DNA from: Acidicapsa dinghuensis
Lineage (GTDB): Bacteria; Acidobacteriota; Terriglobia; Terriglobales; Acidobacteriaceae
Length of the DNA: 64,000 nucleotides
Direction of reading: 5' to 3'
Assembly (NCBI RefSeq): GCF_025685685.1
Contig: NZ_JAGSYH010000008.1
Location: forward strand, 1 to 64,000
The notes under the pieces are model-generated. The model did no database searches and was not told the origin of the DNA. It saw nothing but the letters and a program-made list of their open reading frames with translations. Of this stretch, positions 1 to 64,000 are shown one piece after another. Both the position numbers and the translations under genes were made by a program. Position 1 is the stretch's first letter, and every line of letters starts with the position of its first letter.

Positions 1-103
1 TCTTATGAATGTCCATTCGATCCTCCGAAGATTCCTAGTTGCTCGTCACAACCAGCTTCTCCGGTCCAAATCGAATGGACAACCTCCTGAAAGATCACAG
101 GTG

Positions 104-131
104 CCCCAGGTCTCGCTTCTGAGACCTGGGC
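104..131. repeat. REP-like perfect stem-loop
   Basis: Arms CCCAGGTCTC (105-114) and GAGACCTGGG (121-130) pair perfectly around a 6-base loop. It lies about 100 bases downstream of the GH16 stop codon. Neither strand has a T-run after the stem, so it looks more like a dispersed palindromic repeat than an intrinsic terminator. Copy number in the genome cannot be seen from here. Confidence 0.5.
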
Positions 132-231
132 CTATTCATTCGTGCAAAACACGAACCAAGCCGTGCCCAATAGTCCCGGTCAAACCGGCGATCTGCAGAA
201 GTGAACCCAAGAAGCGGAAATGCTTCAATCG

Positions 232-1338
232 TCAATAAGCCTGCCAGACCGTAAACCGCTTGATGATCAAAGGATCTTTCGAAGAAGTAGTTGAGCTCAG
301 TTTCGCACCCCCTCCGAACACCTCCAACTCCTGCTGCATCCATCCGGCGTAACAGTAAGCTCCGCTCTCCCAAGACGGGTCATTGATCGGCGCAGCGTGG
401 TCGGCAATCGGCTTCCCATCGATGTACGCCTGGAACGATCCTTCCTTGCCCAGCTTATCCTTGCTCCAGAGCAACCCATAGGTATGAAATCCAGCCGACA
501 GGTCTTCACCGCCGGGCGCGCTATAGCTCTTCTCGATTACCGTCTGTACACCTACCGGCTGGTCATGCACGACATAATTCGCCTTTGCGCTGTTCGCCTT
601 GCTCAAAACCTTCTCCGCAACGTCCACCTCAGCGGAATCGTCGCAGCGATGACGGCTGAGCGTTGAACACCACAGATCGACATGCCAGCCATCCCCCTCG
701 CCATTCCGGTCGGTCGGCATCTTCGCTTCCCACTCCACAAACGAGCCCGCATGAATGGTGATCTTCCCATAGCTCTGAATGTCTGCCATCTGGTTGTCGC
801 GATATTTGGTGTCACCCGGCGGAGCATGCATAGCCTGAATGGCCAGCCCAAGTCCCCGATCGATAGCAGCATAGGGCGGCTCGGGATAAGTGCCGAAGTA
901 ACTCTGACAATCCCTGCCCGTATAGCCGCAACTGGTAGCCTCCGTCCCGCAGAAGCCAACCGGCATCCCGCCACCGGTGCCGCCATTCCATAGTGCGGAG
1001 TGAATCGAATCATCCCTGTCGAAGCGATCGTCCGCCACCACATGCCACTTCTGTCCCGTCGGTGCCGCCGCACCCAGCGGCATTGAGTCCCCACTACCGC
1101 TCGTGACGCTCTCAACCGCGGCGCCATTCTTCCCAGCCTTATCACCGGCATGAGAGGCCGCAGCCGAACCGGACGACGCACCAGTTTGTCCAAAACCGTC
1201 CCGCTCCCAGCCCAACATCGCAGTTAACGCAAAGCAGGTAACTGCGATCAGGCACATCTCTCCTGGCCCTCTGCTACGCCGCCTCGCTCTTGGTCCCATA
1301 CCCTTGCACGCTGAGCTGTTTTGAGAATGATTAGTCAT
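232..1338 (-). CDS. secreted GH16-family glycoside hydrolase
   Basis: A 368-residue protein with an Arg-rich N-terminus and a hydrophobic segment at about 28-44 (signal peptide or anchor), then a low-complexity Ser/Gly/Ala linker to about residue 90. The rest reads as a concanavalin-like GH16 domain. The catalytic E-x-D-x-x-E motif is present as EVDVAE (E237, D239, E242). It is followed by the FHTYGLLWS and YIDGKPI strands typical of the family. GH16 enzymes cleave beta-1,3 or beta-1,3/1,4 glucans and related polysaccharides; the substrate cannot be told from the sequence. It probably acts outside the cell in polysaccharide degradation. It stands alone, with no sugar-use genes beside it. Confidence 0.8.
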   Translation of the reverse strand: MTNHSQNSSACKGMGPRARRRSRGPGEMCLIAVTCFALTAMLGWERDGFGQTGASSGSAAASHAGDKAGKNGAAVESVTSGSGDSMPLGAAAPTGQKWHVVADDRFDRDDSIHSALWNGGTGGGMPVGFCGTEATSCGYTGRDCQSYFGTYPEPPYAAIDRGLGLAIQAMHAPPGDTKYRDNQMADIQSYGKITIHAGSFVEWEAKMPTDRNGEGDGWHVDLWCSTLSRHRCDDSAEVDVAEKVLSKANSAKANYVVHDQPVGVQTVIEKSYSAPGGEDLSAGFHTYGLLWSKDKLGKEGSFQAYIDGKPIADHAAPINDPSWESGAYCYAGWMQQELEVFGGGAKLSSTTSSKDPLIIKRFTVWQAY

Positions 1339-1619
1339 CGCATCTTCGGACCTGAATTATAAATATCGAACCGGAAAGCAAGAGCGAGGCCGTAGCCGCC
1401 CGGTTGCACGCCGAAACCGAATATCAAATTCGCGCAAAGCGCGAACCCAGCCGCCATCTGACAGTCCCAATAACATCCGCCTCTACGCAGAATTAAATCT
1501 CGAAGCGCATTGTGAAGACATGTCCCCGTCTCAAATAGGCGGCCATTATCAAATTTGCTATGCACTTCGCGCCTTTGTCGCCGAGCAGAGGCCATAGCAT
1601 ACTTGACTGGCCGCGAACA

Positions 1620-2450
1620 TTAGCGAGGGAGCTTTTTCGGTAGCATTTTGCCATTTCTCACTTTGTTAGCTAGTGCTCTCAATTCTGCGGTCCCTATGAT
1701 GGTTCCGTCTGGAGATGTGTCCGGCGAGTTGGAAAGATGAATCAACATTTTCCAGAGAGCAGGAATAACAGGAAAATATGGTTCGTTGGCTGGCGGGGCA
1801 AACCACAAATGTGAGAGCTGATAAGTGCCGTAGGCTAATAGATCTGCAGCTTGCAAAGGGGTAAATTTTCGACTGTCTGCGAATCCCTGTCCAGAAAACA
1901 CATCTCCCAGGTGAAATGAATCAGCATAGTTGAGGGAGAATTCTGTAAATTTCGCTTGGGTGTCCTTGCTCTCTTCATCGAAAATCACTCCCAAAGTTTC
2001 GCCTCTTTCATGAACGCGACGAATAGACTGTTGAAGAATGCCGTGAAAGCAGACATCAAGAGGAGTACCGAGACGAGTTCTTTCTTCGGACAAAAGTGCC
2101 AAATCCTCTGAGGTAATTTCCTGAAATGCTCCCGCAACTACAGAACTGGCGATTGGCGTAAGACTGCAATTGCGTAACAGGCCACATAGTTCACCGTATA
2201 AATAGAGCCTTTGGGCAAACGACCAACCGCCTTCATTGAATTCCCTATCGCCGTGGACGCAATCGACCATGTGAAACTCGGAGAGGCGACTAGGCCATTT
2301 GGGATCATCGAGAATCTCATTCCATTTACTGTCGAAATCCTGCCAGGTAGCTTCGTCGGCCAGAAATCCAGCGACTGTAAATACGCGAGATGCGGTGTGA
2401 GTTCCACTTCCATCCAAGAATGCATAGAGCATAGAGGTTGTTCCTTCCAT
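1620..2450 (-). CDS. DUF3800 domain protein
   Basis: A 276-residue protein that begins with the DUF3800 signature strand (AFLDGSG, residues 10-16). It carries a second acidic strand (VIFDEES) mid-protein and the C-terminal QAADLLAYGTYQL helix, which matches the usual Q-x-A-D motif. The family is thought to have an RNase H-like fold with these acidic residues as a putative metal site, but its biochemical role is not established. It is divergent from the methyltransferase gene, with only 38 bases between the two starts, so the promoters overlap. No phage or toxin gene is adjacent. The family call is firm, the function open. Confidence 0.75.
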   Translation of the reverse strand: MEGTTSMLYAFLDGSGTHTASRVFTVAGFLADEATWQDFDSKWNEILDDPKWPSRLSEFHMVDCVHGDREFNEGGWSFAQRLYLYGELCGLLRNCSLTPIASSVVAGAFQEITSEDLALLSEERTRLGTPLDVCFHGILQQSIRRVHERGETLGVIFDEESKDTQAKFTEFSLNYADSFHLGDVFSGQGFADSRKFTPLQAADLLAYGTYQLSHLWFAPPANEPYFPVIPALWKMLIHLSNSPDTSPDGTIIGTAELRALANKVRNGKMLPKKLPR

Positions 2451-2488
2451 CCCAAATCTCGGCCATTACCGATGCTAGCCTTTGAGAG

Positions 2489-3103
2489 ATGCCCGAGCTC
2501 ACCTTGCAGGAACAATTCGGCCAGATCGACATCTATCTCTTCGACCAGCTCCTCAAAGGCCGCATCGCTCTCGGCATGACCATCCTCGACGCCGGATGCG
2601 GCGCGGGCCGCAATCTCGTCTACCTGCTTCGCCACGGCTACACCGTCTATGCCGCGGACGCCAATCCCCGCGCCGTCGAGTCGGTACGAAGCATGGCAGC
2701 CCTATTGGCGCCATCGCTCCCCGCCACAAACTTCCGCGTAGAGCCAGTCGAGCAGATGTCCTTCGCGGAAGCAATCGCCGATGTGGTCCTCAGCGGCGCC
2801 GTCCTCCACTTCGCCCGCGACGACGCCCATTTTGAAGCCATGCTCCAAGGCTCCCTGCGCCCACTGAAACCCGGCGGCCTCTTCTTCTGCCGCCTCGCCT
2901 CCAGCATCGGAATCGAAGACCAGACCCATACCATTTATGGCCGCCGCCACAGACTACCCGACGGCTCCGAGCGTTACCTCGTCGACGAAGCGCTCCTCGA
3001 CTCCCTCACCCGGCAAATCGGCGAACTCGCCGACCCCATCAAGACCACCGTCGTCCAGAACCAGCGCTCCATGACCACCTGGGTCGTCCGCCGGTCACAA
3101 TAA
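2489..3103 (+). CDS. class I SAM-dependent methyltransferase
   Basis: A 204-residue cytosolic protein with a Rossmann methyltransferase core. Motif I is DAGCGAG (34-40), the acidic residue binding the SAM ribose is in YAADAN (about 54-59), and a post-II strand DVVLSGAVLHF follows. The size and the TehB-like layout suggest a small-molecule methyltransferase, but the acceptor cannot be predicted. The start ATG follows a purine-rich TTTGAGAG. The stop codon lies inside the first unit of a 21-bp tandem repeat. Confidence 0.75.
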   Translation: MPELTLQEQFGQIDIYLFDQLLKGRIALGMTILDAGCGAGRNLVYLLRHGYTVYAADANPRAVESVRSMAALLAPSLPATNFRVEPVEQMSFAEAIADVVLSGAVLHFARDDAHFEAMLQGSLRPLKPGGLFFCRLASSIGIEDQTHTIYGRRHRLPDGSERYLVDEALLDSLTRQIGELADPIKTTVVQNQRSMTTWVVRRSQ

Positions 3104-3246
3104 GTGCATCCTGCTGACACCGATTGCGCAACGTCGCGCACCGATTGCACTTTGCGCGACACGGATTGCGCATCGTCCGTCACGGATTGCGCAGTGCGCG
3201 ACGAATATTGCGCATCGTCGCACAAACATTGCGCACCGTTTCCGGT
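3100..3246. repeat. 21-bp imperfect tandem repeat, 7 units
   Basis: Six consecutive 21-base units fill 3121-3246, with a degenerate seventh at 3100-3120 that overlaps the methyltransferase stop codon. The shared core is ATTGCGCA followed by a variable GTCGCGCA-like half. The period is a multiple of three, so an open frame crosses the array on both strands: heptads around T-D-C-A on plus, A-Q-S-V on minus. No Shine-Dalgarno or family match supports translation. It occupies the gap between two convergent genes. Confidence 0.8.
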
Positions 3247-3255
3247 TCTAAAGGG

Positions 3256-4161
3256 CTATTTTCGCGTCGGAGGCGTCAACCCAAGCTCGCGCATTGCAAT
3301 CTGCAGATCGGCCCACGCATGTTTTTTCTGGTTCGGATCGCGCAAAAGAAACGCCGGATGATACGTAACAATCAGCTTCGCCCCATACCGGAACGGATGC
3401 ACGTTCCCCCGCCAGCCAGACAGCGGCCGCCGCTCTCCGGTCAGATACGTTACAGCCGTTTGCCCAAGCGCTACAATCACTTGCGGCCTTATAACGTCAA
3501 TCTGGTTGAACAAAAACGGCACGCAGGTATGCGCCTCATCCGGCTCCGGCGTGCGGTTATTCGGTGGCCGGCACTTCACCACGTTGGCAATGTAAACCTG
3601 TTCCCGCTTCAGTCCCATCGCGCCAATCATATTGTTTAACAATTGTCCGCCACGTCCAACAAAAGGAAGACCTTGTGCGTCTTCATCCGCCCCCGGCCCC
3701 TCGCCCACAAACATCAGTTTTGCGTTCGGGTCGCCATCACCAAAGACCAGCTTATTGCGGCCTTTGCAAAGTTCGCAGCGCGTGCAGTCGCCAATCTCTT
3801 CACGGATGAGCTTTAGCGCCGCAAAGTGCTGATCTGCAGGGACTTGATCGCGTATCGGGGGTGCGGCAGGCGTTGGCTTGCGAGGTGCGATGGCTGGCTC
3901 CGTAGATAAGTGGAATGATGAGCAGGATTCAGACGCTTGAGATTGAATTTCGGGAAAGAGTGCCGCCGGTTGCGCAACTGCTGCAGGCTCAATAATGGAA
4001 GCCTTTGCCTGCTTGGCATCCGAGCTTGATTCCGGCTCTTCGGGCAGCGCAATCGCTACATCGCGCCGGTAAAATGCTCCGATACCCAGGTCGCGATAGT
4101 AGCGGAGACGCGCTTCCAACGCCTCGCGCAGTGCTGCATCAGGCTGGCCCGCTGTGCTCAT
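3256..4161 (-). CDS. uracil-DNA glycosylase, family 4 (Fe-S)
   Basis: Removes uracil from DNA at the start of base excision repair. The catalytic domain occupies about residues 115-300. Four cysteines suited to a 4Fe-4S cluster are visible (C126/C129 of CTRCELC, C197 of VVKCRPP and C213), with active-site motif GEGPGADED (153-161) and C-terminal motif HPAFLL (268-273). The first 110 residues are a Pro/Ala/Ser-rich extension of no recognised fold; such extensions are common in this family and resemble polymerase-interaction tails. The start lies 2 bases after the coaBC stop, so the two genes are probably co-transcribed. Confidence 0.92.
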   Translation of the reverse strand: MSTAGQPDAALREALEARLRYYRDLGIGAFYRRDVAIALPEEPESSSDAKQAKASIIEPAAVAQPAALFPEIQSQASESCSSFHLSTEPAIAPRKPTPAAPPIRDQVPADQHFAALKLIREEIGDCTRCELCKGRNKLVFGDGDPNAKLMFVGEGPGADEDAQGLPFVGRGGQLLNNMIGAMGLKREQVYIANVVKCRPPNNRTPEPDEAHTCVPFLFNQIDVIRPQVIVALGQTAVTYLTGERRPLSGWRGNVHPFRYGAKLIVTYHPAFLLRDPNQKKHAWADLQIAMRELGLTPPTRK

Positions 4162-4163
4162 TC

Positions 4164-5477
4164 CTACTCGATCATAATGGCGCGGCGCGTGGAAATCGCG
4201 GCATCATCCGAAGCTTCCGCACTCTCGATTTCGTTTTCGATCCCCGAGAGTTCCACGAGCAATGACTGTGGCCTGCGCAGCCCTACCACTTCATCCAGAA
4301 TGCGATCAGCCAGTTTGCGCTTCGACATCTCCGGTAGATCGATGGCCGTAGTCGCTGTCAGAAAAGTTGCTCCATTGAGATCCGAGTCAAAGCCCGCGCC
4401 CTCGCGAGAGACATCGTTGATCACGATGGCGTCGACTCCCTTGCGCAACAACTTTGCGCGGCCATTTTCGAGGCGATTTTCGGTCTCTGCGGCGAATCCC
4501 ACGATTAACTGCCCTGGACGCCGCTGGCGAACTACCTCGGCCAAAATATCTTCAGTGGGCAACAGCTCCAGAGTCATCGGTCCGGTACGCTTCATCTTCT
4601 GACCGGCAACGATGCTGGGGCGATAATCGGCAACCGCCGCGGCCTTGATGACTACGGTGGCCTCGGCCATCCGGTCTAGCACCGCACCGCGCATCTCTTC
4701 CGCTGTCGTCACCTTCACCACTTCGCAATGCGCCGGTGGATACAACGCCGATGGTCCGCTGATAAGAATCACGCGCGCGCCTCGGCTCTGCGCAGCCTCG
4801 GCCAGCGCATAGCCCATCTTGCCGCTGGAGCGATTGCCGAGGAAGCGCACTGGATCGAGCGCCTCGCGAGTACCGCCTGCCGTGACAAGCACCACCTCGC
4901 CGGCAAGATCGTGGCTTCGGCCCAGAGCGTTGAGAACTGCATTAGCGATGAATTCAGGCTCTGCCATACGCCCCGGGCCGACCATGCCGCAGGCAAGATG
5001 TCCCGCATCCGGTTCAACGACGCGTACGCCTCGCTGGCGCAGCGTCTCGAGATTGGCCTGGGTTGCAGGATGCTCCCACATGTTCACATTCATCGCGGGA
5101 GCCACAAGCACTGGCGCCTGCGTTGCCAGATACATCGTTGTCAGAAAGTCATCGGCCAATCCATGTGCAAACTTGGCGAGGATGCCTGCCGTGGCAGGCG
5201 CGACAACCAGCGCATCGGCCCATTGGGCCTCGGCGATGTGCTCGATGCTTGCATCGTAACCGGACGAGTCGGCATCATCCGCTGTGGACGACTGCGGCCA
5301 AAGGCTGGTCAGGACTTTATGGCCGGTCAGTGCGGCGAAGGTGAGCGGCTGGATGAATTGCCGCGCCGCATCTGTCATCGTTACGCGGACTTCGAGATTC
5401 TGTTTTTGCAGCGCCCGAACAAGTTCAGCGGCCTTATAAGCCGCGATTCCACCCGAGACGCCAACCATCACCTTCAT
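4164..5477 (-). CDS. coaBC: bifunctional phosphopantothenoylcysteine decarboxylase / phosphopantothenate-cysteine ligase
   Basis: Catalyses two successive steps of coenzyme A synthesis: CTP-dependent joining of cysteine to 4'-phosphopantothenate, then FMN-dependent decarboxylation to 4'-phosphopantetheine. The N-terminal CoaC half shows GVSGGIAAYK (6-15), the HIAEAQWAD segment with the active-site His, PAMNVNMW, and the flexible flap Cys in LACGMVGPGRM. The CoaB half starts at VLVTAGGTREALDPVRFLGN and includes KAAAVADYRP. At 437 residues the length is normal. It lies downstream of gmk-rpoZ on the same strand, a common bacterial arrangement. Confidence 0.97.
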   Translation of the reverse strand: MKVMVGVSGGIAAYKAAELVRALQKQNLEVRVTMTDAARQFIQPLTFAALTGHKVLTSLWPQSSTADDADSSGYDASIEHIAEAQWADALVVAPATAGILAKFAHGLADDFLTTMYLATQAPVLVAPAMNVNMWEHPATQANLETLRQRGVRVVEPDAGHLACGMVGPGRMAEPEFIANAVLNALGRSHDLAGEVVLVTAGGTREALDPVRFLGNRSSGKMGYALAEAAQSRGARVILISGPSALYPPAHCEVVKVTTAEEMRGAVLDRMAEATVVIKAAAVADYRPSIVAGQKMKRTGPMTLELLPTEDILAEVVRQRRPGQLIVGFAAETENRLENGRAKLLRKGVDAIVINDVSREGAGFDSDLNGATFLTATTAIDLPEMSKRKLADRILDEVVGLRRPQSLLVELSGIENEIESAEASDDAAISTRRAIMIE

Positions 5478-5573
5478 AGGTTGATTGTAACGCGAACGAA
5501 ACTTAGCGATGGGAGGATCGAGAGGGGCAACAGATGTGATCGCAGCGTAAATAATTCAAACACATAACGCTTC

Positions 5574-5595
5574 GGCCGGCATTGTCGTGCCGGCC
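5574..5595 (-). terminator. stem-loop after rpoZ
   Basis: GGCCGGCA (5574-5581) and TGCCGGCC (5588-5595) form an 8-base GC-rich stem with a 6-base loop, 28 bases past the rpoZ stop. There is no T-run, so it may only attenuate transcription into coaBC or be a processing site. Confidence 0.35.
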
Positions 5596-5622
5596 TTGCG
5601 GAATCTATCTCTACTCCGGTTG

Positions 5623-5877
5623 CTAGAGAGCCAGGATCGGAATTCCAGGATCTTCATTGGTCGGCTTTTCAGGCGGCGGACCGGTGTGAACGTAAGCGAT
5701 CTTGCCTGCCTGAATCTCTTCCTGCGCCAGACGGCAGGCTTTGTTGGACTGGCTGCGAATCAGCGGACTCGCGCCGGATTGAATCTGCCGTGCACGTCGC
5801 GCGGCCACCATGACCTTGCGATAGTTGGAGTCGAACTTGGTCTCGATATGATTTCCATGGGTCGGTTCGTTGGTCAT
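5623..5877 (-). CDS. rpoZ: RNA polymerase omega subunit
   Basis: The small RNA polymerase subunit that helps assemble beta prime. The 84-residue protein contains the omega-type segment S-N-Y-R-K-V-M-V-A-A-R-R-A-R-Q-I followed by P-L-I and the helix KACRLAQEEIQAGKI. An earlier GTG at 5889 overlaps the gmk stop (GTGA). ATG at 5877 is preferred because GAGGA sits 5 bases upstream of it, whereas the GTG has no ribosome binding site. It lies between gmk and coaBC, which is the conserved position. Confidence 0.88.
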   Translation of the reverse strand: MTNEPTHGNHIETKFDSNYRKVMVAARRARQIQSGASPLIRSQSNKACRLAQEEIQAGKIAYVHTGPPPEKPTNEDPGIPILAL

Positions 5878-5885
5878 CCGTGTCC

Positions 5886-6608
5886 TCACAATAATCGTGG
5901 TTGTTGCGGGTCCTCTCCGGGATCAATACCGAACGACTCTAAAAATGGCCGCAGGCGTTCCCGGGAATTTACTACACGGCAGCTCTCAGCAATCTCGAAC
6001 TCCCGCTTTGTACGATGATCCAGCGGCGTGCCTTCGCGCCGCATTCGTTCCACCGCCACAACTGCTTCCAGTTGGGCAACGGCTCTCTCCAAAACGTCGT
6101 TTACCAGAATATATCTATACCGGCGATAATTCTCAATTTCCCTCTTGGCCGCATCCAGCCGGCGATTCAAAACATCCTCGTTCACTTCCCCTTCGGCGCG
6201 GCTGCGATTGCGTAGTCGCGTCTTAAGAACCTTAGGGTTCGGGGGCATTACGAAGATGGTCACCGCCTCTGGAAGCTTGCTCATCACCTGCATTGCACCC
6301 TGTACATCGATATCGAGAATCAGATCGTGCCCTGCTGCAGTTGCTTCGTCGAGAGAACGCTGCGCCGTGCCGTAGTAGTTGCCGAAGACCTCAGCATGCT
6401 CCAGAAACTCGCCTGCGGCGATCATGCGTTCAAATTCTTCGCGCGTCGTAAAGTAATATTCGCGCCCATTCTGCTCTGAGCCGCGCGGCTGGCGGGTGGT
6501 CCATGAGACAGAAAAATCCAATCTGCCAAGTTGCGAACGCAGCGCGTTCACGAGTGTGCTCTTACCCGAACCCGAAGGCGCCGAAATGATAAAAAGAATG
6601 CCTGCCAC
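5886..6608 (-). CDS. gmk: guanylate kinase
   Basis: Phosphorylates GMP to GDP with ATP in purine nucleotide metabolism. The P-loop SAPSGSGKST is at residues 9-18. The GMP-binding segment follows as SVSWTTRQPRGSEQNGREYYF, and the LDIDVQGA strand and the R-x-R-x lid region are present. At 240 residues it is slightly longer than the usual 205-210, with a C-terminal tail rich in charged residues. The stop codon is 8 bases before the rpoZ ATG, so gmk and rpoZ form one transcript. Confidence 0.97.
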   Translation of the reverse strand: MAGILFIISAPSGSGKSTLVNALRSQLGRLDFSVSWTTRQPRGSEQNGREYYFTTREEFERMIAAGEFLEHAEVFGNYYGTAQRSLDEATAAGHDLILDIDVQGAMQVMSKLPEAVTIFVMPPNPKVLKTRLRNRSRAEGEVNEDVLNRRLDAAKREIENYRRYRYILVNDVLERAVAQLEAVVAVERMRREGTPLDHRTKREFEIAESCRVVNSRERLRPFLESFGIDPGEDPQQPRLL

Positions 6609-6683
6609 AGTTACTCAATCTTTCCTGAACGGTGTTTTGAAAACCTTATCTGTTTTAAACCAATAACCGGCTTGGATAGCCGC

Positions 6684-7649
6684 TTACTCCAGATTCTGAA
6701 TCTGCTCGCGGGCCTTTTCGATCTCCGCTTTCATCGCGAGACCAAGTTCCGTGATCAGGGTTCCCTTGCCTGCGACACCCGCTGTCTTTGACAGCAGTGT
6801 ATTCGCCTCGCGATTCATCTCCTGCAACAGAAAATCGAGCTTCTTGCCAGTCTCACCGCCTGCAGCAAGCACCTCGCGGAAGTGCTGAATATGCGTTTCC
6901 ATGCGAGCGATCTCTTCGGAAACGTCACTGCGCTCGACGAGAACGGCGACCTCTTCGACGATGCGCTGCCGGCCAACCGTCGACACGTTTTCCGGTCCTA
7001 GTGCTGCTTCCATGCGTTCGGTGAGGCGCTCCTGATACCGTGCCTCTACCTCCACGCGCAACTCGGCAACTCGGCGCACCGCATCGGTCATACGATCAAG
7101 CGTTGCTTCCAGTACCGCCGCCAACGACGCACCCTCGCGCGCACGCATTGTCTTAAGCGTGTCAATCAGTGGCACAACCTGCGTGAGCACGCTGGCAGCT
7201 ATAGCCGTTGTAGCGGATTCATCCATCCGCTGCTCAGCCTGCAGCACACCTGGAATTCGCAGGATGGTGTTGAGGTCAGGGTCGCCCGGTAATGCGAACT
7301 CCGTCGCAGCGGTGCGAAACGCCTGTACGTACGACGCGACAAGCTCACGGTTCAATCCAGCAACCTGTGCGGAGTTTCGATCGACTGTGAGTGTCAGCTC
7401 AACGTGGCCGCGCAGCAGGTTTTCCTTCAACACGCGGCGCAGCTCCATTTCAAGGCCGTCGAAACTCGACGGCATTCTGAGATGTAGATCAAGGAAACGG
7501 TGATTGACGCTCTTGAGCGTTAGTGTGTAGCTGCCAAAACCCTCCACATCGACAGACGCGCGGGCAAAGCCCGTCATGGAGGAAACCGGAGAAACAGCTT
7601 TCGACGAATCAGAGAGCAAAGTATGAGAGTCCATGGGAGAGGTATGCAT
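6684..7649 (-). CDS. YicC/YloC family endoribonuclease
   Basis: Shows the family's opening MTGFARA motif (from residue 25), the following K-S-V-N-H-R-F-L-D strand, and the C-terminal region GKKLDFLLQEMNREANTLLSK followed by EKAREQIQNLE. YicC proteins are RNA-directed endoribonucleases implicated in small-RNA turnover. The start is uncertain. ATG at 7649 gives 321 residues and lies just after the ABC transporter stop; ATG at 7577 would begin at the conserved motif. No candidate start has a good Shine-Dalgarno. Its place upstream of gmk is conserved in many bacteria. Confidence 0.9.
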   Translation of the reverse strand: MHTSPMDSHTLLSDSSKAVSPVSSMTGFARASVDVEGFGSYTLTLKSVNHRFLDLHLRMPSSFDGLEMELRRVLKENLLRGHVELTLTVDRNSAQVAGLNRELVASYVQAFRTAATEFALPGDPDLNTILRIPGVLQAEQRMDESATTAIAASVLTQVVPLIDTLKTMRAREGASLAAVLEATLDRMTDAVRRVAELRVEVEARYQERLTERMEAALGPENVSTVGRQRIVEEVAVLVERSDVSEEIARMETHIQHFREVLAAGGETGKKLDFLLQEMNREANTLLSKTAGVAGKGTLITELGLAMKAEIEKAREQIQNLE

Positions 7650-7657
7650 GTCGGCGT

Positions 7658-9529
7658 TTATAAGCCAGCCTCCATCGTAACGATTGGATCGGGAATCGCG
7701 CCATCCATCCCCGTTCCCAGAAATTGCAGCTCATACAGGCGCTGATAGGTCGGCGAGGTCTGCAACAGTTCCTCGTGCGTTCCAATGCCGGTGATACGTC
7801 CACTTTCGAGGATAACGGTGCGCGTGGCACGACGAACGGTGGAGAGCCGGTGCGCGATCACGACCACGGTGCGCCCTTGCATGAGGTTGCTCAGCGCGGC
7901 CTGCACCAGGGATTCGCTCTCCGTATCGAGAGCACTGGTTGCTTCGTCCAGGATGAGAATCGGCGCGTTCTTCAAGATAGCGCGAGCAATTGCGATGCGC
8001 TGGCGTTCACCGCCTGAGAGACGAAATCCCTTTTCGCCGATGACGGTGTCATAGCCCTGCGGCATGCGCATAATGAAGTCGTGTGCAAGCGCATGGCGCG
8101 CTGCCTGTTCGACCTCTGCTTTCGGAATATCGGGCTGACCGTAGGCAATGTTATTGCGAACGGTGTCGTTGAAGAGGATCGTCTCCTGCGTCACCTGCGC
8201 AATGTGCTGCCGCAGCGAAGCCAAGGTGAGGTCGCGGAGATCCGCGCCGTCGATGGCGATGCGCCCGCTACTCACGTCATAAAAACGCGGAACCAGATTC
8301 ACCAGCGTACTCTTGCCTGCGCCGCTTGGCCCCACAAGCGCCAGCAATTCGCCTCGCCGGACTTCGAGATTTACATCATGCAGCACCTGCTGCTCGCCAT
8401 CTTCATTGGAATAGGCAAAGCCTACGTGCTCAAAAGCAATCCTATCGCGAAAGTCGCCGAGTGTTTTGGCGCGTGAGATTTCCTGCACATCCGGCTCGAT
8501 ATCGAGGTAATTGAAGATCGAAACAGAAGCGCCCATCGCTTGCTGGAAGGAGTTATAGAAAAAGGCGAATTTGCGCACAGGATCGTAAAGCTTGAAAAGC
8601 AGGATCAGGAAAGCAATAAAGCCCCCGACTGTCATTCGCCCAGCAAGAATCTCGTTACGGCCGATCCAGATCAGCAGCGCAATGGCGACCGACGCGATGA
8701 CATCCATTAGCGGCGAGCTGATGGACTGGATGCGTACACTGCGCAGGTTGGCGCGCAGGAGTCTTCGCGCCGCCTTCTTGAAACGCAGAATCTCCCATAG
8801 CTCGGTGCTGAAGGCCTTCACGATACGGTTACCGGTAATGGTCTCGTGAAGAATGTTCTGAATCTCGGCAACGCGATCCTGGCCGGTTCGGGTTCGCACG
8901 CGAACAGTACCGCCGATTTTGCGAGCCGACGTGATGACGACGGGAACGAAAATCAGGAGTGCCCAGCTCAGACGGCCGCCGTAGCTGATGACCAGCGCAA
9001 GGGTGAAGATAAAAGTGAATATCTGTTGGAGAAATTCGCTGAGAACTGAGCTGACCGCGGTCTGGACTCGTTCTACATCATTGATGAGCGTAGAGAGGAT
9101 CGTCCCTGTCGGATGCTTATGGAAGAAGCTTGCCGAGCTACGCATGATCGTCTCGTAGAGATGATTGCGCAGGTCAGTGATCATGCCGAAGCCGGCATAG
9201 TTGACGAGATAGGTGCCAGAATAGTCACAAATCCCCTTCAGCACCGTCATAGCTATGAGCGCAAATGCGACGACTGCCCAGGCATTGTCGCCGTGCATCT
9301 GAGCCGGCACGAATTGATTCAGGTCAAAGTGCCAGCCTGCAGGCAAATTGGGCAGCAGAGGAACTTTGTCGCCTTTTGCCGAGGGATTGAGAACGGTGTT
9401 GAGAATAGGCCCGACGAGCGCGATACGCAGCGGATCAAGTAAACCGACGATTGCCAGCAGGATAACGCCGAAGAACGATTGCAGCGCATAAGGCACTACA
9501 TAGCCAATGAGGCGAAAGAATCGCTTCAT
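7658..9529 (-). CDS. MsbA-type ABC exporter (fused membrane and ATPase domains)
   Basis: A 623-residue half-transporter. Residues 1 to about 330 hold six predicted membrane segments of the type I exporter fold, and the rest is the nucleotide-binding domain. The domain shows Walker A GPSGAGKST (400-408), the LSGGERQRIAIARA signature, Walker B ILILDEATSALD and the AHRLST switch His. The arrangement is that of MsbA and other lipid or drug exporters that act as homodimers in the inner membrane. Lipid A core flipping is plausible, but no lipid A gene is adjacent, so the substrate is open. The stop is 8 bases before the yicC start, suggesting one operon through coaBC. Confidence 0.9.
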   Translation of the reverse strand: MKRFFRLIGYVVPYALQSFFGVILLAIVGLLDPLRIALVGPILNTVLNPSAKGDKVPLLPNLPAGWHFDLNQFVPAQMHGDNAWAVVAFALIAMTVLKGICDYSGTYLVNYAGFGMITDLRNHLYETIMRSSASFFHKHPTGTILSTLINDVERVQTAVSSVLSEFLQQIFTFIFTLALVISYGGRLSWALLIFVPVVITSARKIGGTVRVRTRTGQDRVAEIQNILHETITGNRIVKAFSTELWEILRFKKAARRLLRANLRSVRIQSISSPLMDVIASVAIALLIWIGRNEILAGRMTVGGFIAFLILLFKLYDPVRKFAFFYNSFQQAMGASVSIFNYLDIEPDVQEISRAKTLGDFRDRIAFEHVGFAYSNEDGEQQVLHDVNLEVRRGELLALVGPSGAGKSTLVNLVPRFYDVSSGRIAIDGADLRDLTLASLRQHIAQVTQETILFNDTVRNNIAYGQPDIPKAEVEQAARHALAHDFIMRMPQGYDTVIGEKGFRLSGGERQRIAIARAILKNAPILILDEATSALDTESESLVQAALSNLMQGRTVVVIAHRLSTVRRATRTVILESGRITGIGTHEELLQTSPTYQRLYELQFLGTGMDGAIPDPIVTMEAGL

Positions 9530-9952
9530 GCTGAGGCACTCTCCCAGGCGATGTGAGGATACGCCCCGGGCTGGAGCATTTGTGTGCGCTGCATCTACAC
9601 ATTGTATCCGCTAGTGCTTATCGGTGGTCTGGCAGATTGGTGAGGCGATGATCGCTCAAAAAACACATGCGGCGCTGCCATTGGCAATCGCATTACACGT
9701 CCAACTGGATATGGAACGCAATCACGTCCGAAGACGTATGATTGCGGATGGGACGCTGGTATTGTCCGTGAGCAGACACGAATGTCCGTAAGCGGACATT
9801 TCTCTTGATATATCTTCCGTGGGGCAAGGTTTCGGAAAGCCGATTGACACCATAAATTCATGCGGATATCCAGACGAACCGCAGTCTAACGCCCTGGCAG
9901 CCGGATTGCTTGAAAGACTGCAATCAGGTGGTCAGGAGGAGAACCCCGTAGC
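9530..9952. other. intergenic region between divergent genes
   Basis: A 423-base non-coding stretch separating the ABC exporter and the winged-helix regulator, which diverge from each other. It must carry both promoters. The clear structure in it is the pair of 20-base dyads at 9761-9800. AGGAGG-like purines just before 9953 (GGTCAGGAGGAG) form the regulator's ribosome binding site. No other gene was seen. Confidence 0.6.
9761..9800. promoter_or_regulatory. two adjacent operator-like dyads
   Basis: AATGTCCGTAAGCGGACATT (9781-9800) is a perfect 8-base inverted repeat around TAAG. The 20 bases directly before it (9761-9780, core TGTCCGTGAGCAGACA) are an imperfect copy in exact 20-base register. 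Two head-to-tail dyads one short period apart, about 150 bases upstream of a regulator gene, look like a cooperative binding site for a dimeric repressor or for the downstream regulator itself. The binding protein is unknown. Confidence 0.55.
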
Positions 9953-11896
9953 ATGAAGCAGTTCGAGTCGTTCAGGCTGGACACAGCAAATGAGTGTCTA
10001 TGGCACGACGGTAGTCAGATCGATCTGCCTCCAAAGCCATTCGCCGTGCTGCGGTATCTGGTCGAGAATCCTGGACGGCTGATTACACACGACGAGTTGC
10101 TGGAAGCGCTCTGGCCTGAGACCTATGTGCAGCCGCAGGTGCTGCGTACCTACATGCTTGAGCTGCGCAAGGTGCTGGGAGACGATCCCGGCCAGCCACG
10201 ATTTATTCAGACATTGCCGAAGCGCGGCTATCGATTCGTTGCAACCGTGGCAGAGGCTGCAAATGTGGCCGTTGAAAAGAGAGCGAACGAGAACCCTCCA
10301 GCAAATGGCGTGAATCCAATGCGGCGCGCTACGGATCGGGTCGATGCAGCCAGTCAGCCCGAGCCGGCACAGTCACATGCTGCCGACACGCGCGCTGTCC
10401 CAGACACAGGCATTCCAACCGCGCGAATTATTGACCGGAAAGATGAGCTTGCGAATCTTGCATCGTTTGTTGACAAGCTGACGAACGGCGAGAGGCAGAT
10501 GATCTTTCTTACCGGCGAAGCTGGTATCGGGAAGACTGTGCTGGTGGATGCGTTTTGTAGTCTGGCGGAATCAAAACTGCCGGGCAGCGTGGCTCGCGGC
10601 CAGTGCGTCGAGGGGTTCGGCCCAAAAGAAGAGTATTACCCCATTATGGAAGCGCTGGGCCATCTCTGCGCTTCCTCACTGGGCGAACGAGTGTGCCGCG
10701 TACTGGCTAAGGTTGCGCCAGCGTGGCTGAGCGCGTTGGGCCGCAATTCCGATTCGCCTGCGCCCGCTTCTGCTCCGGCGAGAATGCCGGGGGATCTCTG
10801 TACAGCCCTGGAAGAGATTGCGCTGCAGACGCCGCTGGTTTTGGTGCTTGAGGATCTGCACTGGGCCGATGCTTCGACGTTGCATTTGATTTCGGCTCTT
10901 GCGCGGCGGCGTGCTAAAGCGCAGCTCATGGTGCTGGCTACGTTCAATCCGCAGCATGGCTCAGCGGAGCATCCGTTGAAGGCGCTGCAGCAGGATCTGC
11001 GCATGCGGCGATTGTGCTGCGAAATTACGCTTCAGCCGCTTGAGCGCACAGCTGTCAATGAACTGCTTGCACGTGAACTGAAACAAGAGACGTTGCCGCC
11101 TGGGCTTGCGAGCTTCGTGCACCGGCATTCGGAGGGTAATCCCCTCTTCATCGCTGCGCTGCTGGAGCACTTGATCGCCGAAGGCACTCTGGTTAAGACC
11201 CATGTAGATGGGGAGCCAATCTGGCGGGTGCGCGGCACATTGGATGACGCGAGCACCGGTGTGCCTGCGGGATTAGCGCAGATGATCGAGCTCGAGATGG
11301 AACGGCTTACCGAGCGGGAACAACGCCTGCTGGAAGCCGGAAGCCTGATGCATGTGGCCTTCCCGGCCTGGGCTGTTGCCGCGGCTCTCGACGCGGATCT
11401 GGCCGAGACAGAAGAGGCCTGTGATGCGCTCGCGCGACGTTTGCATTATGTACAGCGCGCGGGCTGTGATGAGTTGCCCGACGGCAGCTCATCTGGGTTT
11501 TACTCTTTCAGTCATGGACTGTACCGTGAAGTGCTGTGCCGCCGCCAGTCTGATTCCAGGCGCTCGCGCAGCCATAAACGGATCGCCGAGCGGCTTGGCC
11601 AGATTTTTGGCGACCGCGAATCGACCGTGGCCCGCGAAATGGCCATGCACTTTGAAGCGGGACGACACTGGCATCAAGCCGTTACAGCGTTGAGCATGGC
11701 TGCTCGCCACGCCGTAGCGCGCGGAGCGGGTGCGGAAGCCTCGGAGTTGCTCGCACACGCACTCACGACAGCGGAGAATATCCCTCCGCAAGAACGAAAG
11801 ATCGTCGTTTCCACTCTCCAGGACGAGCTGAGCGGGCTGGCTCATCCGTCAAGAAACGTGGAAATGATCCGTCAAGAACTGGCCGGAAAACTTTGA
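9953..11896 (+). CDS. winged-helix transcriptional regulator fused to an AAA ATPase
   Basis: Residues 1-98 are an OmpR/CadC-type winged helix: recognition region LRTYMLELRKVLGDDP and the wing PKRGYRFVATV. After a linker of about 60 residues comes a MalT/adenylate-cyclase-like AAA module with Walker A GEAGIGKT (188-195) and Walker B LVLVLEDLHWAD (about 298-309). A helical region fills the rest. There is no transmembrane segment and no C-terminal LuxR helix-turn-helix, so DNA binding is N-terminal, as in SARP-like regulators. It probably is an ATP-dependent one-component activator; the signal is unknown. It reads toward the small secreted protein 77 bases downstream. A strong ribosome binding site precedes the ATG. 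Confidence 0.85.
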   Translation: MKQFESFRLDTANECLWHDGSQIDLPPKPFAVLRYLVENPGRLITHDELLEALWPETYVQPQVLRTYMLELRKVLGDDPGQPRFIQTLPKRGYRFVATVAEAANVAVEKRANENPPANGVNPMRRATDRVDAASQPEPAQSHAADTRAVPDTGIPTARIIDRKDELANLASFVDKLTNGERQMIFLTGEAGIGKTVLVDAFCSLAESKLPGSVARGQCVEGFGPKEEYYPIMEALGHLCASSLGERVCRVLAKVAPAWLSALGRNSDSPAPASAPARMPGDLCTALEEIALQTPLVLVLEDLHWADASTLHLISALARRRAKAQLMVLATFNPQHGSAEHPLKALQQDLRMRRLCCEITLQPLERTAVNELLARELKQETLPPGLASFVHRHSEGNPLFIAALLEHLIAEGTLVKTHVDGEPIWRVRGTLDDASTGVPAGLAQMIELEMERLTEREQRLLEAGSLMHVAFPAWAVAAALDADLAETEEACDALARRLHYVQRAGCDELPDGSSSGFYSFSHGLYREVLCRRQSDSRRSRSHKRIAERLGQIFGDRESTVAREMAMHFEAGRHWHQAVTALSMAARHAVARGAGAEASELLAHALTTAENIPPQERKIVVSTLQDELSGLAHPSRNVEMIRQELAGKL

Positions 11897-11973
11897 CGAA
11901 TTCTGGACGGGAACTTAACGACTTTATTTTTCAGCATCGGTAATCTCCAAACCATAGGCAGGAGGACACACCG

Positions 11974-12369
11974 ATGCGAATCACTTTTAACAAGTTCGTT
12001 CTGGCGCCGGTCATACTGGCGACCGCAGCTTTGGCAGCAACCTCCGCGATGGCAGAAGCCCGCGTGAATGTTCCCTTCAATTTCACGGTTGGCGGCAAGG
12101 CGTTCCCCGCTGGTCAGTACAGCGTAATCGAAGATTCAACCCACAACAGTGTGATCTTGTGGGCCAAGAAGGCTCCGGTCAGCTTTACCTCACTCATCGG
12201 CGCTGGTGACCCCGCACCAACAGATTCCAAGGTCATCCTCAAGTTTGACCATCTCGGCGACCGGTTCGCTCTGCAGTCGATCCAGTATCGCTCGCTGATC
12301 ACACCGCGCCTCGACAAACGCGAAAAGACAACCGAGCACACACCGGTACGGATGATCGAAGGCCAGTAA
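11974..12369 (+). CDS. small secreted protein, paralogue 1
   Basis: A 131-residue protein with a Sec signal peptide ending near AMA-EA (about residue 28). The mature part is all-beta in appearance and begins RVNVPFNFTVGGKAFPAGQYSV. It ends with EHTPVRMIEGQ. The gene at 13071 is a clear paralogue with the same opening and closing motifs. I recognise it as a lineage-typical exported protein but know no function. The ribosome binding site AGGAGG lies 8 bases before the ATG. It is 77 bases downstream of the winged-helix/ATPase regulator, and a structured non-coding element follows it. Confidence 0.8.
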   Translation: MRITFNKFVLAPVILATAALAATSAMAEARVNVPFNFTVGGKAFPAGQYSVIEDSTHNSVILWAKKAPVSFTSLIGAGDPAPTDSKVILKFDHLGDRFALQSIQYRSLITPRLDKREKTTEHTPVRMIEGQ

Positions 12370-12415
12370 TGAAGCTCGCCTGCGCCTCCCGTCAACCTAC
12401 CGTCAAGCGCATGGC

Positions 12416-12475
12416 TGCGCATCGCACTGATCCCGGGCCCTCCCTGGATACATAAATGGATCAGTGCGATGCGCA
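12416..12475. repeat. 18-bp perfect inverted repeat
   Basis: TGCGCATCGCACTGATCC (12416-12433) is matched perfectly by its reverse complement at 12458-12475, with a 24-base loop. It begins 46 bases after the stop of the secreted protein gene. There is no T-run after it, so it is not a textbook intrinsic terminator, although a stem of this length could still stop or protect a transcript. Confidence 0.75.
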
Positions 12476-12480
12476 AGCAC

Positions 12481-12591
12481 CAGGGTCTGTTCACACTATT
12501 GGGAAGACAGTATTTCGGCAACATCTGGAGGACGGCCAGATCTGCCGCAATCCCAGGGACGGGGTCTCCTCAATGGTGTGAACAGGCCCTG
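12481..12591 (+). ncRNA. structured RNA-like element with nested stems
   Basis: The outer arms are 21 bases each (12481-12501 and 12571-12591). They pair along their whole length if transcribed on the plus strand, because the only two non-Watson-Crick positions are U-G; the minus strand would have A-C mismatches there. Inside, CGGCA (12516-12520) pairs with TGCCG (12543-12547), and ATCTGG (12523-12528) pairs with CCAGAT (12536-12541). A structured plus-strand RNA or a miniature palindromic element both fit; no known RNA family was recognised. Confidence 0.5.
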
Positions 12592-13070
12592 TTGGTTTTT
12601 CAGCCGTTGGTCTTCCAGCATAGAGTGCGGATATATATCATAGGAAACCATCTTCTCGCATATCATGCTCCACTTTCTGCTTGTAGTCACTTCCCGATGA
12701 GCCGAAGGACAGGCTTCTATGAGCAGCTAAGTGTTGGCTATTCCTACATAGCTCAATTGGTTCCCGGCATCTAGCTGGTGGTTTTATCAACCCTCTTCGA
12801 GCCGGCTACCCCACATTTACAAAACAACACATAACTTTATGTACTGCTTCCTGAACTTATCGTCTAATCAGATGTAAGCGCTGGAGCGAATTCACACGTA
12901 AGTTTCCGAGCAGAGTAACCGCTTATCGGAATTGCGCTGTAACCAGCCGGCACCAGACAGCAGATCATGCTGCGCTGACGATAGAAAGGATCGCCATCTT
13001 ACCAGGGCGCGGTCCCTGTCCCACATTTGGAGCTATTCGCAACGACAAATGCAAGGATCAGGAGGATACG

Positions 13071-13469
13071 ATGATTTCTACCATTGGTAAACTGTTACTC
13101 GTTTCAGGCGCTCTGGCAACTGCCGGATTAACATCTATTCAGGCAGCAGCCGAAGCTAGAGTTACCATCCCTTTCAACTTCAGCGTAGGCGGCGAGCAAT
13201 ACCCCGCCGGACAATATCTACTCAAGCAGGAACAAATATATAACCGTGTCCTAACTATTCAAAGCAAAGACACGCCTACAGCCTTCAACTGCACGCTCAC
13301 GCCAGGCGGAGACAACGACGATCCGAGTAAGGTGGCTGTAATCTTTGACGTCAGGGATGGAAGTTACGCACTCCGTAATGTCCAATACGGAACGCTCACC
13401 AGCCCGAGGTTCGACAGAGCCATCGATCGTTCAGAGCACACGCCTGTACGGGTCATCGAAGGACAGTAA
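13071..13469 (+). CDS. small secreted protein, paralogue 2
   Basis: A 132-residue exported protein with a signal peptide cleaved near QAAAEA (about residue 28). The mature part opens RVTIPFNFSVGGEQYPAGQYLL and closes SEHTPVRVIEGQ, matching the gene at 11974 at both ends with a diverged middle. The ribosome binding site AGGAGG precedes the ATG by 6 bases. It appears to be a tandem duplicate that acquired its own long upstream region. Function unknown; a periplasmic or surface location is likely. Confidence 0.8.
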   Translation: MISTIGKLLLVSGALATAGLTSIQAAAEARVTIPFNFSVGGEQYPAGQYLLKQEQIYNRVLTIQSKDTPTAFNCTLTPGGDNDDPSKVAVIFDVRDGSYALRNVQYGTLTSPRFDRAIDRSEHTPVRVIEGQ

Positions 13470-13487
13470 GGAAATCGCAGGCGATTA

Positions 13488-13521
13488 CAAACAGAGCACC
13501 GGGGAACCGATGCTCTGTTTG
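13488..13521 (+). terminator. stem-loop after secreted paralogue 2
   Basis: CAAACAGAGCA (13488-13498) pairs perfectly with TGCTCTGTTTG (13511-13521) around a 12-base loop, 18 bases past the stop codon and before the convergent rapZ. Only three T residues fall in the 3' arm, so it is a probable but not ideal terminator. Confidence 0.5.
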
Positions 13522-13583
13522 CGTATGCCAAGCTCAATCAGTTTCAACCGGTCTCGCTGCCCAATTATTTTGTAGTCTTTTCG

Positions 13584-14543
13584 TCATCGCGGCATGTCCC
13601 GGTGCACGGCCTTCACTCGATAGCCCGCTTTGCCGAGCCGCTTTGCCATTTCGTCTGCCATCATGACCGAACGATGCTGGCCTCCGGTGCAGCCAAATGC
13701 GATCGTCAGATAGCTCTTCCCTTCTTTTTCGTAGTGCGGCAGCAGAAACAGCATCATATCCGTCACACGCGTGAGGAATTCTGCTGTTTGCGGAAAATCC
13801 CGCACGTATTTGGCCACTTTAGGATGACGCCCAGTCAGCTTGCGAAACTCCGGTACGAAGTGCGGGTTGGGAAGAAAGCGCACATCGAAAACCATATCCG
13901 CATCCAGCGGCACGCCGTTCTTGAATCCAAAGCTCAGGCACGAGACCAGAAGCTGACTTCCTCGCTCATCTCCGTTCTGCGGTCCGAACTTAGCCTGTAC
14001 GTAAGCCCGCAGCTCATGGACATTGAAGCCGGATGTATCGATGATGGAATCCGCAACATTTCGTACAGGGTCCAGAAGCTGCCGCTCAGAGGTGATGGAA
14101 CGCACCACCATCTCTGACCGGCTCAGCGGGTGCGGACGCCGGGTTTCCGAGTAACGGCGAACGAGAACAGCATCCGACGCTTCCAGAAAAACAACACTGG
14201 TCCGCAGTGTCTTCTTCACGCCCAGCAAAACAGCGGGCAGCCTGTCCAGCGTCGGTCCTTCGCGGACATCCACGACGAGAACAGCCTTTTCAATTTCTGA
14301 AGAGTTCTTGACCAGCGCAGCGAATCCCGGCAGCAATTCCAATGGGAGGTTGTCTACCGCATAGTATCCAAGGTCTTCAAACGCCTTGAGAGCAGATGCT
14401 TTTCCCGCACCGGAGATTCCTGTAACAATCACCAGCTCTTTTGAGCCTGTGGGGTTTCGGGAATCTGCGACGGGATTTTCAGCAGAGCTTGCAGCCGCGC
14501 GGCCGCGCGCAACTCGATCGCCGTTTTTAGAAACGCGTGGCAT
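13584..14543 (-). CDS. rapZ: RNase adapter RapZ-like nucleotide-binding protein
   Basis: RapZ/YvcJ proteins bind nucleotides and, in E. coli, guide RNase E to small RNAs that control amino-sugar synthesis. The family marks are all present: EDLGYYAVDNLP after the P-loop, FLEASD, the DVRFLPNPHFVPEFR strand and the C-terminal GCTGGQHRSV motif. The P-loop reads GISGAGKA (42-49): the Ser/Thr after the invariant Lys is Ala, with a Ser one position later. An N-terminal Arg/Ala-rich extension of about 33 residues precedes the core. It follows hpf on the same strand, a common pairing. Confidence 0.9.
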   Translation of the reverse strand: MPRVSKNGDRVARGRAAASSAENPVADSRNPTGSKELVIVTGISGAGKASALKAFEDLGYYAVDNLPLELLPGFAALVKNSSEIEKAVLVVDVREGPTLDRLPAVLLGVKKTLRTSVVFLEASDAVLVRRYSETRRPHPLSRSEMVVRSITSERQLLDPVRNVADSIIDTSGFNVHELRAYVQAKFGPQNGDERGSQLLVSCLSFGFKNGVPLDADMVFDVRFLPNPHFVPEFRKLTGRHPKVAKYVRDFPQTAEFLTRVTDMMLFLLPHYEKEGKSYLTIAFGCTGGQHRSVMMADEMAKRLGKAGYRVKAVHRDMPR

Positions 14544-14575
14544 GGCCCCATCCTAAACCGAAGGGAGCCATGCCA
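14538..14575 (-). promoter_or_regulatory. hairpin enclosing the rapZ start codon
   Basis: TGGCATGGC (14538-14546) is complementary to GCCATGCCA (14567-14575). In the minus-strand mRNA the downstream arm contains the rapZ ATG (14543), and the 20-base loop contains the purine-rich AGGATGGGG. The start codon would be sequestered when the stem forms. This may be chance or translational control. Confidence 0.4.
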
Positions 14576-14634
14576 TCGATCCCACATTAGTTGCGAATGC
14601 AACTCAGTTCCTTTTGAGCAAATCCCTCAAGAAC

Positions 14635-15321
14635 TTACGGCACTTCGACCATCTCCATCTTGCCGTCCCGGCGACGATGCAGGACATACAGATCCCCAGC
14701 AGGAGTGCGGAAGATAAGAAGATCGCGATCCTGGAACTCCGCCTCTTTAACCGCCTCTTCAACGGTCATCGGGCGAATTGCCAGAGCCTCGGCTGCGCTA
14801 AGGATATGCGGCTCAACGACCATCGGCTTGCCGGGAAATGAGTGAACCGTAATTGCTGCCTTTGTTTTCTTGCCGGGTGGACGCGCGATTGGAGCGCGAT
14901 GCCCGTTCCCATGGCTAAAGTGATCTTCGGGTGAGGGTTCGGTTCCATGCTCCAGCCCGACCGATCTGCGAACGCGCACTGCCTTTCGGGGTACGCGAGG
15001 CTCGGGAATCGCTGTCGCCAGCTTAGGCAGACGCTTTCGCGTGCGGGTGCGATCCCGAAACTTTTGTGCCTGCTGTTCAGCATGAACAAGAGCCTGGCGC
15101 AGCGCAGACTCCTGGGTGGCGCCTTCGCCATGAGCCACGATATTGTGATTCCGGCTTTGTAGTGAGATTTCTACGATTTGTAGATGACGTTCCGCGCGGA
15201 ACGTGAATGCCGCCGAGGTGATCTTGCCCAAAATCAAGCCAATTCTGCCGATTCCCTCTTCAGCACCCGCTTTGAGTCCTTTAGAAACTTTTACCTGACG
15301 TGCAGTAATTTCAACTTCCAT
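14635..15321 (-). CDS. hpf: long-form ribosome hibernation promoting factor
   Basis: Binds the ribosomal decoding region and dimerises 70S ribosomes in stationary phase. The N-terminal domain (about 1-105) has the HPF/RaiA pattern: MEVEITARQVKVSKGLK, the HLQIVEISL strand and a long basic helix. A linker of about 60 basic residues follows. The C-terminal dimerisation domain (about 165-228) contains KPMTVEEAV-like RPMTVEEAVKEAEF and FRTPAGDLYVLHRRRDG. The 228-residue length fits the long form. It lies 91 bases upstream of rapZ. Confidence 0.93.
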   Translation of the reverse strand: MEVEITARQVKVSKGLKAGAEEGIGRIGLILGKITSAAFTFRAERHLQIVEISLQSRNHNIVAHGEGATQESALRQALVHAEQQAQKFRDRTRTRKRLPKLATAIPEPRVPRKAVRVRRSVGLEHGTEPSPEDHFSHGNGHRAPIARPPGKKTKAAITVHSFPGKPMVVEPHILSAAEALAIRPMTVEEAVKEAEFQDRDLLIFRTPAGDLYVLHRRRDGKMEMVEVP

Positions 15322-15510
15322 CCATCCCTCCCTGCAACAGTGATGGGACAGCTTCCTTCCGGATCATTCGCGCTGTTTTGCAAACCTCCGGAGGATCGTC
15401 GTGGAGAACATATTAAACCTATGCTCCCGATTGTGCTGTGATCTTAGATCCAGAGAGTAAGACAAGGGTAACGATTCGGGCTGACGATTCCTCTCGCAGG
15501 AATCTGCTAA

Positions 15511-15771
15511 TCAGTGTCCGCGCCTCGCCGCGCCGGAATCCGTATCCGCTGGCTTCTGCGGTTCACGCTCCATGCGCCTCTGACCACGGCGGCCAAGAAT
15601 ATACATGCTGCCGCCGAACACCAGCAGCACCAGGCCCCAATAGAGATTGGCATTGATACCGAGCGAACTCGCATAGATTGGGCTGCCATTTGTGCCCGCG
15701 CCGTAGAGGGTGAGGATCAGACCCACGAGAGTAAACAGCAGTCCCATTGGGATGCGCAAATCAAGATTCAT
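15511..15771 (-). CDS. small two-span membrane protein
   Basis: An 86-residue protein with two hydrophobic segments (about 8-25 and 43-60) joined by a short loop N-G-S-P-I-Y-A, and a charged C-terminal tail RRGQRRMEREPQ. It begins 22 bases after the symporter stop on the same strand, so it is probably co-transcribed and could be an accessory subunit. I do not recognise a named family. Confidence 0.65.
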   Translation of the reverse strand: MNLDLRIPMGLLFTLVGLILTLYGAGTNGSPIYASSLGINANLYWGLVLLVFGGSMYILGRRGQRRMEREPQKPADTDSGAARRGH

Positions 15772-15793
15772 TGCCGTACCTCCAGCGCCATGC

Positions 15794-17647
15794 TCAGAAG
15801 AAGAAAATATTCAATACCACCAGCAGTACCACAAGCAAAACAGCCAGTGCCTCTGGCCGCCGCCACCATGTTGCATGTCCCGTATCCGGTTTTGGCGTAA
15901 GTGAATGCACCAGACCAACCAGCTCTGCTTCCGGCTTCGGCTTGCCCATTAGGCTCACAAGAATTGTGATGATGAGGTTTGCCGAGAAAGCCCAGATCGC
16001 CGTGTAGAAATTCTGCGCCATGTCACTCGGGTAGGTATGCAGCACGTGAATCCATCCGCCATGAATGCCAGGGTGCGCTTCCAGAGGCAATGAGAGCCCA
16101 TGATGCAGCACGGCGGCGAGCGTGCCAGAGATGAGGCCGATAAAGGCTCCGTCGCCCGTTGTCCTCTTCCAGAACATACCCAGGAGGAACGTTGCGAACA
16201 ACGGCGCGTTCACGAACGAGAACACCAGTTGCAGCGTATCCATGATGTTGTTGAAATTGATGGCCGCGTAAGCCGTGCAGATGGATAACAATATGCCGCC
16301 AACGGTAGCCCACCGCCCTACCGCAAGATAATGCTTGTCGCTTGCATTTTTGTGAATGTAGGACTGGTACAGGTCGTATGTGAAAACGGTGTTGAAGGCC
16401 GTAACGTTGCCCGCCATGCCGCTCATGAAGCTCGCAAGCAGGGCCGTCAATCCAAGACCGAGAATGCCGGTCGGGAAGAAGTGCAGCAGCATGTTGGGCG
16501 TGGCCATGTCGTAGTCCAGCAATGGCTTGCCGCTGGCATCAAGCATCGGCTTACCGGTAACGGGGTTAACCTTGGCCGGAACCAGTCCCCTGCCTTGCTC
16601 GACCTCAGGCGGAACGATGTTGGTCTCGTGGATGATTGCTCCGCCCTGCATGCTCACTGTTGTGGTTGTATGCGGTGTGGCGATGGAAATCGCAAGCAGT
16701 CCGGGCAAAATCACCAGAAACGGGAAGATCATCTTAGGCAGCGCGGCAATCAATGGCACCTTGCGGGCGGCGTCCATGTTATGCGAGGCCATCGCCGTTT
16801 GGATGACAAGAAAGTCAGTGCACCAATAGCCGGAGCCCAGGACAAATCCAAGACCCATCGCCAGGCCGATGATGTCGATGCCCATGGGGTTCGTCGCCGG
16901 GTGCATGATGCCTTTCCACTCATGCAGCATGCGTGGATCGATGGACGCTACCGCGGTCTTCATGCCCTGCCAACCGCCGACACTCTTCAGTCCAATCAAT
17001 ACCAGCGGCAGGAAGCCCGCAATGATGAGGAAGAATTGCAGCACTTCGTTGTAAATCGCACTCGTGAGGCCGCCGAGGAAGATATACAGCAGAACGATGA
17101 TGGCCGAAAGGACGATCGAAAAGGTGAAGATCCATCCAAGCGGCCAGCCCATCACGAGAAACAGATGATCAAAGACATGTAGCGCCTGAATCAGGCGCGC
17201 CATAGCGTACATCGAGATGCCGGATGAGAAAACCGTCATTACGGCGAAAGAGCAGGCATTCAGAGCACGCGTCTTCTCGTCGAACCGCAGGCGTAGAAAC
17301 TCCGGTACGGAACGGGCCTTGGAGCCGTAATAAAACGGCATCATAAAGATGCCGACAAAGATCATCGCGGGAATGGCGCCGATGCCGTAGAAGTGAGCGG
17401 TCTCAAGGCCATACTTGGCGCCCGACGCTCCCATTCCAATCACTTCCTGCGCGCCGAGGTTGGCGCTGATAAACGCCAGGCCACAGATCCAGGCCGGCAA
17501 TGCTCGCCCGGCTTGAAAGAAGTCCTTGCTGGTCTTCATGAAGCGCTTGAGGGCAAAGCCAATGCCCAGCACAAACACGAAGTACAACAGCATGATTATC
17601 CAGTCGACATAGGTCAGTTCTGTGTGTATCAAGCAGAGCCGCTCCAC
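15794..17647 (-). CDS. sodium:solute symporter (SSS/SGLT family)
   Basis: A 617-residue inner-membrane transporter with about 14 hydrophobic segments. The family pattern is clear in the first half: DFFQAGRALPAWICGLAFISANLGAQEVIGMGASG, then GIGAIPAMIFVGIFMMPFYYGSKARSVPEFLRLRFDEKTR. It couples sodium influx to uptake of a sugar or similar solute. A hydrophilic insert at about 340-390 holds a VNPVTGKPMLDASGKPLLDYD segment. The start is uncertain: GTG at 17647 is the longest, and a TTG at 17632 is an alternative; neither has a good ribosome binding site. Confidence 0.88.
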   Translation of the reverse strand: MERLCLIHTELTYVDWIIMLLYFVFVLGIGFALKRFMKTSKDFFQAGRALPAWICGLAFISANLGAQEVIGMGASGAKYGLETAHFYGIGAIPAMIFVGIFMMPFYYGSKARSVPEFLRLRFDEKTRALNACSFAVMTVFSSGISMYAMARLIQALHVFDHLFLVMGWPLGWIFTFSIVLSAIIVLLYIFLGGLTSAIYNEVLQFFLIIAGFLPLVLIGLKSVGGWQGMKTAVASIDPRMLHEWKGIMHPATNPMGIDIIGLAMGLGFVLGSGYWCTDFLVIQTAMASHNMDAARKVPLIAALPKMIFPFLVILPGLLAISIATPHTTTTVSMQGGAIIHETNIVPPEVEQGRGLVPAKVNPVTGKPMLDASGKPLLDYDMATPNMLLHFFPTGILGLGLTALLASFMSGMAGNVTAFNTVFTYDLYQSYIHKNASDKHYLAVGRWATVGGILLSICTAYAAINFNNIMDTLQLVFSFVNAPLFATFLLGMFWKRTTGDGAFIGLISGTLAAVLHHGLSLPLEAHPGIHGGWIHVLHTYPSDMAQNFYTAIWAFSANLIITILVSLMGKPKPEAELVGLVHSLTPKPDTGHATWWRRPEALAVLLVVLLVVLNIFFF

Positions 17648-17866
17648 CGGCCAAATTTTGGGAACACGCCGAAGTTCACTCTAATCAGACGAGAGGCACA
17701 ACGTCCAGTAATAAATGTAAACATTTCCAAAGCAAAGTAGATCACTCTGAAATCTTCTAGTTGCGACGGCTTCAGCATTTTGGCAAAGCTGGCGTGTCTT
17801 GTGCGGGCGGGCGCGATGGGAGCCCATGTTTAACGTGTCAGCCGTGTTGCATTTACACTAAAAAGG

Positions 17867-18919
17867 ATGATTCTCACTCTTGAATGGACGCCGGACGGTG
17901 TCCGCTTTATCGACCAGACGAAGCTTCCCCTCGAAGAAAGCTATGTGCTCGCCACCACCTACCAGCAGGTAGCGGATGTGATTGTAACCATGGTGGTTCG
18001 CGGAGCCCCAGCCATCGGCGTCTCCGCGGCGATGGGTGTCGCTCTCGGCGCAAAAGACACAGATGCGCTCACCACAGAAGAATTTGCTCCCGAGTTCGAG
18101 CAGATCTGCGAAAAGCTGGCTTCGACGCGCCCTACAGCCGTGAATCTGTTCTGGGCTATCGATCGCATGAAGGTCCTCTTTTTGCGGCTGCAAGGCCAGG
18201 GCGCTTCGCTTGATGAAGTCAAACAATCGCTTCTTGACGAAGCGTTGACGATGTATGACGAAGACATTGCCAGTTGCAAAGCCATCGGCGCTCACGGAGC
18301 TGATCTGATGCCCGACGACGGTGGTGTGTTGACGCACTGCAACGCTGGTGCTCTGGCTACCTGCGGCTACGGCACAGCGCTGGGGGTGATTCGCGGTGCA
18401 GTCGAGCGCGGGAAACAGATTCATGTGTATGCCGACGAAACCCGGCCCTTCCTACAAGGAGCGCGCCTCACTGCGTGGGAACTGATGGCTGACGGAATTC
18501 CTACCACGGTGCTCTGCGACAGCATGGCCGCAAGCCTAATGCGCCAGGGCAAGATCAAAGCTGTCGTGGTTGGAGCTGACCGCATTGCGGCCAACGGCGA
18601 TGTCGCCAACAAGATCGGGACCTACTCCGTTGCAATCATGGCCAAAGAGCACGGCATTCCCTTCTACGTTGCCGCTCCGTGGTCAACCATTGATCGTGCT
18701 ACGAAGACGGGAGAAGATATTCCGATCGAGGAGCGGCCTGCGCGCGAGGTAACGCACCATGGCGGCAAGCAGCTTACTCCCCATGGGGTCGGCATTTGCA
18801 ATCCTGCCTTTGACGTGACACCGGCAAAATACGTAACCGCCATCATCACAGAACGAGGGGTGCTACGCTCGCCGTATTCCGAATCCTTGGCTGCTGGGGA
18901 GTTGGTTTCGCAATCGTAG
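17867..18919 (+). CDS. mtnA: S-methyl-5-thioribose-1-phosphate isomerase
   Basis: Converts methylthioribose-1-phosphate to methylthioribulose-1-phosphate in methionine salvage. The 350-residue protein carries the family motifs [15 protein letters not shown], the catalytic Cys in [18 protein letters not shown], the [16 protein letters not shown] segment, and the catalytic Asp in [18 protein letters not shown]. No other methionine salvage gene is adjacent. Its last 74 bases overlap the 3' end of the convergent NHL/MBG gene. Confidence 0.96.
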
Positions 18920-21900
18920 GAGCTACAGGCGGCGCGACCGTCAGTACGCCGTTAGTAAGCGAGAACTGGTAGTTCGCGGAGGAGATCGTACCCTGCGTAA
19001 TGATGATCGGGTATGATCCGGCGGCAGCCATATTTGCATTTGTGGTGAGTAGAGGTGCGCCGGTCGTTGCGTTTGCAAGCGTATCCCCGTTTACCAGGCC
19101 GGTGGCGGAATACGTCAGTGGTGGAAGCGCGCTGCCCTGCGCAGCGGAGATGTTGTTCGCTGATACGCTGAGGACCGCTTTCGTAACCGTAAGAGTGCCC
19201 GAATCGAAACTGAACGAATAGTTCTTCGCTGATAACGATCCAACGCTCGCATTAATGACATAAGATCCAGGCTTCGAATGCGAGTTTGCTGTCGTCGTAA
19301 ACGAAGGCACTCCTGTTACGGCGCTCGCGAAGCTATCACCGTTCACGAATCCCGAAAAACTGTAACCGAACGCCGGTAGAGCGGAGCCATAGGCCATGCT
19401 CGCCCCATTCGGAGAAACAGTAAGCATGGCCTTTTGAATGGAGAGTGTTCCATTGACGCAGTGAAAGCTATAGTTGACGGCGGACAAAGTACCAGCAGCA
19501 CAAACGATGCTGTAACTTCCTGCTACAGCGCCTTGCGTAGCCGTCGTCGATATAACCGGGGAGCCGCTCACAACGTTGGCTAGATCGCCATTTACATATC
19601 CCGAGATTGTATAACCCAGCGTTGGAATCGCCTGTCCATACGTGATGCTCGCGGAAGTAGCCGTTACAGTGAGCTGTGCGGCAGTAACTGTGAGCGTTGC
19701 GTTATGGAGCACAAACGAATAGTTCTCTGCAGACAATGACCCCGTGGAAATTGCGATGGGATACGAACCAACTGGCGAGCCAGAGTTCGCGGTTGTCGAA
19801 AGCCCAGGAGCGCCACTCACGATGCTGGCTGTGTCTCCGTTGACGAATCCGCTCATCGTCCATGCAAAAACAGGTAATGCGCTGCCATACGCCTGTGAAA
19901 CGGCAACACCGCTCACCTGAAGCGCTGCTTTGGCAATAGTGAGTGTCCCTGTTGTAAACGCGAACACATAGTTGGCCCCCGAAAGCGTACCTTGCGTTGC
20001 AACGATCGCGTAGGAACCTGCAGAAGAACTACCCATCGCGGTTGTCGTGAGAACAGGCTTGCCGCTGGTCACATTGAGCGGATTGTCACCATTCACGGCT
20101 CTGGTCAGCGAATACGAGAACGACGAAGGAATCTTCCCGTATGTTGCGCTTGCATTCGCGGGAACCACTATCATCACTGCCGGATTCACCGTGACAGAAA
20201 GGATCACTAAAGCTGCAGCTTGATACTGAGCATTACCTCCCTGAGTCGCTTCGAGAAGGATTTTGCCGGCTCCGGAGAATCGCAATGAATATGTATTTCC
20301 GCTGTGCGAAATAACTCCGGGGCCACTGAGAATCTGATATTGAACGGCCAATCCCGAACTGGCAGTTGCGGTCAATATCACGGGAGCATCTCCGTACGTC
20401 TCTCCGGCTATGGCTGGAAAAGAAATCGTTTGAGACGTCTGCGGAATCGCTACGCCAGACAGGCTAAAGGACGCCTCATCGGACGCATCACTCGAACTCA
20501 GATCGCCGGAACTTAGATTGAGAGATTCCACCAGCGGGTTGCCGGTATGAGCAGGTGCAAAACTTACCGCGAGGGTGCATCCTGCAGCAGCAGCCAAAAC
20601 TTCCCCAGGCGCACATGTACTTGCGGAGGTTTCAGAAAAATCAGCAGGAAAACTTACACTCTCCAATTCCAGCGAAGCGTTGCCGGTATTCTCGACAATT
20701 GCCGACTGTCCTGCACCGGAGCTCGTCGATCCTACATACGTTGTTGGAAAGGTTAATGAGCCTGGGATGGAGAGATCGATTTTAACTACCTGATTGTTTC
20801 CCGTATCCGCGACATACAACGCTCCATTGTTGTCGATTGCAAGCCCTTGCGGGGCATTGAAACCATTTGCCACGGTGATCGGCGTGCCATACGCGGTGCC
20901 CAGCCAGGGCACCATAATCACCTGATTCTTAGCCGTATCAAGAATGTAAAGGTTACTGTTTCCGTCAGTGACCATTTGCGATGGAGAGGAAGTATTGAGC
21001 CTGGTCAGATAAATTTCGTAACCATATCCGGACCCTAGCCATGGAACTTCAGCAACGTAGTTGTGATAAGGACTGTCAAACAGAACATTTCCAGTTGCTC
21101 CCACTGCTATGCCCACGGGCTCTCCCGTATAGTTTCCCACATCTGTTTCCGCGAGAAACTTATTGCCCGACCAGGGAATCCGAAGGATTGTCTGCGCAAG
21201 AGTTTGGGCAACATACACATTGCTCTGACTATCGGTTGCAACAGCCGATGGCCCATAAAGTCCAGTGCCAACCGTAGATTGAGTTCCAAACTGAGCGCCT
21301 AGCCATGGCAAACGAATCACGCGATCGTTTCCATACGAAGCTACATAGAGATTTCCGGCCCCATCGATTGCGAGACCGGCAGGAGCATTTAGTCCAGCAA
21401 TGGGTAATGGAGTGAGACTTCCATAGCCAGACCCCATCGACGGCAGCTCCAGGACACGATTGTTGCCCGTATCGGAAATGAACAGATCTCCGCTGCCATC
21501 CACTGCAACCCCCGCAGGTGCATTCAGCAGTGAAGCCAATACTGTGACTCGTGCAGGAGCATACGTGAAGCGCGCGCCAATACCAGTTCCATACAAAAAT
21601 GCAATAGTCGCCGGATTTCCCGTTCCATCCATAATCTCGACTGCTCCAGGGCGCATGCCTGTACCTTGGGGATGAAAGATGACCGAAACACCGCAGTCGA
21701 AAGCGACCGGAAATGTACGACCGGAGCAACTATCTGCTCCCGTTGCGACGAAATCTGCTTCCTGCATGCCTTTCATTGAGACGATGGCTTGCCCGAGTGT
21801 TGTTCCTGCGGGAATCGCGAAATTGTATGTGATCGCTGAACTGCTCGCCCCTGCCGCGATGGCTCCGAATGGGAATGCCGTAGTGACAGATTCGAGTACT

Positions 21901-22793
21901 GTGCCGGCTCCCGCATCAGCAATAAACATATTTCCTTTGCTATCAACCGTTATGCCTGCAGGTTCGGACAACTGACTTCCCATGGAGGCAATGCTCGTAA
22001 ATCGGGAAAGCGGAGAATACCAGGTGTATGTGAGCACGCGGGAAGAGCTTGAATCACCGATGTATATGTCGCCGGTCTTGTCGCTCCAAATAGCCGTTGG
22101 GGTTATTGAGGTTATGAAGCTGCCTGGCGAGCCAAACGTGCCTGCGTTGTCGTGTTGAAGCGTGACCCTGTGATTGCCTGCATCAGCAACTAAGAGGTCG
22201 CCCTGGCCATCGAATGCAACCCCCACAGGTGCGTTGTATCCTGTGCTGACAACTACGGGTGCGCTGTAAACGCCTGCGGCCAACGAAGCTTGCATGACAA
22301 CATTATTTTCGGTATCGGCAAAGTAAAGATTCCCTGCAGCATCGAATCCCATGCCTGCAGGCCGACCCAGGCCGCTGGCTACTGTTGTTATCGCGCCAAA
22401 ACCGTTGCTCCTCGTAGGGAGCATGAGAATTCTTCCATTACCAGAGTCCGCTATCAGCAGATTCCCCATGCTGTCGAATGCCAGAGCCGATGGATTGGAG
22501 AGCCCTGACAACACAGTCTCTGGAGGCGCAAAGGATCCCGAAGCATTCGCCAGCTCCGCGACGGCTCCGCTGACGGCATCCGCCACGAATAGATCTCCAG
22601 AGGCATCGACCGCTATTCCTGCGGGCTTTGACCAAGCGCCCGCTGCCAACACGATCTGAGAACCGGCAAATGTTACTTGACCTATTGCTGGAGTGGCTGC
22701 GGCCACCGATAGCATCAGGAATACTCCGGTCAATCGCAAGCTCGCCTTGAGCGTACGACTCAGGGAATATTTTCTTGTGTTCGACGCCTTCAT
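18846..22793 (-). CDS. giant secreted NHL-repeat and MBG-domain protein
   Basis: A 1315-residue exported protein with a signal peptide ending near PAIGQ (about residue 39). Residues about 45-320 and 410-690 are two beta-propeller regions built from NHL-type repeats ([16 protein letters not shown]-like). They are separated by one anchoring-type beta domain; a second such domain (about 695-790) follows. The C-terminal 500 residues hold a string of about five to six MBG-type repeats, each opening with YGxxxPxFxYxxSGFVNGD and closing with SAxNYSFxxxxGTLTV. The layout suggests a surface or matrix protein. No membrane anchor or sorting signal was seen at the C-terminus. Its 3' end overlaps mtnA. 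Confidence 0.88.
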
Positions 22794-23002
22794 CTCCAGA
22801 TCCGAAACAGAAGTTCGACCGCTGTGCTGTATCCGAGATCCAGCACACTGTCTGCTCTCTGCATCGGCAAGTGAAGCAAAATACTTAATGAAGGGTATTT
22901 ATGCAGCGAACGCTCTTTTCGCAGAAAACCCGCTATTGCGATCACCGGACAGGCACATGTGACATTTCTCTATCGACCTGCTTTACCGTAGAGTAAAGTT
23001 CT

Positions 23003-23308
23003 GTGCTGCGTCGTTTTGCCATCTTTCATCTGAGCCGCAAATCTCTTGTGCGAGGCACTGTCATCACATTGGGCTCGCTTTGGGCCAGTCTGTGGCTTAG
23101 CGGCTATCCCGATATAAGACCCAGCATGTGGCTTATTCTGCCGTTGCTGCTGACCTGTCTTGCCACATGGGATCACGCCCGCTGTCTCCAGAAACGCTGG
23201 AGCTTTTATCACGGCGGAGTCCTCTTACTCATCTATGTCGATCTGATGGTGATGCTCACTATCGCTTTTCTTCTGGTCCTCTCATTTTCCGGTCTGCTTC
23301 AGCAGTAA
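23003..23308 (+). CDS. small membrane protein of unknown function
   Basis: A 101-residue protein with three hydrophobic segments (about 19-34, 41-56 and 74-98) and a basic N-terminus (MLRRFAIFHLSRK). The start is GTG with a weak ribosome binding site. It lies about 110 bases before mscL on the same strand. I do not recognise a family; coding status rests on length and coherent membrane topology. Confidence 0.55.
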   Translation: MLRRFAIFHLSRKSLVRGTVITLGSLWASLWLSGYPDIRPSMWLILPLLLTCLATWDHARCLQKRWSFYHGGVLLLIYVDLMVMLTIAFLLVLSFSGLLQQ

Positions 23309-23417
23309 TCCAGTTCAGGCTTCCCTTGAGAAGCTTGAACCTGTACGATGAGCGCGACAGGACTCGAGTCCTGCGATCAGCAGATTCGGCTCACAGAATT
23401 TTGAGGAGAAAGAGAAT

Positions 23418-23876
23418 ATGCTCAAAGGATTTCGGGATTTTATTCTCCGTGGAAACGTCGTTGATCTGGCTGTCGCCGTCATCATCGGCGCGGCGTTTGG
23501 CGCTATCACGAGCTCAGTAACCGCGGATGTAATTACTCCGCTGATCTCAGCTCTCATCGGCACACCGGACTTTTCTTCGCTCGTAATCCACGTACCTGTC
23601 CTTCACTCAGTGCCTCCACCTCCCAATCCCCTTCCTGCCGGCTACATTGCGCCTGGTGTAGTTCACATCGGCAAACTTCTGAACGCTTTGATCAACTTCC
23701 TGCTGGTGGCTTCAGCGATCTATTTCGCCATCGTGCTGCCGATGCAATACATGATGAAGAGACTCCATCCGCAAGAAGCACCGGGGCCGGTCACTACGAA
23801 AAAATGCCCGGAGTGTCTGAGCGAAATTCCCCTGGAAGCCAAGCGCTGCTCGCACTGCGCGCAACTCGTAGCCTGA
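23418..23876 (+). CDS. mscL: large-conductance mechanosensitive channel with zinc-ribbon tail
   Basis: A pentameric stretch-activated channel that releases solutes on hypo-osmotic shock. The N-terminal helix and first span match MscL closely (MLKGFRDFILRGNVVDLAVAV, then IIGAAFGAI), and the second span is about residues 86-108. The periplasmic loop is Pro-rich. The C-terminus departs from E. coli MscL: C130, C133, C144 and C147 form a CPEC...CSHC zinc ribbon. The ribosome binding site GAGGAGAAAGAG precedes the ATG. Confidence 0.93.
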   Translation: MLKGFRDFILRGNVVDLAVAVIIGAAFGAITSSVTADVITPLISALIGTPDFSSLVIHVPVLHSVPPPPNPLPAGYIAPGVVHIGKLLNALINFLLVASAIYFAIVLPMQYMMKRLHPQEAPGPVTTKKCPECLSEIPLEAKRCSHCAQLVA

Positions 23877-23963
23877 TCCGCGAATTTCCATTTACGATCA
23901 AGTCTCCGCCGCTGTTTCACGACCGAGCGACAGCGGCGGTGTCACAGGACACGGGAGAATCTA

Positions 23964-24617
23964 TTGGTGTCTCGAAAGTCTGTTCGACTGGTTTGCCTGG
24001 GAACATTTGCTTCGATCGTGCTGAGCATAGCTTTTGCTCCCACGCCGAAAGACGTTGACGCTAAATCCAACTCCGACACCCCAGCGAGATACAAGCTTTC
24101 CTATGCCAAAGACGGAGACCTTATTCCGCCGCTGCAGTACCGCGAATGGATCTACCTCACCAGCGGTATCGATATGAGCTACACGCCTAAGGCATCCGCC
24201 AACGATGAAGGTTCGACTTTCGATAACGTTTTTGTGAACCCAGAAGCCTATCGGGCATTCTCACAAACAGGCACCTGGCCGGATAAGACGGTTCTTGTGC
24301 TGGAATCACGTCGAGCATCGAGCAAAGGATCGATCAATCAATCCGGGCATTTTCAAAGCGGTGCGGTCATCGGGCTGGAACTTCATGTCAAGGACGAAGC
24401 ACGATTTCCTGGAAAATGGGCTTTCTTCGATGTAGCGAATGAAACCAAGGCCACGCTGATCCCATCCGGAGCGCCCTGCTATTCGTGCCATGCGCAGCAT
24501 GGTGCGGTAGACACAACTTTCGTTCAGTTCTATCCGACATTGCTGCCTACAGCGCAGGCAAAAGGTACGCTGAGCGTGAACTATCTTAAAGATATCCAGA
24601 TTCCCGCGCCGCGTTGA
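23964..24617 (+). CDS. exported cytochrome P460-like haem protein
   Basis: A 217-residue protein with a signal-like N-terminus (hydrophobic about 8-26). The domain shows the P460 features LQYREWIYLTSGIDMSY, FDNVFVNPEAYRAF, and a single c-type haem site CYSCH (C172, C175, H176) followed by HGAVDTTFVQFYPTLL. Relatives oxidise hydroxylamine or bind NO, but many acidobacterial members are uncharacterised. Haem attachment would depend on the cytochrome c maturation genes found 4-9 kb downstream. The start is TTG at 23964 or GTG at 23967. Confidence 0.8.
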   Translation: MVSRKSVRLVCLGTFASIVLSIAFAPTPKDVDAKSNSDTPARYKLSYAKDGDLIPPLQYREWIYLTSGIDMSYTPKASANDEGSTFDNVFVNPEAYRAFSQTGTWPDKTVLVLESRRASSKGSINQSGHFQSGAVIGLELHVKDEARFPGKWAFFDVANETKATLIPSGAPCYSCHAQHGAVDTTFVQFYPTLLPTAQAKGTLSVNYLKDIQIPAPR

Positions 24618-24636
24618 TTGATGACTCTGCTTAGCC

Positions 24637-25299
24637 CTAGTGAACTTGTGGCAGAAGGGCCGATCCTAGCCCTTCGATGAGGATATAGAGATAGCAGGCA
24701 AGTCCAATTGCCGGCGGTGCAAGCCACTCCACATACTTTCTCACCAGGTATTCTGTAATCTTTCCTTTAGGCGCATGACCGGCGGGAAACCGATCACGGT
24801 CGATGCGTGAATCATGCCGCAGACTTTGCAGATCCACCTCTGTCTTCAAAACCGCAAAGTCGGCCCGGTTGGGAAAACAGAGCAACCCTCGTAGCAGGTG
24901 ATCGGTATCGATCCAATACTCACGATCTCGATCGGCCTCAAGCACCATATACGCCAATGCCTGCCGGGACTCCGCATCAAAAACTGCGGAGTTTACATCG
25001 GTAGAGGCCTCGTGCGTGCGCATAGGAAGTTGCGGCAGCTCAATGAGCCAACGTAGATAGCTGGCATTCTGTTTAAGCCTGGCAATGCGGGCGGCGCGAT
25101 GTTCTTCTTCTTCCATCAGGCCGGCCAGCAGATCGGCTGGCGTCACCTGCGATTGCCCGCGTCGTAATGCCTCCTGCTTAGCGAACGTCAAAGCCCTTTG
25201 GGTATCTTCTGTATAACGCTCAATGATAGATACGTGACCATGACGAGCAGCCATCCAATCCGCGAGAATTCCCATAAATATATGACCCCCTGCGTGCAC
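24637..25299 (-). CDS. Clp N-terminal-domain protein with C-terminal membrane span
   Basis: A 220-residue protein whose region of about 24-150 resembles the double repeat of the ClpA/ClpB/ClpC substrate-binding domain. The first repeat is YTEDTQRALTFAKQEALRRGQ-like followed by TPADLLAGLMEEE; the second is FDAESRQALAYMVLEAD followed by TDHLLRGLL. No ATPase domain follows. A hydrophobic segment at about 195-212 could anchor it in the membrane. It might act as a membrane-tethered adaptor or substrate trap, but this is inference. It is convergent with the P460 gene. Confidence 0.7.
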   Translation of the reverse strand: MHAGGHIFMGILADWMAARHGHVSIIERYTEDTQRALTFAKQEALRRGQSQVTPADLLAGLMEEEEHRAARIARLKQNASYLRWLIELPQLPMRTHEASTDVNSAVFDAESRQALAYMVLEADRDREYWIDTDHLLRGLLCFPNRADFAVLKTEVDLQSLRHDSRIDRDRFPAGHAPKGKITEYLVRKYVEWLAPPAIGLACYLYILIEGLGSALLPQVH

Positions 25300-25487
25300 T
25301 CGTTAGGAATAAGCCGACCGGGAGAACCTAACAATCCCACATTGGAGGAGTCAATACCCTCGATCGTGGAGGAAACCTCACGCCTGCTTACATTTAATAG
25401 ATGCGAGAACAGGTCCCGACGGTAAATCGCTGGTGTAATCTGGCTTTTACGTCGATCTAGGTCTTTCCAAATCAAGGATTCAGATTC

Positions 25488-27662
25488 ATGTTCGCGTTCA
25501 GGCCCTTCCGTTTCATGGCGCTCCAGACGTGGTTTTGGGCTATCGCTTTTGCTCTAAGCAACGCCGCGCTCACATCGGGCCAGACTCCGCCCTCCGTATT
25601 CGGCTACAACGACTTCACAGCACAAGCCAAAATCGATGCGGAATTCCTTCCCGTTCCGGACGCGAGTCTGGCGGGACAGGAGCTTAAGTTCCTCACGGCT
25701 CAACCGCATCTCGCAAGCACTCCGGAGGATCATGAGACTGCGCTTTACGTCGCACGGAAATTCCGTGCAGCGGGGCTTGAAACCGAAATTGTTCCATACA
25801 AAGTGCTGATGAACCAGCCGCGCAAAGTCAGCATTGAGGCGCACTCGGACGACGGCGGGCTGCTGGTGATCGGTCCCTCATGGGAACACGTATCCGACGA
25901 TGCGTTTCAGGATGATTCACGCATAGTGATGCCCTTTGCTGGTTCCTCGGGATCGGGCGATGTGACCGGCGAAGTCGTGTATGCCAACTATGGCCGGCTT
26001 GAAGACTTCGACAAACTCGCGCGCGACGGAGTAGACCTGCACGGCAAGGTCGTGCTGGTGCGATACGGCGCAAACTTCCGTGGCGTCAAGGTCTATCTTG
26101 CGGAGCAACGTGGCGCTATCGGTGTTCTCATCTACTCCGACCCCCAGGATGACGGATATTTTCAGGGCGATCCATATCCCAATGGACCGTGGCGGCCGGA
26201 TACAGGCGTACAGAGAGGCTCTGTCCAATATCTGTTCAAATACCCTGGCGATCCGGAGACGCCCGGAGTTGCCTCGACCCTTGACCTGCCCGACTCGGCT
26301 CGCCTCGATCCGCTCAAGACCGGCAATCAACCCAGCATCATCGCCATACCGATCAGTTCCCACGACGCCGCGCCCATTCTTCGCGCGCTTAAAGGACCCA
26401 CTGTTCCCAAGGGATGGCAGGGCGCGCTGCCGTTCAGCTATCACACAGGCGGTTCAGGCGCGTTCACCGGCGTCACTGTTCATCTTGTTTCCGACCAGGA
26501 TTACGAGCTGCGAATTATCTGGGATGTGATTGGCAAAGTCCGAGGTTCGCAATTCCCTCAGGACTGGGTGATCGTCGGCAATCACCGCGACGCATGGGTG
26601 TATGGAGCGGCCGATCCATGCAGCGGAACGGCGGCGATGCTGGAAGCGGTTCATGGCATCGGTTCTTTGCTGAAGCAAGGATGGCGCCCGAAACGAACCA
26701 TCCTCTTCGCCAGTTGGGATGCAGAAGAGGAGGGCCTGATTGGCTCTACCGAGTGGGTGGAGCAACATGGCCATGCTCTGGATCACGCCGTCGCCTACTT
26801 CAACACCGATGTTGCTGTCACCGGATCTGAATTTGGGGCCGAAGCTGTTCCTTCTCTCAAGCAGTTTCTTCGCGAGGTCGCGCAACAGGTGCCTAGCCCT
26901 CAGGGCGGCAGCGTGTACATGCACTGGAAGCTGGATTCAGGCAGCGAGAATCGCGAGAGCAACTCCCTGCGTGGATCAAAAAGCGGAATCGACAATTTAG
27001 GGGAAGCTCCGGTTGGCGACCTGGGCAGCGGATCGGACTATACGCCGTTTTTCCAGCATGCCGGCGTTCCTTCCACCGACATCGGTTCACGCGGCAGCTA
27101 CGGTGTCTATCACTCCGTCTTCGACGATTACACCTGGTTTATTCAAAATGCCGATCCCACCTTCGAATACTTGCAGGAGATCGCCCGTGTACTTGGGCTC
27201 GAAGCCCTGCACATGGCCGATGCGGATGTCCTGCCATACGATTATGTGGCCTATGCAAGAGCCATCAACGCCTCACTCGATGCGGCGCGCCATAAAGCAG
27301 CCGCCCGATCAATCGATTTCTCAGCGGCGCAATCCGCAGGAGCGCGATTCATGAGGGCAGCAGAGGCCGCCCGGATGCTTCAGACAAACCTGCAAGGAAA
27401 ATCGCAGGCCGAGCTGATGCGCTTCAATACGATTCTTCGTCAGACCGAAAACCAGTTTCTCTCGCAAGCCGGGCTACCCAACCGTCCCTGGTATAAACAT
27501 TTGATCTATGCACCTGGGGAATACAGCGGATACGCTGCGGCAGTGATTCCGGGTGTAAATGAAGCGCTCGACGCCAGGAACACCGACCTCGCGGCCCAGC
27601 AGCTCGCTCTGCTCACCCAGGCCTTGAATCGCGCCGCTGGAATGCTGGAACAGGCTCGCTGA
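25488..27662 (+). CDS. M28 family metallopeptidase, glutamate carboxypeptidase II-like
   Basis: A 724-residue exported peptidase with a signal peptide ending near TSGQT (about residue 32). The order is that of GCPII: a protease domain start, a PA insert (about 120-300, YGRLEDFDKL and GKVVLVRYG), the zinc-binding M28 core, and a C-terminal helical dimerisation domain (about 570-724). Zinc ligands are visible as H in GNHRDAW (about 366), D in AADPCSG, E in DAEEEGLIGS, D in YFNTDVAV and H in GVYHSVFDD. It probably cleaves C-terminal acidic or other residues from peptides in the periplasm. The gene is monocistronic. Confidence 0.92.
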   Translation: MFAFRPFRFMALQTWFWAIAFALSNAALTSGQTPPSVFGYNDFTAQAKIDAEFLPVPDASLAGQELKFLTAQPHLASTPEDHETALYVARKFRAAGLETEIVPYKVLMNQPRKVSIEAHSDDGGLLVIGPSWEHVSDDAFQDDSRIVMPFAGSSGSGDVTGEVVYANYGRLEDFDKLARDGVDLHGKVVLVRYGANFRGVKVYLAEQRGAIGVLIYSDPQDDGYFQGDPYPNGPWRPDTGVQRGSVQYLFKYPGDPETPGVASTLDLPDSARLDPLKTGNQPSIIAIPISSHDAAPILRALKGPTVPKGWQGALPFSYHTGGSGAFTGVTVHLVSDQDYELRIIWDVIGKVRGSQFPQDWVIVGNHRDAWVYGAADPCSGTAAMLEAVHGIGSLLKQGWRPKRTILFASWDAEEEGLIGSTEWVEQHGHALDHAVAYFNTDVAVTGSEFGAEAVPSLKQFLREVAQQVPSPQGGSVYMHWKLDSGSENRESNSLRGSKSGIDNLGEAPVGDLGSGSDYTPFFQHAGVPSTDIGSRGSYGVYHSVFDDYTWFIQNADPTFEYLQEIARVLGLEALHMADADVLPYDYVAYARAINASLDAARHKAAARSIDFSAAQSAGARFMRAAEAARMLQTNLQGKSQAELMRFNTILRQTENQFLSQAGLPNRPWYKHLIYAPGEYSGYAAAVIPGVNEALDARNTDLAAQQLALLTQALNRAAGMLEQAR

Positions 27663-27910
27663 TAAGGCTCTGAAGCGTTCAGCCGTTCGAAAATGGGAAA
27701 CATTTGCACTAAAAATTGAGCACCATGGGCGCAGACATAAAAAATCTGTAAATCGCCAACTTTTCTCTGGACTCCAGCCAAAAAATCAGGCACAGTAACA
27801 TTACTAAAGACGTCCCAACAGTACCCATCGATCAGTTACCAAGGTGCAGATCTTGGGAGAGTTCCGAGGCTCTGCGGACGGGCTGTAGTATCGGTTTCGA
27901 ATGCGTTGTT

Positions 27911-28153
27911 ACCAGTTGTGACAGTTGCCTCCCCCGCTTCTGTCACGTTCGACCACAACCGCGCAACCTGTAAGTTTGTTCTCCCAGCTTCGGTATTCAC
28001 TGGCAGGACGAGAACGTTTAACACCGAAGTTTCCCTCCCCCGGACTCTTCCTCAACCTTTATCGGTTAACCAAGTTTTCGATTCCCTCCCCCAGGCTGCA
28101 CGCAGAAGATCAAGCCCGATGCGTGCAGCCGGCCTTTTCTCCAGCCCTCCCCC
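27911..28153 (+). ncRNA. probable RNA element with four CCTCCCCC boxes
   Basis: CCTCCCCC occurs at 27928, 28034, 28085 and 28146 (approximate to one base). The first lies in the 15-base loop of a perfect 7-base hairpin, GTGACAG (27918-27924) and CTGTCAC (27940-27946). A second hairpin pairs CTTCGGT (27988-27994) with ACCGAAG (28023-28029). An intrinsic terminator follows at 28094-28138, and the fourth box lies beyond it. The boxes resemble anti-Shine-Dalgarno loops of known small RNAs. It could be a terminated small RNA, a leader controlling ccmE, or both. The 5' end is not defined. Confidence 0.45.
28094..28138 (+). terminator. intrinsic terminator upstream of ccmE
   Basis: GGCTGCACGC (28094-28103) pairs perfectly with GCGTGCAGCC (28121-28130), 17-base loop, followed by GGCC and TTTT (28135-28138). 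It lies about 110 bases before the ccmE ATG, where no protein gene ends nearby, so it must end a small transcript or act as an attenuator. Confidence 0.6.
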
Positions 28154-28250
28154 AAAGTTTGACCCTCATTCCTTCCGCCTCGTAAAGTAGTAAGTGACGA
28201 TCCACTCAAGAGAAAGATTTTTGTGGGTCAGTCGCAGGCGGTATCTTTTA

Positions 28251-28724
28251 ATGAAATTCTCTGCGCAGCAAATTCGCATCGCGATCGCCGCTGTCATCAT
28301 TCTTGGAACTATCGGCTACCTTGCCTATTCCGGCGCCGCGGCCAATCAAAGCTATTACGTTACGGTTGCCGAGATGCACAACATGGGCGACAAGGCTTAC
28401 AAGACCCACCTGCGCGTCGAAGGATTCGTAAAGCCTGACACCATTCAGCAAAGCGGGACCCACGTCACCTTTGTGCTGACTGAATTTGAGAGCCACAATC
28501 CCAAGGCAACGCCAAATCCGCATTTTGTGGTTGTGAATTACCAGGGCTCCGAGCCCCCGCCGGACACCTTCAAAGGCGATGCGCAGGCCCTGGCCATTGG
28601 CACCTTCGGTAAAGACGGTGTCTTCCATGCCACGCAGCTTCAGGCTAAGTGCGCTTCCAAATACGCGCCCGCGCAGCCTAACGGCGTGCAACCAGCGAAA
28701 CCTGCAGCCAATAAGACCGCATAG
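28251..28724 (+). CDS. ccmE: cytochrome c maturation haem chaperone CcmE, Cys type
   Basis: Periplasmic haem chaperone that receives haem from CcmC and passes it to apocytochromes c. One N-terminal span (about 9-27) precedes an OB-fold domain (about 34-130). The haem-attachment residue is Cys, in C134-A-S-K-Y138, instead of the His of the common HxxxY form; CxxxY variants are known in other bacteria and archaea. The C-terminal tail is Ala/Pro-rich. ATG at 28251 gives the usual length (157 residues); an upstream in-frame GTG at 28194 would add 19 charged residues before the span and is less likely. The other ccm genes lie 2 kb downstream. Confidence 0.85.
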   Translation: MKFSAQQIRIAIAAVIILGTIGYLAYSGAAANQSYYVTVAEMHNMGDKAYKTHLRVEGFVKPDTIQQSGTHVTFVLTEFESHNPKATPNPHFVVVNYQGSEPPPDTFKGDAQALAIGTFGKDGVFHATQLQAKCASKYAPAQPNGVQPAKPAANKTA

Positions 28725-28738
28725 TTCTTCACGAAATA

Positions 28739-28776
28739 GCAAAAGGCCCCGAAGGCAACACTTCGGGGCCTTTTGC
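28739..28776. terminator. strong bidirectional terminator
   Basis: GCAAAAGGCCCCGAAG (28739-28754) pairs perfectly with CTTCGGGGCCTTTTGC (28761-28776) around a 6-base loop. The A-rich and T-rich flanks make it a 16-base bidirectional intrinsic terminator for the convergent ccmE and M13 peptidase genes. Confidence 0.9.
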
Positions 28777-28787
28777 TTGCTTTGCTC

Positions 28788-30887
28788 TCACCAGACCTTG
28801 CACTCATGCTCATGCACCATCGGCTGGCCAGCCTTGCACCCGAATGCCTTCTGAAACTGCGGCATGTTACTGACCACCCCATTGATACGCGCAAAGCCAG
28901 GCGAGTGCGGATCGGTCAATGCATTCACGCGAAGATCTTCCGGCCTCACGTTCTCGCAAGCCCACTGCCCCATACCGATAAAGAATCGCTGATCCGGCGT
29001 GAATCCATCGCGTGGCGTCAATGTTTCCGTTGCGGTTTGCATCTTCCACGCAATGTAGGCCAGTAGTGTACCGCCAAGATCAGCGACATCTTCGCCGCTT
29101 GTGAGCTTGGAATTGATGTGAATGTCATCCACGATCACATACTGCGCATACTGATCGCGAACGCAGTTGATGCGGTCCTCAAACCCCTTGGCATCGGCTG
29201 GAGTCCACCAATCCTTGAGATTGCCCTTCGCATCGAATTGACGTCCCTCATCATCGAAGGCGTGCGTCAGCTCATGGCCAATCGTCGCTCCGGTGTTGCC
29301 GTAGTTGGGGGCATCATCCATCTTCGGATCGTAAAGCGGCGGCTGTAGCACGCCCGCTGGAAAGTTGATGTCGTTCATCTGCGGATTAAAGTAAGCGTTC
29401 ACTGTGGGCGGAGACATGCCCCACTCATTCAGATCCACCGGCTTACCCAGCTTGTTCCAGCGCCGCGCTGTTTCAAACTGCATCGCCCGCAGTGTGTCGC
29501 CAAAGTAGTCGTCGCTTTTGACCGTCAATGCCGAGTAGTCTCGCCAACGGTCGGGATAGCCGATTTTATTGCGGATCGCGTGCAGCTTGCGTAGTGCTTC
29601 CTGCTTCGTCTCTGGACTCATCCAGTCGAGCCCTTCGATCTCCTGCTTCATAGCAGTCTCAATCTGCTCGGTCATGAGCCGGGTCTTGGCTTTCATGTCG
29701 GCAGAAAAGGTGAGGCGCACAAACTCCTGCCCCAGCGCTTCGCCCATGAAGCGATCCACCTGCCTCGTGCACTGTTTCCATCGCGGCGGCTCAACCGGAA
29801 TACCGCGAAGCGTCTTCGAATAAAAATCAAACTGCGCATCGCGGAATGGCGTCGCCAGATACGGAGCAGCAGCGCTGGCAAGATGAAAGCGCAGATATGC
29901 TTTCAGATCGGCCAGGGACTCCGCGGTAAGTTCCGCATTGACTTCTTTGATGAACTCCGGCTGCGACACGTTCAACGTCTTCAGTCCCGGCGCTCCCTGT
30001 TCGGCGAAATACGCTTCCCAATGAATCGCAGGAGCCAGCGTTTGGAGCTCAGAAACCGTCATCTTGTGATAGATCTTGTGCGGGTCGCGCCGCTCCACGC
30101 GGGTCAACTGCGCCTTCGCCAGCGCGGTTTCGATCCGGACAATCGATGCAGCATCAGTCTTCGCCTGCTCCTGCGGTTCGCCGGCCATCGTCAGAATCTG
30201 CGCAACATAGTCCTGGTACTGCTTCAATAGCGTCTGGCTCTTGGCATCGGTCTTGACGTAGTAGTCGCGATCGGGCAGTCCCAGGCCACCAGCACCTAGC
30301 TCGACGATCACCAGGCTGGCGTCCATGGCGTCCTGCCCTGTGCCCGCGTTGAAAAATGTCCCGCCAGAAAACTCGTGGTGGATCGAGGCAATTGCCTGCA
30401 GCAGCGCCTCGCGCGAATTGAGCGCATCGACCTGCCGCAACATTGCCTGCAAAGGCTCGCTGCCTCGCTGATCGATAGCGGCCGTATCCATGCACGCGCC
30501 AAAGTAGTCGCCGATCTTCTGTTGTACCGGGGTCCGGTTCGTCGCCAGCGAATCGTTCTGCAGGATGCCCCAAAGGAATTCCTGATTTTCGTTGGCCAGC
30601 TTGCCATAGACGCTCCAACTGGCCTCGTCCGAGGGAATCGGATTGTTCTTCTGCCAACCTCCACAAACAAACTTGTAGAAGTCCTGGCACGGATCGACGC
30701 TGCGATCCATGCTCGTCAGATCCAGCGACGGTGAATACGGCATCGACGTCAGCGGATGAGCAGCTTCTGCGGGCGATACAGATTGTGCGGTCAAACCTTG
30801 CGGTACTACGGTCGCCACTGCCATCACCACAAACAGCACTACCGGAAAAGACCAGTTCTTTCGCATCCTATTTCTCCGTATCTGCAT
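28788..30887 (-). CDS. M13 family (neprilysin/PepO-type) zinc metallopeptidase
   Basis: A 699-residue exported endopeptidase with a signal peptide ending near LTAQS (about residue 36). The N-terminal domain starts DPCQDFYKFVCGGWQKNNPIP. The zinc site HELTH lies near residue 535, after GNTGATIG. The third ligand Glu is in SGEDVADLGG. The substrate Arg region is in the C-terminal NALTDPHSP segment, and the protein ends with the family's C-x-x-W (CKVW). It cleaves peptides in the periplasm. It lies on the strand opposite to the ccm genes and splits ccmE from ccmA, so it is probably unrelated to haem handling. Confidence 0.95.
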   Translation of the reverse strand: MQIRRNRMRKNWSFPVVLFVVMAVATVVPQGLTAQSVSPAEAAHPLTSMPYSPSLDLTSMDRSVDPCQDFYKFVCGGWQKNNPIPSDEASWSVYGKLANENQEFLWGILQNDSLATNRTPVQQKIGDYFGACMDTAAIDQRGSEPLQAMLRQVDALNSREALLQAIASIHHEFSGGTFFNAGTGQDAMDASLVIVELGAGGLGLPDRDYYVKTDAKSQTLLKQYQDYVAQILTMAGEPQEQAKTDAASIVRIETALAKAQLTRVERRDPHKIYHKMTVSELQTLAPAIHWEAYFAEQGAPGLKTLNVSQPEFIKEVNAELTAESLADLKAYLRFHLASAAAPYLATPFRDAQFDFYSKTLRGIPVEPPRWKQCTRQVDRFMGEALGQEFVRLTFSADMKAKTRLMTEQIETAMKQEIEGLDWMSPETKQEALRKLHAIRNKIGYPDRWRDYSALTVKSDDYFGDTLRAMQFETARRWNKLGKPVDLNEWGMSPPTVNAYFNPQMNDINFPAGVLQPPLYDPKMDDAPNYGNTGATIGHELTHAFDDEGRQFDAKGNLKDWWTPADAKGFEDRINCVRDQYAQYVIVDDIHINSKLTSGEDVADLGGTLLAYIAWKMQTATETLTPRDGFTPDQRFFIGMGQWACENVRPEDLRVNALTDPHSPGFARINGVVSNMPQFQKAFGCKAGQPMVHEHECKVW

Positions 30888-30965
30888 GCTAATCGATCAA
30901 GTCGCAATTATTCCGTCTGGAATCAACGACGCAATCAGGCTCACAACACCCACTACAATCGTTAT

Positions 30966-31685
30966 GTGCTCCCTGTAACGGAAACTGGCATAAATAAGCC
31001 AGAGCAATCTCCGAATAACCTGACGCCATTGATCGCACACCTTGACTCGGTTTCGCGGCTTTTCGGCAGCTTTGCCGCTTTGCGTCAGGTAAGCGTTGAT
31101 CTCGCACGCGGCAAATGCTATGTTCTGCTCGGGGAAAACGGAGCCGGAAAATCGACATTGCTGCGTATTCTCGCTGGACTTCTCCGCCCATCGGTTGGCG
31201 AGGTTACGGTCTTTGAAGACAGCGAACCACGCCAGGCACGTCATCGCATTGGCTACATGAGCCACGCGCCGATGCTGTACGACGAGCTTACCGGGCGGGA
31301 AAACCTGCAATACTACCGCGACCTGTATACCCGCCCAGAACGCTCAGGCTGCCTCAATCCTGACGATGCGCTCCGCCAAGTTGGCCTTGATCCGGCGCTC
31401 ACTCGAACCGTCGGCCAATACTCGCAAGGCATGCGGCAGCGCACCTCGCTGGCCCGCGTGCTCATCAGTCAGCCCGAACTGCTGTTGCTCGATGAGCCGT
31501 TCTCCAATATGGATGTAGAAAGTGTCGATCAGATGGTGCGCCTGCTGGCGACCTTCCGCTCCGACAGCCGCACCATCGTCATCACAACCCACCAGCGCGA
31601 ACTGGCAGCGCCCATCGCCGACTTCATCATCACGCTCAAAGCCGGGCGCCTGCATTCGCTCGATGCCGGGAGGCCGTCGCTATGA
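30966..31685 (+). CDS. ccmA: haem exporter ATPase CcmA
   Basis: The ATPase of the CcmABCDE haem chaperone release complex. The 239-residue protein has Walker A GENGAGKST, the SQGMRQRTSLARVL signature and Walker B LLLLDEPFSNMD, and the short CcmA length. The start is unclear: GTG at 30966 has no ribosome binding site; CTG at 31020 and TTG at 31029 are alternatives. Its stop overlaps the ybaK start as ATGA, so translation is coupled. It is divergent from the M13 peptidase. Confidence 0.88.
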   Translation: MLPVTETGINKPEQSPNNLTPLIAHLDSVSRLFGSFAALRQVSVDLARGKCYVLLGENGAGKSTLLRILAGLLRPSVGEVTVFEDSEPRQARHRIGYMSHAPMLYDELTGRENLQYYRDLYTRPERSGCLNPDDALRQVGLDPALTRTVGQYSQGMRQRTSLARVLISQPELLLLDEPFSNMDVESVDQMVRLLATFRSDSRTIVITTHQRELAAPIADFIITLKAGRLHSLDAGRPSL

Positions 31686-32203
31686 GCTCTGCGACACACA
31701 AAACCAATGGCGCGCGCTTTCTCGACTCGCTCGGAATCTCCTACTCCATCCGGGAATACGAGGTAGACCTCGAAGATCTGGCCGCTACCACGGTGGCCCG
31801 CAAGATCGGCATGCCGGCCGAACAGGTTTTCAAGACACTCCTCACCACCGACGGATCAGGCAATCACTTCTTCGCCGTAGTTCCTGGCGATGCTGAGCTC
31901 GACTTCAAAAAACTGGCTCGTGCCGCTGGTGTCCGCAAAGCGGAGATGGTTTCGCTCAAAGACGTACAACCGCTCACGGGATATATCCGTGGCGGTGTCA
32001 CTGTCTTTGGCGCAAAGAAAGCCTTCCCCGTTTTTGCCGATGAAACCATCGAACTCTTCGACATCATCTCGGTCTCGGCCGGTCAGCGCGGCTCACAGTT
32101 GCTCTTGTCTCCAGCGGACTATCTCCGCGCTGCCGAGGCCACCATTGCCGACCTGGCCAAAGACATCCGCCCCGAAGAGCGGAGCAAGGCCAACGCTGGA
32201 TGA
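31682..32203 (+). CDS. YbaK/EbsC-type aminoacyl-tRNA deacylase
   Basis: A 173-residue cytosolic protein of the YbaK family, which hydrolyses mischarged tRNA such as Cys-tRNA(Pro). Family features include KTLLTTD with the conserved Lys, the FFAVVPGDAELDFKKLARAAG stretch, and the GYIRGGVTVFGAKKAFPVFAD loop. It overlaps ccmA by 4 bases (ATGA) at its start and ccmB by 4 bases at its end, so it is embedded in the ccm operon. A link between cysteine mischarging control and cytochrome c production is possible but unproven. Confidence 0.9.
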   Translation: MSSATHKTNGARFLDSLGISYSIREYEVDLEDLAATTVARKIGMPAEQVFKTLLTTDGSGNHFFAVVPGDAELDFKKLARAAGVRKAEMVSLKDVQPLTGYIRGGVTVFGAKKAFPVFADETIELFDIISVSAGQRGSQLLLSPADYLRAAEATIADLAKDIRPEERSKANAG

Positions 32204-32922
32204 CGACCGAACCTTCCAATATGGCATCTCAGTCTTCCGCGCCTGCATGGACCAGCCTGGTCCTGACCCATCTGCGCAAAGACCTGCGCATCGAGTGGCG
32301 TTCCCGCGACGCCATTAATGCCATGCTTTTCTTTGCGCTGCTGGTTGTCGTGCTCTTCAGCCTGGCCTTTGATCCAAGCGCCGATACATCGCGCGAGATC
32401 GCCTCCGGCGTGCTTTGTGTCGCTACGCTTTTCGCCAGCGTCTCAGCCTTGAACCAGGCGTGGGCCCGCGAGCTGCGCCACCAGGTGCTCGACGCCCTGA
32501 GGATGACGCCCGGCGGCGGAGCTGCCATGTTCTTCGCCAAAGTGCTGGCAAACTTTTTCTACGTCACCATCGTTCAGGCAGTCCTCGGCCCAGTCTTCTT
32601 TATCTTCTACAATCTTCGCCCCTTGGGCGATGCAAGCCTGCTGCTGCTGGTCGTGCCATTGGGAACGTGGGCGCTCGTGGTCAACGGAACATTTTTTGCC
32701 GCACTGTCCATCCGCAGCCGTAATCGTGAACTGCTGTTGCCGCTGATCCTCTTCCCCATCTTCCTGCCCGCGCTCCTCGCAATGGTCTTGTCCGTCAAGA
32801 CGATCCTCACCGGCGACGGAAGCGATCCCAGCTTTTTATGGATCAAGATGCTGGGCGGCTACGACATCATCTTCACCACTATCTGCCTGCTGCTTTTCGA
32901 TGTGGTGCTGCAGGCAGAGTAA
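32200..32922 (+). CDS. ccmB: haem exporter membrane protein CcmB
   Basis: A 240-residue inner-membrane protein with six hydrophobic segments, the permease partner of CcmA. The family pattern is visible in LRKDLRIEWRSRDAINAMLFFALLVV, then VLDALRMTPGGGAAMFFAKVLANF. It overlaps ybaK by 4 bases. Next comes ccmC, 81 bases downstream. Confidence 0.9.
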   Translation: MTTEPSNMASQSSAPAWTSLVLTHLRKDLRIEWRSRDAINAMLFFALLVVVLFSLAFDPSADTSREIASGVLCVATLFASVSALNQAWARELRHQVLDALRMTPGGGAAMFFAKVLANFFYVTIVQAVLGPVFFIFYNLRPLGDASLLLLVVPLGTWALVVNGTFFAALSIRSRNRELLLPLILFPIFLPALLAMVLSVKTILTGDGSDPSFLWIKMLGGYDIIFTTICLLLFDVVLQAE

Positions 32923-33003
32923 AACGCACCAAATCAAGAGCCGTCCGTCACGCACCCTCCAAAACCCAGCGCACTACACTAAGGAGAGAAGGTCGAATCC
33001 TGG

Positions 33004-33711
33004 ATGAAAAAATTTGCCATTTTCCTTAGCGTTGCCGGAGTCATGGCTCTCATGGCGTGGGGTTTCTATCAAGCGATGTATGTGGCGCCCACAGAGTCCA
33101 CCATGGGCGATATTCAACGAATCTTTTACTACCACGTTCCTAACGCGATCCTCTGCTATCTCTTCTTCACCATCAATTTCGTTGCTTCGTTTTTCGTTCT
33201 CATCTGGCATCGCAATCGGCCAACCATGGCTCTCAAAGCTGACGCCTGGGCGCTTTCCGGAGCGGAAGTGGGCGTCGTATTCTGCTCCGTTGTGCTGGTG
33301 ACTGGCCCCATCTGGGGACGTCCGGTCTGGGGCATCTGGTGGACCTGGGATGCGCGCCTGACCTCAACCCTTGTCCTCTGGCTTATCTATGTCAGCTATC
33401 TCCTGATCCGCAGATTCGCCGCCGGCGGCGGCATGCAAGCCATCGCAGCCGTTCTTGCCGTCTTCGGCGCGGTCGATATGCCCATCAACTACCTCGCCAA
33501 TCGAATCTGGCGCACCCAGCATCCTTCGCCGGTCTTTTTTGGCGGAGAAGATTCGGGCATTAAAGACCCGCACATGCTCGCCGCATTCGGCTGGAATGTG
33601 CTCGCCTGGGCGGCATGGGGTATAGCCGTCCTATGCTTCCGGGTGTACGTACAACGGCGTCAACAGATCCTGGATCAATCCGAGGCTGAAGCGGCCCTGA
33701 ACAATTTTTGA
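33004..33711 (+). CDS. ccmC: haem-handling protein CcmC
   Basis: A 235-residue inner-membrane protein with six hydrophobic segments that loads haem onto CcmE. The periplasmic Trp-rich haem motif is GIWWTWDARLTS, and the two haem-ligand histidines are likely those of YYHVPN and RTQHPSP. The ribosome binding site AAGGAGAGAAGG lies about 15 bases upstream. It is followed by the short ccmD-like gene. Confidence 0.93.
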   Translation: MKKFAIFLSVAGVMALMAWGFYQAMYVAPTESTMGDIQRIFYYHVPNAILCYLFFTINFVASFFVLIWHRNRPTMALKADAWALSGAEVGVVFCSVVLVTGPIWGRPVWGIWWTWDARLTSTLVLWLIYVSYLLIRRFAAGGGMQAIAAVLAVFGAVDMPINYLANRIWRTQHPSPVFFGGEDSGIKDPHMLAAFGWNVLAWAAWGIAVLCFRVYVQRRQQILDQSEAEAALNNF

Positions 33712-33819
33712 TGGAGATGTTTAGGAAATTGGTACCTTATCTCTTTTGAAAGCCGTTATATACGATTGCACTATTCAAGCAGTTTATGTAATCAATGAAG
33801 CAAAATACGGAGAACAATC

Positions 33820-33927
33820 ATGAATCATAATTTCCTTGTCGCCGCCTACTGCTGCACCTGGGCCATCCATCTGGGCTACCTCGCGTGGATCGCCGCGAAA
33901 TGGCAACGGCAAAAGACAAAACTTTAG
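33820..33927 (+). CDS. CcmD-like single-span microprotein
   Basis: An unlisted 35-codon gene directly downstream of ccmC. It starts MNHNFLVAAYCC, has one hydrophobic segment (about 5-26), and ends with a basic tail KWQRQKTKL. GGAGA lies 6 bases before the ATG. Length, topology, the A-Y in the span start and the place after ccmC all fit CcmD, which holds the CcmABC complex together and releases CcmE. CcmD is too short and variable for a firm call from sequence alone. Confidence 0.65.
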   Translation: MNHNFLVAAYCCTWAIHLGYLAWIAAKWQRQKTKL

Positions 33928-34099
33928 CGCGGAAGCGGGCACCCATTACCACACCGAACCGCATAACACCTAAGTGGGTACTCGGGTAACACCGGTGAAG
34001 ATTACTCAGCCGTCTTCGTGGGATTTAAGAATTTTCTAATCAGACCGATGATCGGTATGTGGAGAGGTTCTGCGGAACGCCACAGAGGAGATGCACCCC

Positions 34100-34198
34100 A
34101 TGCACGATGTACTGATCGCCCTCGCCTTTATCGGAATGGTTATCGCTCCCGCCGTTGTTGCCGCCAAGTCGGGCAGCTCTGAAACCAAGTTCGACTAA
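34100..34198 (+). CDS. MHD-type membrane microprotein 1
   Basis: A 32-residue peptide starting MHDVLIALAF, with one hydrophobic span (about 4-22, central Pro in IAPAVV) and a polar tail KSGSSETKFD. It is a diverged relative of the genes at 35022 and 35846. GAGGAG sits 9 bases before the ATG; an in-frame ATG at 34091 is too close to that site. No family is recognised. It lies between the ccm genes and a cupin gene. Confidence 0.6.
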   Translation: MHDVLIALAFIGMVIAPAVVAAKSGSSETKFD

Positions 34199-34403
34199 GC
34201 TTGGCCCTTCCGCTGGAAAGATCGCGCGAACAGCTATAGGAAGAACGCTGATTCTTTGCCAGTTACCATAGATTAGAGCTACGGCCACTCCTTATTCCCC
34301 TCTGTCCCAGCCTGCGCATCTCCACCTCCAGACAATCGTCCATCGACATCCCAAAACCAGCGATGCGATGATTCAGATGATCAATGGTGCCTTCTGGAGG
34401 CTT

Positions 34404-34841
34404 ATGCCGGATATTCCCCCGCAACATCAGCCCAATGCTCAACATCAGTTCGATCTGGAGCAACTGGCCGCATCGCTGCCGGAAACCTCTCAGACGATGT
34501 TGCTCGACATTCGCCTGACCGACGAGCCCGCTGCCAGCTCGCGCATCTTCCGCGTTTACCGCCCAGTGCCACGCCACTATCACAAGGGCTGCGATGAATA
34601 CCTTCTCGTCGTGAAGGGGCGCGCCAGATTTGTTGTTGGCGATGAGCTGGAGGTGGAACTCCGGCCAGGTCAGCTACAGTTTTTCCGGCGAAATGTCGTC
34701 CATGGATTTCTGGAGATTCTAGAGCACCCATTTGTTATTTTGTCCGTTGATACGCCACGCCGCGAGCCCGATGACGTTCATTTCGTCGACCCCACCCAAC
34801 GTACTGTAGATTCCTTTATCCGGACGCTTCCCGGTTACTGA
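34404..34841 (+). CDS. cupin-fold protein
   Basis: A 145-residue single-domain cupin. The metal-binding pattern is visible: H-Y-H in PRHYHKGCDEYLLVVKG (motif 1, with a following Glu) and H in NVVHGF (motif 2). The region RARFVVGDELEVELRPGQL joins them. Function could be enzymatic or sensory. ATG at 34404 follows GGAGG at close spacing; in-frame ATG codons at 34368 and 34377 have no ribosome binding site. It sits between two MHD microprotein genes. Confidence 0.75.
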   Translation: MPDIPPQHQPNAQHQFDLEQLAASLPETSQTMLLDIRLTDEPAASSRIFRVYRPVPRHYHKGCDEYLLVVKGRARFVVGDELEVELRPGQLQFFRRNVVHGFLEILEHPFVILSVDTPRREPDDVHFVDPTQRTVDSFIRTLPGY

Positions 34842-35021
34842 AATTTTCCAGTAACGCGTTTTTGCATAAATGATCTGCCCCTTTCGGGGGATGTTTCCGT
34901 AACACTGTCCTGATTACGTACAGGATGGAAGTGCTATTTAAGAATCATCAAAACAAGGTCATTCTTGATTCATCAGCAAGGGCAAGTCGGAAACAGTGAA
35001 CGCCCTTCAGGAGTGACCTCA

Positions 35022-35123
35022 ATGCATGATTTTCTTATCGGTCTTTCTTTCGTCCTCATGGTAATCAGCCCTGCCATTGTCGCTGCGTTCTCCTCGGGCA
35101 CATCGGAAAGCAACGCAGAGTAA
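35022..35123 (+). CDS. MHD-type membrane microprotein 2
   Basis: A 33-residue peptide: MHDFLIGLSF, a span (about 4-23) with central S-P, then a tail FSSGTSESNAE ending acidic. CAGGAG lies 9 bases before the ATG. It is nearly identical in protein to the gene at 35846 (30 of 33 residues) although 12 of 33 codons differ, nine of them silently. This shows selection on the peptide. The function is unknown; a one-span subunit or regulator of a membrane complex is likely. Confidence 0.8.
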   Translation: MHDFLIGLSFVLMVISPAIVAAFSSGTSESNAE

Positions 35124-35297
35124 TCCCTCCGTTTGAGAGCGGGCCGTGTCGAATCCCGGCCTGCTACCTCCTTAACTTCCCGTCGCCTTTCTCCTCTCAT
35201 TCACGACTTTCTCTTTTCATCTGGGTTCCTTTTGCAAAGGAGTGCCGGCAGAATCTCCGAGGCCGCGCTCACAGAACTCAAACCAAGGAGAAAGCTG

Positions 35298-35621
35298 ATG
35301 CCTAGAAAGCTTTTGCTGCTGGCAGCTCTGGTGCTTCCTGTAGCGTTGACTGCGTGTTCACATCCGCAGCACATGTATTACCCTCCCCCACCACCACCGG
35401 CATGGTCTGAGATCGCCCGCCACGGATTCCATGACGGCGTGCAGGCTGCCCGCAGGGATATCTCCCATGGCTTGCCTCCGGACGTGAATCGCCATCCGAG
35501 ATTCCGCAACCCTCCGGTACCGCCTCCGGCGTTTGAAGACTACAGGCATGGCTTCCGCGAAGGTTATCAGCAAACCTTCCAGCATGGCTCTGGTCCTGCA
35601 CCGGGCCCGGGATATTACTGA
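35298..35621 (+). CDS. His/Pro-rich lipoprotein
   Basis: A 107-residue protein with a lipoprotein signal peptide and lipobox LTAC (Cys at residue 20). The mature part is short and rich in His, Pro and Arg: PPPPPPAW, two related segments (IARHGFHDGVQAARRDI and YRHGFREGYQQTF), and a GSGPAPGPGYY tail. AAGGAG lies 8 bases before the ATG. It may be a periplasmic metal- or polyanion-binding protein, but nothing beyond composition supports that. It sits between MHD microproteins 2 and 3. Confidence 0.75.
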   Translation: MPRKLLLLAALVLPVALTACSHPQHMYYPPPPPPAWSEIARHGFHDGVQAARRDISHGLPPDVNRHPRFRNPPVPPPAFEDYRHGFREGYQQTFQHGSGPAPGPGYY

Positions 35622-35635
35622 GAATCGAATCAACA

Positions 35636-35678
35636 AATGGCCACTGCGCTACATTCTGCCGCCGTGGCCATTCTTTTT
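35636..35678 (+). terminator. intrinsic terminator after the lipoprotein gene
   Basis: AATGGCCAC (35636-35644) pairs with GTGGCCATT (35664-35672), 19-base loop, followed by CTTTTT (35673-35678). It lies 15 bases past the stop codon and isolates the third MHD microprotein on its own transcript. Confidence 0.75.
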
Positions 35679-35845
35679 CCGCAACTCTATCGGTTTGCCC
35701 CCACTAAGGTGCCACCTGAGCATAGCTCCTACAGTGTCCACGAAAGGTGACAAGTGGTATTCCGAAATACGGTTACCTGCGCGATTCTTGTGTTGTGGCA
35801 AGGCGGTAACAACCAATCAGCCAAGCCCAGCAGGAGAATCCCCCA

Positions 35846-35947
35846 ATGCATGATCTTCTTATCGGCCTTACCTTCGTACTCATGGTGATCAGCCCAGCCA
35901 TTGTCGCAGCGTTCTCTTCGGGCACGTCAGAAAACAACGCCGAGTAA
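35846..35947 (+). CDS. MHD-type membrane microprotein 3
   Basis: A 33-residue peptide: MHDLLIGLTF, a span with central S-P, and the tail FSSGTSENNAE. It differs from the gene at 35022 by F/L, S/T and S/N only. GGAGA lies 9 bases before the ATG. It has its own upstream region after the terminator at 35636. The next gene is aroF. Confidence 0.8.
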   Translation: MHDLLIGLTFVLMVISPAIVAAFSSGTSENNAE

Positions 35948-36077
35948 TCCTGCCGCAGGCAGCATGGCTGCTTGCCTCACCAGTTCCCTTGACCACAGTT
36001 GCAGTACAATCTGCGACACCCCGACATTGCCCTACCCCATCCGAGACAGTACACTCAACTTTTGAGGGCATGGGCAA

Positions 36078-37133
36078 ATGCTGGTGGTAATGAATGCGCA
36101 AGCCACGCCGGAGCAAGTCAAGGCGGTTTGCGAACACATTGAACAACTCGGGTTTAGAGCCCATCCGCTTCCCGGCGCACAGCGCACCGCCATCGGCATC
36201 ACCGGCAATCAGGGCGAGGTGGATCGAGGCAATCTCGAATTTCTTCCTGGCGTCGCTGACGTCATCGCCGTTTCCAAGCCATACAAGTTAGCCAGCCGAG
36301 ATGTGAAACAGGACGACACCGTCATTCGCTTCCCCGGCACCGATGCCGTTATTGGCGGCGGACATCACATTGCCATCGTTGCCGGACCATGCTCCATCGA
36401 AACACGCGAACAGGCATTTGCCATCGCCGACAAAGTGGCGGCTGCCGGAGCACAGTTCTTTCGTGGCGGCGCATTCAAGCCACGCACTTCACCCTACGCA
36501 TTTCAGGGCCTCGGTCTTGAGGGTCTGCAGATCATGGCCGAAATCCGCGAACGGACAGGCATGCGTATCATCACCGAAGCCATCGACGCCGAAACGCTGG
36601 AGATGGTCGTCGAGTACGCCGACGTCATCCAGATAGGCGCGCGCAATATGCAGAACTTTTCCCTGCTCAAAAAAGCGGGAAAGACTCGCAAGCCCGTGCT
36701 GGTCAAACGCGGCATGTCCGCAACGCTCGACGAATTCCTGATGGCTGCCGAATACGTCATGAGCGAGGGCAATTACCAGGTCATCCTGTGTGAGCGCGGC
36801 ATTCGCACCTTCGCCGATCACACACGCAACACTCTCGATCTCAGCATTGTTCCGGCAGTGCAGCGTCTGAGCCATCTGCCCATTCTTGTTGATCCGAGCC
36901 ATGGTACCGGCAAACGGAACAAGGTCGTGCCGCTGGCACGCGCGGCCGTTGCTGTTGGTGCTGACGGCATCATGGTCGAGGTACATCACGAACCGGAAAA
37001 AGCTCTCTCCGACGGACCGCAATCCATCTACCCGGAACAGTTCGAAACCATGATGAATGAGCTCGAACAGATCGCAAAGGTACTGCACCGTGAGGTACCA
37101 CGCGGAATCCATGCAGGGACCGCAACCACGTGA
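36078..37133 (+). CDS. aroF: 3-deoxy-7-phosphoheptulonate synthase
   Basis: First enzyme of the shikimate pathway: joins phosphoenolpyruvate and erythrose-4-phosphate. The 351-residue protein has an N-terminal ferredoxin-like regulatory domain (about 1-70, [17 protein letters not shown]) and a KDO8P-like barrel. Barrel motifs include [43 protein letters not shown] and [10 protein letters not shown]. This is the type I-beta form found in Thermotoga and Bacillus relatives. The stop overlaps a GTG that starts the next gene. Confidence 0.96.
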
Positions 37134-38362
37134 GAACACCAACTCCGCATCCAGAGCGGGAATACACTTCCTCACTCCACAAACAGAGTGGCAAAATGGT
37201 CTTCGCCGCTGCACTGGCAGGACTATTCCTCATTGGCTGCCGGTCGCATGACTTTCCACAGTACCCCGCCAACTACCGCGAATTTGCCTATGTAACCAAT
37301 GGCGGAAGCGATACGGTATCTGTCTTCGATGTGGTAAATATCCGCCTCGATCGTCAAATTCAGGTCGGGCAAGATCCAACCGGCATCACCGCGAACCCGA
37401 AGCGCAATGAAGTTTACGTGGTCAACTCTGGCAACGGGTCATCGAACGGGTCTGTCTCGGTCATCGACACGGAAAAGAATGCTGTTGTCGCTACCATCCC
37501 AGTGCATCGCAAACCGTACTTCCTCGATGTCTCTCCCGACGGCCATCTCGCGTATGTTGCAAATTCCGGATCGAATTCGGTTTCGGTGATCGATCTCGAT
37601 TCCCGGCGCGAGATCGAGGTTGTCGGTGTCGGCGAAGCACCCGGTTTGGTCCGTGTCACGCCTGACGATCGATCCCTGATCGTAACGAACCGGCTCGGAA
37701 ACAGCATCAGTATTCTCGAAACAACAGCGTCTGCTCCGCCCCAGCTTCGTAAAGTCATCCCCGGTTGCCCCGGCGCCACAGACGTTGCGATTCTGCCGGA
37801 CTCAAGCAAGGCATTTGTCGCCTGTTCAAGCGGACATCAGATCATGGCCATCGCTCTTGCGCAGGCTGCAGACAGCAATCACCCATCCCGGCCAGACCAA
37901 CTCGAAGCGATGCTCGACGTGGGCCGGTCGCCAGTCCACCTTGCCCTTAAGCCAGATGGAGGCGAACTTTTCGTCTCCAACTTCGACTCCAACTCAATCT
38001 CCGAGATTGTCACGAGTACAGACGATGTCGGCGGTAGTTACCTGATGGGTTCCAATCCAGTTCGCGGACTCGTTACTCCCGATAACGCGCTTTTGTTTGA
38101 AAGCGACTTCAGTTCTCAAGACATATCGCTCTATTCCATCGACGATGGAAAACGCATCGCACCTGCCACCGGAGGCTTTTCTATCCATGTTGGCGACGGT
38201 CCCGACGCACTCGCGTTTTCATCCACGGGCAATCTTCTCTTCGCTGTCGACGCACGATCCGGCGACGTTGCGGTGATTCGTACAAGCTCGCAGTCTCTAT
38301 TCACTCTGCTGCCCACGGGGCGGCAGCCGAATGCGATCGCGCTGAAATCGTTCCGGCTGTAG
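37130..38362 (+). CDS. YVTN beta-propeller lipoprotein
   Basis: A 410-residue protein with a lipobox LIGC (Cys near residue 37) and a seven-bladed propeller of YVTN/YncE-type repeats. Each repeat contains a strand such as [24 protein letters not shown] or [16 protein letters not shown]. Such proteins are mostly outer-membrane or periplasmic scaffolds of unknown ligand. GTG at 37130 overlaps the aroF stop (GTGA), giving probable co-translation; a downstream ATG at 37196 (MVFAAAL) would still retain the signal peptide. Confidence 0.82.
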
Positions 38363-38727
38363 TAAAGAAATGATTCTCAGAGGCCAATACTTCCTTATCG
38401 AACATCACAAAGGTTGAACCTTCAACAGTGGTGACTGCTATGATTGCGGCAGAACCCCTACTCTCAAAGATGTATTTACTTCACCCCAATCAGTTGCAAG
38501 AATCGCCAATATCGATTGTTTTCAGATATGCCATGCTTCGAGACGAAGTTAATTTAGCCAATCTACGCAGATGCAAATCGAAACCCCGGAATGTAAACTA
38601 CAACCTTCAATTTGCTTCACTTCCCCGAGCTAAAGCTCTTATCCCCAGAGATGTGCAAGCGTCACAGTTTCAGGAAGACAAAGTCGTGAATTAGAAATCG
38701 GACCTTGCCGTCGCGGAGAGCAGTTAT
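38363..38727. other. intergenic region upstream of the winged-helix pair
   Basis: A 365-base stretch, AT-richer than its surroundings, that must hold the promoter of the first winged-helix gene. An 88-codon frame crosses it (38428-38694), but it has no ribosome binding site and no recognisable features. No repeats or hairpins stood out. Confidence 0.5.
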
Positions 38728-39045
38728 ATGTCCAACAGTTTCACCTATGACGAGCTACAAGAGCATGGGTTCACGCTCCTGACGAATCATGCTTTGGTTC
38801 TTGTCCTCATTGCTCGCATTCCCGATATTCGCATGCGCGAAATTGCGTCTCATATAGGCATCACGGAACGAGCCGTTCAGAGGATCATCGACGATCTCAC
38901 CACGAACGGTTATGTCGTCATTACCAAAGATGGCCGTCGCAACCGTTATGAGATCAATCTCGAGCATCCCATTCAACATCCGCTGATAACGCACCTCAAC
39001 ATCGGCGATCTCGTTCGCTTTCTAGGCCCTCAGTTCCAAACTTGA
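38728..39045 (+). CDS. winged-helix transcriptional regulator A
   Basis: A 105-residue single-domain DNA-binding protein of MarR-like type. The helix-turn-helix is IRMREIASHIGITERAVQRIIDDL (about 31-54), and the wing is GYVVITKDGRRNRYEI. A 30-residue C-terminal tail completes it. The gene at 39309 is a close paralogue. No sensor domain is visible, so it may respond through dimerisation or a partner. A GGAG-like element upstream of the ATG supports the start. Confidence 0.82.
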   Translation: MSNSFTYDELQEHGFTLLTNHALVLVLIARIPDIRMREIASHIGITERAVQRIIDDLTTNGYVVITKDGRRNRYEINLEHPIQHPLITHLNIGDLVRFLGPQFQT

Positions 39046-39308
39046 GCATTCTCTGCAATTGTTGGATCTGACGTAGTTTGCACAGCATCTCACTTCCTAG
39101 TCGTACTGACGTTTTTTTAGATAGACCATTTAACGATCAAACCATTTGTTATCAATTGGGTATCCTGCGCTACAGAGCTTTGATTCGCAGTTCATGACCA
39201 TGAGACAAGAAAAGCCGGCAATGACAATTCAAGACACGAAAACGCTACGTGCGGCGCAAAACGCAGTCTGCTGAACAGAAACACGAGATGATTTCAAAGG
39301 AAGAAGGA

Positions 39309-39647
39309 ATGACAGACGCAACTTATTCAAAGCCTCAGGCAGATCATCGCTTTGGCTTCTTTACGAATCACGCCTTGGCTCTTATCACTATTGCGAATGA
39401 CCCCAAAATCCGCATGCGGGAGATTGCCGAAAAAATCGGCATCACCGAACGCGCCGTTCAACGCATTATCGACGACTTGAGCACCGCTGGATACATCTCG
39501 GTGGTAAAAGATGGCCGCCGAAACTGCTATGAGATCCGTCGCGACAGCAGAGTCAGCGATCCTCTTAGAACAGAGATGAAACTTGGCGGATTGCTCGAAG
39601 CGGTTATTCCCCGGATGACACCGATCGCGGCAGCGGAGCTAGGTTAA
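39309..39647 (+). CDS. winged-helix transcriptional regulator B
   Basis: A 112-residue paralogue of the gene at 38728. The shared core runs from TNHALAL through IRMREIAEKIGITERAVQRIIDDLSTAGY to KDGRRNCYEI; the N- and C-terminal ends differ. ATG at 39309 follows AAGGAAGAAGG; an upstream GTG at 39249 would add 20 charged residues and is less likely. The 263-base gap to the first copy suggests independent promoters. Confidence 0.82.
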   Translation: MTDATYSKPQADHRFGFFTNHALALITIANDPKIRMREIAEKIGITERAVQRIIDDLSTAGYISVVKDGRRNCYEIRRDSRVSDPLRTEMKLGGLLEAVIPRMTPIAAAELG

Positions 39648-39684
39648 ACCCTTCTCAAACGAGGTAACATGACCTTCCAACGAT

Positions 39685-39705
39685 CAGGTGGATTTAATCC
39701 ACCTG
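39685..39705. terminator. compact stem-loop between convergent genes
   Basis: CAGGTGGAT (39685-39693) and ATCCACCTG (39697-39705) form a perfect 9-base stem with a 3-base TTA loop, between the second winged-helix gene and the convergent BrkB-type gene. It lacks a T-run. Confidence 0.45.
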
Positions 39706-39727
39706 CGATCTTGGGTGGTCTTTCCCG

Positions 39728-40723
39728 TTATTTTCCGCTGGTTCGCGAAGCAGTTTGCAGACCGTGACGCATCGCACTGAATTTTGCGCCGGCAAAGAGA
39801 AGCAGACCTGACACGTACCCCCACAGCAGCAATCCGACCGATACGTAAAACGGTCCATAGTACGTGCGTAAATTAAGGTGAGGAAGTACTGCAACGAAGC
39901 CATACTTTGCAGCTATCCAAAGGATCCCCGTTACGATGGAAACACGCAATACAGGGCGCGCCGGAAGCTTGCGGTTCGGCAATATCCAATAGATCGAAAA
40001 GAACAGTAGAATGCCGGCAATCGATGTCGAAATTGCAAGCCATGATTCTGAAAGAAGACGAGCGGCCCAGTTATCTGCATGCCCCAATAAGAGGACTTTG
40101 ATCACCGTTCTCTCACCTGCGTTGAGCGTGATACTCAACATTCCCAGCGTGACCATCCAAAGCGCAAGCCCCAATGCGATCAGCTGGTTCATGATGTAGT
40201 TGCGGCTTTTCGCTACACCCCACGAACGGTTCAACGCGACCTCAAGCGGCAGAAAAATTCCTGTACAAGAAATCAAGATCAGCAGCAGCGAAATCACGCT
40301 TGCGCCTCGTTGTGGCGCAACTGCGGCAAGATGGGCTGCGATCCAATCCTGGTTGGATGGAAAGAGGTACTTGATGAATTCGCCGATCACGTCCGCCATC
40401 GGCTGCGAATGAAAAACACTATGCGCAATCGTATAGAGAAGAACGATGAATGGAATAAATGAGAGAATCGCGTTTGCAGCAACACTGAAGGCAAACGTGT
40501 GCACTTCGCTGTCGAGCAGATAGCGCAACAACAACTTGCCATCGCGCTGCCACTGGAAACCATAAATGGGGAGAGGAGGCTCCTCAGTGGTCTGTGCCGC
40601 TTCCTTGCTACCCGGCTGCGGGGAGACAGACGACTCTATAACCTCGCTGACGCTTGCTGGTCCGCCAACGGCCGGTACTGTTTCGGTTGATTTCTCTTCA
40701 GATGTTTGCGGGGGTAGTGGCAC
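39728..40723 (-). CDS. YihY/BrkB family inner-membrane protein
   Basis: A 331-residue protein with an acidic, Pro/Ser-rich N-terminus (about 1-50), then five to six hydrophobic segments. The family pattern shows at AFSVAANAILSFIPFIVLLYTIA and at the C-terminal FYVSVGLLLWGYVSGLLLFAGAKF. The family was once annotated as RNase BN; that activity belongs to another protein. Its role is not settled, possibly transport or envelope stress. It is monocistronic and convergent with the regulator pair. Confidence 0.87.
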   Translation of the reverse strand: MPLPPQTSEEKSTETVPAVGGPASVSEVIESSVSPQPGSKEAAQTTEEPPLPIYGFQWQRDGKLLLRYLLDSEVHTFAFSVAANAILSFIPFIVLLYTIAHSVFHSQPMADVIGEFIKYLFPSNQDWIAAHLAAVAPQRGASVISLLLILISCTGIFLPLEVALNRSWGVAKSRNYIMNQLIALGLALWMVTLGMLSITLNAGERTVIKVLLLGHADNWAARLLSESWLAISTSIAGILLFFSIYWILPNRKLPARPVLRVSIVTGILWIAAKYGFVAVLPHLNLRTYYGPFYVSVGLLLWGYVSGLLLFAGAKFSAMRHGLQTASRTSGK

Positions 40724-41169
40724 GTTTTATTCGCTATGGTGCTCAACCTGATGCTATCAGAGTGCGTATTTCTCATTAATCGCCAGCCCCGGTAACGTCC
40801 GGATCGTTCAACCTCTATACGATTTTTTCTTGCATTTTTGACAGAATCCTGCCATAACCAAGGGACAACCTCTGCATTATCGTCAGCAGTTCAAGACTGT
40901 TCCGGGTGGCAGTCTTCTGCTCCAGTTAAACCCTGGTTCGACTTACTCAGATAACCGCAACAGCTGGATATCGGACGCGGTCTTCATGACGGCACATCCT
41001 TTGTGTCTGCTCTCGAAGCCTGATAGAGCTACCGGTATCGGCACAACACAGTCCGCCAGCTTCCGCAGAATCGAAAGGCGGCCATCGCACTACTCATACA
41101 TTGCCTTACTTTGGAATCACCTTTATCGGCAACCATCATAGGTTCTCTTAATCAACAAGGAGAGTAGCA
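40724..41169. other. 446-base upstream region of the cold-shock gene
   Basis: Non-coding. It carries the divergent promoters of the BrkB-type gene and the cold-shock gene. Long leaders are typical of cold-inducible csp genes, but no cold-box could be identified by eye. The ribosome binding site AAGGAG lies just before the GTG start at 41170. Confidence 0.5.
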
Positions 41170-41376
41170 GTGAAGGAAAAGGGTATTGTGAAGTGGTTTA
41201 ACGGAGCTAAGGGCTATGGCTTTATTCAGCGATCCACAGGCGAGGACGTCTTTGTCCACTTCTCAGCGATTCAGTCCGACGGCTACCGCTCGCTGAACGA
41301 AGGTGAGTCGGTTGAGTTCGTACTACAGCAGGGCCCCAAAGGTCTGAATGCTATCGAGGTGACCCGTCCCTCCTGA
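41170..41376 (+). CDS. CspA-family cold-shock protein
   Basis: A 68-residue single-stranded nucleic acid-binding OB fold. RNP1 is KGYGFIQ and RNP2 is VFVHFSAI. The protein starts with GTG after AAGGAG (spacing 6). It likely acts as an RNA chaperone in cold or stationary phase. It is monocistronic. Confidence 0.95.
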
Positions 41377-41463
41377 CCTGTGTAGCTTCTGACTCGTCCC
41401 TTGTGATCTGATCCGTCAATTCAGTTGCGTCTTGCCTGTCCGTTAACGGGAGACTCTTTATCC

Positions 41464-41488
41464 GCACCCCGGCGTCCGAACGGGGTGC
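41464..41488 (+). terminator. stem-loop after the cold-shock gene
   Basis: GCACCCCG (41464-41471) pairs with CGGGGTGC (41481-41488), 9-base loop, 87 bases past the stop and ahead of the convergent queG. A self-complementary CCGTTAACGG lies just upstream. No T-run follows. Confidence 0.4.
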
Positions 41489-41536
41489 GCAGATCAAGAC
41501 GACCGACCAAACCCAACGTGCGACGGGCTCTTTAGG

Positions 41537-42820
41537 CTACGCCTGTTCTTCCGAGATGCGTGGCGTTTTGAGGCGATCAAGCGCCCACCGGATAGTAGAC
41601 TGTAATCCCTCGCGCGCTTCGTGTACACGCGTCTCCGCTATGCCCGGCGCATCAACACCTATCCCGGTTTCGGTCTCACCCGCATCGCGCTCGCATTCCT
41701 GCATCCAGCGTTCAAGGATGGGAATGAATTCTCTCCGTCCGCTGTTGCCCATAGCCACCGCCAGGTTACGTCGAAATCCTGCATATCCCGCTCTTCGCAC
41801 TGGCGAACCGTTAAACATCTGTTCGAAGGCCCTGAGATCCATCGCCGCGAGTCTCTCGATAAACGGATTGATCAGCTCACGCCGCGCCGTCATCCCTTCA
41901 TCCACCACCACCGGCGCTTTACGGTTCCAGGGACACACATCCTGGCAGATATCGCATCCGAAGATCTGCCGTCCCATCCCTGGCATCAATTCTTCCGGCA
42001 ACGCCCCGCGATGCTCAATCGTGAGATACGAAATACAGCGGCGCGCATCCATCCGGTACGGCTCATACAACGCATCTGTCGGGCACGCTTCAATACAACG
42101 CCTGCAACTGCCGCATCTGTCCGGAACGACAAAGCGAGCCTCGCGTTCCGGCACTTCCAGCGACAGCACCAATACTGCAAGAAAATTCCACGAGCCCAGC
42201 TTCGGATGGATCAGGCATGTATTCTTTCCCGTCCATCCCAGCCCCGCTGCCTTCGCCACCGAGCGTTCGACCACGGGCCCCGTGTCAACGTAAGCTCTCG
42301 CTTCAAACTCCCCGTATTCCGCATGCAGCGCCTCTTCCAGCTTGCGCAACCGTTTCAACAACACCTTGTGGTAATCGCTCGGCCGCAAATCGCCTGCGCC
42401 GTCTTTCCGGCCCGTCCAGGCATAACGTGCGATCCATCCGGTTCCTTCGGGCGCAGAAGCCACGGACAATGGGGCATCCGCGTTATATCCGGCAGCACAA
42501 ACCACCACCGAGCGCACCCAGGGAAACGGCACATCCACCCGGCCGCGCACCAATGTCCCAGCCTCATTCTGGCGCGCCAGATAGGCCATGGAACCCGCAT
42601 GCCCCGCGTCTATAAACTCTGCAAATCGTCCAGCATCCCGTTCCGCTTCCGGATATGGCAGGCTGACTACCCCAGCCTCGGTAAATCCCACCTCCAGCGC
42701 AAGTGCGCGAATCCGCTCCCGATCCGGTACCCCCTCGATGCCGCCAGATCTTGCCTCGGGCTGCGTATTAACAACAGTGATACCCACTGTCGACTCAAAG
42801 TTGGAACCACCGGTAGGCAT
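41537..42820 (-). CDS. queG: epoxyqueuosine reductase
   Basis: Reduces epoxyqueuosine to queuosine in tRNA, the last step of queuosine synthesis, using a cobalamin and two 4Fe-4S clusters. The cluster motifs are CGSCRRCIEACP and CDICQDVCP, with the third and fourth ligands spread around ARRCISY and GCDICQ. The N-terminal catalytic domain includes YVDTGPVVERSVAKAAGLGWTGKNT. ATG at 42820 gives 427 residues. The frame stays open to 43063, but that stretch overlaps the STAS gene on the other strand and has no QueG homology; GTG at 42787 is another candidate start. Confidence 0.92.
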   Translation of the reverse strand: MPTGGSNFESTVGITVVNTQPEARSGGIEGVPDRERIRALALEVGFTEAGVVSLPYPEAERDAGRFAEFIDAGHAGSMAYLARQNEAGTLVRGRVDVPFPWVRSVVVCAAGYNADAPLSVASAPEGTGWIARYAWTGRKDGAGDLRPSDYHKVLLKRLRKLEEALHAEYGEFEARAYVDTGPVVERSVAKAAGLGWTGKNTCLIHPKLGSWNFLAVLVLSLEVPEREARFVVPDRCGSCRRCIEACPTDALYEPYRMDARRCISYLTIEHRGALPEELMPGMGRQIFGCDICQDVCPWNRKAPVVVDEGMTARRELINPFIERLAAMDLRAFEQMFNGSPVRRAGYAGFRRNLAVAMGNSGRREFIPILERWMQECERDAGETETGIGVDAPGIAETRVHEAREGLQSTIRWALDRLKTPRISEEQA

Positions 42821-42902
42821 TCCTGCGTATCCATTGATTGAGATTGGAAGAACCCTTAAGGCGCGAGCAATCCGCCAGGTTACTTCCATCTGGAGCACTT
42901 GT

Positions 42903-43265
42903 ATGACATTATCGCTATTCTTCAACGCTTCCACTGAGATTCCAGTTGACGTCACTGCTGTAACGGTGAGCGGCAAACTCATTCGCGGCTGCGAACCGGA
43001 GTTCGTCAATCGACTCACGCCACTGGCACAAACGGGATCTATGCAGCTTAACCTCGCGGCCATCTCTCAGATCGATGCCGCCGGCATTGCTTCCCTCGTT
43101 GCCCTGTATCGCGCGTGTGACGATTCCGGGTATCGGCTCACTATTGTTGAGCCTTCGGAACACGTGCACGAACTCCTACATCTCGTAGGACTTGAGCATC
43201 TGCTTGTTGCAGCCAATCAGACCTGCGCAGCGGGCTACCAGCACGCAACGCTCACTGCCGCGTAA
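42903..43265 (+). CDS. STAS-domain protein (anti-sigma antagonist fold)
   Basis: A 120-residue STAS domain: VTAVTVSGKLIRGCEPEFVNRL, then LNLAAISQIDAAGIASLVALYRACD and RLTIVEPSEHVHELL. In SpoIIAA-type antagonists the loop is D-S-S-G with a phosphorylated Ser; here it is D58-A-A-G61, so it cannot be phosphorylated there. It may be a constitutive binder or a structural domain. TGGAG lies 7 bases before the ATG at 42903. It diverges from queG. Confidence 0.75.
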   Translation: MTLSLFFNASTEIPVDVTAVTVSGKLIRGCEPEFVNRLTPLAQTGSMQLNLAAISQIDAAGIASLVALYRACDDSGYRLTIVEPSEHVHELLHLVGLEHLLVAANQTCAAGYQHATLTAA

Positions 43266-43267
43266 AA

Positions 43268-43294
43268 AGCCGCTGACCTTACTGGTCAGCGGCT
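43268..43294 (-). terminator. intrinsic terminator of the VWA gene
   Basis: AGCCGCTGACC (43268-43278) pairs perfectly with GGTCAGCGGCT (43284-43294) around 5 bases. On the minus strand the stem is followed by TTTTT, so it ends the VWA transcript; it also lies just past the STAS stop. Confidence 0.8.
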
Positions 43295-43328
43295 CGCGTG
43301 TATGCCCCTGTCTTTTAGATCACAAGCT

Positions 43329-44471
43329 TCAGTTCTGCGAATAATACCCTTCCCGCGTAATCACTTCCAGCTTGTCGTCCTTTGCCTTCAAAGAGATTTT
43401 GTGAAAACCATCTGAATCGCTGGCTTGCCCAGCCGTCGGCGAATAGGCCAGCAGATATTGCCCATGCAGCTCGGCGCTGATGCTCTTGTAAACCTCGTCA
43501 AAGCTGTCCTTCTTTTTAGCTTCGTATAATAAACCGCCTGTGCGTGTCGAGATCTGTTGAAGAATCTTCTTTCCATCGACATGCGGCTCACTGGAGCCGG
43601 GACCTTGACCGCCTCGACGGCCACCGCCCGGATATCCACCACCCCCTCCGGGATAACCACCTCCCGGATAACCGCCGCCCATGCCGCCACGCCTCCCAAA
43701 TCCTGGATTGGAATTGCCCCGCTCTTCCTCGCCCTTAAAGTAGACGCAATAGATAGTCAAATTCGCTTTCTCAGCAGCATCGATGGCGTCGTTCAGTGAT
43801 TCCTTGCTTCCCCGATCCATACCATCCGAAAGAACAATCAGATATTTGCGGCCTTGCTCCTTCTGCATCAACTCGTTCGAGGCGAGATAGATCGCATCGT
43901 ACAGCTGTGTTCCGCCTCGCGAACGCCGCGCTCCGCTCCCCTGATCACCACTACTCTGCGACTCGTCGTCGCGATTAGCGCCGCTCGTCGGTCCCATCTG
44001 ATCCAGCTCGTGGTGCAGCTTATCCTTCGAATCGGTAAAGTCCTCCAGCAGTTCTACTTCCCTATCGAAATGCATAAGAAAAGCCTTGTCCCCCGGCTTC
44101 ATCAGCATTTCATCGATGAACTTCCCGGTAGCGGTGCGCTCGTCGGGCAACGCATTTTCCTCGCTTCTGCTCGTATCCACCAATAAACCAAGGCGATACG
44201 GCAGATCTGCCTCACGCATAAAACTACGGATCGTCTGCGGCCTGCCATCCTCCTGCAGGGTAAAATCCGCTGCTGCGAGGTTGGGGACAATCTGCCCCTT
44301 CTTATCTCGAACCGTCACCGGCAAGATCACTTCATGTGCATCGACCTTGAACGTCGCAGCCGGTTTATCGCTCGGCGTGGAACTTGATTGCGCCCAGATT
44401 GGCGTTGCCGCACAAACGCCGGCAAACACGACACAAACCAGACCAGAGGAGACTTTCGATCCAGAATTCAT
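43329..44471 (-). CDS. secreted VWA-domain protein, acidobacterial type
   Basis: A 380-residue exported protein with a signal peptide ending near IWAQS (about residue 28). Before the VWA domain comes the typical lead VDAHEVILPVTVRDKKGQIVPNLAAADFTLQEDGRPQTI. The MIDAS motif is D-T-S-R-S in LGLLVDTSRSEEN. A Gly/Tyr/Pro-rich insert (GGYPGGGYPGGG type) lies near residues 270-305. This matches the VWFA-related family common in Acidobacteria, whose function is unknown; surface adhesion is a guess. ATG at 44471 follows GGATGGA; a GTG at 44531 lacks a ribosome binding site. Confidence 0.87.
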   Translation of the reverse strand: MNSGSKVSSGLVCVVFAGVCAATPIWAQSSSTPSDKPAATFKVDAHEVILPVTVRDKKGQIVPNLAAADFTLQEDGRPQTIRSFMREADLPYRLGLLVDTSRSEENALPDERTATGKFIDEMLMKPGDKAFLMHFDREVELLEDFTDSKDKLHHELDQMGPTSGANRDDESQSSGDQGSGARRSRGGTQLYDAIYLASNELMQKEQGRKYLIVLSDGMDRGSKESLNDAIDAAEKANLTIYCVYFKGEEERGNSNPGFGRRGGMGGGYPGGGYPGGGGGYPGGGRRGGQGPGSSEPHVDGKKILQQISTRTGGLLYEAKKKDSFDEVYKSISAELHGQYLLAYSPTAGQASDSDGFHKISLKAKDDKLEVITREGYYSQN

Positions 44472-44671
44472 TCCATCCAACCCGTCGGGGAATCGGCTTC
44501 GAGACAGACAACCATCAGGATTAGACGACACAAACGCATCGCCGTTGACCTGTCTCTAGCCCATCTGATCCATCTCACGCGAAACAAAAATCATGAACTC
44601 TTCTGCAATTGTGGCTGCGGCCCCATTCCCATTAGGCTAGATCAACTCTCACTTCCACTCGGAGCAGCAGC

Positions 44672-45271
44672 TTGATTTCCTCCCGCGTCTCTTCGTCTCC
44701 CTTTTTTGCCCTTGCGCTCGCCTTTTTTCTGCTTCTGCCCCCTGCTTGCTCACCTCAGACACAAGCCTCAACCTCACAGACTTCGGCCGGTCCTTCCGCT
44801 AGCGAACTCAATGGAAAGGCCTGCCTGTCCGTAGAGGATGCCGTCAAACAACCAAACAAAGACGTCTGCGTCTCGGCGCGCGTCTTCGATGTGGTTCAGC
44901 TTTCCGACGGTACGCGTTTCCTCGACGTCTGCCCTCCTGAAACCGCAGACGAAAACTGCCATTTCACCTTTGTCAGCCCCGAGGCAGATCGTAAAGACGT
45001 GGGCGATCTCACGCGCTATCGCGATCAGGATGTTCATGTTCGCGGCATCATTCGCGCCACTCATGGCCGCATGGGAATCGTCATCAGCCACATGCGACAG
45101 TTTCGGGGCGGCCCAGAAAAATTCCGCCCCAATCCTCGCCTTGTCCATGGATTCGAAGCCGAATCGGATCGCCCGCCAGTACGCGATCCCAACCTGTCTG
45201 GTGGTGGACACCATCGCAGCTTTATGAACACACGCGATACGGAATCCTTGCCAGTCCGCTCCTCGCATTAG
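44672..45271 (+). CDS. lipoprotein with OB-like domain
   Basis: A 199-residue protein with a lipoprotein-like signal (PPAC, Cys near residue 26) and a Ser/Thr-rich spacer. The domain at about 48-150 has the pattern of a small OB-fold: KDVCVSARVFDVVQLSDGTRFLDVC, then YRDQDVHVRGIIRATHGRMGIVISH. The C-terminal 50 residues are polar and probably disordered. The start codon is TTG after CGGAG. It is convergent with the glycosyltransferase gene (9 bases apart). Function unknown. Confidence 0.7.
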   Translation: MISSRVSSSPFFALALAFFLLLPPACSPQTQASTSQTSAGPSASELNGKACLSVEDAVKQPNKDVCVSARVFDVVQLSDGTRFLDVCPPETADENCHFTFVSPEADRKDVGDLTRYRDQDVHVRGIIRATHGRMGIVISHMRQFRGGPEKFRPNPRLVHGFEAESDRPPVRDPNLSGGGHHRSFMNTRDTESLPVRSSH

Positions 45272-45280
45272 CAAGAAGCC

Positions 45281-46495
45281 TCACCACATCGGCCCAGCTT
45301 TCGCACGCAGATCCTCAAGCGGATACAGCGTCTCCCGCCACACGACCCCACCGCGTACCAGCGTGACAGAAACAGACCGAATCAGCGCAAACAGAAAAAG
45401 CGCTGCCGCGATAGGAAAACCGAGCGCATAGACCACTGGAACACGAGTGACTCTGAGGCTGACTACAAATAGTCCGGCCACGCAGGCGTAGATCACCATA
45501 GCCCCAACCTGTGCCCAACCGCCCTCAATCAAGGCAATGATCGGCAAAAACGTCTGAATCGCCAACCCCAGTGCGGCGGCCATAGCAATCCACGTCCTGT
45601 ACCGATATAACGCAAAGAAATTCTTCTCCAGATTGCGAATCACGCCCACAGCCCCACGCGACCAATGCACCGCAGCAAGCCCATGTCCAATAGCGAGCCG
45701 CTGCCGGTAGCCTTGTTTCTTCACCGTCCATCCAAGCCGCAGGTCCTCCAGAACTTCCATGCGCAGTGCTTCAAATCCGCCGAGCGCCTGATGCACATCC
45801 TTGCGGATCATGTTGAATGCGCCCACTCCCAGAAAATCTCTCGCCTTCGGGTCGGCAATGCGCCAGGGACGAAAGCCCCACGCAGTCAAAGCGTGCATCG
45901 CTCCGTGCATGGCCGCCTCGCCTGCTGAGTCAAGCGTCCAGTCCGGCATCAGCACAAAATGATCGGCACTCTCTCTTAATGCATATCGCAGCGCTCGCGA
46001 CGCCGCATCCGGCGCAAACCGCACATCGCCATCGGTAAATAGAATCCAGTCCGCCTGAGCCCCGCTTGCCGCCAGCGCCAATGCGTGTGGCTTACCCAGC
46101 CAGCCATCCGGCAACTCACCCACGTGAATTACCTCATAGGAATGTCCCGCATGCTCAGAGCCTTCTTCCGCAATCCGGTCAAGAATTCTGCCCGTCGCAT
46201 CGGTGGACCGGTCATCGACAGCAATCACCTGCAATCGAATCCCAGTGGATGCGAGTAAAGACCGTATCGTGGCTTCGATATCACGCTCTTCGTTGCGCGC
46301 CGGCACAATCACCGTGAGATGCGGACAGCCTTCGTCCAACATGGACAAAGCCGGAAGTTCCTGGAGATCAATTCTCGTAATATCGGGAATCTCACGTCCA
46401 TGCAACAGCCACCCAAGAAAGACGCGAAGCCAGCCAATTGCCAGCAACCAAATGAATCCGACAAAGGAAAGATGAAAGGCAATCGAAAGATTCAC
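45281..46495 (-). CDS. membrane-associated family 2 glycosyltransferase (HpnB-like)
   Basis: A 404-residue protein with an N-terminal span (about 6-28), a GT2 domain, and three to four C-terminal spans (about 300-390). GT2 motifs are LTVIVPARNEERDI, VIAVDDRSTDAT, the metal-binding D-G-D in ILFTDGDVRF, and E-D-L-R-L-G-W. The overall plan resembles HpnB, associated with hopanoid clusters, but no hopanoid gene is nearby and the acceptor is unknown. The start is GTG without a clear ribosome binding site. Confidence 0.8.
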   Translation of the reverse strand: MNLSIAFHLSFVGFIWLLAIGWLRVFLGWLLHGREIPDITRIDLQELPALSMLDEGCPHLTVIVPARNEERDIEATIRSLLASTGIRLQVIAVDDRSTDATGRILDRIAEEGSEHAGHSYEVIHVGELPDGWLGKPHALALAASGAQADWILFTDGDVRFAPDAASRALRYALRESADHFVLMPDWTLDSAGEAAMHGAMHALTAWGFRPWRIADPKARDFLGVGAFNMIRKDVHQALGGFEALRMEVLEDLRLGWTVKKQGYRQRLAIGHGLAAVHWSRGAVGVIRNLEKNFFALYRYRTWIAMAAALGLAIQTFLPIIALIEGGWAQVGAMVIYACVAGLFVVSLRVTRVPVVYALGFPIAAALFLFALIRSVSVTLVRGGVVWRETLYPLEDLRAKAGPMW

Positions 46496-46578
46496 GCAAA
46501 CGCCATCCAGTCACGGCCAGCAATCAGCGCGCGAGAACAGCTAACAAACAGACAGGAAGAAATCGCCATACGCGGCTA

Positions 46579-47664
46579 TTACTGATTGGGATCTTGCTCA
46601 GACTGAGGCGATTCAGGAGGCATTGGCCTCCGCTGCAACTGCTGTTGCATCTGCTGCAGCTGTTGTTGCTGCTGCTCCTGGGGGTTCTGCGGATTGATTT
46701 GCGGGTTTACCTGCTGTCCTTGTGGCGGCTGCAGCGGAGTCGCAAAAGGCCGCCGCCGTACCGGTTCACTGGATTCAGGCTGCTCGGCATCTTCATCGCC
46801 ATCATCGTCAGAAGCTGCCGCCGAAAAGCCCGGACGTCGATTCGAAGCTACCATCTTCACTTTACGCGATAAAACCAGTTCTGTCGGAGTCCCATAGCCC
46901 GAGTCCCCGACCATGACCATGTTGTAGTCAGACCCATCCAGCAACTGATTCAGTACATCCCGCGCTGGGGCAGGTCCATACGTCCCGTACACCCGCTGAT
47001 CCCCTGACTGCCCTTCGACCTTGAGCCCAGTAGCCGTCGATACATCCGCCAATATCTGGTTCAGGCTCGAATTCTTCGCGTCGATGCTGAGCTCCTTGCC
47101 ATTCCAGTTCACTGCGGCCGCCACTGGCTTGTCGTTTGCCGGCCAGTCCGGTATCACCGGCATTGCCGGGAGTTGCGGAACCGCGGCAATGTGCGTCTCT
47201 ACAACTGGCTTGGATGCAACATGATGACTATGGCGCCGCACCGCATGCACCCGCTCCACTCGCGGCTTGGGAGGCGCAACTCTTGCCTGCGTACGATATT
47301 TGCGCGAGCGGTGACGGCGATGGGATTTCGACGCCCTGGCGTGCGACCTGCGCTTCTTGTGCAGCTTTACTTCTTTGACGGTAGCGTGAGCCTGTGCCGC
47401 GGGCTTCGCCGCCATGGGTTTGCCCTCGCCCGCCCATGCGCTTCCTGCAATTGCCATTACCAACGGCAACACTACAATCGCCGCTGCGAGCAGGGCGCCG
47501 CAACTTCGCCGAGCAGACACGTCGCGCCATGAATCAATCCATCCGGGAATCAAACCCCTGTGCATCTCACGCCGAACCGGCGAAATCGGCACGCCACAAG
47601 GCAATGCCTGACCACCTGAACTCTCGTTTTGCTCTAGCCTCATGCACACGTCCGGGGGATTCAT
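46579..47664 (-). CDS. membrane-anchored protein with STN (secretin/TonB short N-terminal) domain
   Basis: A 361-residue protein with an N-terminal hydrophobic segment (about 56-76), then a very basic Arg/His/Lys region (about 98-150, KKRRSHARASKSHRRHRSR). The STN-like domain lies at about 186-265: ISIDAKNSSLNQILADVSTATGLK-like, ending in LLDGSDYNMVMV. The C-terminal 70 residues are Pro/Gln-rich. STN domains are the periplasmic gating modules of secretins and TonB receptors; here there is no barrel, so it may be a partner or a free-standing sensor. Several upstream Met codons make the start uncertain. Confidence 0.68.
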   Translation of the reverse strand: MNPPDVCMRLEQNESSGGQALPCGVPISPVRREMHRGLIPGWIDSWRDVSARRSCGALLAAAIVVLPLVMAIAGSAWAGEGKPMAAKPAAQAHATVKEVKLHKKRRSHARASKSHRRHRSRKYRTQARVAPPKPRVERVHAVRRHSHHVASKPVVETHIAAVPQLPAMPVIPDWPANDKPVAAAVNWNGKELSIDAKNSSLNQILADVSTATGLKVEGQSGDQRVYGTYGPAPARDVLNQLLDGSDYNMVMVGDSGYGTPTELVLSRKVKMVASNRRPGFSAAASDDDGDEDAEQPESSEPVRRRPFATPLQPPQGQQVNPQINPQNPQEQQQQQLQQMQQQLQRRPMPPESPQSEQDPNQ

Positions 47665-47779
47665 GCGTCTGCCATGGTAAGCAACGACGGTCTATGCACC
47701 ACTGTACTAGACTAGCAATGGTTAGGAAACGCTCATTTCAGCAGCGTTAGAAGTTGGAACCTTTTCAGGAGCGGACAAA

Positions 47780-48865
47780 ATGGCGTTGGAGCCGAAATTA
47801 GAAAACTTACCTCAGATTGCTCCTCCCATTTTGACCTTTGGCGTGGTGCGCCGACCGGTTCTATGCCGACTGATTGCATGCAGTCTTGCCTACGCGCTCG
47901 CCATAGCCATAGCTCCCACAGCCCTTGCGGTCAACTGCTCCACCGAGAGCGCCCTGAAGCAAGCAGACCGTGATGCCCTGCTGGCTGCTGCCAACGGCAT
48001 CGCATCCGATATCACCGGTCAAAACTACGATCGCCTCCAAGGAACGCTGCTGCCCACGGTATCAGGCGACTGGGACGGCATCCGCGGCGTAGCCCAGGCA
48101 GCGTTACCACTGACCAAAGGCGGCTCCATCTACTGGGGTGACGGCTATCTGCTCGACGCTACCGATCTCAAAACTCCTGCCGATACACAGTTTTTCTGCA
48201 CCACGGCAGACTCTCAGATCACCATCACCGTCTCATTGCACAATTTGCCCGCGGGCCGCTATGCTCTGCTACTAGGTGACTACGAAGGTGCACCTTTGCG
48301 CGGCCAACTCGCCCTGATCCTCGGCACCGATCCTACCGCCGGCAATCAATGGAAGCTCGGTGGCTTGTTCACCCACGAAGGCGCATTTGAAGGGCACGAT
48401 GGCGTCTGGTTCTGGACTCATGCTCGAGCCCTGGCAGCCAAAAAGGAGACCTGGAGCGCATGGTTCTCCTACGACGCAGCCCGTTGGCTCCTGATCCCGG
48501 TTGACTTTCTTTCCTCGCCCAACCTCGAAAAGCTCAACAGAGAGCAGATGGATCTTGGGACAAGCCCCATCAACTCGCTTCCCTTCAACGTAACCGGAGC
48601 CGGACCGGACGCCGGCAAAACCTGGCAGATCACCGCGCTACGCCTCGATCCCTCGCTCCATACGGACGATCTGGCTCTCGTCTACATTGGCTCTGGCCTC
48701 ACCGACCCAACCGCGCAACGCGCCGAAGCCGTCGCAGTCATGTCCGCCTTTCTACGCCTGCATCCAGAGCTTCGTGACAATTTCCACGGTCTGTGGGCCT
48801 ATGCCGAACGCGACGGACGCAGAACCTACGCCATCGAACTCGCTATGGCCGATATACCGCGTTAG
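47780..48865 (+). CDS. secreted protein of unknown function
   Basis: A 361-residue exported protein with a signal-like hydrophobic segment (about 30-50, ending TALAV). Mature residues are globular and Trp/Tyr-containing (WFWTHARAL, WFSYDAARWLLIPVDFL), without a motif I recognise. AGGAG lies 8 bases before the ATG. It is divergent from the STN protein. Confidence 0.7.
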   Translation: MALEPKLENLPQIAPPILTFGVVRRPVLCRLIACSLAYALAIAIAPTALAVNCSTESALKQADRDALLAAANGIASDITGQNYDRLQGTLLPTVSGDWDGIRGVAQAALPLTKGGSIYWGDGYLLDATDLKTPADTQFFCTTADSQITITVSLHNLPAGRYALLLGDYEGAPLRGQLALILGTDPTAGNQWKLGGLFTHEGAFEGHDGVWFWTHARALAAKKETWSAWFSYDAARWLLIPVDFLSSPNLEKLNREQMDLGTSPINSLPFNVTGAGPDAGKTWQITALRLDPSLHTDDLALVYIGSGLTDPTAQRAEAVAVMSAFLRLHPELRDNFHGLWAYAERDGRRTYAIELAMADIPR

Positions 48866-49023
48866 TTGCTGATTTCGAGGCACTTCCGTTTCTCTCTCCA
48901 AAGCTTCCGGTTTCTATCCATCCTCTGGGCCGCTCCAATAGCTTCTCGCTGTTTGTTCAAAGTCCACTTCCTGATACCATAAGGACAGGCCAGCACCGGG
49001 CAAATCCCTAATGGGGGCGGCAA

Positions 49024-49536
49024 TTGACCCAACGGGAATTCCCTACTCAACCCCTCATCGGCGTGGGTGGCGTCGTTTTTGACGAGCTTGGCCGTGTTCT
49101 TCTGGTGCGCCGCGCCAAAGAACCGCTTCTCGGGCACTGGTCCCTGCCAGGCGGCCTGCTCGAGCTGGGTGAGACCCTCATCGAAGGTGTCCGCCGTGAA
49201 GTTGCCGAAGAAACTGGCCTCTTCGTTGCTCCCGAAGCAATCGTTGAGGTGGTTGACCGCATCTATATGCAAGACGGCTCTGAACGGAGAAATACCGATA
49301 CTGAGCTGCAAATAAGCGGCCCTCAAGTGCCGCGTGTTCGATATCACTACGTAGTCATTGACTACCTGTGTCAAGTAACTGGAGGCGATCTTAGGCCTTC
49401 CAGCGACGCATCTCAAGTTGCCTGGGTGAGTCGTGTTGAGTGGAACGATCGCAATTTCTACTCACTTGAATCCATCACCGTGCAGGTCATCGAAAAAGGA
49501 TGGCGCATGGCAAAAGAGGCAAACGGGAATGCTTAA
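49024..49536 (+). CDS. Nudix hydrolase
   Basis: A 170-residue Nudix-fold pyrophosphohydrolase. The Nudix box reads G-G-L-L-E-L-G-E, then REVAEETGL, at about 42-62. The ADP-ribose or nucleoside diphosphate substrate cannot be decided. The start codon is TTG. It overlaps the next gene by 8 bases. Confidence 0.9.
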   Translation: MTQREFPTQPLIGVGGVVFDELGRVLLVRRAKEPLLGHWSLPGGLLELGETLIEGVRREVAEETGLFVAPEAIVEVVDRIYMQDGSERRNTDTELQISGPQVPRVRYHYVVIDYLCQVTGGDLRPSSDASQVAWVSRVEWNDRNFYSLESITVQVIEKGWRMAKEANGNA

Positions 49537-50488
49537 GAAAAAACAATTCTGGATACCTTCCCTGATCCTGTTCGCCTGCATTTTGACGGCTGGCGCAGCA
49601 TTCGTTGTTCATCCCACTTGGGTCTATGGACACATTCAGGAGTGGCGCATGCGCCATACCGGCGCTGAAAGCCACCAGGTCATGGTGGACGGTCACCGCA
49701 TCCACTACTACGTCACCGGCCCTGTGAACGGTACTCCCATCGTCCTGCTGCATGGCCTGGGGGGACGTTCGGAAGATTTCGTCAATCTCACCCCGTTTCT
49801 TGAAAAGAACGGCTATCGCGTCTACACGCCCGACATGCTCGGTTTCGGCCAGTCAGAAGAGCCCACCGATGCCAGCTACTCCATTCAGGATCAGGCTGAC
49901 CTCATGGCCGATTTCTTTGACGTCGTCGGCCTCAAGCGCGCCGACCTCGGCGGCTGGTCCATGGGCGGCTGGGTCGCGCAAAAAATTGCGGTCGATCACC
50001 CGGAGCGTGTAACCCGCCTCATTCTCATGGATAGCGCAGGCCTCAAGGTTCCTCCTGCATGGAACACGAGCCTGTTCACACCGCAAACCCCAGCGCAGTT
50101 AGCGGAATTAAACGCCATGCTGACCCCGCATCCACCCACGCTGCCTGGCTTCGTCGCTCAGGATGTTCTGCGCGTCTCTGCAAATTATTCGTGGGTGGTT
50201 AAGCGGGCGATGGCATCCATGCTGACTGCGCGCGACGTTATGGATGACGAGTTGTCCTCGCTGCGCATGCCCGTACTCATTCTTTGGGGAGACCTCGACC
50301 GCATCACGCCCCTCAGTGAAGGTCAGGCAATCCATCGCCTTATTCCTCAGTCGCACCTTGTCGTTGCCGAAGGCTGCGGGCACATCGCTCCCAGCAACTG
50401 CTCGCGCGACTTTGGGCCTGCAATGATCCGCTTCCTGCGCAACTCGAAACCGAGCCGCGCACCTGAACCTGTGTTGTTAGGCGAATAA
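49529..50488 (+). CDS. membrane-anchored alpha/beta hydrolase
   Basis: A 319-residue protein with an N-terminal span (about 7-26) and an alpha/beta hydrolase domain. The oxyanion region is HGLGGRSEDF, the nucleophile Ser is in GGWSMGGW, the acid Asp is in WGDLDRITP, and the His is in GCGHIAP. It is likely an esterase or lipase of the periplasmic face. ATG at 49529 overlaps the Nudix gene by 8 bases; an upstream in-frame ATG at 49433 would be inside that gene. Confidence 0.87.
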   Translation: MLKKKQFWIPSLILFACILTAGAAFVVHPTWVYGHIQEWRMRHTGAESHQVMVDGHRIHYYVTGPVNGTPIVLLHGLGGRSEDFVNLTPFLEKNGYRVYTPDMLGFGQSEEPTDASYSIQDQADLMADFFDVVGLKRADLGGWSMGGWVAQKIAVDHPERVTRLILMDSAGLKVPPAWNTSLFTPQTPAQLAELNAMLTPHPPTLPGFVAQDVLRVSANYSWVVKRAMASMLTARDVMDDELSSLRMPVLILWGDLDRITPLSEGQAIHRLIPQSHLVVAEGCGHIAPSNCSRDFGPAMIRFLRNSKPSRAPEPVLLGE

Positions 50489-50512
50489 GCGATCAGGGCG
50501 ACCCATTTCAAG

Positions 50513-51103
50513 CTACTGTTCGGGCTTCCAGATATACGCGTCCTTCTGCGGAAGCCCGATATGCGCAAGCACACGATAGACAAATTGCCGCGCCATCTCC
50601 GTTGAATCGACCGGCTTGTTGTAGAAGCTCGGAATCACGGGAAAGATTACCGCACCCGCATCCGAAGCAAGCTGCATATTGCGCAGATGAATGCGGTTGA
50701 ACGGCGTCTCGCGCACGCAAAGAATCAGCGGCCGCCGCTCCTTCAGCATTACATCCGCCGCGCGGTGAATCAGATTCTCCGCCAGTCCATTCGCAATCGA
50801 AGCCAGCGTGCCCATGCTGCAAGGCAAAACAACCATCGCCGTTGCCGGATAACTCCCGCTCGCAATCGACGCGCCTACATCGTTCTCCGCAAGCTGAATT
50901 GTCTTCACCGACACATGTCCCAGCAACTTCTCGGCAAGCCCGTTCCGCCCGCTTAGCTCGAGCTCTTCCGCCAGCACCCGCAGCGAATTCTCCGAAGCCA
51001 CAAAATGCACACGCTCCACGCGCTCATCCGCTTCGAGCACACGCAGCATCTCCCGCGCAAACACCGCGCCCGATGCTCCGGTCATGGCCAACGTGAGATT
51101 CAT
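50513..51103 (-). CDS. ubiX: flavin prenyltransferase
   Basis: Joins dimethylallyl phosphate to FMN, making the prenylated-FMN cofactor used by UbiD decarboxylases. The 196-residue protein carries MTGASGAVFAREML (FMN site), the VLPCSMGTLASIANGLAENLIHRAADVMLKERRPLILCVRETP stretch and IHLRNM. No ubiD is nearby. Its first 18 codons are also found, diverged, at 52144-52091 beyond the transposase element. Confidence 0.95.
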   Translation of the reverse strand: MNLTLAMTGASGAVFAREMLRVLEADERVERVHFVASENSLRVLAEELELSGRNGLAEKLLGHVSVKTIQLAENDVGASIASGSYPATAMVVLPCSMGTLASIANGLAENLIHRAADVMLKERRPLILCVRETPFNRIHLRNMQLASDAGAVIFPVIPSFYNKPVDSTEMARQFVYRVLAHIGLPQKDAYIWKPEQ

Positions 51104-51261
51104 AGCAGGAAAATCACCCTCTTTTCTGAAAGCTCAGTTTATAACGCGGATAGTTTAGCCCCGCAGCATCGTCAGAGCCTAGAATTCGAATGTTACGAAT
51201 GCCATAAAAAACTGCGCCGCATACGCAAGACTCCTTGGCTCCCGTACTTCAGCTTGGAGCG

Positions 51262-51367
51262 TGGGTTTTGCGCTGTAGGCGCTAAGGTCGTTAGCCCCGC
51301 GCTTCAGCGTGGGGAACGATGCGTCCGACAATGCCCCCAAAGTCCCGTAGGGACGGCGCAATCTACG
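51262..51367. repeat. composite REP cluster, left side
   Basis: Three palindromic unit types in a row: GCGCTGTAGGCGC (about 51270-51282), TTAGCCCCGCGCTTCAGCGT (51291-51310) and AGTCCCGTAGGGACGG (51341-51356, followed by CGCAATCTACG). Each unit reappears on the right side of the transposase gene. Confidence 0.75.
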
Positions 51368-51368
51368 G

Positions 51369-51803
51369 TCATCCAAAGACAAACTGCTCGTCATACTCAA
51401 TTCCGCAGCCACGAAGGAGAGCAATAAATTCCTGCTCGAAATCGCGTTTGCGGTGGTGTTCTTCCTGGTTTTGGATGTAATGCTTAACAACTTCCAGTTG
51501 TGATGGACTGACGCTGAATGCTCCGTACCCCTCTTGCCAAGAAAAACCACTTCCCATCCATCGGGAAGAACTTCCCTTGAGCTTCTGAACTGCATGGGCC
51601 AGAGAACAAGTCGCAGGCAAGACTAGCAAAAGATGGATGTGATTGGCCGTACCGCCAGCAGCGATAAGCGTCAATCCCTCGCCGCGCGCGATGCCGCCTA
51701 GATATGCGTAGAGTTCGGCGGTGCGGTTGGCTGGAATAAGCGGTCGGCGTTCCTTTGTGCTGAATACACAATGAATGTAAACGCTCGCGTATGTATGTGC
51801 CAT
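51369..51803 (-). mobile_element. REP-associated tyrosine transposase (RAYT, IS200/IS605-like)
   Basis: A 144-residue HUH single-strand transposase: the HUH metal motif is H55-I-H57 in HIHLLL, and the catalytic Tyr is probably Y109 in VVKHYIQNQ. Family marks such as YIHCVFSTKERRP and ARGEGLTLIAAGGTANH are intact, and no frameshift is seen, so it may be active. It is flanked by composite palindromes of the REP type. Such transposases are domesticated in many bacteria and mobilise or shape REP sequences. Confidence 0.9.
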
Positions 51804-51809
51804 CGTACT

Positions 51810-52030
51810 CCGTCCCTATAGGACTTCCAGATTACAACGAACCACGAAGGCCCCACTGAAGCGCGGGGCTAACAATCTTTGCGCCGCAGGCGCAGAACAA
51901 ACTTGCGATGAACCAATCTTCGCCGATACCTTAGCCGCGCCGGAGGCGCGATGTTGGCTAGCCCGCGCTTCAGCGTGAGGATGGTGTGTTAGCAACCGAG
52001 TCGAGTCCCGTAGGGACGATGTAATCTACG
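51810..52030. repeat. composite REP cluster, right side
   Basis: Contains the left-side units in both orientations: CCGTCCCTATAGGACTT (51810-51826, inverted), CCCCACTGAAGCGCGGGG (51851-51868, inverted), GCGCCGCAGGCGC (about 51881-51893), GCGCCGGAGGCGC (about 51937-51949), TAGCCCGCGCTTCAGCGTG (51959-51977) and AGTCCCGTAGGGACGA (52004-52019, followed by TGTAATCTACG). Confidence 0.75.
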
Positions 52031-52089
52031 TCGAACGCAGTCCATGAATATACGGCGAACACAACCAAAACTACACGCCCAAGCACTTA

Positions 52090-52144
52090 TCTCCCGCGCA
52101 AACACCGCGCCCGATACACCTGTCATGGCTAGGGTCAGGTTCAT
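52090..52144 (-). pseudogene. ubiX 5' remnant
   Basis: Reads MNLTLAMTGVSGAVFARE on the minus strand, the first 18 codons of ubiX with one amino-acid change (A10V), then loses similarity. Several third positions differ from the intact copy, although the stretch 52090-52115 is nearly identical. The ATG still overlaps the stop of the upstream gene as ATGA, which suggests the original ubiX began here. The intact gene starts about 1 kb away, past the transposase. Confidence 0.8.
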
Positions 52145-52695
52145 GGCTTTACTGCCCACGTTCGCTCTCGTAAGAGTCGATACGCAATTCCGTTGTATCG
52201 ATAGAGGCGTTCGGATCGGAACGCCGCAGTCCCGCCTGACTGCTTAATATCTCGGTATCCATTGGTTAACCGCTTCTGCAGCAGCAGCGAGAGACCTGGA
52301 GCGAAAAGAATCGTTTCGCCCTTCCCCTGCCGCGTTCTTACGACCCAGAACCAATTGCAATCGCCGCCAGACATCGGAAAGGTCCCGAGAACGACGTAAT
52401 CGTCCTCATCGGCTTTACCCAGATTCACCCGCACAGTTTGGAAAAGCTTGCGTAAAGATCCGCGATCCTTGTTCTGAAGTTCGTCGGCAGTTTCAGCAAC
52501 CTCAGGTCTGGTTAACAGAGTATCCAGCACGGCATCCGGCGGCGGCTCTGCATCGTCAAATCCCGCATTTTCATCGTCCGGCGCGAAGTAGCTTGGCCAA
52601 TTTTGACTCGTGGCTTCAGGCTTTCGGGCAAAGGCGTACTCGCTTATGCAGGCGACTAGGAGCAGCCCAACAAACCATCGCCATCTTCGCTTCAT
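52141..52695 (-). CDS. secreted protein of unknown function
   Basis: A 184-residue exported protein with a basic N-terminus MKRRWRWF and a signal segment ending near AFARK (about residue 25). The mature part includes FPMSGGDCNWFWVVRTRQGKG and ends LRERTWAVKP. ATG at 52695 has AGG upstream; the frame opens further to 52797 without a ribosome binding site. It follows purB by 46 bases on the same strand, and ubiX (now its remnant) followed it directly. Confidence 0.68.
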   Translation of the reverse strand: MKRRWRWFVGLLLVACISEYAFARKPEATSQNWPSYFAPDDENAGFDDAEPPPDAVLDTLLTRPEVAETADELQNKDRGSLRKLFQTVRVNLGKADEDDYVVLGTFPMSGGDCNWFWVVRTRQGKGETILFAPGLSLLLQKRLTNGYRDIKQSGGTAAFRSERLYRYNGIAYRLLRERTWAVKP

Positions 52696-52741
52696 ACGTA
52701 ACCTAATCTGTTGACGAGCGTTCTCGCGATCATAGCACTGA

Positions 52742-54064
52742 TCAAGCCGGTGCCTGTTCCCCCAACACCCTCTCAAAAATCGCATCCACATTCCCAAGCT
52801 GCCGCGTCATATCAAACGTCCGATCCAACTGCTCCTTCGTCAGCCGAGCCGCAATCTCCGGATCGCGCTCAATCTCTTCGCGGAAATTCAGATCCTCTTT
52901 CCAAGCCTGCATCGCATGGCCCTGCACCAGCCGGTACGCATCCTCGCGCGAAATGCCCGCCTCAGCGAGATCAAGCAGTAACTGCCCTGAGAAGATCAGC
53001 CCGCTCGTGCTCTCCAGATTCTTCCGCATGCGCTCCGGATACACCAACAGCTTGTCGATCAGTGAAGTTGTTTTCGCCAGCAGATAATGCACCAGGATCG
53101 TCGAATCTGGAAAGATCACCCGCTCGACCGACGAGTGCGAAATATCTCGCTCATGCCACAGCGGCACATTCTCAAACGCCGCCTGCGCATTTCCCCGCAG
53201 CACGCGCGCCAGTCCGCTGATCTGCTCGCTCGTAATCGGATTTTTCTTATGCGGCATCGCCGATGAGCCCTTCTGCTTCTCGCTGAAGTACTCCTGTGCC
53301 TCACGCACCTCCGTACGCTGCAAATGCCGAATCTCCACCGCAATCTTATCCAGCGTCGAACCAATCAACGCCAGCACCGCGATATACGCCGCATGCCGGT
53401 CCCTCTGAATCACCTGCGTCGCAATCGGCGCCGGCTTCAACCCCAGCCGCGCACAGATGCGCTCCTCATGGCGTGGGCTCAGATGCCCAAATGTGCCCAC
53501 AGCGCCCGACAACTTGCCCACGCGCATATCTTCCGCAGCGGCATCGAATCGAGCGATGTTGCGCTCCATCTCCGCATACCAATTCAGCAGCTTCAGTCCA
53601 AAGGTCGTCGGCTCTGCATGAATCCCATGCGTACGCCCAATCGTCGGCGTCAGCTTGAACTCAATCGCCCTTCGCTTCAGCACCTCAGCCAGCCCAATCA
53701 GCGCCTCGCGAATCAGCGCAGAAGCCTCCTTCACCTGTAGTGCCTGCGCCGTATCCACAATGTCATTGGAGGTAAGCCCGTAGTGCAGCCAGCGCGATTC
53801 GGCTTCAAGCTCCTGCGCCTTCAGCGTCTCCGCAACTGCGGTGGTGAAGGCAATCACATCATGCTTCACCTCAGCCTCAATCGCCTGGATACGTTCCACA
53901 TCAAAGCTGGCCTTCTCGGAAATCGCCGCCGCAGCTTCTACAGGAATCACACCATCCTCAGCCAGCACGGCACTCGCAGCCGACTCCACTTGCAGCCAGC
54001 AGCGATACTTGTTTTCTTCCGTCCAGATGCGGCCCATCTCCGGCAGCGTATAACGAGCGATCAA
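52742..54064 (-). CDS. purB: adenylosuccinate lyase
   Basis: Cleaves fumarate from adenylosuccinate and from SAICAR in purine synthesis. The 440-residue protein has the superfamily signature GSSAMPHKKNP, the HYGLTSNDIVDTA stretch and TIGRTHGIHAEPT. The start is TTG, with GGGGAG about 10 bases upstream. It is the first gene of the purB, secreted protein, ubiX run on the minus strand. Confidence 0.97.
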   Translation of the reverse strand: MIARYTLPEMGRIWTEENKYRCWLQVESAASAVLAEDGVIPVEAAAAISEKASFDVERIQAIEAEVKHDVIAFTTAVAETLKAQELEAESRWLHYGLTSNDIVDTAQALQVKEASALIREALIGLAEVLKRRAIEFKLTPTIGRTHGIHAEPTTFGLKLLNWYAEMERNIARFDAAAEDMRVGKLSGAVGTFGHLSPRHEERICARLGLKPAPIATQVIQRDRHAAYIAVLALIGSTLDKIAVEIRHLQRTEVREAQEYFSEKQKGSSAMPHKKNPITSEQISGLARVLRGNAQAAFENVPLWHERDISHSSVERVIFPDSTILVHYLLAKTTSLIDKLLVYPERMRKNLESTSGLIFSGQLLLDLAEAGISREDAYRLVQGHAMQAWKEDLNFREEIERDPEIAARLTKEQLDRTFDMTRQLGNVDAIFERVLGEQAPA

Positions 54065-54215
54065 AGCGCAAATCTCCCCTCAAACAGCAATCGGCAACCC
54101 CTTATTGTAGCTGTTGGAAAGAAAAGGAACTCCATGCCCCGGCATCAATGGGAAAGCATCGGCTGTAGAAAGGCCGACCGACAGGACCAGAGGCATTCAC
54201 ACCCACACTAGCCCC

Positions 54216-54476
54216 TTACATGCGCGCCCTGATGCCAAACTTCGCATCCAGCTCGTCGTAAAGTATCCCCCGCCCCGGTCTGTATGGCTGAAACCACTCG
54301 CCATCAATCACCAGCTGCGGAATCGCCCGCTTGCCGACATGCCGCATCACTTCATCCGCCGCGCCGGGCACAGACTCGATATCGATCTCGGAGAAAACGA
54401 TGCCATGCGTCTCCAGATAGTGCTTGGCGGCGCGGCAATCACGGCACCAGAAAGCCGTATAAAGTAGGACCTGCAT
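54216..54476 (-). CDS. glutaredoxin-like protein
   Basis: An 86-residue thioredoxin-fold protein with active site C-R-D-C in AFWCRDCRAAKHYL (residues 11-14) and the cis-Pro segment KRAIPQLVIDGEW. A dithiol glutaredoxin-type reductant is likely. A monocistronic gene. Confidence 0.85.
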   Translation of the reverse strand: MQVLLYTAFWCRDCRAAKHYLETHGIVFSEIDIESVPGAADEVMRHVGKRAIPQLVIDGEWFQPYRPGRGILYDELDAKFGIRARM

Positions 54477-54573
54477 GGCCGGTATTGTAACGCTTTACTA
54501 AGTCCGCTGGCCCACCTTATTTCGACATCGATGAAATTATCCTGTCGGCATTTCAGCCCATTAGCATGACTTC

Positions 54574-55065
54574 ATGCCTATCACCGCCAGCGAAATCAAG
54601 CATCTCCTTAAGCTCCAGCCCCACCCCGTCGAAGGCGGCCACTTTCGCCGCACCTACACCTCATCGCTAACGGTGCCATTGGATCGTGGTGAACGTGCAG
54701 CAGGCACCGCCATCTATTACCTTCTCGAGCCCGGCACTTTCTCCGAGATGCATGTCCTCACCTCCGACGAGCTCTTCCACTTCTACCTCGGCGACCCGGT
54801 CGAGATGCTCCAGCTCTGGCCCAACGGAGAATCGCGCGTCGTCACTCTCGGCCCCGATCTCGCTGCCGGCCAGCATGTGCAACTGCTCGTTCCCGCCGGA
54901 GTCTGGCAAGGCACTCGCTTGATCGGAGACGGCAAAGTAGCTTTGCTCGGGTGCTCCGTAGTCCCCGGCTTTGACTTCGCCGACTACACCAGCGGCAGCT
55001 TTGCAGAGTTATCCTCAACATGGCCCAATGAGGCAGATATGATCCGCCACTTGACGCGGCGTTAA
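54574..55065 (+). CDS. cupin of the DUF985 family
   Basis: A 163-residue cupin: HPVEGGHFRRTYTS at the start, then TAIYYLLEPGTFSEMHVLTSDELFHFYLGDPVEMLQL, and VPAGVWQG near the second motif. DUF985 cupins have no settled function; sugar or small-molecule binding is typical of the fold. Monocistronic. Confidence 0.85.
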   Translation: MPITASEIKHLLKLQPHPVEGGHFRRTYTSSLTVPLDRGERAAGTAIYYLLEPGTFSEMHVLTSDELFHFYLGDPVEMLQLWPNGESRVVTLGPDLAAGQHVQLLVPAGVWQGTRLIGDGKVALLGCSVVPGFDFADYTSGSFAELSSTWPNEADMIRHLTRR

Positions 55066-55212
55066 GCTATCCACCAACGGCCGTTTCAGCTCTGAATCTC
55101 ACGCCCAAGCTTTGATCCGCCAGCTTTCACAGACAAACCCAGTCCAGCATTGGCCGGCCTCGTAAATCCCGCATCGAATTTCTCAGGAATGACGAAATCA
55201 GTGGAGGGCACA

Positions 55213-56580
55213 ATGACAACAACCGTTCTCGAAACAGGATGCTGCATCGCAGGTGGCGGCCCGGCTGGCATCATGCTTGGATACCTGCTCGCCCGTCAGG
55301 GCGTCGAGGTTACAGTCCTCGAAAAGCATCAGGATTTCTTCCGGGATTTTCGTGGCGACACCGTTCATCCCTCCACACTCGAAGTCCTAGGAGAACTCGG
55401 CCTGCTTGAAGATTTCCTCCAGTTGCCGCATCAGACCGTTGAGTCTGTAGGCGTCGTCGTTGGCAACTCAAGGCTTGAGGTGGCTGATTTTCGCCACGTG
55501 CCAACCCGTTGCAAGTTCGTCGCCCTCATGCCCCAGTGGGATTTCCTGAACTTTCTCACCGCCCATGCAAATAGATTTCCCACCTTCCGCCTCCTGATGC
55601 AGCATGAAGTTATTGATCTCTCAACGAAAGGCCGGCGAATCAATGGCGTCATCGCCCGCAACGCCGGCCGTCAGGTCGAGATACACGCCGATCTGGTCGT
55701 GGGCTGCGATGGCCGTCATTCCATCACGCGGCGCGCAGCAAGATTGGAAGTCATCGAACACGGCGTACCGATCGATGTCCTCTGGTTCCGAATCAGCCGG
55801 CATCCAGGCGACCCCGCGGAAGTCCTGGGCAACGTGAACTATGGCAAGGCCCTCATCCTGATCAATCGCTCCGACTACTTCCAGGCTGGCCTCATCATTC
55901 CGAAAGGCTCATTCGATCAGATCAAGGCCGAGGGGATCGATGCATTCCGCTCAACCATTCTCCAGATCGTCCCATGGCTTCATGATCGCGTTGGCGAGTT
56001 GCAAGATTGGGATCACGTAAAGATTCTGACTGTCCAGATCAACCGTCTTCGGCGCTGGCATCGGCCCGGCATGCTTTGCATCGGAGACGCAGCTCACGCC
56101 ATGTCGCCCGCAGGCGGAGTCGGAATCAACCTCGCTATTCAGGACAGCATCGCTGCCGCGAATCTGCTGACTCAACCTTTACTGCAGCGAAGAGTCCGCA
56201 ATCATCATCTGGCGGCAGTACAGAGCCGCCGCCTCTTCCCAACCTGGATGACGCAGTCTGTGCAGCTAGCCGCCCATCGTGGCCTTGCGCGCATCTTCGA
56301 AACCACCGGTCCCGTCCATGCTCCCTGGCAATTGAAAGCAGTGACGCACATCCCCGGCATTCACCGCGTCCTGGGATACGCTGTCGGCATGGGCGTACGA
56401 CCGGAACGTATCCTTGAACCGAAGCAACCCAAGCATCGCCGCACATTGATCGCAGGCTGTATCTGCGCAGGCATCGGTGTTGCAGCAGGCGTAGCTGTTT
56501 GCGGTTGGGCAACATGGAAGATCTGTTCAGCTACACAGAAAAAAGTGCGAACGCACCTGCGCTATGGTTGGAGCTCCTGA
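55213..56580 (+). CDS. FAD-dependent monooxygenase (PHBH-type)
   Basis: A 455-residue flavoprotein. FAD motif 1 is GGGPAGIMLGYLLARQG, the second motif is VVGCDGRHSITRRAA, and the third is CIGDAAHAMSPAGGVGINLAIQD. A hydrophobic segment near the C-terminus (about 416-438) could hold it at the membrane. It hydroxylates an aromatic or similar substrate, not predictable. ATG at 55213 follows GGAGGG; the frame also opens at 55150. Confidence 0.85.
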   Translation: MTTTVLETGCCIAGGGPAGIMLGYLLARQGVEVTVLEKHQDFFRDFRGDTVHPSTLEVLGELGLLEDFLQLPHQTVESVGVVVGNSRLEVADFRHVPTRCKFVALMPQWDFLNFLTAHANRFPTFRLLMQHEVIDLSTKGRRINGVIARNAGRQVEIHADLVVGCDGRHSITRRAARLEVIEHGVPIDVLWFRISRHPGDPAEVLGNVNYGKALILINRSDYFQAGLIIPKGSFDQIKAEGIDAFRSTILQIVPWLHDRVGELQDWDHVKILTVQINRLRRWHRPGMLCIGDAAHAMSPAGGVGINLAIQDSIAAANLLTQPLLQRRVRNHHLAAVQSRRLFPTWMTQSVQLAAHRGLARIFETTGPVHAPWQLKAVTHIPGIHRVLGYAVGMGVRPERILEPKQPKHRRTLIAGCICAGIGVAAGVAVCGWATWKICSATQKKVRTHLRYGWSS

Positions 56581-56780
56581 AGCTTCACCGTTTCGCAGCA
56601 ATAGCTCTGGAACGCCGCGGCAATCCCGCATCAGAATCGTCGTCGATCACGGCGGTCCTTACAATTCTTAAGATTCAGCGCACCCTCAAACGCGGCACAA
56701 TCCCAGTGATTGATTCATCGACGCTAAAGCGCTCTGAAAGATACGAGTGGTTCCCGTGTCGAGAACAGAAAGGGCCTTTC

Positions 56781-58538
56781 GTGAAGCGCTTTTTCAAATC
56801 GACGATTTGGATTCTCCGGCTTGCGGCAATCGGCAGCATTGCCTGCACACTTCCCGGCCTTGCCGCAGCAGCTCCCGCCGCGCAGGAAAATTCAACCACT
56901 CCTCCTCAGACGCAGGACATCTCAGGCACCTGGATTGCCAAGCGGCAGTCTCCCATGGGCGAGATGGAAATCGTCTATAAGCTCAAGGTGCAGAACGGAA
57001 AAATCACCGGCACGCAAAGCCTTCCTTTCGGAGACTCACCAATCATCGATGGTCAGGTCACCGGCGACACCTTCCACTTCACCGTCGCACTAGAGTCCTT
57101 CGGCGACATTCAAAACAAAGAAGTCACCGGCAAGATCGTCGGCGACACGCTCGTGCTCACTCCTGTGATGCCCGGACCGCCGCGAGGGATGGGCGCGAAC
57201 GGCCCAGGTGCTGGTCCGACACCAGGCGCTGGCCCACCACCGGGAGAAGGTGGTCCTCCGCCTGGCGACGCGGGCCCGCAACCTGGACCGCCACCAGGAA
57301 CATCTGGAAACCCCGGTGCAGGATTCCCACGCTTCCAGAACGTGCCAGTCACAGCAAGGCGCGGAACTCCCACGCCCTCTTATCGAGCGCCTTCCGTTGA
57401 TTACGCGACATTGCCCAAAATCTCGCTGCCATCGCTTCATCCAGTGCCAACGAATGCGCTAGCCAAAACGCCTCCAATGGGATGGAACAGTTGGAACAAG
57501 TTCCACACGCATATCGACGACGCGGCGGTTCGCGGTGTTGCCGATGCCATGGCGTCAAGCGGCATGAAAGACGCTGGATATCAATACATCATCATCGACG
57601 ACGGCTGGCAGGGCTCTCGCGACAACAATGGAGTGCTATCGCCAAACCCCAACTTTCCCGACATGAAAGCACTCGCCGACTACGTCCATTCCAAGGGATT
57701 GAAGATCGGCATCTATTCGTCTCCCGGCCCGCGCACCTGCGGAGGCTTCGAAGGCAGCTATGGGCATGAAGAGCAGGACGCGAAGATGTATGCCGCATGG
57801 GGCATGGACTATCTCAAGTACGACTGGTGCAGCGCATCGCGCGTGTGGAAAGACTCCGACATGCAGGCTGCTTATCAGTTGATGGGTGACGCTCTCACAA
57901 AAACCGGCCGTCCCATCGTCTACGCGCTCTGCCAATACGGACGAGCCGAAGTACAGACATGGGGACAGCAGGTCGGAGCTAACCTGTGGCGCACAACCGG
58001 CGACATCAGAGATCAATACAACTCGATGCTAAACATCGGACTCGCGCAAAGCCGGCTCGCCTCATCCGCAGGCCCCGGTCATTGGAACGATCCCGACATG
58101 CTTGAGATCGGCAACGGCGGCATGTCTCTTGATGAATACAAAACGCACTTCAGTCTCTGGGCCATGATCGCCGCTCCGCTTATCGCAGGCAACGATTTGC
58201 GAAACATGACCCCCGACATCAAAGACATCCTGACTAATAGCGATGTCATCGCCATCGATCAGGATTCTCTCGGCGCAGGCGGTAAAGAAATCTACAGCGC
58301 AGGCGGGGCAAAGGTTTGGAGCAAATCCCTCGCCTCGGGAGACATCGCCGTCGCCGTCTTCAATCCTGGCGAGCAAAGCATACGTACCGTGCTGTCGCTC
58401 GAAAAGCTCGGCCTGAGCGGGAAATATCAAGCCCGCGATCTTTGGTCGCATACCGATCTCGGCGCTCTGCCCGAGAACTTTTCCGTAACCGTGCCGGTTC
58501 ACGGCGTTGCCATGCTTCGACTGAAGAAGTCCAGTTGA
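56781..58538 (+). CDS. secreted GH27 alpha-galactosidase with N-terminal extra domain
   Basis: A 585-residue exported protein with a signal peptide ending near LAAAAP (about residue 32). Residues about 42-130 form a small beta domain (DISGTWIAKRQSPMGEMEIVYKLK-like). A Pro/Gly-rich linker (about 130-180) leads to the GH27 barrel, which starts TPPMGWNSWN. The catalytic nucleophile is D348 in YLKYDWC and the acid/base is D408 in TTGDIRD. It releases terminal alpha-galactose from plant-type oligosaccharides. GTG at 56781 follows AAGGG; the frame opens further to 56499 but that stretch is inside the previous gene's end. Confidence 0.9.
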   Translation: MKRFFKSTIWILRLAAIGSIACTLPGLAAAAPAAQENSTTPPQTQDISGTWIAKRQSPMGEMEIVYKLKVQNGKITGTQSLPFGDSPIIDGQVTGDTFHFTVALESFGDIQNKEVTGKIVGDTLVLTPVMPGPPRGMGANGPGAGPTPGAGPPPGEGGPPPGDAGPQPGPPPGTSGNPGAGFPRFQNVPVTARRGTPTPSYRAPSVDYATLPKISLPSLHPVPTNALAKTPPMGWNSWNKFHTHIDDAAVRGVADAMASSGMKDAGYQYIIIDDGWQGSRDNNGVLSPNPNFPDMKALADYVHSKGLKIGIYSSPGPRTCGGFEGSYGHEEQDAKMYAAWGMDYLKYDWCSASRVWKDSDMQAAYQLMGDALTKTGRPIVYALCQYGRAEVQTWGQQVGANLWRTTGDIRDQYNSMLNIGLAQSRLASSAGPGHWNDPDMLEIGNGGMSLDEYKTHFSLWAMIAAPLIAGNDLRNMTPDIKDILTNSDVIAIDQDSLGAGGKEIYSAGGAKVWSKSLASGDIAVAVFNPGEQSIRTVLSLEKLGLSGKYQARDLWSHTDLGALPENFSVTVPVHGVAMLRLKKSS

Positions 58539-58585
58539 CGCGATCCGATGTCTGATTTGTTTCCGCCGGCTTGAGGTAACACATC

Positions 58586-59218
58586 ATGAAACTCGCAGCC
58601 TGTCTCTTCCTATCCGCAGCCGCACTCGCGCAGCAGCCGAATAGCGCCAAGACCATCACCTTCAATCGCGCCGATACCGAACACTGCCGGGTCGTCGCCG
58701 TGAGTGGCAAGCCACTTCTGGAATCGACCTTCAACGGCACCAGCGTTGCGGTCGGCCTTCCAGTCAACCGGGGAAACGGCGACTTTGCTGTCTTTGTCGC
58801 TGTAGATCGAGTCGCAGGTAAGCCAGTACAGGTAAATCCCAAAGACTTCTATGGACTGTATTCCGATCCAGACCACACGCGGTTCGATTTCTACGACCAA
58901 TCTGCCGAAATGGCAGGCCCTGGTTCTGGAATGAACGCCTCCTCAGCCCAGATAGACCCAGGATCGATCAGGCCGGGAGCAGCAATGCAGGGAGGTCCAC
59001 CGCCAGGAAGCGGCTCAATTGAATCCGAGCCCCCACCGGGCGCGCAAGGCTCCACATTGCCTGCCATTTACTTTCGCCATGGAAAAATCAAGCAGGGAGA
59101 GAAGATCGTAGGCTGGGTCATTCTGCGGCAACCCAAAGGTTCAAAGCTGACAATCGCTCCAACCGACATGCTCGCCGAAATCAACATCATCGTGGACGGC
59201 ACGGTCTTCCGTTTTTAG
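58586..59218 (+). CDS. secreted protein of unknown function with Pro/Gly linker
   Basis: A 210-residue exported protein with a signal peptide ending near ALAQQ (about residue 16). The first half has a DFAVFVAVDRVAGKPVQVNPKDFYGLY segment; a Pro/Gly-rich linker (about 131-152, GGPPPGSGS) leads to a second small domain ending INIIVDGTVFRF. The same kind of linker is in the GH27 protein 47 bases upstream. A shared operon and substrate is likely. Confidence 0.68.
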   Translation: MKLAACLFLSAAALAQQPNSAKTITFNRADTEHCRVVAVSGKPLLESTFNGTSVAVGLPVNRGNGDFAVFVAVDRVAGKPVQVNPKDFYGLYSDPDHTRFDFYDQSAEMAGPGSGMNASSAQIDPGSIRPGAAMQGGPPPGSGSIESEPPPGAQGSTLPAIYFRHGKIKQGEKIVGWVILRQPKGSKLTIAPTDMLAEINIIVDGTVFRF

Positions 59219-59290
59219 CTCCATCACTATCGCCGTGCTCGGAATGATGCCGCAACCACCTGGGTGTCTCTTGAACATATTCATGCCAGG

Positions 59291-59662
59291 TTAGAATCTT
59301 CGCAACACATAGAAGACCATAACTAGAGCGAGAATGATCGACCCATTGGTAGAAATCAAATACCTGATCGACTTTCGCAATTTGTAAGAGACTTCGGAGG
59401 GCACCAAAGCTGCATTTTCCCCACCAAGGATTTGATCAAATGCCTTAAACATTTTGCGCATCGCCTGCCAGCTCAATAATATGGACCCAAGAAAAACAAG
59501 GGCAATGACGATAGTAAATGCGCGCCCAATCGTCCAAGGATTTTTTGAGAAAATCTCTTCACCGATGCGAATGCCAGCCATCAAGATTGCACCCACAATA
59601 GGCACGCCAATTTGAAACTCTGAAATATGCCAGCTATTCCTGTCGTTATTTTCCTGACTCAT
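59291..59662 (-). CDS. three-span membrane protein
   Basis: A 123-residue protein with three hydrophobic segments (about 17-33, 48-64 and 103-119) and the helix KMFKAFDQILGGENA between the second and third. The start at 59662 has GAGG upstream; 59719 is the longest alternative. No family recognised. The tadA remnant lies just upstream. Confidence 0.55.
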   Translation of the reverse strand: MSQENNDRNSWHISEFQIGVPIVGAILMAGIRIGEEIFSKNPWTIGRAFTIVIALVFLGSILLSWQAMRKMFKAFDQILGGENAALVPSEVSYKLRKSIRYLISTNGSIILALVMVFYVLRRF

Positions 59663-59727
59663 CGCATTCATCCTCGGCAGTTTCAACTGACTGTAAATGA
59701 CAAGTGAGTTTCTTGCCACTATTTGGG

Positions 59728-59806
59728 TTCTCCAAAAGTCGCCGCAACAACTCTCCGGACTCCTCAGTCAGTAGCCCCGAGTCCAGCTTCATCTGGTGAT
59801 TAGGCG
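59728..59806 (-). pseudogene. tadA 3' remnant
   Basis: On the minus strand the reading frame gives NHQMKLDSGLLTEESGELLRRLLE, against NHQMKLDSGLLAEESGELLRAFF of intact tadA, with many third-position changes. Similarity stops abruptly before NHQ. The frame runs on through the start of the membrane protein. It lies about 440 bases past the end of the intact gene. Confidence 0.75.
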
Positions 59807-60206
59807 AGGCAGGCTAATCGACGAATCCGTGTTGGGGATGCCGCATAAGCCGGCAACCCAGAATCGCAGCCACGATAATTCCAGCGAATCCTCATGAATC
59901 GGCCAATCGAGAATCGCATGCGGCGGGTGGCCCTAGTCCGGGGTACCCGGCGACAGGTTTTCGTAGCTTGGTAGATATCTCGCTTTTGCGATCAGAGATT
60001 CACGTATCCTCGCGCCCCCAAATTGCTCCACAACCCCACTCGCACGCTGCCCTTACCGTTCGCTGTAACAAGGCACAAATGCCCATAATTCCCTGCAACT
60101 CGAATCGCATGAAACTACAGCACTTCCAACAAACCTCGCCAACCCCTTTGCCGTTCACCCAAAAGTGTTCTACGCAGAGCAACTCTGCTCCCCAAACCCA
60201 GCAGCG

Positions 60207-60232
60207 CAAATTGCTCCACGTGGAGCAATTTG
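60207..60232. repeat. 26-bp perfect palindrome after tadA
   Basis: CAAATTGCTCCAC (60207-60219) is followed directly by its reverse complement (60220-60232), with CACGTG at the centre. It begins 9 bases past the tadA stop. It could be a loopless transcription stop, a protein-binding site or a recombination junction. Confidence 0.7.
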
Positions 60233-60240
60233 GGCCGAGA

Positions 60241-60687
60241 CTACCTGCGCTCCCGGAAAAACGCCCGCAGCAATTCGCCCGACTCTTCTGCCAGCAACCC
60301 CGAATCCAGCTTCATCTGGTGATTCAGCCGCGGATGATTAATCACCGACAATACCGACCCCGCCGCTCCGGCCTTTGGGTCCGCCGTCGCGTAAACAACA
60401 CGATCCAGCCGCGCATGCACCATCGCTCCCGCACACATCGAGCACGGCTCCAGCGTCACATAGAGCGTGCAGCCATTCAGCCGGTGGTTACCCAGCGCCT
60501 TGCCGGCCATGCGCAGCGCTACTACTTCGGCATGCGCCGTCGGGTCGCTGTCGCGCAGCACGCGATTCTGCGCTCGCACCAGCACCTCGCCGTTGCAGAC
60601 AATAATCGCGCCTACAGGCACCTCGCCCGCCTGTCCGGCAGCGACCGCCTCATCCAGCGCCAATTGCAGATATTCCAGGTCCGTCAT
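60241..60687 (-). CDS. tadA: tRNA-specific adenosine deaminase
   Basis: Converts the wobble adenosine of tRNA-Arg(ACG) to inosine. The 148-residue protein has the zinc motif H52-A-E54 in TAHAEV and P-C-x-x-C (C82, C85) in LEPCSMCAGAM. Length and motifs are normal. Its last 20 or so codons have a diverged copy at 59728-59806. Confidence 0.95.
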   Translation of the reverse strand: MTDLEYLQLALDEAVAAGQAGEVPVGAIIVCNGEVLVRAQNRVLRDSDPTAHAEVVALRMAGKALGNHRLNGCTLYVTLEPCSMCAGAMVHARLDRVVYATADPKAGAAGSVLSVINHPRLNHQMKLDSGLLAEESGELLRAFFRERR

Positions 60688-60955
60688 TCGCTTTACTTAA
60701 TCTAGCCTTATTCTTGCATCCCGCATGGCACTCAGAGCTGTGCCCCATTCGACGTAATTCAGCAACACCTTTGCGTAGAATTTCGCTTCATTCATGCACA
60801 CTGGAAACAGCATGCGTGTCTGCCGCAAGACCCTATTATCCGATCGGTAAACACTGTGCCCAGATAATGTTGTCGAAATAATAATTACCCCCCTCCTCCC
60901 CATCCGTAAAGCCTTTGCTTTCAGTGAACGGGGTAGGAAGAACGGAAAAAGGCCT

Positions 60956-62062
60956 CTAGATCGACATATCCGCAGGCTGCTGCTGAGTCATACAGTGCAG
61001 TGCGCCAAGTCCCCAGATCAGGTCCACGGAGTGCACGCCGATCACCTCGCGGTCCGGAAACAGCTCCGCCAGAATTCCCAGCGCCACCCGATCCTTGGGA
61101 TCGTGGAAAGTCGGCATCAGCACCAGCCTGTTCGCGATATAGAAATTCGCGTAGCTCGCCGGCAGCCTCTGCCCGCGAAAAACCACAGACCGCGGCAGCG
61201 GCAGCTCCACAATGGTGAACTGCTTCCCTTCCGGCGTCCGCGCAGCCTTGAGTCTTTGCAGATTTTCTTCGAGCGGAGCATGGTTGTCGTCGGAAGCATC
61301 CGGCTCAACCGCCGTCACAATCGTGTCGGCAGCAACAAACCGGGTGATGTCGTCCACATGCCCATGCGTATCGTCGCCAACCACGCCACGATCCATCCAC
61401 AGCACCTGGTCGATGCCAAGGTAGTCATGAAACACCTGCTCCAACTGCTCTCGGCTCACTCCCGGATTGCGCTGCTGCACCTCACTGAGCAGACACTCTT
61501 CAGTCGTGATCAGCGTCCCCCGCCCGTTCACATCGATGCTGCCACCCTCCAGCACCAGCCGGTGCTGCGAACCGTCCGCAAGCGTCAACGACGGCTGCCA
61601 GCGTGGCAGCCCAAGCAGTCCGGCCACATGCCCCGGCACCTGGTCATCAAGACGCCAATCGTCGTACTTCGCCCATGCATTAAATCGCCAATCCGTTATC
61701 GCGACTTTTCCTTCGCTATTTCGAACGAAAATCGGCCCTGAATCACGCAGCCACACACGATCCGTCGGCCAGCGATGAAAGCTCACGCGCTCAAGCGCCA
61801 CATGGGCACGCTTCAAAATTCCGATCGTCCGCTTCTCTTCAGCCTCATCCTGAACCAGAATGTGGACATTCTCATGCGCAGCCAGCAGCCGCACGATCTC
61901 CGCATACAGCCACGGAATAGCCGCGAACTTTCCCGGCCAGTCGCTGGCATTGTGGGGCCAACCAATCCATGTACCTTCATGCGGCTCCCATTCCTCAGGC
62001 ATACGATAGCCCAGTTCGCGCGGAAGCTTCACTGGTGATTCGACGGATGCGCTCACTTCCAC
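60956..62062 (-). CDS. aguA: agmatine deiminase
   Basis: Hydrolyses agmatine to N-carbamoylputrescine and ammonia in putrescine synthesis. The 368-residue protein has the family marks WIGWPHNASDWPGKF, WLRDSGPIFV, VVGDDTHGHVDDI and the catalytic Cys in GALHCMTQQQP. It overlaps the aguB stop by 10 bases on the same strand, so translation is coupled. Confidence 0.96.
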   Translation of the reverse strand: MEVSASVESPVKLPRELGYRMPEEWEPHEGTWIGWPHNASDWPGKFAAIPWLYAEIVRLLAAHENVHILVQDEAEEKRTIGILKRAHVALERVSFHRWPTDRVWLRDSGPIFVRNSEGKVAITDWRFNAWAKYDDWRLDDQVPGHVAGLLGLPRWQPSLTLADGSQHRLVLEGGSIDVNGRGTLITTEECLLSEVQQRNPGVSREQLEQVFHDYLGIDQVLWMDRGVVGDDTHGHVDDITRFVAADTIVTAVEPDASDDNHAPLEENLQRLKAARTPEGKQFTIVELPLPRSVVFRGQRLPASYANFYIANRLVLMPTFHDPKDRVALGILAELFPDREVIGVHSVDLIWGLGALHCMTQQQPADMSI

Positions 62063-63000
62063 TCCGAAAGCTCTGGCGCAGGATCGAGGAAACGCTGCGT
62101 TACGCCGCCATAAGCATCGATGCGCCGGTCGCGCAGGAACGGCCAGTTGCGGCGCGTCTCTTCGATCAACGCCGGATCGATCTCCGCCATCAACACTTCT
62201 TCCGAATCATGCGAAGCCTTCGCCACAATGCGCCCAAAGGGATCGGCCAGGAACGATCCGCCCCAGAACTCAAGTCCAGCGCCTTCCGCGCGATTGCCCA
62301 ACACATCGCCCTGCTCATGCCCGACGCGGTTTACGCCCGCAACATAGACACCGTTGGCAATAGCATGCGCCCGCTGGATCGTCTGCCACGCCTCATATTG
62401 TGCGTGCCCAAACTCCGCCTTCTCTGCCGGATGCCAGCCGATCGCGGTTGGATAGAACAGCGTTTCCGCCCCTTGCAGCGCCGTCAGACGAGCTCCCTCG
62501 GGATACCACTGATCCCAGCAGACCAGCGTACCAATGCGGCCAGCAGCCGTATCCACAGCCTGGAAACCGCGGTCGCCCGGCGTGAAGTAGTACTTCTCGT
62601 AGTACAGCGGATCGTCCGGAATGTGCATCTTGCGATACACGCCAGCGATCGATCCGTCGGTATGAAACGTCACAGCAGTGTTGTGATACAGACCTGCGGC
62701 ACGGCGCTCGAACAGTGAAGCGATCACAACCGTCCGCGTCTCGCGAGCGACCTCGCCAATCGCAGCGGTCGTTGGCCCGGGAATCGGCTCCGCCAGATCA
62801 AAGAGGTGTGTATCCTCGCGCTGGCAGAAGTATTGAGCGCGGAAGAGTTCCGGCAGGCAGATTACATTGGCGCCAAGACGCGCAGCCTCACGGATATGCT
62901 TGATAGCCGCTTCAGTATTTGCCGCCGGATCGGCGCCCATCTTCATCTGAATCAGGCCAACGTTGTACTTGCGCGACTTCGCGCCGACTGCATGTGACAT
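62053..63000 (-). CDS. aguB: N-carbamoylputrescine amidohydrolase
   Basis: Nitrilase-superfamily enzyme that completes putrescine synthesis from agmatine. The catalytic triad is visible: Glu in CLPELF, Lys in YRKMHIPD, Cys in LVCWDQWYPE. The 315-residue length from ATG 63000 is normal; GGAG lies about 10 bases upstream. An earlier ATG at 63009 is close, and the frame opens further to 63156 with no homology. It is followed at once by aguA; together they make the arginine-decarboxylase route to putrescine. Confidence 0.93.
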   Translation of the reverse strand: MSHAVGAKSRKYNVGLIQMKMGADPAANTEAAIKHIREAARLGANVICLPELFRAQYFCQREDTHLFDLAEPIPGPTTAAIGEVARETRTVVIASLFERRAAGLYHNTAVTFHTDGSIAGVYRKMHIPDDPLYYEKYYFTPGDRGFQAVDTAAGRIGTLVCWDQWYPEGARLTALQGAETLFYPTAIGWHPAEKAEFGHAQYEAWQTIQRAHAIANGVYVAGVNRVGHEQGDVLGNRAEGAGLEFWGGSFLADPFGRIVAKASHDSEEVLMAEIDPALIEETRRNWPFLRDRRIDAYGGVTQRFLDPAPELSEWK

Positions 63001-63281
63001 TTCCAGCATTTCTCCAGTTCTCTTGCCCGTTTTCAGGACGAAATCGGGACTGCTCCGACATAAGAGTTTATCGCACCAGCGCGTCTCGGAAGCAGTAGAT
63101 AAGATGCTCCGGCTCTCGTAACGATGCGACTTTGACGCGGTATTCACACAAACCACGCCCTAACCTGAATTGCCACTCGAAAATCCCGAGTGATAGCCTT
63201 TCTTTTCGGCCCGAAATTGTCATTTCTCCACTCCGGGCCGTGCACTTCATCCGATACGTCGAAAGGAAATGGGGCATAGCA

Positions 63282-64000
63282 ATGCAAAGCAGCTACAACG
63301 GGTTGGCCTTGCCGGCCGACGGCGCGCCAATCGAGTACAACAATGGTCAATTCACAGTTCCCGACAACCCCATCATTCCTTACATCGAAGGCGACGGTAC
63401 GGGCCGCGATATCTGGAAGGCCTCACAGCGCGTCTTCGACGCAGCCGTAGAGAAGGCTTACGGCGGCAAGCGTTCAATCAAGTGGTTTGAGGTCTATGCA
63501 GGCGAAAAGGCCTTCCGCAAGTTCAACACATGGCTGCCTGATGAGACGGTGAACGCAGCACGTGATCTGCGCGTCTCTATCAAAGGACCACTGACGACGC
63601 CTGTCGGCGGAGGTATTCGTTCGCTCAACGTGGCACTTCGTCAGATCCTTGACCTTTATAGCTGCGTGCGCCCTGTGAAGTACTACTCCGGCGTTCCTTC
63701 TCCCGTAAAGCGTCCCGAGAAGCTCGACATCATCCTGTTCCGCGAGAACACTGAAGATGTTTATAGCGGCGTCGAATTCAAGCAAGGTACTGAAGATGCA
63801 GCTCGGCTGATCGCCTTCCTGAACGATGACCTGCTCTCGAAGACCAAGAAGAAGATTCGCACGGATTCGGGTGTCGGCATCAAGCCGATCTCAATCTTCG
63901 GCACCAAGCGCCTTGTCCGCTCGGCGATTCGTGAGGCTCTCAAGACTGGCCGTAAGAACGTTACGCTCGTTCACAAGGGCAACATTCAGAAGTTCACCGA
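63282..64000 (+). CDS. icd: NADP-dependent isocitrate dehydrogenase (5' part)
   Basis: The first 239 codons of a gene that runs off the window end. It oxidises isocitrate to 2-oxoglutarate in the TCA cycle. Family features are [17 protein letters not shown], the substrate loop [26 protein letters not shown], and [13 protein letters not shown], followed by [16 protein letters not shown]. The start is ATG at 63282. It diverges from aguB. Confidence 0.95.

Follow-up and report, generated by a model that had tools for sequence, protein, structure and literature searches.

Results

Three paralogous microprotein genes

The window (the whole stretch of DNA analysed, 64,000 nucleotides) carries three small genes beside a cytochrome c maturation (ccm) cluster, each identified as an open reading frame, by profile match and by codon comparison, and each closely preceded by a GGAG motif:

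34100-34198, + strand: microprotein copy 1, 32 residues, MHDVLIALAFIGMVIAPAVVAAKSGSSETKFD
34087-34090, + strand: GGAG of copy 1, 9 nt upstream of the ATG
35022-35123, + strand: microprotein copy 2, 33 residues
35010-35013, + strand: GGAG of copy 2, 8 nt upstream of the ATG
35846-35947, + strand: microprotein copy 3, 33 residues
35833-35836, + strand: GGAG of copy 3, 9 nt upstream of the ATG

All three open reading frames were found where the initial annotation had placed three paralogous genes of 32-33 residues (34100, 35022 and 35846), and their hydrophobic parts align unambiguously. Genes this short may escape ordinary annotation. The GGAG had been put 9 bases upstream of each gene, a spacing that holds for copies 1 and 3 and is 8 bases in copy 2. 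In copy 1, an alternative in-frame ATG at 34091 would add three residues and overlaps the ribosome binding site. When the genome to which the window belongs (6.17 Mb) was searched with a profile of the three copies, all of them were recovered at E 1.5e-20 or better, and no further match was obtained below E 0.157.

The three open reading frames are real paralogous genes under strong purifying selection. Copies 2 and 3 differ, as first described, at 12 of 33 codons. Changes fall on 10.0 of 23.7 synonymous sites and on 3.0 of 72.3 nonsynonymous ones, and the resulting dN/dS of 0.069 bears out the protein-level selection that had been proposed. Over the first 22 codons, synonymous sites are saturated between copy 1 and copies 2 and 3, with dN of 0.24 and 0.23, respectively. 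Among MHD-type members of the family, pN was lower than pS in 2773 of 2775 pairs (codons 2-22), which are not independent of one another, and the mean pS of family pairs is 0.72; synonymous sites look free. In each of three loci (L042, L044 and L046), tandem copies code for one and the same peptide and differ by silent changes only (3, 10 and 3, respectively), and 17 synonymous vs 2 nonsynonymous changes separate L055 from L059. The exception to this strong selection is the close pair L043 and L047, with a dN/dS of 0.72 on few changes. In 28 genus members of 32 residues, pN/pS is 0.29 in the helix and 0.55 in the tail, so the tail is less constrained. No internal stop occurs in any match at E <= 5.8e-4 (3-copy profile, genus genomes). 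The collected loci gave 95 distinct members (124 after later loci were added); the start is ATG in 94 of the 95, whose open reading frames were preselected for ATG, GTG or TTG, and GGAG, AGGA or GAGG lies within the last 20 bases before the start in 86.

Distribution and novelty of the family

Neither an absence of homologues beyond this strain nor broken frames lacking a silent excess, the two observations against which the initial annotation had set its claim, was found: homologues extend far outside the strain and frames are intact. All 15 genomes of the genus have matches (39 with the wider profile), and the 3-copy profile alone already gives relatives in all 15. With a cut-off of E <= 0.001, matches in the taxonomic family extend to 79 of 300 genomes and to 13 of 79 genera; the other 221 genomes have none at this level, which more divergent copies may escape. 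The class sample yielded matches in 52 of 399 genomes, of which 51 belong to the same taxonomic family and the remaining one, 80% complete, does not; the phylum sample yielded them in 29 of 396, 28 in the same family together with one weak outlier (E 3.4e-4). The named records with matches are Acidobacteria and Acidobacteriaceae, and they include Terracidiphilus MAGs and isolate AB60. The number of copies per genome ranges from one to eight. Phage or plasmid origin was rejected, since no relative was found in plasmids or phages and none of the 27 pattern matches in viral contigs was confirmed.

No significant family match was obtained with 100 members in Pfam (best E 0.0046), NCBIfam (0.017) or PHROGs (0.0093), the PDB gave no significant relative (best E 0.22), and scans of single members against Pfam and NCBIfam returned chance-level matches only. 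A description of the family was not among the papers listed in searches of the open-licence literature. Within the reach of these searches, the family is new; its kind, the single-helix membrane microprotein, is already known. The locus had been put forward as an undescribed system, and it is indeed undescribed in the family libraries searched, but 'system' is unproven, no partner having been found.

Anatomy of the peptide

Members are 32-35 residues long and follow one plan. The peptide begins with a charged M-H-D, continues for about 19 hydrophobic residues and ends in a tail that is short, variable and for the most part acidic. Among 100 aligned members, P17 is present in all, residue 10 is always aromatic (F, Y or W; F in 96), and D3, A18 and A21 are found in 94, 94 and 92, respectively. 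Residues 4-22 are uncharged in 96/100, the net charge of the tail is zero or negative in 86/100, and that of residues 1-3 never becomes positive, being -1 in 90 members and 0 in the other 10 (H not counted). The residue four after P17 is A in 92 members, S, T and L in 2 each, M and H in 1 each, and G in 0/100.

Conservation rises and falls along the peptide at 100 degrees per residue, with permutation p values of 0.0026 (residues 4-22), 0.0006 (3-22) and 0.015 (4-24), and of 0.010, 0.003 and 0.034 for the same ranges without P17; hence D3, F10, P17 and A21 share one helix face. Judged from this pattern, that side of the helix is probably a contact face. AlphaFold2 predicts one helix over residues 3-28, with pLDDT of about 95 over residues 1-20, which adds little because most hydrophobic peptides get predicted as helix.

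A shared upstream promoter block

Putative control features lie before the three genes:

34018-34052, + strand: promoter block of copy 1, GTGGGATTT-N20-GATGAT (upstream comparison, pattern search)
34931-34965, + strand: promoter block of copy 2, GTGCTATTT-N20-CATTCT (pattern search)
35754-35788, + strand: promoter block of copy 3, GTGGTATTC-N20-GATTCT (pattern search)
34058-34084, + strand: predicted hairpin directly before the ribosome binding site of copy 1 (fold; z of copy 1 only -0.6)

The upstream regions of 57 MHD-type members share, in order, TAcCAC-N4-GTGGGA, TAaCAC, GTGG(T/G)ATTT, an AT-rich stretch of 20 bases and a -10-like [CG]ATNNT. An exact pattern derived from these genes has four matches in the window's own genome (G000), three of them directly before the three copies. 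In whole genomes, the matches at a family gene out of all matches were 3/4 in G000, 3/3 in G011, 2/2 in G010, 2/6 in G003 and 0/1 in G007, and the reversed control gave 0 in each; a wider regulon was not seen in this exact-pattern search of five genomes. We also used a matrix of the last 38 bases of the shared upstream, trained on the 57 MHD-type members with their lower quartile as the threshold. It gave 46 distinct matches in 2.9 million strand positions, which comprise the window and loci mostly fetched for family genes; 28 were flagged at <=160 bases before a family start, 17 more were read by eye as preceding a family start, and one (L078) lies 194 bases before one. Of 124 members, 65 have the motif GTG[GC]NAT at -105 to -70 and 59 lack it there; the reverse strand gives 2, the stretch from -70 to -35 gives 0, that from -140 to -105 gives 18 and shuffles give 2.0 on average. 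Copies fetched last from other genera have it in 6/20. By these counts, the candidate promoter block is common to many members, not all. General consensus scans for promoters and terminators found no more than shuffles did (1 vs 2.1 and 3 vs 2.0). A wide regulon working through the upstream inverted repeat TAMCACNNNNGTGKKA was rejected on its match counts of 1, 3 and 0 in G000, G010 and G239, set against 6, 0 and 6 for the reversed control.

The energy test, and only that test, points to the predicted hairpin. The mean z of the folding energy is -1.37 in the 57 MHD-type members, where related sequences make the p value too small, and -0.13, no signal, in the other 38. A first, looser energy test was weak (z below -1 in 34.7% of 95 members vs 25.3% in a control stretch), and RNAalifold found no pairs and no consensus structure on alignment A5, which holds 41 of the 46 MHD-type upstreams remaining after a by-eye skip list, the final five omitted being ccmE-side copies.

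Genomic homes and neighbours

Two further features of the window belong to the surroundings of the family:

33820-33927, + strand: CcmD-like gene of 35 residues, a distinct small membrane protein and conserved neighbour (TIGR04391, E 8e-4, below its cut-off)
27794-27809, + strand: AGTAACATTACTAAAG, an element that precedes ccmE-side family genes in relatives; no family open reading frame follows it here

The commonest conserved home of the family is both ends of the ccm cluster. The gene order in many loci, obtained by tblastn with reference proteins, is M28 peptidase-[micro]-ccmE-ccmA-ybaK-ccmB-ccmC-ccmD-[micro]-DAHP synthase-propeller-YihY-QueG. A family gene lies 3' of ccmC/ccmD on the same strand in 31/31 ccmC-bearing loci (29 distinct, two duplicates) and between the M28 peptidase and ccmE in 12/13 loci having both; these loci were fetched via the family gene, so the counts show its position and not how frequent such copies are at ccm. 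In G011 the ccm cluster is broken up, and copies are retained with ccmE and with ccmC-ccmD (L043). By hand count, 19 of the 39 genus matches are within 10 kb of ccmB.

Other homes exist as well. Eight genus genomes (G002, G004, G006, G007, G008, G012, G013 and G014) have copies away from ccmB, nine have copies divergent from mutS2 (L049, L053-L061) with ccm elsewhere, and in other genera single copies lie between genes named by eye only (glyA, folC, clpC-like). On reading, the ccm clusters of G007 and G013 (L142 and L143) have no copy, and in G258, where the whole ccm-DAHP cluster is present, none was detected. CcmB is found in 276 of 300 genomes of the taxonomic family vs 79 of 300 with a microprotein match. 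The neighbourhood with ccm to which the initial annotation drew attention is thus real and old, but it is not obligatory, given the mutS2-side and scattered copies and the copy-free ccm clusters. On gene order, the ccm flanks look like the ancestral home of the family, which is no proof of function.

In the window, the M28 peptidase gene (25503-27659) is followed by ccmE (28245-28721), and the interval between them (27640-28260) holds no family open reading frame. What does survive there (27794-27809) is the AGTAAC-N-TTACT element, found in five relatives ahead of ccmE-side copies, and it is possibly a relic of a lost fourth copy. A 699-aa open reading frame on the reverse strand (28788-30887), M13-type peptidase-like by eye, separates ccmE from ccmA, unlike in many relatives, where these two genes are close together. 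Two related small winged-helix-like regulators (38728-39045 and 39249-39647) lie between the propeller gene and YihY, and relatives of both occupy the same place in several genus genomes. A partial match to the cspA thermoregulator model (41245-41319; 27.1 bits, gathering score 78) falls inside a cold-shock-like gene (41170-41376). A leader peptide of DAHP synthase was considered and rejected, as there is no run of aromatic codons.

The three genes are interleaved with a cupin gene (34368-34841) and a His/Pro-rich lipoprotein gene (35298-35621), both found as described. The unit that this arrangement had implied was not supported in the fetched loci, where neither gene is a constant neighbour by tblastn. 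The cupin lies beside microproteins in only three genomes, the window's included (L041, of which L094 is a duplicate, L044 and L063), and the lipoprotein only in the window. Relatives of the lipoprotein, which has no significant Pfam or NCBIfam match, occur at other places in 13 of 15 genus genomes, and its own genome has a second copy (G000:C13). On this evidence, the cupin and the lipoprotein are passengers.

Discussion

Our best explanation, to which we assign a probability of about 0.45, is that these are co-regulated genes for a single-pass membrane microprotein, which would work by docking on a larger partner in the membrane. We infer that each gene is translated into a single-pass inner-membrane microprotein of 32-35 residues, and that each copy forms a transcription unit of its own, under one common kind of promoter. 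With one promoter kind, we propose, dispersed and tandem copies would answer the same signal and copy number would set the dose. Through its D3-F10-P17-A21 face, the helix would dock on a larger protein or complex of the membrane, or else on itself, and the docked helix would modulate its partner, as AcrZ, KdpF or MgtS do. From position only, a first guess at the target would be cytochrome c maturation or a respiratory complex. This explanation is favoured by the purifying selection, the intact frames, the presence in 15/15 genus genomes, the mostly charge-free helix with one conserved face, the shared promoter and the proximity to ccmB. Against it, the link to ccm is not obligatory, 59 of 124 members are without the promoter motif at its place, and up to 8 copies per genome would be odd for a stoichiometric subunit.

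The main rival, which we regard as rather doubtful, is a type I toxin-like peptide of the Fst/Ldr style, present in multiple copies, silenced by antisense RNA and acting on the membrane of its own cell. The size, the single helix and the tandem as well as scattered stand-alone copies would suit such a peptide. Fst is described in PMC8309996 with an APXXXG motif whose proline and glycine are essential, with charged residues K2 and D3 that are likewise essential, and with a tail of acidic character; the M-H-D start, the [A/S/T/C]-P-XXX-A and the mostly acidic tail of the family can be compared with these. However, the PXXXG motif is absent, as P is found in 100/100 members and G four residues later in 0/100. 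No Fst/Ldr model is among the Pfam and NCBIfam matches listed for 100 members at E <= 1, which are all weak and concern other families; the PDB matches listed at E <= 10 include no toxin chain. An Rfam scan of 30000-42000 shows no antitoxin RNA, and inspection by eye revealed nothing in common 3' of the stop codons; with synonymous sites apparently free and nothing evidently shared beyond the stops, the only place left for a conserved antisense RNA would be upstream. That all 15 genus genomes retain the family vertically also argues against a toxin.

A dedicated accessory of cytochrome c maturation, namely a second CcmD-like subunit of the CcmABC-CcmE machinery, is in our judgement unlikely. 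Such a role would account for the family gene after ccmC/ccmD (31/31 loci) and between M28 and ccmE (12/13), and for the copies that the broken-up cluster of G011 keeps, but the counted loci were chosen for holding a family gene, and the synteny needs no shared function because an old shared location explains it. The genes also appear to have their own promoters, many genomes have copies away from ccm, copy-free ccm clusters exist, and a CcmD-like gene is already present in the cluster. A secreted peptide, with residues 1-22 serving as a signal peptide, cleavage behind A21 or A22 and the last 10 residues, the tail, as the product, is very improbable. The helix breaker P17 followed by V-A-A at 20-22 presumably fits a signal peptidase I site, and the tail retains some constraint in the genus (pN/pS 0.55). 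Nevertheless, the positive N-terminal region of a signal peptide is missing, with a charge of -1 (90/100) or 0 (10/100) in residues 1-3, and the conserved part is the hydrophobic stretch, on one face, and not the tail. We give next to no credence to the reading that the frames are conserved regulatory or RNA sequence, open by chance, since, although the 130 bases upstream are also conserved, the codon pattern of change brings it close to refutation and the ATG starts (94/95) and ribosome-binding-type motifs (86/95) oppose it.

Beyond the docking microprotein itself, the family might form a lineage-specific control layer in Acidobacteriaceae, a microprotein regulon, of a single family as far as observed, with one to eight tandem or scattered copies per genome and one promoter type, that would tune by dose a respiratory or cytochrome c membrane complex, perhaps under a dedicated activator reading TAcCAC...GTGGGAT; we offer this as a speculation that is on balance rather unlikely to hold. 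This is a strongly conserved protein family outside the searched libraries, from a phylum of abundant soil bacteria, and the shared promoter together with the conserved helix face makes its function directly testable. The family would also show that near-identical 33-codon genes can persist as long-lived, co-regulated copies beside a housekeeping operon.

Several known systems can be compared with the family. The photosystem subunits PsaM, PsbX and PsbZ are alike as small single-helix subunits, and the weak matches to them (PsaM E 1.2 in the PDB, PsbX 0.058, Ycf9 0.015 and PsbZ 0.039) are chance-level scores over a generic hydrophobic stretch. CcmD (TIGR04391), like those family members that follow ccmC/ccmD, is a small protein of the membrane encoded next to ccmC; its profile matches the neighbour at 33820, below the cut-off, but no family member in the Pfam and NCBIfam scans. 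Fst and Ldr share with the family a length of about 33 residues, one helix, an AP-like motif, D3 and the multi-copy habit, and by eye the family would seem to resemble Fst. The family differs from them in lacking a G four residues after the proline, and neither a library match nor an antisense RNA was found for it. AcrZ, KdpF, MgtS and MgrB are, like the microproteins described here, tiny single-helix membrane proteins, and the proline of the family presumably resembles that of AcrZ, judged by eye. No sequence relation of these four to the family was found in the PDB, Pfam or NCBIfam, one member matching MgtS at E 0.049, chance level. According to the part of PMC11539335 consulted, AcrZ and KdpF do their work inside large membrane complexes, and compared with the AcrZ-type regulators as reported in that part, the family stands apart by its multi-copy state with one promoter type.
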